This document shows positions 1 to 52,236 of a stretch of 52,236 bases of DNA, piece after piece; within the stretch, counting starts at the first letter, position 1, and every line of letters starts with the position of its first letter. The stretch comes from Chrysophaeum taylorii (taxonomy: Eukaryota > Sar > Pelagophyceae > Pelagomonadales > Pelagomonadaceae), in assembly GCA_029834535.1 (NCBI GenBank), contig JAQMWT010000089.1, positions 1 to 52,236 on the forward strand, in the 5' to 3' direction. A program made the position numbers and the translations under genes. The notes under the pieces are model-generated. The model saw nothing but the letters and a program-made list of their open reading frames with translations, was not told where the DNA came from and searched no databases.

Positions 1-527
1 GTTGGTGGTGCGTGTAAAGTACACCAAGAGGAACTCTGAGATTGGTCTGAACACACTGATATGTGGCCTCCCATTCATGGGATTGCCACATAGCCGCCGT
101 CACGCCCAGACTTCGCCGGCTTTGTGGTTTGCTCAAAAGAGGGCTTGGTCGGATTGAAGTGCTTGTGCGGGTGGCGCTTGTTGTGTGCGATGCAGTCGGT
201 GCATAAGTCGCGATACGGTAGGTCTGAGGCAGAGAATCCAGGAGCTGCGTACGTTGGGGGCCTGCTGCAACGTTGTCGGGGCAGTGGTGCACCCGGTGGA
301 AGCGATTGGCACGTTCTTTGGCGTTGAGGTATTCAGCAGGTCCGTGTGCGAGGACTTGCGAGAATGGGATGAGCGGGATATGACGTTTGCGCCGAACATC
401 GAACTTGAGTTCGGTGTCCAAGGCAGGAGGAGGCGGTGCGTCGTCATCCTGGTGCGCAGCAGGGTCACTTGGAGGTGCATCCTCATCATCACGAGTAGCG
501 AGAGTATCTTCGTAGGACGAAGATATA
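1..527 (-). pseudogene. Integrase N-terminal region, element A (fragment)
   Basis: The DNA closely matches 36670-37219 of element B, where the minus strand encodes the HHCC-like and first catalytic Asp regions of a Copia integrase. In A the reading frame is broken by small indels (compare the regions near 20-110 and 245-380), so only short frames remain. The piece begins directly after the repeated linker motif at 528-548. The core of the integrase and everything downstream lie beyond position 1. Confidence 0.75.
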
Positions 528-548
528 TAGTTTAACGACATTTCGGTC
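528..548 (-). other. Repeated 21-nt linker motif (T-E-M-S-L-N-Y), methyltransferase/integrase junction, element A
   Basis: On the minus strand this reads GACCG(A)AA(T)GTCGTTAAACTA and translates in the polyprotein frame as T-E-M-S-L-N-Y. It lies between the methyltransferase motif X segment and integrase, orthologous to 37220-37240. Confidence 0.85.
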
Positions 549-589
549 AAGCAGTTGCTGGAGATAGACGTCATAAAGGCCTGTGCCAA

Positions 590-1073
590 AGACAAGGTAT
601 TCTGCTGCACGTGTGGAGGTCAATCAAAGGTCAAAGTTGGATACATAGGATTTCTTCGTCACGGCAGCAGTATGTTGGAAGGTAGGGTCCAACATAAGAG
701 ATTTAATATCGGCAACGAGGAGCGAAAGGTGCTTGTACAGTGTGCTGTACGTACCGGCAGGCAGAGCATTGCTGAGCATGTCGCAGCAAAGGTCGTGGCG
801 AAGAGACAAGAGGAAAGATTCCTGTTGTTTGGTGTGGTTGTTAGCACGAATCAATTCCGGTCGAGTAGGATAGCGTAGTTTCCCGTTGCGAGGGTCGAGT
901 AAGATAATGTTTGCATACCCTCGGACGGTGGGCAATGGAGCAAGCATGGAGTGGATTTTAGAGCCGAGTTTGCGGTCACTTCCACGAAGATACCCTATAT
1001 AGCGACTATGAGATAAGTGGTGATCTTCCAGAGCAAAATGAGAGTCTTTATAGTCGAAAGAGTTGTCGGTGGC
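590..1073 (-). pseudogene. C5-cytosine methyltransferase-like domain, C-terminal motifs IX and X, element A
   Basis: Around 600-950 the minus strand encodes a segment with P-T-V-R-G-Y-A-N, then R-P-E-L-I-R-A-N-N and, near 755-790, D-M-L-S-N-A-L-P-A-G-T. Order and spacing fit motifs IX (R-x-x-T-x-R-E) and X (G-N-x-V/I-P) at the C-terminal end of C5 DNA methyltransferases, where motif X completes the cofactor fold. Here the usual G-N of motif X is S-N. Element D has the equivalent as I-A-N-A-I-P-A-G-T and element B as S-N-A-L-P-A-G-T. At least one frameshift separates this part from 1074-1664. The assignment rests on motif order, not on a search. Confidence 0.6.
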
Positions 1074-1664
1074 CTAGTAGGTAAGGAAGCCAGGCATAAC
1101 AAAGGAACATCTGGACAAGAGCTTTTGTATGGCGGTGCCATAGGTGGCAGCGGAGCCTACTTGAGGAAGGGCTTGGATTATCCACAAGTAACCCACAAAC
1201 GGCTCCAAATATATAGATCTGTCACTGTCGCGGGGGACGTTGGAGGCAGTAAACGTATACGTGCTTCCAAACGCGTCAATGGAAGCATGATATGTGGTGG
1301 CGGCGTTTTCTATGGTGAGGTTGCCGTCAGAATGGTGGCCGCCGGTTAGGAAGTAGGTATTATGTGATGTTGATGAGGTTGTAAGTAGTAAACTATGTGA
1401 CGGTTGGTCAGTTTCGAAAACGGTTATGTAATAGGACACAGGAGTGGGTGAGTTAGTGTGCAATCTGGCAAACACATTATAGAGGATGGTAAAAGCCTTG
1501 ACATGCAATGGATTAGTTGCATGTGGCAGTGGTTCCAAGGAGGAGCGTTTGAAACACAGCTGATGGTAAGTACGCTCGGACTGAACAGAGTGCGTGCGTT
1601 GCTCGTGAGCCCGTTGTGAGTGAAGGCGGAGAAATAACAAATTAAGTGTTTCAAGGTCAGTCAT
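1074..1664 (-). pseudogene. Methyltransferase-like domain, variable (target-recognition) region, element A
   Basis: A 196-codon open stretch that continues, through decayed sequence at 1665-1865, from the motif I-VIII segment. It opens in a region reading S-V-Q-L-T-M-T-D-L-E-T-L, matching V-R-L-T-V-T-E-L-E-T-L in element D. The body (including F-x-T-D-Q-P-S-H and T-G-G-H-H) has no motif I recognise. Its place between motifs VIII and IX is where C5 methyltransferases hold their target-recognition domain, and both Copia families keep it at similar length (about 250 residues). Function is inferred from position only. Confidence 0.5.
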
Positions 1665-1865
1665 GGTAAGCTGAACAGAACCTGTGCGAGATTAAGGTGC
1701 AAACGTTTTAGGAACGGGGACATATGGAGGATCGGGGAACACCCGAATCCAATCTATAGAGATATCTTTGGATAGGCAAAGTCGTTTAGGAATGGCTTGT
1801 ATGTTATCCACGATCTTAAAGAAGGGGCGTGGGTGGTGGATAGGCCATGACAGTATGTTGATTGG

Positions 1866-2462
1866 TCAAGTAGAATACCTGCGTGCGATGCAGATCCATC
1901 TTTCCTTAGATTGGTAGTCGCCACATAGGTAGGTCGGGAACCTGTCAACAACATCGGCACAGTAATCGAGTGTGGCATGGATGAGATTGGCGACATTTAT
2001 GTGGTCTCGATGACAGTATTTGTGGAGTGGTGTCATCTCAGCCAGTAGTACCAAGGGTTGGAGAAGTTTGATGACAGACAGCATGCTGTCGAACAGAGAG
2101 TCGTCGAGCAGGCTGTGTAAGTCTTTGGTCTTATGCTGCTTTAGTAGATTCCTGTTGGTGCAGGGAGGAGTGATCTCAATACTATCGCAATAAAATTTGC
2201 GCCTTTCCTCTGGTGAGATTAGGTGAAGGTGGTTGATAAAGGCGGGCAAAGATTCAAATAATAATACTGTAGGAAAACGATGGCGTAACATGCGCACAAG
2301 CGTATCATCAGACTCAACAACAACTTTTACATTGATATTTAAGCCTAGGTCATTCGTGGCTTGAGACAGGAATGCTGGGGTTGACAAACCAGAACAGAGT
2401 AACATGACAGAGGGTTTGCGAAGATTGGGCTCTTGTGAGAGAAACACTGGGCGAGAAAGCAT
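1866..2462 (-). CDS. C5-cytosine DNA methyltransferase-like domain, motifs I to VIII, element A
   Basis: 198 codons starting with ATG directly after the UGA that ends the protease frame, in the same frame. Motif I appears as L-L-C-S-G-L-S-T-P-A-F (residues 21-31), an acidic motif II as V-E-S-D (49-52), motif IV as I-T-P-P-C-T (97-102) with Cys101 at the catalytic position, motif VI as A-E-M-T-P after Q-P-L-V-L-L (135-145), and motif VIII as G-D-Y-Q-S-K-E-R-W (181-189). Their order and spacing match bacterial and eukaryotic C5 methyltransferases, which transfer a methyl group from S-adenosylmethionine to cytosine C5. The open segment ends at 1866; the rest of the domain follows in shifted frames. 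It is part of the retroelement polyprotein, not a host gene. Activity cannot be judged from sequence. Confidence 0.7.
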   Translation of the reverse strand: MLSRPVFLSQEPNLRKPSVMLLCSGLSTPAFLSQATNDLGLNINVKVVVESDDTLVRMLRHRFPTVLLFESLPAFINHLHLISPEERRKFYCDSIEITPPCTNRNLLKQHKTKDLHSLLDDSLFDSMLSVIKLLQPLVLLAEMTPLHKYCHRDHINVANLIHATLDYCADVVDRFPTYLCGDYQSKERWICIARRYST

Positions 2463-2465
2463 TCA
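2463..2465 (-). promoter_or_regulatory. In-frame UGA between protease and methyltransferase (candidate readthrough stop), element A
   Basis: The protease frame (3248 to 2463) and the methyltransferase frame (2462 to 1866) are the same frame, separated by one TGA followed at once by ATG. Element D has a TGA at the same junction (48948-48950) in an otherwise diverged sequence. This could be a leaky stop or the start of a separately initiated product. Confidence 0.5.
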
Positions 2466-3248
2466 TGTTAATGGCGGAGTGTTTTGCTGGACGAACTTGT
2501 TCTGTTTCCGAAGATTAAGAACCAAAGGGCGAATCCACGGGCGATCTGGTAAAACTCTCTTGAGGAGATAGTTGTAATATGCCAGTAGATCCCTGTTGTC
2601 GTGGTATCGCTTGAGCGGAAATGCGAGGGAGCGTAGTTCGAGTTGCTTGTCGCGAGCGATGTTGTAGGTGAGACAAGGGAGAGGAGGCAAATTGGCTGCT
2701 ACGTAATGTATGGGAATACGCACATCTTTGTCGATGCGGCTCGTGACAGCGCTGAGCTTTGGCTCAGATCGATCATTGAACACAGTGGTCAAGTTCGTCT
2801 GGTTCCACTCGAGCATGCTCAAGATAGCGAGATGTCGGTTGTGCACTGGCTGAAGACATGAGGCGAAGCCAATCTCCACGTAACCGATTTGTGGATGATC
2901 TGGTAGGGGAACAACTATATTACGTTTTAACGTCATACGCGAGGCACGTTGTTGTCCAGTGGCAGTTTGTATGATAATCGGCGCGTATTTGGAATCCAGT
3001 GGAATAATATGATTTGGTATAGCATAATCGTAGGTGGACATCAATGATATGGTAGCACAAGAGTCAAAATATAAAAAGGAACAATGTTGGGGGACACTGT
3101 GTACCTTCATATATTTCGTTAGTGCATTTTCCGAATGCGGGCAAGTAGTGGAGAGGCTGGCAGTGAAGAAGTTCTCCAGAAATAACAGGTGAGTTGGAAT
3201 GATAATCGGTTGAACAGGTGGTGATGGTTCGTCAGCCTCATCAGCCAC
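2463..3248 (-). CDS. Retroelement aspartic protease region, element A
   Basis: 261 codons. The segment with C-S-F-L-Y-F-D-S-C-A-T-I-S-L (about residues 57-70) places D-S-C-A-T where retroviral and Copia proteases have D-[ST]-G-A-[ST], and H-L-A-I-L-S-M-L-E-W further on resembles the hydrophobic L-[IL]-S-[VM] strand of Copia proteases. The protease would cut the polyprotein inside the virus-like particle. The second residue after Asp is Cys, not Gly, in A, B and D (D-T-C-A-S in D), a family trait rather than random damage. The upstream Gag frame reaches this one only through a frameshift in A, whereas in B Gag C-terminus and protease share one frame (41575-43134). Confidence 0.75.
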   Translation of the reverse strand: MADEADEPSPPVQPIIIPTHLLFLENFFTASLSTTCPHSENALTKYMKVHSVPQHCSFLYFDSCATISLMSTYDYAIPNHIIPLDSKYAPIIIQTATGQQRASRMTLKRNIVVPLPDHPQIGYVEIGFASCLQPVHNRHLAILSMLEWNQTNLTTVFNDRSEPKLSAVTSRIDKDVRIPIHYVAANLPPLPCLTYNIARDKQLELRSLAFPLKRYHDNRDLLAYYNYLLKRVLPDRPWIRPLVLNLRKQNKFVQQNTPPLT

Positions 3249-3826
3249 GCCGTGCTTCTCATCAAATGATGATAGCGAGGTCTGATCGACGTCCCTTGTG
3301 GTTTCGGCTTGTGGTGGTTGGTTGATGGCTGATTGGACCTGTGAAGATAGCGAGGACAGTAACGCTGGTGGTAACGCCGAGATGGCGGAAGCAGTAAAGA
3401 AGTTAGGCGCAATATCGGAGGGATCCCCCAGTGTGTTGGAGGCATTCTTGGTATCTGTAATAGGAGGAGTTGCCGTTGGGGTGGAGCAGTAGCAACAGTA
3501 TGATGTTGTGGCTCCACGTAGTTTAACGACTTTTCGGTCGAGGATAGATGAACGTCTACATCATAAATGATGTCTTCTGCGAACATGAGCTGTTCGTTTA
3601 GGCGAAGTAAGTCACTATTGTCCTCAGTAGATGTCGTTGACAGAATATCAGCGGATTGCAACAGAGTCTCAAATAACTTGGTGATGTTCTGTTGTAGCTG
3701 AGCCGTGATATCATTATCTGTCACATGCTTCGTAAGTTCACTACACTGCTCTTGAAGTGTATTTAAGGTGAGCTTCGTTCGGTCTAATAATTGCATGTTA
3801 GATCGAGAGGACCTGTCGAAAGTGCG
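3249..3826 (-). pseudogene. Gag C-terminal region and Gag/protease linker, element A
   Basis: Frames in this stretch encode the same residues as the continuous frame of element B: D-R-T-K-x-x-x-N-T-L-Q-E-Q-C-S-E-L-T-K, the L-L-R-L-N-E-Q-L-M-F-A-E-D region, then the repeated linker motif at 3519-3539 and a low-complexity Pro/Thr linker. In A a one-base deletion near 3826 relative to B (42709-42716 region) throws Gag out of frame, and a second indel near 3487 breaks the linker. Confidence 0.75.
3519..3539 (-). other. Repeated 21-nt linker motif (T-E-K-S-L-N-Y), Gag/protease junction, element A
   Basis: Reads GACCG(A)AA(A)GTCGTTAAACTA on the minus strand. It follows the conserved D-V-D-V-H-L-S-S segment at the end of Gag and precedes the Pro/Thr-rich linker to protease. 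The orthologous copy is 42389-42409. Confidence 0.85.
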
Positions 3827-5340
3827 GGGTAAATTGGACGGTCATGGGACTGTCCAGCAGTTTTCTTGGTGACGTAAGAATCACCAGAACGATAATACGA
3901 TAGGTCGCTGCGAGAGAAAGGCTGGCGAGCATCGTTAGAGTTACGCAAGCGTCTAGCGTTAAACGTGGAGGATGTTCCAGGTTGAGAAGAGGTAATGGAC
4001 GCGAGTGTGTTTGCAGTTTGAGTCAGACTTTTGTCTGATAAATCCAGCGTGTTGGTCAGTAGTAATTTTGGCTTTGGTTGTGGTATCAGTCCTTCAACAT
4101 AAGGTTGCCAAGAAACAGGGCGTCCTAAGCGTCTTTTGTTCGACCCATTTGATACTACATTATATAAGTCTAATGCGTATTCTAAGATATAGCTAGGGTT
4201 GGTAGGGTGACACAATCGTTCAGCGTCTGGCACAGGCCGAGATGAAGATCGAGTTTCATACATATAACACCAATCTACCCAACCACGATCGTAACGATTG
4301 TTGCTGGTATTATCGGCATAATGCCGATGTATCTCTTCATAAATTTTTATACAAAGAGTACCAAAGTCGAATTGAAGGTCAGTCTCTTCCTGGTTAAGTT
4401 GGTAAGAGATTTGCCTAAATGCTAGGACAGCTTCAATAAAGACATGGACATACCAGTTAGGATTATAAACAACAGAGTTAAACTGCTGTTTCAGGTAGGA
4501 CACATCAGTAGTCGCAACAGACTCGTAGTGACTAAAGGCAATGAGCATAATGGCTCGAGCCTTGTTGGGTAAATAACTTTTGTTATACGCCTCATTGATG
4601 GCGGGCCAGGCCGCAGGTGCTGGTTTTCCAACACTTTCAAGATTGAAGTAAGTATGCAAGAATGTAGCATACGTGTTCTGATAAGTGTGCCAGTCAGCAG
4701 CAGTTAACGAAAACATGGTAACAGGGGCACGAACACGGGTGTCAAAAGCTAATGCTTTCGGGTGCGCACGATTTAAGATTCGTTCCTCTTCTAAGAAACG
4801 GTGATTGATTTCAGGGCGTAATGCCTTGACTTCATTGTCGTAACAGACAGTAGCTAGCTGAGCTACTCCTGCGTCAGGTAAGTTGGGGAAAGCTTCATTG
4901 GTGAAGTGCCATTCCTGATACTCAGGGGGCAATTCATCAACAGCTAAACGGAGATCAGCAGCCCTATCGGTCTTCCATTCCAGGAAAACGCGATCGAGAA
5001 TTTGATTCCGGAGGATCTCGTAGTCCTTGCATGACCGAGTGTATGCTTCGTACGAGTCGTACTCGAGGAAGGCATCGGCATGACTGGACCGTAATAATTG
5101 CTTGATATGCTTAATTTGCAAGGATACCTTGCGGGTCTGAAGCTGAAATCGATTTCCTTCGTTGAGAAACTCAACTACAGGAGCTTCGAGCTTCAATATG
5201 TCCGCACCTGTGATCGCCTTGGGTGCGGCTCGTGCTGCGTGTTCTGCCATAGCAGTTGACGGGGAACCTGTGGGTTCAGTCACGCAGTTGACACTGTCTA
5301 GACATTCTAAGGGGGTCTGTCTATCGGTGTCTATGTACAC
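3784..5340 (-). pseudogene. Gag (capsid) protein, element A, frameshifted at C-terminus
   Basis: 518 codons from the first ATG (M-Y-I-D-T-D). A second Met at residue 31 begins M-A-E-H-A-A-R-A-A and may be the real start, because the first 30 residues read like translated leader. The protein is largely helical by composition, with many conserved Trp/Tyr/Leu positions shared with B, C and D (for example P-N-W-Y-V-H-V-F-I-E near residues 305-315). I see no CCHC zinc knuckle, which is usual in many but not all Copia Gags. A single-base loss near 3826 makes the last 14 codons spurious. Identity as Gag rests on its place after PBS and leader and before protease. Confidence 0.8.
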
Positions 5341-5761
5341 TCATGCGTTATCGATGGAAAAATGTCTATTTGACAACTGTGCAAGCTGTGAGTCCAGAGT
5401 AGTGCCGCTAAGCGTAGTCACTCATGGCAGCTGGTTATTTTGGTGCTCTCAAGGAGCTTGGTAGGTGCATTGCCATGGAATGTACGAGTGGACGTACCCA
5501 AAACAATATTCCATAACATGTGTGCAAGAGTACAGGTTAGCCAACTTACACACACATCAACATTAACATGACAATACGATACTATGAACAGGTGCACACA
5601 AGGTTACACGATCACGTGTGCAAAATATGCTATATACAGCCCAATGGTAATGGCGTTATATTAACAAGCGTGTTTGCGTGGCGAGGCTGGGCCGGCGCGG
5701 TAACAGTCCAAAACCCATAGGTTACGTGCACGCGTCGACATATGGTTTATCAGGGACCCGC
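5341..5761 (-). other. 5' leader of element A (non-coding)
   Basis: About 420 nt between PBS and Gag. It closely matches 44212-44628 of element B and contains no long open frame. Packaging or dimerisation signals would be expected here, but none can be identified by eye. Confidence 0.6.
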
Positions 5762-5775
5762 CTGGGCCCATAACC
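5762..5775 (-). other. Primer-binding site, complementary to initiator tRNA-Met anticodon arm
   Basis: On the minus strand GGTTATGGGCCCAG directly follows the LTR end CTCTGCA. It is complementary to CTGGGCCCATAACC, the anticodon stem-loop of eukaryotic initiator tRNA-Met. Drosophila copia and yeast Ty5 prime from an internally cut half of this tRNA, so the same mechanism is likely here. Confidence 0.8.
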
Positions 5776-6088
5776 TGCAGAGCATTTAGCACGCAGTGGT
5801 AAGTCACCTGGGAAACCACCCCGTCTCATCATGAACGTCTGGAAGGTTAATTCGGGGAATGAAAGGTTATGTTCCCTATATCCTCAGAACACGACAGGCG
5901 GCATCTAGAACTACACGAGAAAGGCTAAGTGTATAGTGCTACATACCTCGGGACGCGCTAGACCATGATGATGAGCTTGAGCACAAATCAGAGGACTAAA
6001 TGACTGTGTATAAAGGAAGAAGAAGGGTAAGGAGGAGATCACGTTCTCAACGGACGGATAAGGGTAAGAGGCAGCAGATTTCTCTGCA
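5776..6088 (-). repeat. 5' LTR of element A (313 bp)
   Basis: Bounded by TGCAGAG and CTCTGCA, a 7-bp terminal inverted repeat containing the usual TG...CA. It matches the B LTR split by LINE1 (27445-27608 plus 30658-30806), the partial LTR at 44643-44853, and more distantly the opposite-strand LTR at 8823-9141. On its sense strand TTTATACACA occurs about 80 bp in and could serve as a TATA-like element. Confidence 0.85.
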
Positions 6089-6112
6089 ATCATAAACCAA
6101 CTCTCCATCCTC

Positions 6113-6260
6113 AAGTTGCGAGGCTTGGTGAGCGTGAGCAAGTGTTGTGGCGAGCGTAACCGACCCCGAGTTCGTATCGACCTCGAGCAGTGAGGTCTCC
6201 GGCTTGTCGGTGAGTACCCCCTCTGTCACCCCTGGTCGGGAACGTTTTTGCGGCCGCAGT
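6113..6260 (+). repeat. Fragment of element F leader/LTR
   Basis: Shares a roughly 140-bp block with 11555-11695, including GAGGCTTGGTGAGCGTGAGC and GTCGGTGAGTACCCCCT, in the same orientation. At the second site this block stands upstream of an LTR-element Gag, so here it is probably a remnant of the same family into which element A inserted. From 6261 to 6758 I see no gene, only short frames. Confidence 0.5.
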
Positions 6261-6758
6261 GACCGCCGGTCCGGCTGAGAGGGGCGGGTGAAGAAGTTTC
6301 GGCCATACCTTCATCAGCGGTATCTTCTATCATAAGTGATCTCCCAGCCTCAAGGTAGAGGCTTGGGGAATGTGTGATAGTTTGTGGCTACGAGAGGTCC
6401 ACCCCCCCCCGTCCGGCATCCTCGAGTTTACGAGGGCGGAGTCCGTGTCAGGGGGAGCTTGGTGAGCTAGACCTTCGTACTGCTGTGGAGTTGTCCATTG
6501 TGTCAACGGTCGTTTTGACGTTTCGATCACTTCAACGGCTATACGGTTTCGCCGTCTCACGGTTACGTTGCCTACCAGAGTCGACCGAACCGTTTCGGAG
6601 ATGGCCACCCCAACGATAACGTTGATGTATTCGACGGAATAGTCGGACTGCCCGGTGGGAAACTGATTTCCACTACTAGTGCGGAGGGCTATTGGACTCT
6701 ACATGGTGACGAGAACGCGACAATCGAACCGTGATTTGCGTTTGCCACTTATCCTCTC

Positions 6759-7911
6759 ATGTTTCTGATCGATGACACATTGACGTCGGTGGAATCCCGC
6801 CGACTCGAAGCGCTTCTTGAAGATTCACTGGAAAAGTTATTGTTTCTCGAGTCGATCGTACCGGACGTCCTGCTACATCGTGATGATCTCTCAAAGCTTG
6901 TCGGTGATGAATTAGCTCGTATAATATCTAACCAGCGCGAGCTAGAGCAAAGATACGAGTCCTTGGTAGCCCAGCGTTCATCATTGAAGGGAATGTTTTG
7001 TAAGTCGAGATTCACAGAAGTCCAGGACGAAATTCGTGATGTGTCTGGAATGCTTCGCGAATCTACGAAAATCCTCTGCCGCAACTTAAAAGACAATCCT
7101 AATGTATCGGGAAATCTTTTAAAAATACGAGACGAAAGACTCAATTTGATTGATGTCCTGCAGCAAACCGCGGACGAGGTTTGTAATCGCTGCAAATACC
7201 TTGTTAGTACTGCTCCGTACACAGCTTCGCGTTAAGGGTTCATATGAATTGCTGAAGTTATACCTGCCGTTTTACAAAGTTGAGCAAGATCGCCTTGCGG
7301 CTGTCATGCAACGGGAACATGAAATGTCCGAGACAGTGAAGCAGTGTGATATCAAGTTGCGCGTTGAACAGGCAGCACACCGAATGCGAGTTGCAGAGCT
7401 GACTGGTGACATTCTGCTTCTAAAGCAAGAAGTACATTCAACGAAACAGGAGAAGACATTTTGCTGCAAGTATTATCAGCAGGATGCTCATGCTCGCAAT
7501 TGCACAATAACGCGCGTGTACCACCAAACTGAGAGTATGTCCGGAAGGAGAAGTCAACATTTAGATGAACATTGTATCTTCGAAAATGGAGTGCATGAAG
7601 ACATCATGATATTTTTGAAATCAAAACACAGCCAACTGATCGACGCTCTGGCTGAACGGCAGATGATTTATGATGAGAAATGTGGCTTACTGCGACACAA
7701 ACTTTATAAGCTAATAGAGCGACGTATTCTGAACGTGGAACGCTTATGCCTTCTTCGTGAGCGTCATCTTCGGGAAATTGCAACTGCCAAAAGCATCAGA
7801 GACAGCAGCGCTTGCCGGGCAGAAATAGAACAATGTCTTAAATCTGAGTTTACAAGAAAGAGCGGTGCAGCTGCTAAGTTGCAGCATGCTTTTCGTTCAT
7901 ATCTTCAATGA
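6759..7911 (+). CDS. DRC9/IQCG-like IQ-motif coiled-coil protein (two exons)
   Basis: Exon 1 is 6759-7178 and exon 2 is 7225-7911, giving about 368 residues. Exon 1 contains L-R-E-S-T-K-I-L-C-R-N-L-K-D-N-P-N followed by G-N-L-x-K-I-x-x-E-R; splicing joins A-D-E to L-R-V-K-G-S-Y-E-L-L, the E-L-x-x-x-G-[ST]-[FY] continuation typical of IQCG. The rest is charged coiled coil ending in A-A-A-K-L-Q-H-A-F-R-S-Y-L, a C-terminal IQ-like motif that would bind calmodulin-type EF-hand proteins. In the family this subunit belongs to the nexin-dynein regulatory complex of motile axonemes. Start chosen as the first ATG of the frame, just downstream of repeat-derived sequence. The stop is TGA. Without the intron it would be a frameshifted pseudogene. 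Confidence 0.6.
7179..7224 (+). other. Probable 46-nt spliceosomal intron in the DRC9-like gene
   Basis: Begins GTTTGT and ends ACACAG. Its removal joins the two long frames in phase and restores a family-like E-L-R sequence across the junction. A shorter alternative, 7203-7224 (22 nt, GTTAGT to ACACAG), also restores frame but leaves extra residues V-C-N-R-C-K-Y-L not expected in the family. Confidence 0.55.
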
Positions 7912-8822
7912 CGTTGTAGTAATTGTCTTGAAGGCTGCCAGAGCAAATTGGCAAGAAGAAGGTTGTGAACACTTGGAGAGCCCGAGGTATGTTGACGCTT
8001 TCTTCGCGTCTCATTCCTCTCATGATGACGGAAGAACTCGCTGTTAATGATTTCAAAAGAACCCGCCTTTTTTTGCAAATTTTGTGCAAGATACCGCCCA
8101 AAACATACTTTCGCTTCAGCATGTTACTACCTCCGTTAAGCTCTAAATGCACATGTTGTTTTTTCGATCGTAACCCAAATGCGCATTTAGAGCACGTTGA
8201 TCAACAAAGGTTGTTCATCCTATACATCCTTAAAGAGCGGATGAACAAGTCCTCTGGTTGCTACCGCATGTCCTGGCTCGCCTGCCTTTGAACATGTCCC
8301 CTCCGGATGCTGCATCGTGACAGCTACGGATTCAAATGTTTTTGCGATGCACTCAATGTTGTTTTATGTGGTGCTTTGATAGTCACCTGTCATCTCATGT
8401 ATCAGCTCACACATACTGACAGCAGAATTCACACGATCACCCTGACCGCTGTATTAGACACCCTGTGTTCATCTTGTTGGTTCTTGTGCATTTTGGGTAG
8501 TCGAATCTGGTACACTTTCATTTTGCTCGCTCTACACTTGCGTTGTAGTAAAATGTAGCCATAAGAGCCTGAATCCCGAATCCTCGGTTGTTTGCCATGG
8601 AGGTGCATGCGCAACCACGCGAGGACTTGAAGGTCTATTCGCGCGAACAAGAGTAGAGTGTGGGACAGTTCTACTAAGACGCCTCAGCTCCACACAGGCC
8701 GCTGGTTACCGGAGCTCTCGTCGCAGTGCAAGGGGACAATCTAAATGTCGACTGCCACAGATGGGACTGCGGTGGTGCGCGCAAGGGGTATGAGAGGGTG
8801 TGAGTGGCGGAAGGGACCAAGG
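7912..8822 (+). other. Non-coding stretch downstream of the DRC9-like gene, with an 11-bp inverted repeat
   Basis: No gene is recognisable. GCTCTAAATGC at 8140-8150 and its exact reverse complement at 8183-8193 could form a hairpin with a 32-nt loop, some 230 nt after the stop codon. It may lie in a 3' UTR, but that is a guess. The short hydrophobic frame at 8307-8558 has no supporting features. Confidence 0.4.
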
Positions 8823-9141
8823 TGCAGAGAAATCCGCTAACTCCTACCCTTATTCCGTCCGTTGAGAACGCGGTCTCTTCCTTACCCTTCTTCTTCCTTT
8901 TTACACAATCAAATAGTCCTCTGATTTGTGCTCAAGCTCATCATCATGGTCTAGCGCGTCCCGCAGGTACGTAGTAATTACATGTTACACTGATGTGTTG
9001 CTATGTATCGTCTGTCGTGTGCCGAGGCTAGGGGGACCCTATCTTTTAGTTCCCTGAAACCTACTTATCCTTGCCAGACTCACGCGGTGAGACGGGATGG
9101 TCTCTCAGTGATCTAACCACTGCCTAGCGGAATTCTCTGCA
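8823..9141 (+). repeat. 5' LTR of element C (319 bp)
   Basis: Starts TGCAGAGAAATC and ends TTCTCTGCA. It shares the block TTGTGCTCAAGCTCATCATC with the A and B LTRs read on the opposite strand, but its 3' half is much diverged, so it represents another subfamily. Confidence 0.8.
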
Positions 9142-9155
9142 GGTTATGGGCCCAG
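9142..9155 (+). other. Primer-binding site of element C (initiator tRNA-Met anticodon arm)
   Basis: GGTTATGGGCCCAG immediately after the LTR, identical to the PBS of element A despite diverged surroundings. The following 9156-9566 is non-coding leader, with TGAGTGTACATAGACAC at its Gag end shared with A. Confidence 0.8.
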
Positions 9156-10218
9156 CGGGGTCCTGAGGGATCATGTGTTGCATGCACGTATACTTATTGG
9201 GTTTTGGATCGTTACCGCGCCGATCAAGCCTCGCCATGCAATACAATTGTTTGTACACGCTTTAACATGGGTTGTATATAGCTACATCGCACACGTTAAA
9301 GAGTGCGTACCCCTGTGTGCTTGTTTATAGTATCGTAGTGTCGTGACAGTGTCGGTGTGTGCGTAGTCTGTACTAGTCTTGTATTGATTGCACGCGCGCT
9401 TGGAATAATTTGGGTATGTCCACTAGGACACTCCACGATAGTACAAACCTACCGCTCTCCGAGCACCACCTTACACAACTACCTGTTCAGTGCATACCCT
9501 TTCACACTGACAGGAACCACAGTTTGCGCAGTTGCCATGTAGGCGCTTCCATTGTTTACCTGATGAGTGTACATAGACACTTCCGCTAGACAGAGCCCCA
9601 TAGAATGCTCTAGAAGGTGTCGATTCTGCTCTCTGACAACCCACAGGCTCAGTCACAGTTCTCTTGCAGAACGAGCAGTAAAGGTCTCACCCAAAGCAGT
9701 CTGGGTGCTGACATTCCCTTACCTAAGGTCCCCGTTGATTTTCTCAGCGGGAACAACCATTCCAACACCAGAGTGGCGGTGTTCACCTTGGTTATGTTGA
9801 AAATTTGCCTTTGAATACCAGGCGCCTCATATATGAGGCGCTCCCACTCATATCAGACCATCAAGTAGCACAGTTGGCTAGTGTTTGCTGTGCTGACGAG
9901 GTTAGGGCTTTCACGCCCGGAATTAACGATCGCCTTAAGGATAGTGAACGCAATCTTAACCTTACCCATTCTCGCGAACTTGCTCTCGGCCTAGCCAGCC
10001 ATCACCCAGAGATATTTAACCTTTTTTTACGAAGCAGTGTCTCCGAATGATGTCTCGTATTTGAATCAACAATTAAACGCTGTTGTGTATAATTGGTGTG
10101 TACATGTTGTTCATTAAGTGTGTGCATTCTTTCAAGCATCGCCTGTTTCAACTCAAATGCTGGACACCCATGGATCTGAACTTGACCTCATGCGGAACTC
10201 TCTCCAACATCTGCTTCC

Positions 10219-10239
10219 GACCGAAATGTCGTTAAACTA
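10219..10239 (+). other. Repeated 21-nt linker motif (T-E-M-S-L-N-Y), inside the replaced block of Gag C
   Basis: Reads GACCG(A)AA(T)GTCGTTAAACTA, with the same two variable bases as the methyltransferase/integrase site of A and B, but followed by Gag-linker-like sequence. Confidence 0.8.
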
Positions 10240-11183
10240 TGGGCCAGAACGGTTTACTGAGTCTGGACTCAGCGCCATCCTTCCTACTGATTCCAATGGC
10301 CGGCTTTCCTTATGCCATTCTGCCGAGTCGGTAAACTTTACTGCAGCTGCCCTTGCCCAGCTTTCTCAGGAGCAGCTAAAATGAACTATCCTCTGACAAC
10401 ACCAGCAACAATCGCTACGATAGAGGATGGGTCGACTGGTGCCTCATCTACGAGACACGCTCTTCTACCAGAGCACAACCTGAAGCTAACAGGCTATGCC
10501 ATCCTTCTGACTCTTCAGCTATTCTTGAGTACGCACTGGACCTCTACAACTCAGTGTCCAATACTACAAGCGATAAAAAACGTCTTGAACCGCCAGTCTC
10601 TTGGATCCCTTACGTAGAAGGATTGTCCACACATCAAAAACCCAAACTACTGCTAACCCAACTGCTGGACTCTACGGACATTGAACTGGCGCACACGGCA
10701 CATGTATTTGCGTCACTTACCAATTCAGCCAATGGGCAACAGTCGAAACCCGCGTTTAACGCACGACGCGTACGTAACTCAAAAGACGCTAGCCAGCTTC
10801 TCTCCCAATGATCTTACCTACTACCGGTCCGGTGACTCCTATGTCACCAGAGCTCGCAGTCCTGGTCAATCTAATGATCGACCTGTGTATGCACGCACCT
10901 TTGACAGACCTTCTCGATCGGATATGAAATTTTTAGATCGCACCAAGCATGCCATGCATGCACTCAAAGATCAATTCCGCGAACTCCCCAAATATACTGA
11001 CCAAAGTGCCACTACGTCTCAGCTGTAAGATAAGATTACAAAGCTATTTAAAACGTTGTTGCAATCTGCCGATTTTATTGCCACTACGTCTAACCCAGAC
11101 GACAATACAGACTTGCTCCGCTTAAATGATCAACTTTCCTATGCCGAAGATATCGTTCGGAATGTTGACATACATATGCTTTT

Positions 11184-11204
11184 GACCGGAACGTCGTTAA
11201 ACTA
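11184..11204 (+). other. Repeated 21-nt linker motif (T-G-T-S-L-N-Y), end of Gag, element C
   Basis: Reads GACCG(G)AA(C)GTCGTTAAACTA and is orthologous to the Gag/protease site of A and B. The flanks have diverged while the 19 constant bases have not. Confidence 0.85.
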
Positions 11205-11403
11205 TGGGGGAGACCATCCTGCTGTGTCTGCACCCAACTCCTCTACTCCATCTTACGTAAATAGCATCAGTTCATCACCCGCCACTGTTCCCGCGGAATC
11301 AGTCAATTTTACAGCGGACGCTATAGCAATATTATCATCCGAGCGGCTGACTGAGCTCTCGTCACATGTCACTGCAGCTGTGGCGGCAACTCCTGACCGC
11401 TAA

Positions 11404-12132
11404 GGCTTACCCCCCCTCTCTCGAGGCTTGATACCCGTTCAACGGGACATCTTTCCCGATCTTCTTAGTGACATCATACCTCTCTTTTGTGAGAAGCATT
11501 CTTGCTGTATTCTTGTAGTTTACTTGCTATCATATACCATCTCTCCATCTTGTTGAGAGGCTTGGTGAGCGTGAGCAAGGTGTGTGGCGAGCATACCCGA
11601 CCCCGAGTCCGTGTGTTCCTCGTTCAGTGAGGTCTAGGACGAGTCGGTGAGTACCCCCTGTGTCACCTGGGGGTCGGGAAGGTTTTTTCTGTGCCGCCAT
11701 ACGTGGTGGAGGATATGAGATCGTGCGACTACATCGGTCGCCGACGAGCGAGTGCTGCCGTACGTGTTGTATTACGTGGTCCGGATTTGTACGCGAGCCC
11801 TGATCAAGCACACGGAGTTCCATTGGACCGGTTTGCGTTGAGAATATACGCGAACGTTGTTTGTGTTCGTACGATCCGAGTGACGACGAACACGCGTGCG
11901 AGTTGGAAATCGCAGCGCATTCTCCCGGGAATTGATTTTGGTATAGCTGAACGGTGGAAGCTGTTTAGCGAGTGGGATCACTACCCACGGGCATTTTTGA
12001 ATTGCCAGCGGATTGGAATTCCGCGAGTGCTGTTTTTACAGCGACAGATAGCGCTGTTGGAATCAACGTGAATTACTTCGAGTGATCGGATCCGGGCGTG
12101 TTTCGAGATTCTTGATCGATATTTGATACAGT
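11404..12132 (+). other. Element F leader/LTR-like region, no protein gene supported
   Basis: Contains the 140-bp block shared with 6113-6260 and, at 11691-12071, a 126-codon frame with no recognisable features. It stands directly upstream of the F Gag, so it is most likely the 5' LTR end and leader of that element. I cannot fix the LTR ends or a PBS. Confidence 0.4.
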
Positions 12133-13607
12133 ATGGAGATAAACGCAGACTTGCGTGAGGAAGAATCTCCTCCATTTCTTCCCGCCGCCCCTGAGATAGG
12201 CCGCGAGGAAGGTGAATTAAGAGAGGCCGAGGCAGTCGACGTTGCTGACGTGCCCCCTGATGTGCCTCCGGATACTGCCATTTTTTCGCCGTTGAGTCCA
12301 ACGACTCCGGATCGTGGCGAGCGTGTTACTATTGAGCGCGGATCTGCAGCCCGATGTCGACTTCGTGAAGACCTCGAGCGGAGACGTCGCGAAAATGAAC
12401 GATTAGCTGAGCTTTTTGCTCGTGAAAGGGCTGAAGCGAAAGTGGAAGCGGCTCGACGAGAAGTTGATATGCTCAATGATGCATTACAGCAAGAGATTGA
12501 GACCTCGAAGACCCTACGTGAAGAGGTTGAACGATTTCGTCGTGAACGAGATAAATTGTTAGCCGAACGTACGCGTCGGGAGAGTAGCCGCGAACGACCC
12601 GTGAGTCGACCCGAAACGGAAACGCCCGTGAGGCCGCCTGAACCGGAAAGGAACACTGAAACGGGGAATGAACCTCCGCCCCGAGTCGATACGGAGAATG
12701 AGGGTAGGGCGGACATTGAGAATGAAAGTACGAAAATTTTACGGGAATTATCGCGGGGAATATCGCAGACGGTTGCCAACGCCTTCGAAAAGGGCAACTT
12801 GAGCCGATCCCATCGACCCACTTCCAGTTTGAAGCCTGATAACTTCAATCTCGTCATCGACGGCCGAGACCAACGGCAATTCAATTTGGATTCGGCGGCG
12901 ATGATGCATACTTTAGCAGATGACCATTACTCGGTCGAGAAATTACGTTACTTACTACCTGTGCATCTACGGGACACCGTTACACCAATTTTTGAGGAAC
13001 ACTTGCAGAAATACGAGGAGCTCTGCGATGAGCTACCACACGGTCCGTCGTTTTACTTGAAATTAGATACTGACGATGAAGAGCATGGAGTCTCGGTTCG
13101 TCGTATCCGTCGTCTTAACAAGACGTATTGCGACAAGATTTTGGATTATTTTAGATCGACTTGCCGACCTCCGCGCACGCAGCAGGAGCTGCTTGACAAG
13201 CTGCGGAAGGTCACCCAGGCTTCAGTCCGAAGAAGTCTGGGGAGCGGCACGTCCAAACGTATTGTACCAGATTCCAATCTGAAGCCTTGGAGTTTTGTTC
13301 CGTGTCCAGCCGCACGATGGATGATGTCGATATCCTCGACCAGCTTATCAGTGGATTGACGTCCAAGGAGTTGAGGACCCGTGTGCGGACTATGAGGAGC
13401 GGACATCCTGATAGTTACGTGACTTTTAAGTCGATGGTAGCGCTTATTACGCGGCTCGAGAACGACTTACGAAAGTTGATGGAGGAGGAGAAGGACCTAA
13501 TCCGAACTCGAATAAACCGCCGCGAGGGCGGGGAGGTCGAGCTATGGCCTCCGATCAACAAGCCAAGCAAGATGCGGATAAACCGTTTGGGAATACGGAT
13601 CCGCTGA
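12133..13607 (+). pseudogene. Gag-like protein of element F (coiled coil plus capsid region), frameshifted
   Basis: The first frame (12133 to about 13230) has an acidic Pro-rich N-terminus, a strong coiled coil rich in Glu/Arg/Leu (roughly residues 65-155), a Pro/Glu linker and a helical capsid-like part. Past about 13230 it shifts, and 13287-13607 continues with D-I-L-D-Q-L-I-S-G-L, a phrase typical of the C-terminal capsid region of Gypsy-type Gag, then a basic/acidic helix. Two shifts between 13230 and 13300 can explain the break. No enzymatic domain is present. Confidence 0.6.
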
Positions 13608-13900
13608 TTTTACGAGATCCTTTTTTGTGGGGCAAGAGAACGTGCCCGCACTGTGGGTTCTTCTGGACCACCCATGATGAAGATGAACACGGAAATCGCG
13701 TTGTTTGCAACCGCGATCCGGATCGTTACTACTGTGCGATGTGGAAGCGAATTCGTAAGCAGAAGAAGCAGCCCATATCGCGGTCCGATTGGGCGAAGCG
13801 TGATGATGCATCTCATGCGAACGCCAAGCACGGATCGGAGCCTTCTAATGAAATTCAAACGGCCCTCGCCGATCTTGGAACACAATGGCGACCATGGTGA
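13544..13900 (+). pseudogene. Zinc-binding nucleocapsid-like segment of element F
   Basis: A 118-codon frame with C-P-H-C-G followed about 19 residues later by C-N-R-D-P-D-R-Y-Y-C and a basic K-R-I-R-K-Q-K-K-Q tail. Two Cys pairs with basic flanks fit a nucleic-acid-binding zinc finger at the end of Gag, but the spacing is not the retroviral CX2CX4HX4C knuckle. It overlaps the end of the capsid frame, again suggesting a frameshift (programmed or mutational). Confidence 0.5.
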
Positions 13901-14673
13901 GCGAGGTCAGAAGCATCAAGGATACTACGTCGTTTTCTACACGACAGCGAGACGGACGATCACCTTCTAGACGATCGTCACGCCGACATCGAAGCCAGAG
14001 CCCTAATCGAAAAGCCCATACTGCTCAAGACAGCCCGAGTCCTTGCCGTCACCGGAGCTCTAGTCGCAATTCGCGCCGGCGCCGACGTCATCGACATTAC
14101 GATGACGAGTATGACGGAGGCAGATATCAGGATAGTTCGGGACATTCGAGCGCATCTTTCGCGTTCCAATCTTTATGCGACGCGCCGCCAATGTCGGGGG
14201 TTGTCTTTTACCCGACGGCGCGCCCTGCCCGAGTCTCCGATGATGTTGCCGATGTCGCTGTGACGAGCAGCCATCGTTTGCAACAGGAGCAACATACCAC
14301 CAACGCTCGGATCGTTCGGTGGCCTTCTACATCGTAGGTGGAAGCAATGTCAGATGCTACTTGGGATTCTCCGCACTATTGGGAAGACTCAGATTCGGAG
14401 ACCGACGAACCCATGCCGCAGGTTCCAGTGTCCCCCCATTCGTCAATGTGCATGTCTTGCAGGGCAGTTTACGATGATGACGTTAGACCTTTTGAGTTGA
14501 CGTCGAGGACGACGTCTTCTTTTCCTACGGGGCCCCCCGAGACCGTTTTAGCCGATGTTCGGGTGTTTGGAGCCATAGTGGATTACCCGCGGAATCGCAT
14601 TGCGTTTCTACGCACACAAGTCGCTTACGGGCGCAAGATGTTAAAGGTGCAGGATCGACGAGTAGATTCTCCG

Positions 14674-14674
<1 letters not shown>
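13885..14674 (+). pseudogene. Arg/Ser-rich region and following unknown segment of element F
   Basis: Frame 13885-14337 is rich in Arg-Ser and Arg-Arg-His runs, as in RNA-binding tails. It is followed from 14338 by an acidic segment containing C-M-S-C and then F-G-A-I-V-D-Y-P-R-N-R-I-A-F. The latter resembles the I-[IL]-D-x-x-x-x-x-[IL] strand near the C-terminal end of retroelement proteases, so this may be a protease remnant. It is cut at 14675 by the microsatellite. Confidence 0.35.

Positions 14675-14758
<84 letters not shown>
14675..14758 (+). repeat. (CAGA)n microsatellite at the outer edge of H1
   Basis: Twenty-one uninterrupted four-base units. The same repeat, often with a CAAA variant, borders every helicase-remnant copy in the window (20333-20377, 21441-21466, 22070-22160, 44881-45145, 45945-45975). 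Confidence 0.95.
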
Positions 14759-14937
14759 TGTGTCGACTGCTAAGAGGGGGGTGTGTGTGGGGAGCATGAA
14801 GGATGTGGGTGGGTTTGTGGGGTATGAGGGATGTGCCTGACGGGCGGAGATAAGTACGCGGGACCTAGTCGGGGTCATTGTCTGTTTGTCCCTCGATTTA
14901 GGGTAAGGCTCAGGTAGGCCCGTGAGCGAGGCAGGCA

Positions 14938-15490
14938 TTGATCCTCCAAGCCGTCTACGGCGACCTCGCAGACTGTTTCCACGACCCGCGGCGGCTCTCT
15001 CAGCGCGCCATTCTCACGCCCCGTCGAAACGATGTTGTCGATGCTGACAACGCGCGCATGACCGCGGCCTTTTTTTCGCGGAGACGAGGCGTCGGAGTTC
15101 TTTTCGGCCGACTAGGTTGGGTCGGAAGACGACGCCTCGCTCTTTACAGTCGAGTTTTCGACTCCCTGACAACAAACAGCATGCTGACTTTGATCGCGAG
15201 CTTAAAGTCTTCGCAACCTCGACCCGTCGCACGGCCACTGCAACGGTACCAGATACATGATCGATCGTGTCGTGTCACTGAGGCTCCTCCAACCTGTATT
15301 CCTTAAGGCCCGCCGACGCCAAACGATCAACAAGAGCCAGGGCCAGACGCCCCGCGAGGTCGGCGTCCTCTTGCCCAAGCCCGTCTTCTGCCACGTCCAG
15401 GTCTACGTGCCTCTCTGTCGATCAGCAACCCCGAGGTTATTCTCTTCCGGGTCGACGACTCCACCCTACCCCACACGTGCTGCGCAATAC
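14938..15490 (+). pseudogene. Helitron/PIF1-type helicase, C-terminal fragment (H1)
   Basis: Frames contain R-A-I-L-T-P-R-R-N-D-V-V-D-x-x-N, then C-N-G-T-R-Y-M-I, then T-I-N-K-S-Q-G-Q-T (about 15320-15346) and K-P-V-F-C-H-V-Q-x-Y-V. These are, in order, the late superfamily 1 helicase motifs of the Rep/Hel protein of Helitrons, which unwinds DNA during rolling-circle transposition. At least two frameshifts separate them. Walker A and the Rep domain are absent, so only the last third of the gene remains. Confidence 0.65.
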
Positions 15491-15529
15491 CGATAAGCCC
15501 CCTCCCGGCGTCTACACGCGCACTGTAGG

Positions 15530-15867
15530 TGAACTTACTGGGACAAGGTGAACTTACTGGGTTTAGAGATTGGGACTAGGTGAACTGAGTGACCAGGTGA
15601 ACTTACTGGGACCAGGTGAACTTACTGGGGGTTTTAGAGTAAACGCAAAGGTTGGCGGCGCGTGCGGATCAAAGCAGCTTGGATTGGCGGGGGTGAGAGC
15701 GACGAGCTCAAAGGAGAGTGGGGTGAGTGGGTGTGAGCACGAGTGGGTTTACGCCGGGTTAGAGATTGGGACTAAGTGAACTAACCGACCAGGTGAACTT
15801 AATGAGACCAGGTGAACTCACTAGGGTTAGAGATTGGGACTAGGTGAACTTACTGGCCTGCACTTGT
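15530..15867 (+). repeat. Subterminal repeat block of H1
   Basis: Repeated units GGTGAACTTACTGG, often followed by GACCA, interspersed with TTAGAGATTGGGACTAGGTGAA, and one longer unit (about 15640-15760) with AAAGCAGCTTGGATTGGCGG. The same units occur in reverse orientation at 20378-20790 and 45153-45539 and in the same orientation at 46610-46947. Confidence 0.8.
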
Positions 15868-16034
15868 TTCAACTAATCTGAGTCATCGATTTGGCATGCT
15901 AACTTTTGCGTGTCGGCTCAGCGCTCCGCCCGCCGGGCTTTGCGTCCACGGGAACTTCACGACCTCATCTGTCGGTCAGGGCAAAGTCCGGCGGGCAGAC
16001 GGTGCTAATCAGACCGTAATGTCGCCGCGTCCTT

Positions 16035-16815
16035 ATGGCACTTCTCGCAACAGCTGCGGATGATATTTTGGCGGCAGCGACGGCATTAGATACCGAAGGC
16101 TGGTGGGAAATCGACGTTGGCTTCACACGACGCGTTGGTGCGAGTCTAAATCTCACTGTCGACTACGAAATACTCAACGCCGCGCTCAATAGAGATCTTT
16201 GTCCGACTCTTCGAATGCACCACCACAAAGATGCGGCTGGCCGGAGGCACTGGTCGTAGTGCAGAAACCCGACGAAGTTCACGGGCACCCCCCCCCCGCC
16301 GTATTCCTTGCCAATGTGGCGCAGGCGGAAGCCGCGGGACCAACCACCCACGCAGCTGTCATGCCTGGGACTGGCCGATTCCAACGACGTGGGCCATCCT
16401 CTCGGAGTACGGCGCCGGCGCCGGCGGCAATCCCAAGCCGCGTGCTGTGGAGGCCCCAGTCCCCGCCGCGGCCCCCGACATTGCCACGGCCCTGGCCTCC
16501 ACCGAGACCCACGTCGACCCAATGCCGAGTACCAACAAGAGGCGGGCTCAGACGACGCCGAGCAAAGCACCTCCAAAGTCGGACGAGGAGTACGACGACA
16601 CGCCGTCGCCAGCCCCGTACCGCCAACCCGAGGCCGTCATGGCAAAGCCCAAGCTCGAAGCCGAGGATCACTCAACCGAGATCGCGAGACTGAGAGCGCG
16701 TGTCAGGCATCTCGAGGACGTTCAGGCCAAGCTGCAGCAGGCTGAGACCGAGCTAGCCGCCTACCACCAGACGACGATCTTCAAGTCGAACTACGCCAGC
16801 ACCGAGAGCTCGTGA
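16035..16815 (+). pseudogene. Unknown GC-rich gene, N-terminal fragments
   Basis: A 75-codon frame (16035-16259) and a 195-codon frame (16231-16815). The second has a Pro/Ala-rich stretch followed by a helical segment I-A-R-L-R-A-R-V-R-H-L-E-D-V-Q-A-K-L-Q-Q-A-E likely to form a coiled coil. The next segment starts at 16812 with a four-base overlap, which may be a frameshift or a genuine start. I do not recognise the family. From 15868 to 16034 nothing is seen. Confidence 0.35.
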
Positions 16816-18464
16816 ACTTCAACGCCAGCATGATAAAGAAGCAGGAGTGCGAGCTCGAGGCGCTGTGTCGAGCGGCTGATGAAGCTCGACGCCGAGTCGA
16901 GATGGCGCCAAAGGTGCGCGTCCGGGATGCCGAGGACCGCGCCACGGCGGCGGAGGTGCGCGCCTGGGACGCCGAGGCCCGCGACTCGGGGGCCCAGGCG
17001 TGGTTCTTGGCGAAAGTCGCGCGCGCCGAAGCAGACATTGCGCGTGCTGTGGCTGTCGCCGACGACCGCGCCGAGGCTCCCACCGCCGCTGCACGTGCGT
17101 CTGCTGAGGCCCGAGTGCAAGAGCGACGCCGCCAGGCTGACGCGGACCGTCAGGCCCGCAAGAAGGCGAGGGCCAGTCTCAAGGTCGCTCACGACTATGC
17201 CAGTGTCCAACGCGAGCTGCATAATCAATGGTTTGTTGACCAAAACAATCAGATAAAGAGGCTGACGCAGGAGCTCGACCTCGAGCGAGCTCAACACGCC
17301 GTCGCCCTCGCGCAGAAGGCCGAGGCCTATGCCGCCGAGCAGCTGCGGTCTTTTAGGCTGGAAGCGCAAGTCACCGCCGAGCAGAAGCAGTCCGCGGTGC
17401 ACTTGCAAGCATTCCAGAGGGAGCACGATGCTCGGAGCCAAGTAGCAGCGGAATTGGCCACCTCCTACGCTAGACTCGCAACTCTCGACGCTATTCTGAG
17501 CGACGCCAATGTGTGCGTCGTGTCTTTGCGCAACGAGGACAGTCAGCGGCTGTCAGTGCACGTTTTTCTGCGCAGGGCCCCAGATCCACGAGAGGCTGTT
17601 CTCGCCTCGGCCTACGGCTAGAATGTCTGGCTCCTAGAAGTCGGGCTCGAGCTTCACGACCAGCGCCTCGACCGCTCCTATCTGACTAGCGAGTGGTATG
17701 ACAAGCTCGATGTTGGCGAGCGCTACCATAGGACCCGCCGAGTCCTGCAAAATCACCCTCGACTTTGGGGCTTTGTGCGCAACAAGCTGACGCAGATGGA
17801 TGGCAAGGTGCCAACAGACGCGGTAGTCCAGCTCCAGATCGAGATGGACATGTTCTCTTTCCAACGCAACTGGAACTTCACGCAGAGGGTCCTCTCGCCG
17901 TTGCTCGCTGCGCGTGGTGTCACTCGGACCGTCTCGAATCTGCTCAACGCTGCCGTTGGCGTCATGATGTCGAAGTCATCTCTTGATCGCCACCGCAAAA
18001 GGCAGCTCGCGACCTTCTTCTCTCGCGTCTCCGCGTTCCTTCGGCTCAACCCTACGGAACCCAAATTTGTCGCCCTCGACAACTATCAGCAGCAACGCCA
18101 GGGCGCGGGTTCGGCGTCGCATGGCAGTGAACACCGCGCGCGGATAGCCCCCGTCATCGACTTCGTCATCGCCACCCTACAGTATCCGCCTCAGAACGAC
18201 TGCTGGAAGCTCGGCGCGGGTGAGGTCGCGTGGACGGGCGTCCTTAACAAGGCCCGCCTCTGGGAAATCATGAACCTGGACACGACGCCTTTCATCCAGA
18301 AGCTCGAAAGGCTCGTCGGCTTGTCCATTGGCAGCATCACCCACAATCTGGACGAGCGTTACCTCGAGCCCCAAGCCGCGGTGGCGGCGGAGAGAACCGG
18401 GCCTCGGTCCGCGCTCACACGGAAAGACCAACTTGCGAAGAACCAGGTCCTGGCCAACATTTAG
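16812..18464 (+). pseudogene. Unknown GC-rich gene, long coiled-coil and globular part with an internal stop
   Basis: One frame runs from ATG 16812 to TAG 18462 with a single interior TAG at 17619. The first 250 residues are Ala/Arg/Glu-rich coiled coil. After the TAG the text is globular, with N-V-W-L-L-E-V-G-L-E-L, L-W-G-F-V-R-N-K-L, and helical stretches. Codon use is strongly GC-biased, like the LINEs and unlike the Copia elements or separase. No catalytic motif is visible. The flanking inverted helicase remnants suggest it may be cargo or an accessory gene of that element, but this is inference. Confidence 0.4.
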
Positions 18465-19376
18465 CTCGTCCGTGAGCAGTTCTACATGGAGGAGGAAAAG
18501 AAACCCGAGGACCTGCGCCGCCGGAAGACCGACCAGAACTTCGGTCTCGGGGGTCGAAGCACCTTGGCGCCGGCGCGATCGACGCCAAGTCAAGCGGCAA
18601 GTTCGACAATTTCCGGACCCTAGCGTACATGCATAAGATTTTCTGCGACGCCAAAGTGGACGGCGACCTCAATGCGAACGAGCAGGGCGGCGAGCCGGTC
18701 TGGAAGATGAAACGTGTCCACTTCGTTGCCGGCGACCACGAGACAATCCCTCGGTTCAAGTCGCTCATTCTCATGAGCCGCTTGGCCGGGTACGATACCT
18801 TCAACTACGTCTTCCCGGTCCCGGAACTCTGGGACGCCGCTGGGGCCGTCCTCAAGAAGCTCGTGATCGGGTCGGGCCACGACAGCGATAACGAGTGGTC
18901 CTGGGTCCGGGTGCTTTTCTTCGACGAGAACATGCGCATCTACCGCGACTTGGGCGAAGACGAGGAGGTCCCCTGGGGGAAGATCTCGCGACAGTTCCAC
19001 TTCGTCGACTACTATCATGCGACCCTCGTGCTCCACATGGCGTGGCTTGCTATTCGGCCGGCCTACCTCCCGGTCCTCCAGGCAAACCTCGATAAGCGCC
19101 CCATCCGCCTCCTTTACGACTTCCTTGAGAAAGTTTTGCCGTGCGCGGTCTACTACATATCCGGCCTCAAGATGGACCCGGTCACCGCGCGCGACGTCCT
19201 GGCGCAGTTCCAGCGCGTGGCGTCGCGCTACAACGCGCTGGGCTATTCGGGTGAGCTCCTCCAGTTCATCCACGACGTCGACAATCTCAGCGCGGATCGC
19301 CGCCGCAACCTCGACGGGAACATGCCGAAGCTCGTGGGTGTGATCATCGAGTACATCCACGTCAAAAATCGCCGAG
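18465..19376 (+). pseudogene. Unknown GC-rich gene, middle part
   Basis: After the TAG at 18462 the same frame continues to about 18550 (E-E-E-K-K-P-E-D-L-R-R-R-K), then shifts to the frame of 18629-19360, which has an uninterrupted globular sequence with conserved-looking aromatic stretches such as F-H-F-V-D-Y-Y-H-A and Y-N-A-L-G-Y-S-G-E-L-L-Q-F-I-H-D-V-D. An extra base in the AAAAA run near 19362 moves it to the next frame. No family recognised. Confidence 0.4.
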
Positions 19377-20235
19377 AGCGTGACCACGCACAGCATTTCC
19401 ACGGTCGAGAGCATCAACATGCAGCATGCTTGCATGGAGAGCATCGAGCGCGGCGTCGAGCTTCTCTACCTCATCATGAACCACGACGCCCAGCACAACG
19501 CGACATACCACACCCCGGACATCTTCGGATCCGACGAGTTGATCGGCAGACTCGCTCGCCATATCCGTGGTGTCGTCGACCAGGCGGTGAAAGCGACGGC
19601 GACGCCAGTGCAGAAGAAGAATAAAAGGGGCGACATGGTGGCCGATGACTCGCGGCTCGTCATCTCTGGCCTGGGTAGGAGGAGTTTCACGATCCCGAAG
19701 TGCTTGCTTCTGGACGAGACCGCCACGAACGAGAAGAAGAAGGAGAACGTCATTGAATCTATCGCGAAGCTCATGAACCTCGAGAACGAGCTCCCAACCA
19801 AAATGTTCTTCGAGACCGACGAAGCCGGCAACAAGATCCCCCTCTCACAGATGGACCGCGCCGCTCTCGTCGCTGCTCTGCGCCAATACGAGCACAACGC
19901 CGCCAGCCGGACTGACGGGGCGCGAGTTGCTTGCGACGCTCCGCCGTAAGCTCGGGCCACATCTCCGCCGCAAAACCATCCAGGAGACGACAAAGGGTTC
20001 CTACGGCAAGGTGGGCGATCTCATTCGCAAGCTGGGAAAAGGTTACTTCAAAGGAATCGTTGGGAACGAAGGCGTCTTCGCCAAGTATGACGACCCCGGC
20101 GATACCGATACCATCCCCACCGACGACCCCATGGAGTCAATCGAGACTTCACTCTTGAGTTCGATGAAAGATGAAATTATCGGGGGAATCGAGGGGGAAC
20201 TGGTTGAAGGATATATACTGCACTTGTACACTTAA
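19365..20235 (+). pseudogene. Unknown GC-rich gene, C-terminal part
   Basis: Continues with E-S-I-N-M-Q-H-A-C-M-E-S-I-E-R-G-V-E-L-L and runs to about 19915, where another shift leads into 19927-20235 (R-R-K-L-G-P-H-L-R-R-K-T-I-Q-E-T-T, then an acidic tail ending at the TAA 20233-20235). All pieces together would make a protein of well over 1,200 residues with three shifts and two stops. 20236-20332 is non-coding. Confidence 0.4.
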
Positions 20236-20332
20236 GCTTTTCAGTGACGCTCGTCGCGAACCGAGTCAGAACTTCAAATAAGAAGGGCTAACGCTTGGGC
20301 TGTTGATGGGGACTCATTTAGGTTTTCTCTAG

Positions 20333-21482
20333 TAGACAGACAAACAAACAAACAGACAGACAGACAAACAGACAAACACAAGTGCAGGCCAGTAAGTTCG
20401 CCAGTAAGTTCACCTAGTCCCAATCTCTAACCCCAGTAAGTTCACCTGGTCCCAGTAAGTTCACCTAGTCCTAATCTCTAACCCCAGTAAGTTCGGCGTA
20501 AGCCCACTCGTGCTCACATCCACTCACCCCTCTCCTCTGAACTCGTCCCTCCCACCCTCGCCAATCTAAGCTGCTTTGATCCGCACACGCCGCTCCTTTG
20601 AACTCGTCCCTCTCGCCCTCGCCAATCTAAGCTGCTTTGATCCGCACACGCCGCTAACCGTTGAGTTTACTCTAAAAACCCCAGTAAGTTCACTTGGCCC
20701 CAGTAAGTTCGCCTGGTCACTAATTTCACCTAGTCCCAATCTCTAACCTCCGTAAGTTCACGTGGTTCCAGTAAGTTCACCTATAGTGCGCGTGTAGACG
20801 CCGGGAGGGGGCTTATCGGTATTGCGCAGCACGTGTGGGGTAGGGTGGAGTCGTCGACCCAGATGAGTACATCCTCGGGGTTGCCGATCGACAGAGAGCC
20901 ACGTAGAGCTGGACGTGGCAGAAGACGGGCTTGGGAAAGAGGACGCCGACCTCGCGGGGCGTCTGGCCCTGGCTCTTGTTGATCGTTTGGCGTAGGCGGG
21001 CCTTAAGCGATACAGGTTGGAGGAGCCTCGGTGACAACGACACGATCGATCATGTATCTGGTACCGTTGCAGTGGCCGTGCGACGGGTCGAGGTTGCGAA
21101 GACATTAAGCTCGCGATCAAAGTCAGCATGCCGTTGGTTGTCAGGGAGTTGAAAACTCTACTGTAAAGAGCGAGGCGTCGTCTTCCGACCCAACCTAGTC
21201 GGCCGAAAAGAACTCCGACGCCTCGTCTCCGGGAAAAAAAGGCCGCGGTCATGCGTGCGTTGTCAGCATCGACAACATCGTTTCGACGGGGCGTGAGAAT
21301 GGCGCGCTGAAAGAGCCGCCGCGGGTCGTGGAAATAGTCTGCGAGGTCGCCGTAGACGGCTTGGAGGATCACTGTCTGGCTCTCGCGCCTACCTGATCCT
21401 TACTCTCGCGCCTACCTGATCCTTACCCTAAATCGAGGGACAGACAGACAGACAAACAAACACACTCTGTCGATTAGTAGTT
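20333..21482 (-). mobile_element. Helicase-remnant element H2 (opposite orientation to H1)
   Basis: Begins with a CAGA/CAAA microsatellite (20333-20377), then ACAAGTGCAGGCC at 20378, inverted subterminal repeats to about 20790, the helicase fragment on the minus strand, a second microsatellite and GTCGATTAGTAGTT at the outer end. H3 follows immediately, head to tail. Confidence 0.6.
20758..21372 (-). pseudogene. Helitron/PIF1-type helicase, C-terminal fragment (H2)
   Basis: Same motif series as H1 on the minus strand: R-A-I-L-T-P-R-R-N-D-V-V-D (near 21290), C-N-G-T-R-Y-M-I, T-I-N-K-S-Q-G-Q-T (about 20960-20985) and K-P-V-F-C-H-V-Q-L-Y-V-A-L-C-R. The A-L-C-R ending corresponds to the A-L-S-R of motif VI. 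Frameshifts between motifs match those of H1 and H3, so the copies derive from an already broken parent. Confidence 0.65.
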
Positions 21483-22172
21483 ACAAGTGCAGGCCAGTAA
21501 GTTCACCGGGGGTGCCGATCGACAGAGAGCCACGTAGAGCTGGACGTGGCAGAAGACGGGCTTGGGAAAGAGGACGCCGACCTCGCGGGGCGTCTGGCCC
21601 TGGCTCTTGTTGATCGTTTGGCGTAGGCGGGCCTTAAGCGATACAGGTTGGAGGAGCCTCGGTGACAACGACACGATCGATAATGTATCTGGTACCGTTG
21701 CAGTGGCCGTGCGACGGGTCGAGGTTGCGAAGACATTAAGCTCGCGATCAAATTCAGCATGCCGTTGGTTGTCAGGGAGTTGAAAACTCTACTGTAAAGA
21801 GCGAGGCGTCGTCTTCCGACCCAGCCTAGTCAGCCGAAAAGAACTCCGACGCCTCGTCTCCGGGAAAAAAAAGGCCGCGGTCATGCGCGCGTTGTCAGCA
21901 TCGACAACATCGTTTCGACGGGGCGTGAGAATGGCGCGCTGAAAGAGCCGCCGCGGGTCGTGGAAATAGTCTGCGAGGTCGCCGTAGACGGCTTGGAGGA
22001 TCACTGTCTGGCTCTCGCGCCTACCTGACCCTTACTCTCGCGCCTACCCGATACTTACCCTAAATCGAGGGACAAACAGACAGACAAACAGACAAACATC
22101 TGTCGATTAGTAGTTAGGAAGAGAGACAAACAGACAAACAGACAAACAGACAAACATCTGTCGATTAGTAGT
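21483..22172 (-). mobile_element. Helicase-remnant element H3 (internally shortened)
   Basis: ACAAGTGCAGGCCAGTAAG at 21483 is followed after 27 bp directly by the helicase fragment, so the subterminal repeat block has been lost. The outer end has two successive GTCGATTAGTAGT units at 22102-22114 and near 22160, each next to GACAAACA repeats. Over the helicase it is nearly identical to H2, pointing to recent duplication. Confidence 0.6.
21487..22004 (-). pseudogene. Helitron/PIF1-type helicase, C-terminal fragment (H3)
   Basis: Nearly the same sequence as the helicase of H2, including T-I-N-K-S-Q-G-Q-T and the shared frameshifts. One extra A in the A-run near 21870 further breaks the N-terminal frame. 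Confidence 0.65.
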
Positions 22173-22292
22173 AAGGAAGCGCAACGCTGAACAAGAGTGT
22201 GCACGATGACATCCTCACACATCCTCGCGTGAACTCGGTCGCGCCCAAGTTCCCCGCCTTGTAAAGGCCTCCAATGAAACCCAACGCAGCTT

Positions 22293-25200
22293 ATGGAGCA
22301 GAGGATTTACGCTGCTATCTGCGATGGCGTAAGCTGCGAGAGGAGCGCCGAGATTGTGTGTCTCGTGGAGACGCTTGGATCCTGCCTACTGCGCGGAAGG
22401 GGAAAGTTTGTCGTCCCGACCCATCTGGCTTGTGTACGGAGCCTGGACTCCTCGGAGACAAGATCATTGGTTGCACAATGCAACACATCGATGGAGTGGG
22501 TGCGGACACCAAAGTTTTTGTTCCCAATTCCTCGGCATGACGTGATGTGTGATATGAATGATGACCATGATGATGTTTGCAGCGGCTACAAGTACGATAT
22601 AGAAATTGATGCAATACCCTCACAGATGAACAGGAAAACCTTTCCAGGTGGATTGGCTCCTCTCATAGCTGGGGCTTGTGTGAATGGCGCAAGGGGGTAT
22701 TTAACCTTCGATATGCCCATGCTTGGTCTACATCGCAGAGTTTGCCGCCTATGGATCAGCGAGATCGTCGACGAATGCATGTCAGAAAGGTATGCTCGAG
22801 ATCTCGATGCTATAATTGGTCGGGCAACTGAGGATGAATTTCTTTGTGCGGCCGCATTATCAGCTACACCTCTCTTATCTTGTTGCACGACCGCATTGCA
22901 ATCATACCTTCCACGCCGTGCTGTATCAGTATGGCGCGCCCTGGTCGGCAGAACTAATGAATTCGGAGTGTGTGAAGTAATGGCCAAAGCAGCTCGAGCC
23001 ATGGGTAAAGAGCTGGTGGCTGCAGAATATGCAGCACGTGCAGCTGTACTCGCTGGTGATGTTGATAAGCTACTGGCTCTTGAAGGAGATCACACGCACG
23101 TTGCTGCCGTTGCCCTGGCAAGTATCCTAAGCAGGAGTGACGACAAAGCCACGTGTGTCTCACGAGCCGATGTTGCTGTATCTGGGAACAGCCCTTGTAA
23201 CCACAGAGGATGCGCTTGTGTGTCAACCAAAACTTGGAACCTGATTATAAAATTAGCTGCAGCCTCAAAGCAGAATGCAAAACCCGCACTCCGTGCATCA
23301 CTTGCTCATTCGCTCAATGGGGAACGTGGGCTCGCTACTCTGGTTTCGGACGGTACGCAGCCACGAGCTGTAAGAAGCTTAGCCGGCCAGCAATTAGCTC
23401 GAGATGCCCCCGTACTCGGTGTCGCTGCAAGTCTAGTACTCGGCGAGAGGCTTATCAATGACGCAGTTGCCCATGCAGCACTTGCGACAGCTTTACCTAA
23501 GTTCTGTCGACACCCGGTTGAATACCCTGCGTTAAAGAATCATGATGGTAACAAAGCTCTCGTTGCTGCTCTCTTGCCAAGGCCACTCCTTGCTGACATG
23601 ACAACTGCCGCGCTCGGACCGAAACGCGATGCTCGTGAGGCAATAGAGGTATGTGAGCTTACTTTGAAGCACGTTGAGTCGGCCCTCGGTCGGCGACGTG
23701 CTGCTCTCGAGGCACACATGGGACACCCTGTGAAACTGCGAGACGCTACGATGAGGTGCATCGAACTTTGGCTTGATAGTGGTGACTGGGAGAGCGTCAA
23801 CAATTTCCTTAAGAAATCGAGCCAAAGTAGGTTACCACGCTTTCAAACTGCCTCCGCTCTCTCGGTTATTGTCTATGATAGATCACTGCGGGCTTCCATT
23901 GAAGCCCGATTGGCGCTAGCGCGGTGCGACTGGATTGCGTTCAACATAGCGCTGCCTTCTGTGGAAGATAACTTTGAGACGGCATTGCTCGCGGGTGACG
24001 CTGATCGCCGCCAAGGATATTTTACCCGTGCTCGAGAACACTACATGACAGCCGAAAGTTTTTTGGTGTCAGGATGTTGTAAGTGCTCTTCCCTGACTCC
24101 ATTGTCTCTTGTTGACAGTAGCAAGAAGCACATCGTCTTGGAAGAAGCGTCTCGAAGAGCAGAAATCGCATGGCGATTGGGTCGCATTTCGACATTGCTT
24201 GGCGATGGTACGGAAGCTCGGTTGCACTATGGAAGAACCCTCGCCCTCACAGACGAAGCGGGCAGGGCAGTGGAGGATAAGCTGCCACCTTGGCCCCTGC
24301 AGCGTGCTGCAGCACATGCCAGGTACCGCCTTGGAGATCTCGGCAGAGCGCTTATCCTTGCTCGCTCAGCGAGGCTTATCAAACTTTCGCGCAATTGTTC
24401 ACGCCGGTTGGCCGTCATCACGAGGCTACCACTTTTTGTTCTCGCCTCGCTTGGTGGATGTGCACGTAGTGGCAATGATGGAGACGCTGCAGATCCCCTT
24501 GATGCTGCTGCCTGGGATGATCAGGTCCGTGCGGCAGTACTAAAGCTAGGACCTAAGATGGGCGCCACTAACAGTCCCTCTTACGGACAATCCGAAGCTG
24601 TGAGGAACGCAGTGACGAACGACAGTAACCACTATACTGGAGTGAGCGATATAACCAGCGAGCCCAGCGTGGTATTAAATCGTGGATATCGAATGATTTC
24701 CACGGGTGGTGCTCTAGTTGCCAACAACATTGGAGTCACTGGCCCGTGCGCTTTCTCTGTTCGGAGCTGTGCAGTGTGTGTGTCTCCAACTGGGCACATT
24801 GTGTGTTGTGCGGGCAACGCGGTGCGTGCAGTCGCGAATGAACCCTACTGTGCACCTGCTCTAACATCGCTTCAGGTTGCCTGCGTTTCTATTGGGAATT
24901 CGTTGGATAAGCAATGGATAACGTGGAACACTAGAGGGGATATTATGGCGCTCATGACAGCAGTCACAGAATCACTTACATATCAAGCAAGCGACCGTCA
25001 AGGTTGGTGGCGACGACGGCGTGATCTGGAATCTCGTCTTCGGCGGATAGTGGGTAATGTCGAGGCTTTGCTTGGCACTACCCTTCGCGCGCTGCTTAAT
25101 CAGGACTACGTCGCGCAGCTCAAGGTTTCTGATCTTCAGTCTAAGCTTGCGAGGCTGGGGCTATCCAAAGCTGGTTCGAAGTCGGATCTTGCTGCCCGTT

Positions 25201-25901
25201 TGGCCCGGCACATACCTGTTACAGGCAGCTTGGCTCTCATCCTCGATGAGACACTTGAGTTGCTGCCCTTTGAATCCCTGCCTTCTTTCAGCCAAACCGC
25301 TGCGACTAGACTCCCAGGTGCTGATCTGATACTGTGGGACCACGAACCTAAGCACCACGGCCACAAAAATGGAAAAAGGTCTGGGCTCTGCGTAGTAGAC
25401 CCAGATGGGAACCTGCCTGTTACGCAAAGAACTGTGGCCAATTGCCTGTGTAAACACACGAATGTGGAATGGGTCTCCATCAAGCCACCACAAGCGTGTG
25501 CTGAGGCACTTGAGGCATCGGTGAGTCTTTTTGTATACTGTGGCCATGGCGCTGGTGAGCGCTACTGGAAGACAGCGGCCACCAAACGAAACAAGAAGCT
25601 GTCGGTTGCTGCCGCACTTCTCATGGGCTGTTCATCGGGCAAGCTGGAACGTGCTGAACGATATAAGTCGCCGGCCATAGACCTTGTGCGTGCCGGCTGT
25701 TTTCAGGTCGTCGCGATCCTTTGGGATGTATCTGACCGCGATCTCGACCGCCTGACCGTTGCCCTTCTCGATGCCTGGGCGCTTGACACTGATGCTTCTC
25801 CTGCCGAACTCCTGCCGATCGCTCGTGCATCGTGCAAACTTCCGCTCATCAATGGTGCCGCAGCTGTTTGTTACGGCACTCCGGGCACGGCAACACGCTA
25901 A
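22293..25901 (+). CDS. Separase (peptidase C50 family) with a SAP-type motif
   Basis: 1202 codons, single exon, TAA stop. The C-terminal protease domain has L-L-P-F-E-S-L-P-S (start of the pseudo-protease strand region), V-Y-C-G-H-G-A-G-E-R-Y with catalytic His1085, and A-L-L-M-G-C-S-S-G with catalytic Cys1113, the His-Cys dyad of separases. These cut the kleisin subunit of cohesin at anaphase. The N-terminal 800 residues are Ala/Leu-rich helices, consistent with the TPR/HEAT-like regulatory arm. Residues about 941-975 (L-K-V-S-D-L-Q-S-K-L-A-R-L-G-L) match the SAP DNA-binding motif. The length is short beside vertebrate separases but near that of nematodes. The start is the first ATG in frame; 22173-22292 would hold the promoter. 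Codon use differs from the flanking transposons, and the intact frame implies selection. Confidence 0.85.
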   Translation: MEQRIYAAICDGVSCERSAEIVCLVETLGSCLLRGRGKFVVPTHLACVRSLDSSETRSLVAQCNTSMEWVRTPKFLFPIPRHDVMCDMNDDHDDVCSGYKYDIEIDAIPSQMNRKTFPGGLAPLIAGACVNGARGYLTFDMPMLGLHRRVCRLWISEIVDECMSERYARDLDAIIGRATEDEFLCAAALSATPLLSCCTTALQSYLPRRAVSVWRALVGRTNEFGVCEVMAKAARAMGKELVAAEYAARAAVLAGDVDKLLALEGDHTHVAAVALASILSRSDDKATCVSRADVAVSGNSPCNHRGCACVSTKTWNLIIKLAAASKQNAKPALRASLAHSLNGERGLATLVSDGTQPRAVRSLAGQQLARDAPVLGVAASLVLGERLINDAVAHAALATALPKFCRHPVEYPALKNHDGNKALVAALLPRPLLADMTTAALGPKRDAREAIEVCELTLKHVESALGRRRAALEAHMGHPVKLRDATMRCIELWLDSGDWESVNNFLKKSSQSRLPRFQTASALSVIVYDRSLRASIEARLALARCDWIAFNIALPSVEDNFETALLAGDADRRQGYFTRAREHYMTAESFLVSGCCKCSSLTPLSLVDSSKKHIVLEEASRRAEIAWRLGRISTLLGDGTEARLHYGRTLALTDEAGRAVEDKLPPWPLQRAAAHARYRLGDLGRALILARSARLIKLSRNCSRRLAVITRLPLFVLASLGGCARSGNDGDAADPLDAAAWDDQVRAAVLKLGPKMGATNSPSYGQSEAVRNAVTNDSNHYTGVSDITSEPSVVLNRGYRMISTGGALVANNIGVTGPCAFSVRSCAVCVSPTGHIVCCAGNAVRAVANEPYCAPALTSLQVACVSIGNSLDKQWITWNTRGDIMALMTAVTESLTYQASDRQGWWRRRRDLESRLRRIVGNVEALLGTTLRALLNQDYVAQLKVSDLQSKLARLGLSKAGSKSDLAARLARHIPVTGSLALILDETLELLPFESLPSFSQTAATRLPGADLILWDHEPKHHGHKNGKRSGLCVVDPDGNLPVTQRTVANCLCKHTNVEWVSIKPPQACAEALEASVSLFVYCGHGAGERYWKTAATKRNKKLSVAAALLMGCSSGKLERAERYKSPAIDLVRAGCFQVVAILWDVSDRDLDRLTVALLDAWALDTDASPAELLPIARASCKLPLINGAAAVCYGTPGTATR

Positions 25902-26585
25902 CCTCGCGACTACAAGACGCTGGGTCTGTTCATAACATCCTGCATCTCACGAAGTCGCATTACGAAGAAACCCACTTTAGAGCCACAATCGCGTGTGCGA
26001 CGAGTCCATCAATAATACCAACTGAAGCAGGGATACTCCTGGTCAGCAAGACACGAGCTCGGTTTAGCCCAGGTAAGATTCTAGCAGGATTGGGATGAGG
26101 TAAGTTTGATCAAATATTTGATCAGATAGTAATTCCTCGTTCCCTGTGGTTTTTCTTATTTCTTATCCTCTTTCTCTCCCCCTGCGCCCATCCCTTCAGT
26201 CTCGTTGAGTCTGAGAGTTGCTTGCCGTTATAACTGTAGTTACGTCGAAGTTCACGTAGTTGATCGAGAGCGTCGAAGGATCGTAGGCGGTCAAAGAAAG
26301 AAAGTACCATCTAGAGACAGCAAAATATCACTGTGTTCCTCCGATAGAGTGCGGCAGTGATAGTGCTGCCTCTTAATGTCCTGTTACTAACGACAATGAA
26401 GACAGAGCGGTGATAGACACAGTGTTGTTTGATTGGCTGGTTGTGATATGTGGCTGAGGTTTTTTTAATGCCGGAGTTATTGACATGACCTACTTTCCCA
26501 CCACCGTGAAATGTGGCTGAGAGAGATAGAATGTCGGATTTAATAGGCAGTTGAAGATTTGAGTTAGCGCGTTAGTCATGGCGGG
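25902..26585. other. Intergenic stretch with an 18-bp palindrome
   Basis: No gene is supported. TGATCAAATATTTGATCA at 26107-26124 is a perfect palindrome 206 bp after the separase stop. A pyrimidine-rich stretch follows at 26140-26200. Confidence 0.5.
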
Positions 26586-27444
26586 CTAGGCTAGGCGCAT
26601 CTTCTGGCGCTTGAGCGGTGCCAAAACTCGACTTTGGAGCCGAGTTGCGAGCTCGAGACGGTCGCGCCATCGTTTTGAGTGGAGTTGGCAATAGTTATTA
26701 CCCCCCGACCCCCGACGCGCTATCGTGGGGGATTTTAACAGGGGTGCCGAAATTGGAAATGGCGGCTCAAAGGAGGTTGCAGCTGGCTCCAGCGATGTTG
26801 AGCGGCCCAGCGAACGTCCTTTCTGCTGCGAGCCGCATCCCTTCATCCGGATCCTGGTGCAGTTCATGGGTAGCTTCTGCAGAGAAATCTTCTAGCTCCT
26901 ACCCTGTATACCTGTTTCAGGCATCAGATGTTCGACGAACAATTGCATGACGCGAAACGAAAGCATTCGTGGTGTGACTTGCGCCGAGTCCATGGACTTG
27001 AGAACGGCACTTGGTGGGTCGCTAAAGGTGTTAGCTTTGGTCTTGTCTTGTTGAGCTGGAGGGGGGGGTGGAGCCGCAGCAGCGACGGCAGGTGGTGGTG
27101 CTTGCGTTGCTTGCACTTGGGCGGCCAACGCGCTTAATTGAGCCATCCAGCGAGCTTCTTGGTCTTGCATCTCTTTTTGATGCCTGGCTTCTAAGCGAGC
27201 TTCTTGTTCTTTTATCTCCTTCTGGAGTTCTTGATTGGCTGGCATTTTGCTTGGGTTCAGGAACGTCAGTGAGCGTGACTTGTCTGGAATCCTGAGGCTC
27301 TGCTGATACCGGCTACTCTTCCACCGTACGACTCTGTCCAGAACACTCTCTACATTCCTGTCGATGGTAAGGCGCTTCCTGCTTAGTTTGATCCAGATTT
27401 CGCTCACCGCGTTCAATCTGTGAGGGCGTAGAGATAGAAAATCT
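26586..27444 (-). pseudogene. Gag-like N-terminal fragment of another retroelement (G)
   Basis: The best frame on the minus strand starts at ATG 27245 and ends at 26892: M-P-A-N-Q-E-L-Q-K-E-I-K-E-Q-E, an 50-residue coiled coil, a Pro/Ala run, then a segment with S-A-V-L-K-S-M-D-S. Such a layout is common in LTR-element Gags of fungi and protists, but nothing diagnostic is present. 26586-26891 has only short frames. 27246-27444 would be its leader, cut at 27445 by the LTR of element B. Confidence 0.35.
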
Positions 27445-27608
27445 TGCAGAGCACTTAGCATGCAGTGGTAAGTCACCTGGGAAACCACCCCGTCTCATCA
27501 TGAGCGTCTGGAAGGTTAATTCGGGGAATGAAAGGTATGTTCCCTATATCCTCAGAACACGACAGGCGGCATCTAGAACTACACGAGAAAGGCTAAGTGT
27601 ATAGTGCT

Positions 27609-30600
27609 CAACAGGCATGGCACGCGAGCGGCAGCACCGTTATCCGCGCATCTGCGCGAGTTATTGCGCTGCGACTCGATGTCCAGGACGATGACGATCG
27701 AGACCTCGGCCTCTTTGTCATGAGCGCTTACGCTCCAGTCGGAACCGCGCCTGACGAGAAGTGGGACGCGTTCTTCGACGACATTGACCTTGCGCTTCAA
27801 GCGCGACGGCCGGACGACATCCTCGTCCTGGGGATGGACGGGAACGCGGCTCTCGGCGTGCGCTCCAAGTACGTCGTCGACGGCCCCTGTGGGCCCTACG
27901 GGGCGCCTTACGTCAACAACGCTGGCCGCCGTCTCCACACGTTCCTCGCAACACGGCGTCTGGCGTCGGTCGGCACGTTCTTCCGCAAGCGTGCCTACGC
28001 GTCGTGGCTGCACCCGCGCTCCTGGAAGACGTACCAGCTCGATCACATGATCTCACGGCGGCGCGACGTGCACCGGTTCGCTGATGTGGGTTTGACCAGC
28101 AGCCTCGTGGACTCGGACCACCGCGCTCTCAAGTGCATCCTGCGCGTCAAAGTCCGCCTCGCACGGCCTCCTGGCACACGGCCCTCTCTGGCGCGCCTCG
28201 ACTACGCTCCCCTGCGCTCAGAAAGCTCGCGCTTCGGATTCCGGCGCCGGTGGTGCTCGAAAGTGCTCGACATCTTCGGCTTGGGCCGTGGGTCACATGA
28301 CGACGCGACCGACGACGCACCCACCGACGCCACGGACGGGGTACCCGACGCCGACCAGGGTTCGCCGTCCTCGCCGTACTCCCGCCTTGCGCGGGCGGCG
28401 GCCTCGGCCTCTGACGCCTTACTGCCGAAGACCCGACGCCTCCGACCCGGATGGTTTGAGGACGCGGCGGAAGTGCTCCAGCCTCTGATCGAGCGACGCA
28501 ACTCCCTCCACGCGTGTGTGCTCTCGCTCGGTGCCCGGCGCCGTCTTCGCTCGGCGTCCACGATCCTCGACGACCTTCGGGCGATCAAGTCGCGGCTCGC
28601 GAAGGCCGTAGCACGGGCGAAAGAGCGATGGATTACTCGTCTGTGTGCCGGACTCAACGCGGGAAGCGAGTCGCTCGGCGGCACCTCGAAATACTGGAAT
28701 ACGGTCGGACGGCTCCGACGCGGTCTCACGAAGACCACATTGGCTAGGCAGGTGCAGATGACGAAGGCCGACGGTAGCAGGTGCTCGTCGCCACAGGAGA
28801 ACGCCGACGTGTTCAAGGCGCACTTCAAGCAGCTCTACAGTCGACAAGCTCGCTACGACCCCACCGTGATCAACGACGTTGACCAGTTGCCGATCCGTCC
28901 GGAACTCGGGGAACCACCGACGCAGGAGGAGATAAAACGGGCCGTTGGTCAGCTGAACTGCACCGCGCCCGGCGAATCGGGCCTGCGCGCGGAGGTCTGG
29001 AAGGCGCTCGCCACCGACGCTCGCACGCTCCCGCTGTTGGAGCGTGTAGTCCTCGAGTTCTGGGAGTCCGAAGTCCAGCCGGCCGAGTGGGACGTAGGCC
29101 TCCTCGGGATTCTCCCCAAGAAGGGGGACCTCTCCTGCCGGGCAACTACCGCGGGATCATGATGCTCGAGGTCGCGCAGAAGATCGTTTCGAACATCGTC
29201 CGTGCGCGACTCAACGTCATCTGCGAGGCCCTCGATCACGAGTCCCAATGTGGCTTCCGACCCGAGCGCGGTACGTCCGACGCCACCTTCTCGCTCAAGC
29301 TAGCGCTGAAGAAGCGGCGTGAGCACGGTCAGGACTCGTGGGTACTGTTCATCGATTTCGTTAAGGCGTTCGACCGCGTCCCGCGAGAGCTTCTCTGGGA
29401 GGTGCTCCTGAAGTTCGGCGTCCCGCCGAAGCTCGTCGCAGTCATCAAGGGCCTCCACCGAATCCAGGTCCACTTCTCGGTCAGCGGTGTCGTCGCCTCG
29501 GTTGACTCGATCATCGGCGTCAAGCAGGGCGACGTCCTGGGCCCCGTCCTGTTCGTGCTGTTCATGGCGGCACTGACGACGTCGTTTCGACGACGCCATG
29601 GCCGCGCCCCGTGTGTCTACCGTACGCGGAAAGACTTTCAGATGACGAACCGGGGTTGGTCCGCTCGCGGCGACGAGTTTCCTTCGATGAATCGGCGTAC
29701 GCCGACGACGTTGCCTTTCTCTTCTGGGACCGCCACATCGCCGCCAGCGAGACACCGCGCCTCATCGAACACTGCGACGCCTGGGGCATGGAGGTGCATT
29801 GCGGCAACCGACACACGAAAGCGGCGTCCAAAACGGAGATGCTGTTCGTCGCTCGCCCGGCACACCTGTACGGCGACCCAAAGTCGTTCGACGACACGAA
29901 CCTCTCGGACATCGAGCTCGGGCGCGGCCGCTTCATACCGGTCGTCGACCAGTTTAAGTACCTCGGCTCGGTCCTCTCGCGCGACTGCCGCGACGACTCA
30001 GACGTCGACGCGCGGATCAAGAAGGCGTCTCAGGCCTTCGGTGCCTTGCGGGACTGCATCTTCGCCTCGAAGTCCGTCTCTGCTCGCGCCAAGCGCCTCG
30101 TCTATGTCTCGCTCGTCCTGGCCATCCTCCTTCACGGTGCGGAATCGTGGTGCCTCACCGAGGTCCTGTTCCGCCGGCTGCGGTGTTTCCACGCGCAGTG
30201 CGCCCGCGTCATGTGTCGTGTGACCCGGAAACACACCTGGTCCCACCACATCTCAACGGAGATCCTGCTGCGGCGCCTCGGCCTCGAGTCCATCGACGTC
30301 TACGTCACGCGCCGCCAGCTCCGCTGGGCCGGTCACGTCGCCCGCATGCCCTTCTCCCGACTCCCTCGCAAGATGCTCTCGTCTTGGGTCCGCTCCAAGC
30401 GCCCACCGGGGGCTCCGCAGATGACGTACGGGAGGTCGCTCGCCAAGGCACTCCGGAAATGCGACATCCCCTTCAACTCGTGGCACGACCTCGCACAAGA
30501 CCGCGCGCAGTGGCGGTCCGCCATCAACGGCTTTTCATCCCTCGCCTCTACCCCAGCTGTGTGATTTTTGCTCTGTGATCCTGGACCGGCTACTGCCGGC

Positions 30601-30648
30601 CCAGCCTGGCTTCCATGCCCGGGAGAGGTCCGAAGTTAGTTAGTTAGT
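27609..30648 (+). mobile_element. LINE1: 5'-truncated non-LTR retrotransposon
   Basis: Begins inside the endonuclease domain at the base matching 38533 of LINE2 and ends in a GTTA/TTAG tetranucleotide tail (30635-30648). It is flanked by a 9-bp duplication and is highly similar to LINE2 throughout. 5' truncation plus a short-repeat tail is the usual product of target-primed reverse transcription. Confidence 0.9.
27612..30564 (+). pseudogene. Endonuclease-reverse transcriptase ORF, LINE1 copy
   Basis: Endonuclease part with D-I-L-V-L-G-M-D-G-N and S-D-H-R-A-L (AP-endonuclease type), then RT with F-I-D-F-V-K-A-F-D-R-V (Asp of motif A), C-G-F-R-P-E-R-G-T and Y-A-D-D-V-A-F (catalytic motif C near 29697-29708). 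One-base losses near 29133 and 29682, relative to LINE2, break the frame twice. The C-terminus is intact here and ends S-L-A-S-T-P-A-V followed by TGA, which gives the true end of the protein missing from LINE2. The R-R-Q-L-R-W-A-G-H-V and P-x-M-T-Y-G-R segment is a common C-terminal region of such proteins. Confidence 0.85.
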
Positions 30649-30806
30649 TATAGTGCTACATACCTCGGGACGCGCTAGACCATGATGATGAGCTTGAGCA
30701 CAAATCAGAGGACTAGTTGACTGTGTAGAAAGGAAGAAGACAAAGTAAGAAAGAGATCACGTTCTCAACGGACGGATAAGGGTAAGAGGCAACAGATTTC
30801 TCTGCA

Positions 30807-30813
30807 CCCCCTC
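30807..30813 (-). other. Polypurine tract of element B
   Basis: GAGGGGG on the minus strand directly abuts the TGCAGAG start of the 3' LTR, as required of the plus-strand primer. Its short length is typical of Copia elements. Confidence 0.7.
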
Positions 30814-30947
30814 GAGATGTCTTAAGCGCAAGGTGTGACTATAGAACATCTCTTGAGAAAGATGATGATGAAGGAAAGAAAAGGAGTATACAGTCTTGAT
30901 GGTCGCAGAGGTCACATACGAAGCATCAAGAGTATAGAAGGAGTCTC
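30814..30947 (-). other. Element B 3' untranslated segment
   Basis: Between the end of the extra ORF and the PPT. No gene is visible. Confidence 0.5.
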
Positions 30948-32920
30948 TTACGGCTTAGGTTTGGTGGAGGAGCTGAGAGTAGCTTTGATGCTTTTGACCA
31001 GAACGCTACGAAACACAGGTACAACCGACAGTGTGTTAGGGTTATCTGAGGTGGTAGACATCGTTACTGGTTCGAGAATGTTAGTATCGTCGTCAGCTTC
31101 TGCTGTAGGGTGGTGGACACCAATAGCTGAATGGTGTGGTACCATGCGAAATGTGAGTGCAAGTAAAGCATTCAGTATGGATGGAACCAGCGAGTCGAGT
31201 TGTAGGGTGTCCAGTTGGTTTTCCAAGAAGTTGGACTCGGCGAACGGATCCGTGAAGATAGAAGAGTCTTCCGATTCACATGAGAGAGGAATACTCTGAA
31301 TATATGAGAGTAACTTGTCACGCAGATGAAGAAGGTGATCGTCCGGGGAAGAGTGGTTGGAGGCATGTTGTTCATGAGCGGTTAGTGTTAAGCGAGACAA
31401 CAGCTCTGTGATCTTGTACAGTGTTATAAGTAACACATGAGCGTTGGCTGTAGGAGGAAAGAGCCGGTTCTCCAGGGAGGTGATTGAAGCAATAGCAGTT
31501 TGTAGATCTGTGCGTATGGACAGATTCTCAGCACTGAGAGCGTTGACCTTGCGAATATGGACTCGAAGAGTTTCCTGGAGCTGTTCGACTTGTTGACGCA
31601 AGGCGTCGAAATCAGCAAGCGAAGCAGAAGACGTAGGATGTGACGATGGCGAAGATATCTCCAGAGTCGGGTCTGGCGTGGAGTGTGAGTAGTTTAACGA
31701 CGTTTCGGTCAACACATGCTGTGTAAGTGAAGGGTATTTCGCGTTTAAAAAGCGCAGAAAGTCTTGTTCTGCCTGAGTATAAGTGGGGCCGAACATCTCA
31801 TCCAGGAGTGACGGCGGTTTTGTATCATCTGAAGATGATACGTAGTCGTCAAGATGTTGTACCCACGATTGAGCAACAGTAGTGACCACATGCTGGAATT
31901 TGGATGGCTTGAACATAGCCTGAGCTTTGCGACTCTGTGTTCGAACAAGAGTCACATGGAAATTAAGATGCTCAAGGTGCATCTGTGTTATAAGCCGAAG
32001 ATCCAGTGCGAATGGCAATTGTGTGGTGGGATCTGTGGCTATAGCGGATACGGATAAGACCAAGTTAACAAGTGACGGGTGCTGAGCTAACATACTTGTC
32101 AAAGAGTATATAACTCCCTTGGCAAATGATAGACGCGTATGAGGGTAGCGCGTATATGACCAGCTGAGCGCGCATCACAAGGGAATTGGAAAGAAGTATC
32201 ATTGCGAGCATATACGGTAGGTTGCGTAGGCACCTGATCAGTATTTTGACACGCGAAGCACAAGCCAACTGTAATAGCAGAAATGGGGATGTGACCATTC
32301 TTCTTATGGTCGTCCATGTTGAGGTGACTCAGTACTTTGGTAGGTAGTTCACGAGGCGTTTGCGCCTTGGAACTATACGTGGTTGAGTCGAGGAAAGTCG
32401 GTTGTCCAAGATCATCGAGGCATTGCGTACAAAAGGACGACAAGAAGAAACGTTCGCGTTTGGGGCCTCTATAGCAACCAATAGAAGCAATAGCAGGAGC
32501 AGCTTCCCAAGGGATAGTAATGGGTACACGCATGGATATGAATGTAACCAGTTCCACAAATAATGAAGAGTCATTAGACTCATAAACGGAATGTAGAGCA
32601 GTAATGAGTTCCACTCGCATAAAAGAAGAGAGAAATGGGGTGACAGGGACACGGTAGTTCTCAAGGAGAGAGATTCCTCGCTCGTACGCAGCATAGTCAA
32701 TGCTGAGGCCGTCCTGGAACGTCAGCGACTGAGGTGAGACATGCACGGCTGGTGTCGGTGCAACCGCAGCAGCCTGTGTGGTAGCAGCAGTCATGGTTTG
32801 TCGCTTTTGCGACAACCTGGGGGAAGGTTCGGCCGTGGAGAGCGAGCGTGGGACTGTCCTTCGAACGACTGGGGAGAAGCCGCGGCCACGGGAGTGCCAA
32901 GAAAAGGACATAGGCGACAC
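30948..32920 (-). pseudogene. Extra ORF downstream of pol in element B (unknown function)
   Basis: Two frames, 32920-32099 (273 codons) and 32102-30948 (384 codons), overlap by four bases and probably formed one protein of about 650 residues broken by a single shift. The N-terminal part has a Thr/Ala/Pro-rich leader, then helical globular sequence with C-F-A-C-Q-N and F-P-C-D-A-R-S-A-G-H, a possible zinc site. The C-terminal part carries one copy of the 21-nt motif (T-E-T-S-L-N-Y, 31690-31710) and then a coiled coil (D-F-D-A-L-R-Q-Q-V-E-Q-L-Q). There is no signal peptide or membrane segment, so nothing supports an envelope protein. Its start lies 86 bases after the RNase H stop in another frame. 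Confidence 0.5.
31690..31710 (-). other. Repeated 21-nt linker motif (T-E-T-S-L-N-Y), inside the extra ORF of element B
   Basis: Reads GACCG(A)AA(C)GTCGTTAAACTA on the minus strand, between the globular part and the coiled coil. Confidence 0.85.
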
Positions 32921-32967
32921 TCACACGCACACAAAAAATTTGTGGCAAAAGAAGGTAGGGCCAGGGC

Positions 32968-32988
32968 TAGTTTAACGACGTTGCGGTC
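32968..32988 (-). other. Repeated 21-nt motif between RNase H stop and extra ORF, element B
   Basis: Reads GACCG(C)AA(C)GTCGTTAAACTA and lies 17 bases past the TGA that ends RNase H. In the pol frame it would read T-A-T-S-L-N followed by TAG. It is the only site outside an open polyprotein frame. Confidence 0.85.
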
Positions 32989-33005
32989 ACTGGGGTTAGG
33001 CATCT

Positions 33006-33837
33006 TCAATCCTGTAGAGACTTGTCATCAGAGGCATGATGCATGCCGAGTAGAGAACGAAAAGTGGAGAACTCAGCAGCAAGTGGCTTTGTAAAACCAT
33101 CAGCCACGTTTAGCTTGCCGGGAACATGATGGACTCGAATTTTCTGTAGCGAGATGTACTCACGGATCTTAAACCATCTGGTCGACAGTGCCTTGGAGCG
33201 AGAGGATCCATCTGGGTTATTAGAGGTGTGAACAGCAGCAGCATTGTCAGACAAGAGAGGTAGGCTTCTGATGAAGCGCATATCTTCAGCAATTGGGTTG
33301 TCATTGTCATCGAAGTCAACAGGATCAGCGGTGTTCTCACCATTAACATTGTTGACGTAGAAGGTGGGGTTGACGACAAAGGAGAGTTCCAACAGCAGCT
33401 TGCGTAGCCAAACAGCTTCATCAGCACAAATACTGAGGGCAATCAACTCAGCTTCGTGAGTTGAGCAGGAGACAATCGGTTGAAGCTTGCTTTTCCAACA
33501 GATAAGGCAGTTGAAATGATAGAAGACAAACCCGGTGGTAGATTTCCTATCTTCCTGTGCTAAGGAAGGGGCATTGTCAGCGTCAACCATGGCAACTAAG
33601 GGATCAAACTGTCCAGTGGATACATCCTGCGGTTGGTAGTCGACCACAGTATAGAGATCGGTTCTATTAGCGGAAACAGTGCGAAGGTGAGCTTCAATAG
33701 AATTACCTTTAGGATGAAACCAGATGCGAAGTGAGCGGTTTTCCGGCTTCCTCACGTAGCGGAGCAGGTGTTCTAGCATCGGCGAAGTGAGCGGTTTTCC
33801 GGCTTCCTCAGGTAGCGGAGCAGGTGTTCTAGCATCT
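33006..33837 (-). CDS. Copia RNase H domain, element B
   Basis: The frame runs to TGA at 33006. It contains D-R-K-S-T-T-G-F-V-F, the hallmark of Copia RNase H, then C-W-K-S-K-L-Q-P, S-x-x-E-A-E-L-I-A-L with the catalytic Glu, S-D-N-A-A-A-V with a catalytic Asp, and H-V-P-G-K-L-N-V-A-D near the C-terminus. RNase H degrades the RNA strand of the RNA-DNA hybrid during reverse transcription. The domain itself is open; its join to RT is broken by the 56-bp tandem duplication. Confidence 0.85.
33726..33837 (-). repeat. 56-bp tandem duplication in pol of element B
   Basis: Units 33726-33781 and 33782-33837 differ at only two or three bases. As 56 is not a multiple of three, the duplication shifts the frame between RT and RNase H. 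Confidence 0.9.
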
Positions 33838-34947
33838 GGACATGAACGTACGTGGGTGCATGCATACCACGCGAACATCTGCCCAAGGCTTGCGAGAAGT
33901 CAGGTCGGCAGGCGACTTGCATGAACACCAGCTTGCCAAGGAGGGTGGCAAAGTGCGAGTTGATGTACAACTCTGTTTCAGAGCTGGGAGTGCCATCTTT
34001 ATACTTGAAGGACGATGACATAGGATATTTAAGCGGAGTAAGTTGCTGCAAGACAGGATGATCAGCGAAGAGTTCATCAAGCTTGGCTTGCACATCCAGA
34101 GAAATGGATCCATCAGATGTACGACACACACGCATGCCTAGGAGGGTATGGACAGGTTCAAACTGCTCTGCTCTACAGCATACCGTTTGTGGAGGGCATC
34201 CTGTAGCTCAGTACGAAGAGTGTCATCATTGGACACAATAACAATGTCGTCTACTGACAGACTGCATACGACGAACTTAGCATGTGCGGATACTCGAGCA
34301 TATAGGCAAGAGTCCGAATGCAGGCGCTTGTAGCCAAGGCTACGGAAGAAGCCGTCTATCTCTTTGTTCCAAAGAGATGGCGATTGCCGAAGTCCATAAA
34401 GTGACTTCAGCAGTTTCGGTAGGCGTCGGCCCTTGTACTTAGCGTCATCGGGGTCGATAAGCTTGATGCCGTCTGGTAACTGAACATAGACGTTGGCATC
34501 AATGTCAGACTGAACGAAGGCGTTCGGGACGTCTGCGTGGTAGACAGGCAATTGCTTGTATGCTGCAATCGCCAGTAGTACCCGGATTGCGGTCATTGTG
34601 GCCATTGGGCTGAAGGTGCCAAAGAAATCGGCGCCAAGGGAGGCTAGGAAGCCACGTAGCACGAGGCGAGCCTTGTGCTTAACGTATTTGCCTGCAGAGT
34701 CCGTTTTAATCTTCAGCACCATCCTGCTGTCAATAGCACGAGAGACACCGTCGGGCAATGAAAGCTTGAAGCAGCCAAAGCGGACAATGTCGTGGAGTTC
34801 CTTGGCGATGGCCTTGAGGTAGGCGTGCCTGTCTTCAGGCGACAAACCGTGGAGGCACTTGAGTTTATATTCGTCAATGGAAACGTCAGCTTCTTGGACC
34901 TTATATTCGTCAGGACCAACAATGGCTGGTGAATTGTAGTTTAACAA
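33773..34947 (-). pseudogene. Copia reverse transcriptase, element B
   Basis: Frames 34947-34138 and 34135-33773 are separated by one stop or shift near 34136. The first has K-A-R-L-V-L-R-G-F, Y-H-A-D-V-P-N-A-F (motif A Asp), L-K-S-L-Y-G-L-R-Q-S-P-S-L-W (the Copia signature) and S-V-D-D-I-V-I-V (motif C, V-D-D in place of Y-V-D-D). The second continues the thumb/connection (P-x-D-F-S-Q-A-L-G). RT copies the element RNA in the particle. The N-terminal residues directly follow the linker motif at 34990-35010. Confidence 0.85.
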
Positions 34948-35006
34948 CGCTGCTTATATTCGTCAGGACCAACAATGGCTGGTGAATTATAGTTTAACGA
35001 CGTTGC
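34901..35006 (-). repeat. 53-bp tandem duplication at the integrase/RT linker, element B
   Basis: Units 34901-34953 and 34954-35006, both starting TTATATTCGTCAGGACCAAC. The left unit carries a degenerate copy of the 21-nt motif ending at 34953 and the right unit most of the intact one. 53 bases shift the frame. Confidence 0.9.
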
Positions 35007-35010
35007 GGTC
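34990..35010 (-). other. Repeated 21-nt linker motif (T-A-T-S-L-N-Y), integrase/RT junction, element B
   Basis: Reads GACCG(C)AA(C)GTCGTTAAACTA on the minus strand and is followed by N-S-P-A-I-V-G-P and the start of RT. Confidence 0.85.
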
Positions 35011-35644
35011 GAGGCAGTGTGCGCGAATTCGGGATAAGCGGAAACAGCGTCAGTAGGAGGGGTAGAGGAAGCAGATTCCAGTTGAATATGGATAGTAGGG
35101 CCGGCATGTAAAACCTGAGTGATATACTCTGTAGAGACCAGAAGGTATTCCTCCAAGTCAGACAGAGATGCAGAATTAGCGCCAAACTCGGAAGAATTGT
35201 GATCTATAAAGCTGGTCGGCGCCAGATACGTAAGTGCATACTGTAGTGAAGAAATGCCAAAGGCAGCGGCGTGCTAAGTGAACGCAGCTAAAAGAGGCTG
35301 AGAAATGGAGCGCGTAGGTGAAACATCCGCAGTTAGAAAGGCTGCGGCTGGGATGCTGGATGCGCACTTAGCGTGGGCGAAGTGGCCATCGACGCGAGGG
35401 TAACGGACAAGTAAGTCAGTGCGCAACGGGAGAAGAAGACGAGCTAACAACGCATGTTCCCCCTCTGAGCAGATAGCAGACCAGAGGATACCACCATTGA
35501 TACGCAGGGCGGAGAGGGCGGGAGACTTGAACGTAAGAAAGTGGTGGCGAAGATCCCAGCGGAAATCGGCGAGTTTGCCACCAGCGGCTTTGTACGCACC
35601 AATAGTAGACGCTTGCAGCCGGGCTTGGATATTTTTCATAGAGG
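35011..35644 (-). pseudogene. Integrase/RT linker region of element B
   Basis: Includes a 121-codon frame (35639-35274) starting M-K-N-I-Q-A-R-L-Q-A-S-T, helical and without a recognised domain, then shorter decayed frames. It joins the integrase frame across the SINE-like insertion at 35645-35727. TCAGAGGGGGAA at about 35458-35469 repeats the purine motif seen near 35898 and 35923, in another frame. Confidence 0.5.
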
Positions 35645-35727
35645 CTGCCTTGCGGTTGTTAGGTTGCCTGGCTCCTGTCGGTCCGGCCTGGCTCCCATGC
35701 TCGGGAGAGGTCTGAAGTTAGTTAGTT
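35645..35727 (+). mobile_element. SINE-like 3' tail insertion in element B pol
   Basis: The block GGCTCCTGTCGGTCCGGCCT followed by GGCTCCCATGCTCGGGAGAGG and a GTTAGTTAG tail matches the end of the SINE-like element at 45840-45900 and, less exactly, the LINE 3' ends. Only the last 83 bases or so are present, as in a severe 5' truncation. No clear target duplication is seen. Confidence 0.65.
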
Positions 35728-37219
35728 GGAGCCAGGTACAAGAACGAGGTCACCTTGTGCAAAAAGGTCCTTGTAAGAAGGAAGCAAGGGCGGCGGTGGC
35801 ATAGAGCCAGAATCGTCGACGGGAGCGTCGGAAGGAGGAGGAGAAGCAGGAGCAGGGGACGAAGAAGGAGCTGATGGAAGTGGAGAGTGCCCCCTCTGAG
35901 GATGAGGTGTCCGTGTCCCCCTCTGAATGGAAAGGTCTTGGATAGCAGCGTGGGGTGTGAGCGAGAAGGGCGCGGGAGGAGCGTGAGGCGGAGGAGCAAG
36001 TTCAGGATCAGGAGTAGGATGCTGGAGCATGTAGAGGAATTGCAGCTTGGATGAAACACGGATTTGTCCGTTTTCAGGGTTGAGGACGACGTCGGCAATG
36101 TGGTCAACACGTGGGGAGACGAGCGGGTTTCGCGCGTTGGCGCAACATAGATATAAGTATTTGCGGCGGCACGGTTCCCACTTGTGGTGCTCGTGGGGTT
36201 CCAATAGAAGGTAGCATTCAGCGCCGAAGATCTTGAGCATGTCATGCTGGGGAGTGCTCAGTTGATTGTAGAGTAGCTGTTGCGGACTCAGGATAGCATG
36301 GTGAATGCGCTCGAGCGTGGCGTTCGGGAGAAGGTTGTAGCTTTGGATGGTGTGTATCACCGCCCAGGGAAACATGATGGCTGGTTCCACGATCTTGGAG
36401 CCACGATAATGAGCATTAAGGAGAGAGCGAAGGCGAGTTGAGGAGGCGGAGGCGATGAAGCCGATGGCTGACTCAACTTCAAAGTTAAAGTGGTGCATGT
36501 ACGGCGGGAAAGCGATGAGCTGAATGCCCTTATCGACGCGGTACGGGGAGGTAATGTGCTGGCTAAAATAGGGCTTGAAGGCATCGGAGTAGAGGGTGCG
36601 CAGGTGCACGTTGAGTTGTGGACGACAATAGTCATACACAAAGTCCCGAGCTTGAGTGAACTCCGTGGCGTTGGTGGTGCGTGTAAAGTACACCAAGAGA
36701 AACTTCGATATAAGTTCCTTGAACACAATGATATGGGTGAAGCCTCCCCATTCTGACGGAATTGTCACATAGCCGCCGTCGCACGCCCAGACTTCGCCGG
36801 CTTTGTGAGTTTGCTCAAAAGAGGGCTTGGTCGGATTGAAGTGCGTGTGCGGGTGGCGCTTGTTGTGCGCGATGTAGTCGGTGCATAAGTCGCGATACGG
36901 TAGATCTGAGGCAGAGAAGCCAGGGCGAGCCAGTACGTTGGGGGCCTTGGCTGCAACGTTGTCGGGGCAGTGGTGCACCCGGTGGAAGCGATTGGCACGT
37001 TCTTTGGCGTTTAGGTATTCAGAAGATCCGTGTGCGAGGGATTTGCGAGGAATGGAATGAGCGGGGATATGACGTTTGCGCCGAACATCGAACTTGAGTT
37101 CGGTGTCCAAGGCAGGAGGAGGCGGTGCGTCGTCATCCTGGTGCGCAGCAGGGTCACTTGGAGGTGCGTCCTCGTCATCACAAGTATCTAGAGTATCTTC
37201 GTAGGATGACGAAGACATA
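35728..37219 (-). CDS. Copia integrase, element B
   Basis: Open within the frame 37509-35722. After the linker motif come F-H-R-V-H-H-C and L-C-T-D-Y as a likely HHCC zinc site, then W-A-C-D-G-G-Y (first catalytic Asp), L-Y-S-D-A-F-K-P-Y-F (second Asp) and about 35 residues on F-N-F-E-V-E-S-A-I (catalytic Glu), the DDE triad of retroelement integrases. The C-terminal part has V-V-L-N-P-E-N-G-Q, shared with element D, and a Pro-rich tail with Q-R-G-T and Q-R-G-H encoded by CAGAGGGGG repeats. Integrase inserts the element cDNA. The last codons read into the SINE-like tail. Confidence 0.85.
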
Positions 37220-37240
37220 TAGTTTAACGACATTTCGGTC
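37220..37240 (-). other. Repeated 21-nt linker motif (T-E-M-S-L-N-Y), methyltransferase/integrase junction, element B
   Basis: Reads GACCG(A)AA(T)GTCGTTAAACTA and is orthologous to 528-548. Confidence 0.85.
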
Positions 37241-38109
37241 AAGCAGTTGCTGGAGATAGAAGTCATGAAGGCTTGTGCCAAAGACAAGGTATCTGCTGTG
37301 CTGCACGTGGTGAAGGCCGGATCAAAGGTCATGAAGGTGGATACATAGGATTTCTTCATCACGGCAGCAGCATGTTGGAAGGTAGGGTCCAACATAAGGG
37401 TCTTAATATCGGCAACGAGGAGCGAGAGGTGCTTGTACAGTGTGCTGTACGTACCGGCAGGCAGAGCATTGCTGAGCATGTCGCAGCAAAGGTCGTGGCG
37501 AAGAGACAAGAGGAAGGCTCCTGTTGTTTGGTGTGGTTGTTAGCACGAATCAACTCCGGTCGAGTGGGATAGCGTAGTTTCCCGTTGCGAGGGTCGAGTA
37601 AGATAATGTTTGCATACCCTCGGACGGTGGGCAATGGAGCAAGCATGGCGTGGATTTTAGAGCCGAGTTTGCGGTCACTTCCACGAAGATATCCTATATA
37701 GCGACTATGGGATAAGTGCTGATCTTCCAGAGCAAAATGAGAATCCTTGTAGTCGAAAGAATTGTCGGTGGCCTTGTAGGTAAGGCAGCCAGGAATCACA
37801 AGAGAGCATCTGGACAAGAGCTTTTGTATGGCAGTGTCATAGGCGGCAGCGGAGCCAACTTGAGGAAGGGCTTGGATGATCCACAAGTAACCCACAAACG
37901 GCTCCAAATATACAGGTCTGTCTCTGTCGCGGGGGACGTTGGAGGCAGTAAACGTATACGTGCTTCCAAACGCGTCAATGGAAGCATGATATTTGGTGGC
38001 GGCGTTTTCTATGGTGAGGTTGCCGTCAGTGTGGTGGCCACCTGTTAAGAAATAGGTGTTGTGTGATGTTGATGAGGTTGTAAGTAGTAACCTATGTGAC
38101 GGTTGGTCA
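37241..38109 (-). pseudogene. Methyltransferase-like domain, C-terminal half, element B
   Basis: Frames 37907-37359 and 37509-37241 carry the end of the variable region, P-T-V-R-G-Y-A-N, R-P-E-L-I-R-A-N-N (motif IX) and D-M-L-S-N-A-L-P-A-G-T (motif X), joined by one frameshift near 37520. The sequence stops matching A at 38109, where LINE2 begins; motifs I-VIII are absent from this copy. Confidence 0.65.
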
Positions 38110-38200
38110 CCCTGCGATCGTTAACCTTATGGTTGCGATGGAGGACGGCGCCTAATACGCTTGCTCCCTGCGGCGGCCCCGGCCGTCCCGGAGTGAGACG

Positions 38201-38497
38201 GTGCCTGCTCGCCTCCCGGGCTGGCCGGTTAGCACCCGGAAAGTCTGCGCTGGGATGGGGTTCGCTCGGTTGGGTAGAACGCGACGGGCGGGTCGATTGT
38301 TCGTGCACCAAAACGTTCGCGGTCTGCGACGCGACGAGAAGAAGGAAGAGTTGTTCACATCTTTACGGCGGCGGGACATCTTCGCGGCCACGTTGCAGGA
38401 GATATGGCTCACCGGCAACGAGTCGCTCGAGCGACACGGCTACGTCGCTGTTTGTTCCGGTTTGGCAGCCTCCGAGCAGTCTTCCCGCGGCAGCTAA
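38201..38497 (+). pseudogene. LINE2 endonuclease, N-terminal segment (out of frame with the rest)
   Basis: Encodes F-V-H-Q-N-V-R-G-L and A-T-L-Q-E-I-W-L-T-G, the N-terminal metal-binding Asn and Glu strands of AP-type endonucleases. It overlaps the main ORF in another frame, so a shift lies near 38440-38530. AP endonuclease nicks the target DNA to prime reverse transcription. Confidence 0.65.
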
Positions 38498-38499
38498 GG

Positions 38500-41181
38500 T
38501 GTGGCCGTGGCGTGGTGCTGTCCCCTGCGGCGCAACAGGCGTGGCACGCGAGCGGCAGCACCGTTATCCGCGCATCTGCGCGAGTTATTGCGCTGCGACT
38601 CGATGTCCAGGACGATGACGATCGAGACCTCGGCCTCTTCGTCATGAGCGCTTACGCTCCTGTCGGAACCGCGCCTGACGAGAAGTGGGACGCGTTCTTC
38701 GACGACATTGACCTTGCGCTTCAAGCGCGGCGGCCGGACGACATCCTCGTCCTGGGGATGGACGGGAACGTGGCTCTCGGCGTGCGCTCCAAGTACGTCG
38801 TCGACGGCCCCTGTGGGCCCTACGGGGCGGCTTACGTCAACAACGCTGGCCGCCGTCTCCACACGTTCCTCGCAACACGGCGTCTGGCGTCGGTCGGCAC
38901 GTTCTTCCGCAAGCGCGCCTACGCGTCGTGGCTGCACCCGCGCTCCTGGAAGACGTACCAGCTCGATCACATGATCTCACGGCGGCGCGACGTGCACCGG
39001 TTCGCTGATGTGGGTTTGACCAGCAACCTCGTGGACTCGGACCACCGCGCTCTCAAGTGCATCCTGCGCGTCAAATTCCGCCTCGCACGGCCTCCTGACA
39101 CGCGGCCCTCTCTGGCGCGCCTCGACTACGCTCCCCTGCGCTCAGAAAGCACGCGCTTCGGATTCCGGCGCCGGTGGTGCTGGAAAGTGCTCGACATCTT
39201 CGGCATGGGCCGTGGGTCACATGACGACGCGACCGACGACGCACCCACCGACGCCACGGACGGGGTACCCGACGCCGACCAGGGTTCGCCGTCCTCGCCG
39301 TACTCCCGCCTTGCGCGGGCGGCGGCCTCGGCCTCTGACGCCTTACTGCCGAAGATCCGACGCCTCCGACCCGAATGGTTTGAGGACGCGGCGGAAGAGC
39401 TCCAGCCTCTGATCGAGCGACGCAACTCCCTCCACGCGTGTGTGCTCTCGCTCGGTGCCCGGCGCCGTCTTCGCTCGGCGTCCACGGTCCTCGACGACCT
39501 TCGGGCGATCAAGTCGCGGCTCGCGAAGGCCGTAGCACGGGCGAAAGAGCGATGGATTACTCGTCTGTGCGACGGACTTAACGCGGGAAGCGAGTCGCTC
39601 GGCGGCACCTCGAAATACTGGAACACGGTCGGACGGCTCCGACGCGGTCTCACGAAGACCACATTGGCTAGGCAGGTACAGATGACGAAGGCCGACGGTA
39701 GCAGGTGCTCGTCGCCACAGGAGAACGCCGACGTGTTCAAGGCGCACTTCAAGCAGCTCTACGGTCGACAAGCTCGCTACGACCCCACCGTGATCAACGA
39801 CGTTGACCAGTTGCCGATCCGTCCGGAACTCGGGGAACCACCGACGCAGGAGGAGATAAAACGGGCCGTTGGTCAGCTGAACTGCACCGCGCCCGGCGAA
39901 TCGGGCCTGCGCGCGGAGGTCTGGAAGGCGCTCGCCACCGACGCTCGCACGCTCCCGCTGTTGGAGCGTGTAGTCCTCGAGTTCTGGGAGTCGGAAGTCC
40001 AGCCGGCCGAGTGGGACGTAGGCCTCCTCGGGATTCTCCCCAAGAAGGGGGACCTCTCCCTGCCGGGCAACATCCGCGGGATCATGATGCTCGAGGTCGC
40101 GCAGAAGATCGTTTCGAACATCGTCCGTGCGCGACTCAACGTCATCTGCGAGGCCCTCGATCACGAGTCCCAATGTGGATTCCGACCCGAGCGCGGTACG
40201 TCCGACGCCACCTTCTCGCTCAAGCTGGCGCTGAAGAAACGGCGTGAGCACGGTCATGACTCGTGGGTACTGTTCATCGATTTCGTTAAGGCGTTCGACC
40301 GCGTCCCGCGAGAGCTTCTCTGGGAGGTGCTCCTGAAGTTCGGCGTCCCGCCGAAGCTCGTCGAAGTCATCAAGGGCCTCCACCGAATCCAGGTCCACTT
40401 CTCGGTCAGCGGTGTCGTCGCCTCGGTTGACTCGATCATCGGCGTCAAGCAGGGCGACGTCCTCGGCCCCGTCCTGTTCGTGCTGTTCATGGCGGCACTG
40501 AATACGCCGTTTCGACGACGCCATGGCCGCGCCCCGTGTGTCTACCGTACGCGGGAGGACTTTCAGATGACGAACCGGTGTTGGTCCGCTCGCGGCGACG
40601 AGTTTCCCTTCGATGAATCGGCGTACGCCGACGACGTCGCCTTTCTCTTCTGGGACCGCCACATCGCCGCCAGCGAGACACCGCGCCTCATCGAACACTG
40701 CGACGCCTGGGGCATGGAGGTGCATTGCGGCAACCGACACACGAAGGCGGCGTCCAAAACGGAGATGCTGTTCGTCGCTCGCCCGGCACACCTGTACGGC
40801 GACCCAAAGTCGTTCGACGACACGGACCTCTCGGACATCGAGCTCGGGCGCGGCCGCTTCATACCGGTCGTCGACCAGTTTAAGTACCTCGGTTCGGTCC
40901 TCTCGCGCGACTGCCGCGACGACTCAGACGTCGACGCGCGGATCAAGAAGGCGTCTCAGGCCTTCGGTGCCTTGCGGGACTGCATCTTCGCCTCGAAGTC
41001 CGTCTCTGCTCGCGCCAAGCGCCTCGTCTATGTCTCGCTCGTCCTGGCCATCCTCCTTCACGGTGCGGAATCGTGGTGCCTCACCGAGGTCCTGTTCCGC
41101 CAGCTGCGGTGTTTCCACGCGCAGTGCGCCCGCGTCATGTGTCGTGTGACCCGGAAGCACACCTGGCTCCACCACATCTAA
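38500..41181 (+). CDS. Endonuclease-reverse transcriptase ORF, LINE2
   Basis: The open frame runs 38404-41181 (925 codons); real LINE sequence in this frame probably starts near 38500. Endonuclease: D-I-L-V-L-G-M-D-G-N-V-A-L-G and S-D-H-R-A-L. RT: G-I-L-P-K-K-G-D, F-I-D-F-V-K-A-F-D-R-V-P, G-V-K-Q-G-D-V-L-G-P-V-L-F, and Y-A-D-D at 40624-40635 (residues 741-744). A C to A change gives TAA at 41179-41181 where LINE1 has TCA, removing the last 120 residues or so. The two copies differ by scattered substitutions only. Confidence 0.85.
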   Translation, partial: CGRGVVLSPAAQQAWHASGSTVIRASARVIALRLDVQDDDDRDLGLFVMSAYAPVGTAPDEKWDAFFDDIDLALQARRPDDILVLGMDGNVALGVRSKYVVDGPCGPYGAAYVNNAGRRLHTFLATRRLASVGTFFRKRAYASWLHPRSWKTYQLDHMISRRRDVHRFADVGLTSNLVDSDHRALKCILRVKFRLARPPDTRPSLARLDYAPLRSESTRFGFRRRWCWKVLDIFGMGRGSHDDATDDAPTDATDGVPDADQGSPSSPYSRLARAAASASDALLPKIRRLRPEWFEDAAEELQPLIERRNSLHACVLSLGARRRLRSASTVLDDLRAIKSRLAKAVARAKERWITRLCDGLNAGSESLGGTSKYWNTVGRLRRGLTKTTLARQVQMTKADGSRCSSPQENADVFKAHFKQLYGRQARYDPTVINDVDQLPIRPELGEPPTQEEIKRAVGQLNCTAPGESGLRAEVWKALATDARTLPLLERVVLEFWESEVQPAEWDVGLLGILPKKGDLSLPGNIRGIMMLEVAQKIVSNIVRARLNVICEALDHESQCGFRPERGTSDATFSLKLALKKRREHGHDSWVLFIDFVKAFDRVPRELLWEVLLKFGVPPKLVEVIKGLHRIQVHFSVSGVVASVDSIIGVKQGDVLGPVLFVLFMAALNTPFRRRHGRAPCVYRTREDFQMTNRCWSARGDEFPFDESAYADDVAFLFWDRHIAASETPRLIEHCDAWGMEVHCGNRHTKAASKTEMLFVARPAHLYGDPKSFDDTDLSDIELGRGRFIPVVDQFKYLGSVLSRDCRDDSDVDARIKKASQAFGALRDCIFASKSVSARAKRLVYVSLVLAILLHGAESWCLTEVLFRQLRCFHAQCARVMCRVTRKHTWLHHI

Positions 41182-41554
41182 ACGGAGATCCTGCTGCGGC
41201 GCCTCGGCCTCGAGTCCATCGACGTCTACGTCACGCGCCGCCAGCTCCGCAGGGCCGGTCACGTCGCCCGCATGCCCTTCTCCCGACTCCCCCGCAAGAT
41301 GCTCTCGTCTTGGGTCCGCTCCAAGCGCCCACCGGGGGCTCCGCAGATGACGTACGGGAGGACGCTCGCCAAGGCACTCCGGAAATGCGACATCCCCTTC
41401 AACTCGTGGCACGACCTCGCACAAGACCGCGCGCAGGCGGTCCGCCATCAACGCCTTTTCATCCCTCGCCTCTACCCCAACTGTGTGATTTTGCTCTGTG
41501 ATCCTGGACCGGCTCCTGCCGGCCCAGCCTGGCTCCCATGCCCGGGAGAGGTCC
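41182..41554 (+). pseudogene. LINE2 3' end of ORF after a premature stop, and 3' UTR
   Basis: Continues the LINE ORF (L-R-R-L-G-L-E-S-I-D-V, G-H-V-A-R-M-P) but loses bases near 41437 (GCGCAGGCGG against GCGCAGTGGCGG in LINE1), breaking the frame again. The 3' UTR has GGCTCCTGCCGGCCCAGCCT and GGCTCCCATGCCCGGGAGAGG, shared with the SINE-like elements. Confidence 0.75.
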
Positions 41555-41574
41555 GAAGTTAGTTAGTTAGTTAG

Positions 41575-43134
41575 TATGGGAATACGCACATCTTTGTCTA
41601 TGCGGCTCGTGATAGCGCTGAGCTTTGGCTCAGGTCGATCACTGAACACAGTGGTCAAGTTCGTCTGGTTCCACTCGAGCATGCTCAATATAGCGAGATG
41701 TCGGTTGTGTACTGCCTTAACACATAAAGCGAAGTCAATCTTCACGTAACCGATTTGTTGATGATCTGGTAATGGAACAACAATGTTACGTGTTAACATC
41801 ATATGTGAGGCACGTTGTTGTCCAGTGGCAGTTTGTATAATAATCGGTGCATATTTGGGATCCAGTGGAATAACATGATTCGGAATTTCGTAGTCGTAAC
41901 TGGACATTAAAGATATGGTAGCACAAGAGTCAAAATATAAAAAGGAACAATGTTGGGGAACACTGTTTACCTTCATATATTTCGTTAAAAAGGCATTTTC
42001 CGAATGCGGGCAAGTAGTGGAGCGACTGGCAGTGAAGAAGTTATCCAGAAATAAAAGGTTATTCGGAATGATAACCGGTTCAACAGGTGGTGATGGTTCG
42101 TCAGCCTCATCAGCCATGCCGTACTTCGCATCAAATGATGATAGCGAAGTCTTGTCGACATCCCTTGTGGTTTCGGCTTGTGGTGGTTGATTCATGGCTG
42201 ATTGGACCTGTGAAGATAGCGAGGACAGTAACGCTGGTGGTAACGCCGAGATGGCGGAAGCAGTAAAGAGGTTAGGCACTATATCAGAGGGGTTACCCTG
42301 TGTGTTGGAGGCATTCTTGGTATCTGTAGTAGGAGGTGTTGCCTTTGGCGTGGGAGCAGTGGCGACAGTATGATGTTGTGGCTCCACGTAGTTTAACGAC
42401 TTTTCGGTCGATGATAGATGAACGTCTACATCATAAATGATGTCTTCGGCGAACATGAGTTGTTCGTTTAAACGAAGCAAGTCACCATTGTGCTCCGTAG
42501 ATGTGGTTGATAGAATATCGGCGGATTGCAACAGAGTCTCAAACAACTTGGTGATGTTCTGTTGTAGCTGAGCCGTGATATCATTATCTGTCACATGTTT
42601 TGTAAGTTCACTACACTGCTCTTGCAGTGTATTTATAGTGTGCTTAGTTCGATCCAATAATTTCATATTAGATCGAGAAGACCTGTCGAAAGTGCGAGAA
42701 TAAATTGGACGGTCATGGGACTGTCCAGCAGTTTTCTTGGTGACATAAGAATCACCAGAACGATAATACGATAAGTCGCTGCGAGCGAAAGGCTGGCGTG
42801 CATCGTTAGAGTTACGCAAGCGTCTAGCGTTACATGCGGGGGACGTTCCAGGTTGAGAAGAAGTAATGGACGCAAGAGCATTTGCAGTTTGAGTCAGACT
42901 TTTGTCTGATAGATCCAGCGTGTTTGTAAGTAGTAATTTCGGTTTTGGTTGCGGTGTCAAACCTTCAACATAAGGTTGCCAAGAAACAGGGCGTTCTAAG
43001 CGTCTTTTATTCGACCCATTTGATACTACATTATATAAGTCTAATGCGTATTCTAAGATATAGCTAGGGTTGGTAGGATGACACAATCGTTCAGCGTCTG
43101 GCACAGGCCGAGATGAAAATCGAGTTTCATACAT
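41575..43134 (-). CDS. Gag C-terminal half and protease, element B
   Basis: One continuous frame from the Gag middle region through the linker motif (42389-42409) to protease, showing that Gag and protease are a single product in this family. Protease has F-D-S-C-A-T-I-S-L and H-L-A-I-L-S-M-L-E-W. The frame ends artificially where LINE2 cuts it at 41574. Upstream, a TAG at 43147-43149 (TGG in A) separates it from the N-terminal Gag. Confidence 0.8.
42389..42409 (-). other. Repeated 21-nt linker motif (T-E-K-S-L-N-Y), Gag/protease junction, element B
   Basis: Reads GACCG(A)AA(A)GTCGTTAAACTA in the intact Gag-protease frame. It is the best evidence that the motif is translated through in frame. 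Confidence 0.9.
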
Positions 43135-44211
43135 ATAACACCAGTCTACCTAACCACGATCGTAACGATTGTTGCTGGTATTATCGGCATAATGCCGATG
43201 TATCTCTTCATAAATTTTTCTACAAAGAGTACCAAAGTCGAATTGAAGGTCAGTCTCTTCCTGGTTAAGTTGGTAAGAGATCTGCCTAAATGCTAGGACA
43301 GCTTCAATAAAGACATGGACATACCAGTTAGGATTATAAACAACAGAGTTAAACTGCTGTTTCAGGTAGGATACATCAGTAGTCGTAACAGACTCGTAGT
43401 GACTAAAGGCAATGAGCATAATGGCGCGAGCCTTGTTGGGCAAATAACTTTTGTTATACACCTCAGTGATGGCGGGCCAGGCCGCAAGTGCTGGTTTTCC
43501 AACACTTTCAAGATTGAAGTAAGTATGCATGAATGTAGCATACGTGTTCTGATAAGTGTGCCAATCAGCAGCAGTTAGCGAAACCATGGTAACAGGGGCA
43601 CGAACGCGGGTGTCAAAAGCTAATGCTTTCGGGTGCGCACGATTTAAGATTCGTTCCTCTTATAAGAAACGAACATTGATTTCAGTGCGTAATGAGTTGA
43701 CTTCATTGTCGTAACAGACAGTAGCGAGCTGAGCTACTTCTGCGTCTGTTAAGTTTGGGAAGGCTTCGTTGGTGAAGTGCCATTCCTGATACTCAGGGGG
43801 CAATTCATCAACAGCCAAATGGAGTTCAGCAGCTCTATCGGTCTTCCATTCCAGGAAAACGCGATCGAGAATTTGATTCCGATAGATTTCGTAGTCCTTG
43901 CATGACCGAGTGTATGCTTCGTACGAGTCGTACTCGAAGAAGGCATCGGCATGGCTGGACCGTAAGAGTTGTTTAATATGCTTAATTTGCAAGGACACCT
44001 TGCGAGTTTGAAGCTGAAATCGATATCCTTCGTTGAGAAACTCAACTACAGGAGCTTCGAGCTTTAGTATGTCCACACCTGTAATCGCCTTGGGTGCGGC
44101 TCGTGCTGCGTGTTCTGCCATAGCAGTATACGGGGAACCTGTGGGTTCAGTAACGCAGTTGACACTGTCTAGACATTCTAAGGGGGTCTGTCTATCCGTA
44201 TCTATGTACAC
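43135..44211 (-). pseudogene. Gag N-terminal half, element B (two nonsense mutations)
   Basis: Matches Gag of A from M-Y-I-D-T-D to Y-D-R-G-W but carries TAA at 43660-43662 (GAA in A), and TAG at 43147-43149 in place of Trp. The ATG near 43587 that opens the middle frame corresponds to an internal Met of A. Otherwise the sequence is well preserved. Confidence 0.8.
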
Positions 44212-44628
44212 TCATGCGTTATCGATGGAAAGACGTCTATTTGACAACTGTGCAAGCTGTGAGTCCAGAATAGTTCCGCGAAGCGTTGTCACTCGTGGCA
44301 GCTGGTTATTTTGGTGCTCTCAAGGAGCTTGGTAAGTGCATTGTCATGGAATGTACGAGTGGACGTACCCAAAATATTCCATAACATGCGTGCAAGAGTA
44401 CAGGTTAGCCACTTACACACACATCAACATTAACATGACAGCACGATACTATGAACAGGTGCACACAAGGTTACACGATCACGTGTGCAAAATATGCTAT
44501 ATACAGCCCAATGGCAATGGCGTTGTATAAACAAGCGTGTTTGCGTGGCGAGGCTGGAATGGCGCGTTAACAGTCCAAAACCCATAGGCTACGTGCACAC
44601 TTTAACACATGAGTTCCCAGGGATCCGC
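44212..44628 (-). other. 5' leader of element B (non-coding)
   Basis: Closely similar to the leader of A. No gene is visible. Confidence 0.6.
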
Positions 44629-44642
44629 CTGGGCACATAACC
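44629..44642 (-). other. Primer-binding site of element B (one mismatch)
   Basis: GGTTATGTGCCCAG on the minus strand, differing from the A and C sites by one base in the GGGCCC core. Confidence 0.75.
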
Positions 44643-44853
44643 TGCAGAGCATTATGCTTGCAGTGGTAAGTCACCTGGGAAACCATCCCGTCTCATCATG
44701 AACGTCTGGAAGGTTAATTCGGGAATGAAAGGTATGTTCCCTATATCCTCAGAACACGACAGGCGGCATCTAGAACTACACGAGAAAGGTTAAGTGTATA
44801 GTGCTCCATACCTCGGGACGCGCTAGACCATGATGATGAGCTTGAGCACAAAA
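44643..44853 (-). repeat. Partial 5' LTR of element B
   Basis: Matches the A LTR from TGCAGAG to GAGCACAAA, then ends abruptly at about 44853 in sequence belonging to the H4 microsatellite edge. About 100 bp, including the promoter-side end, is missing. Confidence 0.8.
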
Positions 44854-44874
44854 TCCTTACTACTAATCGGCAGA

Positions 44875-45145
<271 letters not shown>

Positions 45146-45152
45146 AGTTAGA

Positions 45153-45539
45153 ACAAGTGCATGCCAGTAAGTTCACCTAGTCCCAATCTCTAACCCCAGC
45201 AAGTTCACCTGTTCCCGTTAAGTTCACCTAGTCCCAATCTCTAACCCCAGTAAATTCGGCGTAAACCCAATCTCTAACCCCAGTAAATTCGGCGTAAACC
45301 CAATCTCTAACCCCAGTAAGTTCGGCGTAAACCCGCACCCACTCACCCCACTCTCCTTTGAGCTCGTCGCTCTCACCCCCGCCAATCTAAGCTGCTTTGA
45401 TCCGCACACGCCGCTAAGCTTTGAGTTTACTCTAAAAGCCCCAGTAAGTTCGCACTTGGTCTCAGTAAGTTCACCTGGTCACTAAGTTCACCTAATCCCA
45501 ATCTCTAACCCCAGTAAGTTCATCTGGTTCCAGTAAGTC
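45153..45539 (-). repeat. Inverted subterminal repeat block (left arm of H4)
   Basis: Starts ACAAGTGCATGCCAGTAAG and holds the same repeats as 46610-46947 in reverse orientation, so H4 has arms of about 350-390 bp in inverted orientation. Inside, a 38-bp unit ending GTAAATTCGGCGTAAACC is tandemly repeated at 45230-45330. Confidence 0.75.
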
Positions 45540-45912
45540 CCTTACCCTGATCGCCGACTGTGGTTGCGATGGGGGACGGTGCCTCATGAATCCTGAGCCT
45601 TGCGAGGGCATCCGCCCTCCCGGCGTAGGTTGGCACCTATTCGCCTCCCGGGCGGGCCGGTTGGCAGCCGGAACGTTCGCAGTGGGACGGGGTATGGCCG
45701 GGGGGCGAAGACGGAAGGTTATCGACGAGTTGGTTGTCAGTCACATCGCGGTCTCCTCGTCGCATGGCGACAAGCTTGATGGTCACTCTCCGCCGACCGA
45801 CCTTTCGGCGCTCCTCGTCTACAGGCCCGTGATTCCGGACTGGCTCCTGTCGGTCCGGCCTGGCTCCCATGCTCGGGAGAGGTATGAAGTTAGTTAGTTA
45901 AGTTAAGTTAGC
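45540..45912 (+). mobile_element. SINE-like non-autonomous relative of the LINE
   Basis: Its first 45 bases (from CCCTGA at 45545) resemble the LINE2 start, its last 60 the LINE 3' end, and its tail is GTTAGTTAAGTTAAGTTA. The middle is unrelated to LINE coding sequence. It is flanked by TCCAGTAAGTC at 45529-45539 and 45913-45923, an 11-bp target duplication, although the host repeat itself is rich in CCAGTAAGT. Such elements use the LINE reverse transcriptase through a shared 3' end. Confidence 0.65.
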
Positions 45913-45923
45913 TCCAGTAAGTC

Positions 45924-46947
45924 TTAACTACTAATCGACAGATGTTTGTCTGTCTGTTTGTCTGTCTGTCTGTCCCTCGATTTAGGGTAAGGATCAGGTA
46001 GGCCCGCGAGCCAGGCAGGCATTGATCCTCCAAGCCGTCTACGGCGACCTCGCAGACTGTTTCCACGACCCGCGGCGGCTCTTTCAGCGCGCCATTCTCA
46101 CGCCCCGTCGAAACGATGTTGTCGATGCTGACAACGCGCGCATGACCGCGGCCATTTTCCCCCGGAGACGAGGCGTCGGAGTTCTTTTCGGCCGACTAGG
46201 TTGGGTCGGAAGACGACGCCTCGCTCTTTACAGTCGAGTTTTCAACTCCCTGACAACCAACGGCATGCTGACTTTGATCGCGAGCTTAAAGTCTTCGCAA
46301 CCTCGACCCGTCGCACGGCCACTGCAACGGTACCAGATACATGATCGATCGTGTTTGTCACCGAGGCTCCTCCAACCTGTATCCCTTAAGGCCCGCCGAC
46401 GCCAAACGATCACCAAGAGCCAGGGCCAGACGCCCCGCGAGGTCGGCGTCCTCTTGGCGAAGCCCGTCTTCTGCCACGTCCAGCTCTACGTGGCTCTCTG
46501 TCGATCGGCAACCCCGAGGATATCCTCTTCTGAGTCGACGACTCCACCCTACCCACACGTGCTCCGCAATACCGATAAGCCCCCTCCCGGCGTCTACACG
46601 CGCACTGTAGGTGAACTTACTGGGACCAGGTGAACTTACTGGGGTTTGAGATTGGGACTAGGTGAATATAGTGACCAGGTGAACTTACTGGGACCAGGTG
46701 AACTTACTGGGGTTTTTAGAGTAAACTCAAAGGTTAGCGGCGTGTGCGGATCAAAGCAGCTTAGATTGGCGGAGGCGAGAGCGACGAGCTCGAAGGAGTG
46801 GTGTGAGCACGAGTGGGCTTACGCCGAACTTACTGGGGTTAGAGATTTGAACTAGGTGAACTTACTGACCAGGTGAACTTACTGGGACCAGGTGAACTTA
46901 CTGGGGTTAGAGATTGGGACTAGGTGAACTTACTGGCCTGCACTTGT
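45924..46947 (+). mobile_element. Helicase-remnant element H4 (right part)
   Basis: Order: ACTACTAATCGACAGATG, a short TCTG microsatellite, CCCTCGATTTAGGGTAAGGATC, the helicase fragment, then subterminal repeats ending CCTGCACTTGT at 46947, where element D starts in mid-gene. Confidence 0.6.
46022..46560 (+). pseudogene. Helitron/PIF1-type helicase, C-terminal fragment (H4)
   Basis: Carries R-A-I-L-T-P-R-R-N-D-V-V-D-A-D-N, R-R-R-Q-T-I-T-K-S-Q-G-Q-T (Asn to Thr in the usual T-I-N-K) and K-P-V-F-C-H-V-Q-L-Y-V-A-L-C-R. The frameshifts correspond to those of H1-H3. Confidence 0.65.
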
Positions 46948-46952
46948 CTCAG

Positions 46953-47543
46953 TTTAATCGAATGTCTTTAAATGTTAATTGGTATGCCCATGTATTTGTC
47001 GAACAACTCCTTGCTTTCCAATCTCAGGCAAAGCAATTAAATAATGATGAAGCATCAATCCAATTTAATGATTCCATAATCACTCTCGAAGCTCACGAGG
47101 AGATCCCTCGTCTAGATGCTATTCCCTCGGATCACGAGCGCTATTCTCAATCTTTATTGGAATGGTGTAAACTCTACGAGACACGCTCTGGGAACAACTC
47201 GACTCACGATCCTGAAGTGTTAAAGCTAGTTGATCCTAACGACGTTCGTCCGTTATTGGAATTCCTGTTAAAGATATATAATGAAACAAAGTTTTCCTCC
47301 AACCGACGCTTGGATAAACCCGCTTCATGGATCCCTTACATCCCTGGTACTAACGCTACAAAGCCACCTAAGGTATTATTGGTGGATACTATTCATCAAT
47401 CTCACGACTCTCTAAACAATGCTTACTCGTTGTTAGCTACTGTGGCTGGACAGTCTGGCTTCGACGCTCGTAAGCTCCGTAATGCAAAAGATAAAGCATC
47501 GACAATTTCACATCGTGACACGTCGTACTATCGTCCACCTTGA
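46953..47543 (+). pseudogene. Gag middle region, element D
   Basis: N-W-Y-A-H-V-F-V-E-Q-L-L-A-F, W-C-K-L-Y-E-T-R-S, P-A-S-W-I-P-Y and D-T-S-Y-Y-R-P align with Gag of A and B. A TGA at 47541-47543 stands where A and B have the GGA of S-G-D-S; the same frame then continues into the next segment, so this is probably a G to T nonsense change. Confidence 0.75.
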
Positions 47544-48950
47544 AATGATAACGTCAAAGGTACCAGTTTCGATCGTCCTGTCTACTCACACTCCTCTAAC
47601 CGCAATGCACGCTCTAATATGTCTCTTATGGACCGAGCTACTTATCAAGTTGATCGTCTTCGCCACCTGTTTGGTAAATTACAGGAAGCGAATCCCAACC
47701 CCTCTACCGACTCTAAAATGGTACAGGAGGAAATGAAAAGCTTACTGAGTACCCTCTGGACAACCGCTTCTCAAGCTTCGACACAGTCCTTAGATCCTGA
47801 TGAAGCCACCCAAGTTCATCTCTACTTATCTCGAGTTGATACTATGTCCAATACCATAGTGAACCTCTTAGAAGCCGATAAGGAATCTCATGTTTTAGAA
47901 GAAAAGTATCAAGCTGAAACATCTGCTCCTGAAGCGTCCCCCACTGATGCGGAGCAGAGGGGGACTGCTGATACAGGGAAAGTGCTCCACACTTTTCTGT
48001 CCATTAAAGATGATGAAATCGATAACATCCCTCAGCCGCTATTGCAGCACATAAACGCTAAAGCTCAGAATGCTATCGTTCGTCGTCAAGCTCGGGAAAC
48101 TTCCTCGCACTCCGAGCTCCCAAATAATCTACCCAACGAAGATAATGAAGATGGCACAGATCCCCCTGTGTTGCTACCAAAATTAAACAATGGTTTTACA
48201 CTCGTCGTTGTGCCTTCCGAACAAACGCAAAGTTTCATGACACAGTACGTGTTTGGTCAAAGCTCAACACATGCCTGTTATGCAACAATGCTTAAACTGT
48301 ACAACGAGTACAATTTGCCGCTAATGACTACGCCAGGATATGCTGACACATGTGCTTCTCAACATGTAATTAACTTTAAACGTTATGCTGATCCTATCCA
48401 CATCGTAAAGCTACCCGAGTCCTTATCACCTGCTATCCAGACTGCTACGGATACGCAGAGAATCACACATGCTATGATTATAAGGACCGTCATTCCCGCT
48501 CTCCCAAAGCATCCAAATGTGGGATATGTAAAGCTAGACGTTGCGCTTTTCCTACCCAAGCAAAACGACCATAACGATCCCGATCTGCACATCATCAGTA
48601 TGACTCAATGGGGAGAAGATAAACTTGGTATACATCTTTATGGAGTTGAATTTAAAGGACAATCATCTATCCAGAGTAAAATTGATGATAATGTCAAGAT
48701 TACTTTGTTTAGACTCAGTAACCTGTTGCCAACTCTACCAATTTACTCGCTACAACAAGCAAAAGCGCGTAAAATGGAACTTCGCTCACTACAGTTCAGA
48801 CTATGTGCTTTAATTGAACAACGCGGAATGCTCAAACTATATTCCACCCTCATGGAACGAGTAATTTACGTCCCACGGCTTAAAACCATCCTGGAGTCAA
48901 TGCATTCGCAGCTGCCTTACATACGCAAGCATTTCCCACCTCCTGTATGA
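47544..48950 (+). CDS. Gag C-terminus and aspartic protease, element D
   Basis: Open in one frame to TGA 48948-48950. Gag end: D-R-A-T-Y-Q-V-D-R-L, V-H-L-Y-L-S-R-V-D-T. Linker: D-A-E-Q-R-G-T-A-D-T, encoded over CAGAGGGGG at 47955-47963. Protease: Y-A-D-T-C-A-S-Q-H-V-I with Asp at the catalytic place and the same Cys as A and B in place of Gly, then L-H-I-I-S-M-T-Q-W. The protease ends I-R-K-H-F-P-P-P-V followed by the conserved UGA. Confidence 0.75.
   Translation, partial: NDNVKGTSFDRPVYSHSSNRNARSNMSLMDRATYQVDRLRHLFGKLQEANPNPSTDSKMVQEEMKSLLSTLWTTASQASTQSLDPDEATQVHLYLSRVDTMSNTIVNLLEADKESHVLEEKYQAETSAPEASPTDAEQRGTADTGKVLHTFLSIKDDEIDNIPQPLLQHINAKAQNAIVRRQARETSSHSELPNNLPNEDNEDGTDPPVLLPKLNNGFTLVVVPSEQTQSFMTQYVFGQSSTHACYATMLKLYNEYNLPLMTTPGYADTCASQHVINFKRYADPIHIVKLPESLSPAIQTATDTQRITHAMIIRTVIPALPKHPNVGYVKLDVALFLPKQNDHNDPDLHIISMTQWGEDKLGIHLYGVEFKGQSSIQSKIDDNVKITLFRLSNLLPTLPIYSLQQAKARKMELRSLQFRLCALIEQRGMLKLYSTLMERVIYVPRLKTILESMHSQLPYIRKHFPPPV
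47949..47966 (+). other. Repeated purine-rich linker motif (Q-R-G), Gag/protease linker, element D
   Basis: GATGCGG(AG)CAGAGGGGGA. A second copy without the AG stands in the integrase/RT linker at 52124-52141. Confidence 0.65.
48948..48950 (+). promoter_or_regulatory. In-frame UGA between protease and methyltransferase (candidate readthrough stop), element D
   Basis: The frame before (to 48947) and after (open from 48951 through 50708) is the same. The junction matches that of element A. The following codon is CGC, as against ATG in A, so only the stop itself is shared. Confidence 0.5.
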
Positions 48951-50857
48951 CGCAAGGTTACAACACGTTTGCTCCATACAGTAACTTCATCTCCTAGCCC
49001 ACGAATACCTACAGTAACTTTACTTTGCTCTGGGATGTCCACTCCTGCATTCCTGGCTTGCGCTTCTAATGACTTGCAAATCAACATCAACGTTAAAGTT
49101 ATTGTTGAGAGCGACGACAATATCACGCACATGCTACGAAGACGTTTTGGTAGTCCCATCGAAGTTTTCCCATCCCTACCTAAGTTTTTGACATATCTCC
49201 ATCGAGCATCGGACGTTGAACGTGCACGATATTACACTGACATAGTGGAATTGACATCACCATTCACAAATCGCAACATAATCAATGGGAGATCCATTTC
49301 CACCTTCGAGCGCGATATAGATGATTCTTTGTTCCCAAGTGCTCTAAGTGTACTTGAGCTTTTAAAGCCGCTTGTTCTCTTCATGGAAATGACTCCACCA
49401 CACTCCGCATCGTATGAAGATCATATACGAGTTACTAATCTCATCTTCTCAACGATGCACTATACGGTGGACATGTGTGACCGATTTCCATGCTATTTAT
49501 GTGGAGATTATCAAGCCAGAGAAAGATGGATCCTCGTCGCACGCAAATATAACACCGGCCCTCTTGATCTGCTTTCATGGCCTAATAAACGAGTCACTTC
49601 CTTTCTGGATATTGCAGACCACGCTAATTCCATCAGTCGCAAGTTAATAGTCGACGAACCTTGGACGCAGGTCTTTCCTGACATACCATTCGTGTCCACA
49701 CCTAAAACCTACAATATTTTCAGTCGTACAGGATCCGTGCGCTTAACTGTGACTGAGCTTGAAACCTTAACTATGCTGTTCCTTCGTCTGCACTCTAATA
49801 AAACAGTCGAACATCCCAGTCAAGATGAAATGGAGGGCATTTCTAACTTTCGCCTGGGATTCTTGACTAATTCAAGAAAACCACTTGCTTGCATGAGATC
49901 CCCTATTGAACTCAAAGCTTTTGTGCTCCTCTATAATATTATGGGACGATTATTCCCTAAATCCATCACATTACCTGTGTCCTTTCGTATTACAACTATC
50001 GAATCTAACCAACCATCTCACAGGTTATTCTTAAATAAATCCTCTACTTCATCCATCATTTACATCACTGGTGGAAGACATACAGGCGGAGACATAACAG
50101 TTTCTAACTCTTCTAAATACCAGGCACACATAAATGCTTTTGGCGAAACCTACGCCCTTTTAACACACGATGCCGGAATCGATAAGACTGCTTCTCTCGA
50201 ACCAGTTACCGGTTTTCTTTGGCTTTGCCAAGCATACCATCATAATAATGAAAATCAAGACACGCGTCGTCTAGTACAAGCACTGGTTTCCTATACTTCT
50301 CCTGTATTTCACGATTCTTTTGTCTTCTACCCTCAGGAAAATCGTCTTGAATTTATCGACAAAATATTTGCTTTAAGTGACATGCATTTGTCCCAAAGCA
50401 GATACTTGGGCTTTATAACATCAAGCGATAGGAAGATGGGTGCCAAAGTTCACTCTATATACACTCCCACTCCTACCATTCGTGGATTTGCTAATATGCT
50501 GGTGTACGATCCACGACTCGATCGCATCCGACACTACTCAACTCGCGAATTGGCACGCGCCAATAACTTCACAGCGCACCAAATCAATTTTCTTTGTCTT
50601 TGTCCCCTGACCTATGCTGTGATATCATCGCAAATGCTATTCCAGCTGGAACATATCATACAATTTATAAACATTTGTGTCAGCTTGTTTATGACTTGCG
50701 TACATTAACACTATCACCATCGTTTGACCCTGATCACGCTCCTCTAACCAAAAACTATAGGTCAACCTTCTTCACAAATATATTCCCAACAGATACATCC
50801 TTAACATTACACCAGAGTTCCATTACTATGTTCTACATCTCCAATAAAAAACTTTAA
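48951..50857 (+). pseudogene. C5-cytosine methyltransferase-like domain, element D (catalytic Cys replaced)
   Basis: Counting from ATG 48969: motif I L-L-C-S-G-M-S-T-P-A-F (18-28), V-E-S-D-D (46-50), motif IV E-L-T-S-P-F-T (94-100) with Phe99 in place of catalytic Cys, motif VI F-M-E-M-T-P-P, motif VIII G-D-Y-Q-A-R-E-R-W-I-L-V-A-R (179-192). A variable region of some 290 residues follows, then P-T-I-R-G-F-A-N, S-T-R-E-L-A-R-A-N-N (motif IX) and, after a shift near 50600, C-D-I-I-A-N-A-I-P-A-G-T (motif X). The complete motif series is the strongest support for the methyltransferase call in the family. The Cys loss would abolish methyl transfer in this copy. Confidence 0.7.
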
Positions 50858-51532
50858 TGTTGTGATACTATCCTTCTAACCACGAACTTCCTCTTTTCAT
50901 ACTGATTCAGTAGCTCATGCTTTCCTCTCTAACATCCATCCGCAGATATATCATCTCCTACTAAAGAAAAACAAATACCCCTTATAACGCCAAGACAGCT
51001 CCATGAGAAGCATGCGCCCTTCGATAAGAAAGTCCATGCCAGGGGCACCCTTGCATTTCGAGATGCGCAACAACGAGCTACCAATTTTCACAACATTCAC
51101 CATTCCAGTGATTCTCAAGCCATAAAAGCTGTTCAGGTTATTGCCAGTCCTGGACACCACCCATCTGACGTACCCTACCGTAAGTTCTGTGTGGATTGTA
51201 CGATTCATAAAAACGCTTTCCTCATCCACACCACCTTATCAAGCAACCATCATTCGAAAAATTTTTCAACCTGGTGAAGCCTGGGCATGTGACGGTGGTT
51301 ACGTATCTGTGCTCTCGGAATGGGGATCCTTTCGACATATCATTGTTTTCAAGTGTCTCATTTCTAAATTTCTGTTAGTGTACTTTTGTCGTAGCACTAA
51401 CTCCAGCGAATTTTGTAACGCCCTTGAGTTTGTCCGTAATTTTGTTCTACTTATGTTCATGTACAACTAAAACAAATCTATTGTGATTCCTTTAAACCCT
51501 ATTTATCTCAGCATGTTACAACCCCCTTCCGT
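50858..51532 (+). pseudogene. Integrase N-terminal and first catalytic region, element D (decayed)
   Basis: Pieces include P-S-D-V-P-Y-R-K-F-C-V-D-C (zinc site, about 51160-51205), then W-A-C-D-G-G-Y-V-S-V (first Asp, about 51283-51310) and F-R-H-I-I-V-F-K-C-L-I-S-K-F-L-L-V-Y-F. At least three shifts or stops (near 51240, 51420 and 51470) break it. Between 50858 and 51100 no clear homology to B is visible. Confidence 0.65.
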
Positions 51533-52165
51533 GTGGAACATGGTATTAATATGTCCGCGTTCCCCCCTTACTTACATGTCTTTAATCATGAAGTCGAAGC
51601 CGCTGTTGGTCACATAGCCACTGCCGCGTCTACACGACTCCGGCATATGCTTAATGTATCCTATAAAGGTCACCCCCTAACAGATCCGGCACCACACTAC
51701 CCGTGGGCTGTTATACATGCTATCCAATCGTATAATCTCCTCCCTAACGTTTCCCTCGAACGTATTTACAATAAAGTCCTAAGCCCCCAACAAGTTTTGT
51801 TAGACCAATGTAATGTTCCCCAACAAGACTACCTCAAACCTTTTGGTTCTGTTTGTTATTTGCATTTGGAACCTAACGAATTTCATAAATATGAACCCCG
51901 ATGTCGTCCCTACATCTACTTATGCGGTGCTAACGTTATAAACCCTTTAATAACACCCCATGTTAATCATTTAGCCGATGTTGTCCTTAATCCTGAAAAC
52001 GGTCAAGTCCGTGTTTCTAAACTGACTTTCCCTCATCTTTTTTCTAAATCTCCTCCTGATTATGAACAACATCCACCTCCTGCACCTTCACCTGACATTC
52101 CCTTCTCTGTCATGGCACCCCTAATGATGCGGCAGAGGGGGATATGCCATGCCTACGAACACTGA
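51533..52165 (+). CDS. Integrase catalytic core and C-terminal region, element D
   Basis: Open frame with A-F-P-P-Y-L-H-V-F-N-H-E-V-E-A-A-V (catalytic Glu), Y-P-W-A-V-I-H-A-I-Q-S-Y-N-L-L-P-N, P-Q-Q-V-L-L-D-Q and V-V-L-N-P-E-N-G-Q-V-R-V, all aligned with integrase of B. The second Asp lies just upstream, near 51488, in another frame. The Pro-rich tail ends with M-M-R-Q-R-G-I over the repeated purine motif (52124-52141) and then TGA. 52166-52236 continues the linker toward RT. Confidence 0.75.
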   Translation: MEHGINMSAFPPYLHVFNHEVEAAVGHIATAASTRLRHMLNVSYKGHPLTDPAPHYPWAVIHAIQSYNLLPNVSLERIYNKVLSPQQVLLDQCNVPQQDYLKPFGSVCYLHLEPNEFHKYEPRCRPYIYLCGANVINPLITPHVNHLADVVLNPENGQVRVSKLTFPHLFSKSPPDYEQHPPPAPSPDIPFSVMAPLMMRQRGICHAYEH

Positions 52166-52236
52166 CCATGAGAGAGGGGACCTTCTTCTCTTATCTCTCT
52201 ATTGCTCCTCCTACCCGCTCCCGCATTTGCTCCAAC

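Follow-up and report, generated by a model that had tools for sequence, protein, structure and literature searches.

Copia-type elements in the window

The window, that is, the whole stretch of 52,236 nucleotides analysed here, belongs to a 70.8 Mb assembly of Chrysophaeum taylorii and contains three elements, A and B on the minus strand, the latter interrupted by a LINE, and D on the plus strand, in which a gag-like frame, a protease-like motif, a methyltransferase (MTase)-like region and an integrase share a common order (Table 1). Based on this order, together with the RVT_2 domain of element B, the arrangement is that of Copia elements. The window copies of all three are broken. In element A, the gag-like frame has no match in Pfam, and neither does the protease, which was assigned by its FDSCAT motif only. 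The integrase of element B precedes the reverse transcriptase in the reading direction, and its matches lie below the cut-off, as do those of a D relative (L044; PF00665, E 0.008; PF25597, E 3.4e-5). A RVT_2 domain was also found 4.2-4.3 kb downstream of one A and one D MTase on other contigs, and self-BLAST revealed repeat pieces at 5776-6088, 27445-27608, 30649-30806 and 44643-44806 that would fit LTRs.

Table 1. Features of elements A, B and D in the window, with the basis of each assignment
Element	Feature	Position	Strand	Basis
A	Gag-like open frame	3784..5340	-	Open frame; ORF order matches B
A	End of gag-protease frame with protease-like FDSCAT motif, closed by the TGA at 2463-2465	2463..3560	-	Sequence
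A	TGA between protease and MTase	2463..2465	-	Sequence
A	MTase N-part, motifs I-VIII, with TGA at 1866	1857..2462	-	Sequence
A	Nested insert in the target-recognition position, from motif VIII to motif IX; window copy has stops at 1692 and 1074	993..1856	-	
A	MTase C-part, motif IX (about 830-880) and motif X (about 728-791)	708..992	-	
B	Gag-protease frames	41563..44211	-	A 2708-5987 against 41574-44852: 92.9% match
B	Insert end and MTase C-part (start approximate)	37380..38109	-	A 1-1410 against 36670-38109: 92%
B	Linker and integrase	35722..37380	-	PF00665 E 0.017, PF25597 E 1.7e-4, both below curated cut-off
B	Copia-type reverse transcriptase	34138..34953	-	PF07727 RVT_2 E 7.8e-40
B	RNase H-like end of pol	33006..33899	-	By eye, translation
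D	Gag end and protease-like frame (ADTCAS, by eye), closed by the TGA at 48948-48950	47544..48950	+	
D	MTase N-part, motifs I-VIII	48951..49565	+	
D	Insert between motifs VIII and IX	49566..50420	+	
D	MTase C-part with motif IX	50421..50705	+	
D	Integrase part	51440..52165	+	Open frame; weak integrase matches in relative L044

Other features of the window are worth recording. Two LINE copies, 98% identical and with endonuclease- and reverse transcriptase-like frames recognizable by eye, occupy 27606-30650 and 38530-41573; one sits inside element B at the missing N-terminal half of the MTase, and the other splits an apparent LTR. In element B, the interval from the RNase H to the probable 3' LTR (30948-32920, minus strand) holds one or two extra frames of 273 and 408 amino acids, the longer with a coiled-coil look by eye; in some Copia elements this site is the position of an env-like gene. 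At 8821-11687 lies a relative of element A that is diverged (pieces 66-73% identical) and oppositely oriented, and a simple tandem repeat at 14525-14799 translates as RQTD repeats within an open frame.

Identity of the segment between protease and integrase

In element A, the C5-MTase-like series begins right after the TGA, at 2462, and runs on the minus strand down to about 708. Its motifs were located in order: motif I (LLCSGLSTPA, 2373-2411), motif IV (ITPPC, 2151-2174), the Glu of motif VI (2037-2039), motif VIII (DYQSKERW, 1887-1919) and, past an insert of about 285 residues, motif IX (LRYPTRPEL) and motif X (LSNALPAGTY). The window copy is interrupted by in-frame stops (TGA 1866, TAA 1692, TAG 1074) and by a frame change near 640. 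In element D, the same series extends over 48951-50705 on the plus strand, with motif I at 49008-49049, motif IV at 49245-49280, the Glu of motif VI at 49386-49388 and motif VIII at 49506-49550. Motifs I to IX are in frame, but Phe replaces the Cys of motif IV (49263-49265) and, as the frame departs from that of most listed relatives after residue ~552, motif X is out of frame; the tail past this residue is common to a few listed copies. The motif VI of both elements reads EM[TS] (EMTPP) rather than ENV.

A sequence-only reading of this DNA had proposed a C5 MTase between the protease and integrase of a Copia polyprotein, with an ordered motif series in A, the same series in D and the C-terminal half in B. 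The placement and identity are borne out by the profile, homology and Foldseek evidence given below, and the series in A was recovered in order, while for D the proposal holds in frame through motif IX and fails at the Cys of motif IV and at motif X. Element B does retain the C-terminal MTase part only (about 37380-38109, with the end of the insert), as the counterpart of A 1411-2707 is absent and a LINE is found there instead. The extent given for A, 590..2462, was right at its start; the MTase ends at about 708 and the remainder, 708-590, is a linker towards the integrase, so that the boundary at 590 was set slightly too far. A large variable region splitting the enzyme had also been described, and an insert of 220-290 residues is indeed found between motifs VIII and IX, in the target-recognition position. 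The two families proposed as diverged are so, an A copy (L010) and a D copy (L044) being 46% identical over 654 aligned positions, and a third, more distant one, family C, can be added.

Family C lies outside the window and also carries an MTase between protease and integrase, with all three in one shared frame. Its MTase matches PF00145 (E 8.5e-8, profile positions 39-159) and TIGR00675 (E 2.9e-8, below the cut-off of that model), and its motif VI is ENV, or ENA in one copy. The C copy L069 has no stop before the MTase, and its gag frame overlaps the protease-MTase frame by 40 bases with a -1 shift.

The Pfam search suggested with the initial proposal gave no MTase match at E<=1 for single A and D proteins. 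Six of ten aligned members do match one phage DNA-MTase family, phrog_116 (best E 4e-4, for D), over both MTase halves; this was the sole MTase match of single D sequences in Pfam, NCBIfam and PHROGs, and the A members examined had no match in PHROGs or NCBIfam. As for the structure prediction suggested alongside, when a low-confidence model of D (pLDDT 45) was compared to the PDB with Foldseek, all 50 listed rows were C5 MTases, including DNMT2 at ranks 9, 14 and 23. A joint A and D profile aligned to that of family C with a score of 56.8, the maximum in 60 column shuffles being 24.8. For the N-part alone, relatedness between A/D and C went undetected (hhalign 13.0; maximum of 21.5 in 40 shuffles). 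Against PDB sequences, profile A1 found no C5 MTase at E<=10 (best E 0.68, SRP54), and profile A2 found one, at E 1.3. Profile A3 matched a cytochrome c555 trimer (E 1.7e-4, with no stretch passing alone) and Rieske proteins (E 0.09 or worse), neither of which we accept as relatives. Profile A2 contains four of the nine C copies and A3 five of nine, with L003 and L008 excluded for stops and L006 and L007 left out. On these grounds, the A/D segment between protease and integrase is confirmed, by sequence comparison and modeling, as a strongly diverged C5-cytosine MTase whose activity is predicted.

The host genome has MTase genes of its own, among them a DNMT2 (L001; best PDB match 1g55, E 3.9e-39) and a gene resembling DNMT5 (L002), whose top PDB match is 7r76 (E 3e-143), the same sequence as 7r78, which is titled DNMT5. 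Kinship to A/D was unsupported for the DNMT5-like gene (hhalign E 0.32) and for the DNMT2 (E 0.17), as was kinship of the DNMT5-like gene to family C (E 0.59). Phage C5 MTases were found along with the host DNMT2. The sole outside relative found was an MMETSP transcript, P0001 (E 3.2e-50); none was found for C or the joint profile A4 (each among 8000 candidates scored), and no relative was confirmed in viral contigs. P0001, known as an MMETSP transcript only (642 aa, 22 members), lacks the PC of motif IV in the alignment but retains motif VIII, the insert and a good share of the C-part. Four G000 loci (C390:156248, C664:115399, C331:116745 and C200:11140) gave matches beginning earlier on P0001 than the others; they are absent among the A and D matches listed, and may represent either a fourth family or copies that escaped the listing.

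Copy number, constraint and the stop before the methyltransferase

Family A has at least 150 copies (150 matches to the MTase N-part; 150 of 910 candidates scored), family D at least 75 (81 matches; 75 of 1586 candidates scored) and family C at least 77 (87 matches; 77 of 773 candidates scored), for a total of at least some 300. A genome search for intact copies, as suggested in the sequence-only reading, returned some with the MTase open as far as fetched in all three families, and the Cys of motif IV is present in most copies: among the 30 best-scoring A and 30 best-scoring D loci of the 150 and 75 listed, window copies included, it was found in 29 of 30 in either family (the D exception is the window copy, with Phe), as well as in 9/9 C copies. 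The Glu of motif VI was seen in 30/30 A loci, 29/30 D loci (one has a stop) and 9/9 C copies. Between copies open over 585 codons (3/4 A and 6/21 D loci), dN/dS was 0.08 (A, 3 pairs) and 0.10 (D, 15 pairs) for the MTase N-part, 0.07 and 0.11 for the C-part, and 0.22 and 0.12 for the insert; the D integrase gave 0.22 (6 pairs). So high a number across the three families, together with the strong constraint on the copies compared, suggests that the enzyme is of some use to the element.

CpG decay was strong in none of five sets of copies, with CpG/GpC transition ratios between 1.02 and 1.49 (A 1.02, D 1.45, their upstream parts 1.27 and 1.46, C 1.49 from 3 pairs); one LINE pair gave 0.47. Observed/expected CpG lay at 0.91-1.07 for the elements and 1.30-1.31 for the LINEs, and a single long frame in the window gave 0.92. 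We set both measures aside as signs of self-methylation, as they are too weak and confounded.

In A and D, the MTase frame begins right after the in-frame stop that closes the gag-protease frame, a feature that the sequence-only reading had not anticipated. This stop is a TGA in 29/30 A loci, 11 of which read TGA CTA, and in 28/30 D loci, with a TAA in one; in the remaining A locus and the remaining D locus the junction is frame-shifted. A C after UGA, and UGA CUA, favour readthrough. Because the stop keeps the same site in A and D even though about half of their residues differ, it looks like a device for making less pol than gag-protease, and the TGA codons at 2463-2465 and 48948-48950 are likely to be programmed stops. 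When seven copies were folded singly as RNA, each over the 123 nt starting at the TGA, no common structure was recognizable by eye.

Proposed role and comparison with known systems

We propose, with a probability of roughly 0.68, that A/B and D are Ty1/Copia-type retrotransposons with a C5-cytosine MTase in pol, placed likewise in C, and that through UGA bypass and packaging with reverse transcriptase and integrase this enzyme methylates cytosines in the cDNA of its element or in the fresh insertion. The proposal builds on what was observed here, namely the identity and placement of the domain, its copy number and conservation, the conserved stop, and the A/D order of gag-protease, conserved UGA and then MTase, integrase, reverse transcriptase and RNase H. 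From there we infer readthrough, packaging, a DNA substrate and a benefit to the element. Against the proposal stand the missing Pfam matches of single A and D proteins, the missing PHROGs and NCBIfam matches of the A members examined, the near absence of C5 MTases among the PDB matches of profiles A1 and A2, the undetected relatedness of the N-part to C, the low model confidence, the departure of motif VI from ENV in A/D, the lack of strong CpG decay and the broken state of the window copies. Bypass of the UGA would yield a small amount of MTase-pol, from which the protease might free the MTase or leave it in the particle; packaged with reverse transcriptase and integrase, the enzyme would methylate cytosines of the element cDNA, either ahead of integration or once it has taken place, and the nested domain may serve for DNA recognition. 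Gains might include a shield from host sensing of unmethylated DNA, timed host-sparing silencing, or marking.

The nested insert could have a function of its own. By one aligner, low-confidence models of the insert from relatives resemble AlkB/TET-like dioxygenases, and in the C copies the HxD...H set reads H in 6/9 and Q in 3/9, with the distal His in 7/8 covered. A possible though unlikely reading on this basis makes the insert an AlkB/TET-type 2-oxoglutarate/Fe(II) dioxygenase; the element, or at any rate that of family C with its HxD...H set, would then methylate cytosine and also oxidise the methylated base, for instance to 5hmC. The same models showed no significant dioxygenase resemblance by Foldseek, no dioxygenase family matched the insert in Pfam (E<=1), PHROGs or NCBIfam or its profile among PDB sequences, and the iron ligands are absent from A, D and P0001 in the alignment. 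We consider just as doubtful, if not slightly more so, the fuller version in which pol is a composite module of a C5 MTase with a nested TET/AlkB-like dioxygenase, C methylating and then oxidising cytosines of its own cDNA in a phage-like hypermodification, and A/D keeping an iron-free fold as a DNA-binding part. If the insert were an oxygenase, this would be, to our knowledge, the first known retroelement to pair a writer with an oxidiser.

The substrate could alternatively be RNA, as for DNMT2/DNMT6, for example a primer tRNA or the genomic RNA of the element. Retroelement particles package RNA and tRNA, the fold of the D model also matches DNMT2, and at such divergence sequence cannot reveal the substrate; the large extra domain in the DNA target-recognition position and the matches to DNA-MTase families nonetheless make this improbable. 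We hold a similarly low opinion of the idea that a once-active MTase has lost catalysis and now serves the polyprotein as a structural or nucleic-acid-binding module: a motif VI other than ENV in A/D, a diverged motif I, and the loss of the motif IV PC in the only outside relative found would agree with it, but not the near-invariant motif IV Cys in all three families or the low dN/dS over the MTase parts. That there is no MTase at all, and that the motifs were picked by eye in an unrelated domain, might be argued from the lack of Pfam matches for A and D and the low confidence of the model, but is barely credible in view of the uniform Foldseek rows, of phrog_116 spanning both halves and of the homology to C.

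If our preferred reading, a self-methylating Copia element, is right, the small set of retrotransposons known to bear a cytosine MTase would come to include Copia-type elements of clear layout, here in a host genome with DNMT2-like and DNMT5-like genes of its own, and it would become testable why retroelements carry an activity usually used for silencing them. No Copia element with this layout is described in the literature surveyed (titles and abstract openings, with subscription papers and preprints mostly outside), nor in the parts available of PMC5890265, PMC12344493, PMC9998398, PMC12477816 and PMC6338049.

As for the stop codon, Tca2 of Candida albicans belongs to the Copia class. It has a UGA between gag and pol, and the sequence of its junction was not sufficient for readthrough in yeast, according to the passages available of PMC2194720, where a reference title also names cytidine after UGA in Sindbis virus. 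The Tca2 stop follows gag, whereas that of A/D lies further on, between the protease motif and the MTase. Among cytosine-modifying mobile elements, fungal DNA transposons and Helitrons carry TET/JBP, and the available part of PMC12730594 states that no retrotransposon encoding TET/JBP was found and mentions phages pairing a C5 MTase with TET/JBP; the likeness here is that of a mobile element with a possible cytosine-modifying dioxygenase, for which we have a weak structural match only.

The sequence-only reading was right that retrotransposon-borne C5 MTases have precedent, as LINE-, DIRS- and Gypsy-borne DNMTs are described in PMC5890265, where retrotransposon DNMTs are reported to perform de novo CG methylation. 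With reference to that 2018 paper, PMC12344493 assigns some DNMT3 members to DIRS and LTR Copia elements; since PMC5890265 itself calls the charophyte element Gypsy, the Copia label may be a slip. The passages available of PMC12344493 give no layout, and the Chrysophaeum MTase, too diverged for a tree, is without a DNMT3 assignment. That charophyte system, KnitGypsy-Dnmt3 of Klebsormidium nitens, has a C5 MTase inside an LTR Pol polyprotein, several copies and a Ka/Ks <0.2 (PMC5890265, in part). It resembles the elements studied here in being an LTR-type retrotransposon with a C5 MTase in its Pol polyprotein and multiple copies, but is a Gypsy element of the Dnmt3 class, whereas ours have the Copia order of protease, MTase, integrase and reverse transcriptase, no Dnmt3 assignment, a large domain nested in the MTase and, in A/D, a TGA in frame just ahead of this enzyme. 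In Symbiodinium, SymbioDIRS-Dnmt3 and SymbioLINE-Dnmt amount to hundreds of C5 MTase retrotransposon copies under purifying selection, and the Copia elements of Symbiodinium are without any DNMT domain, according to PMC5890265. Those systems are DIRS and LINE and the Chrysophaeum elements are Copia, yet high copy number and purifying selection are common to both.
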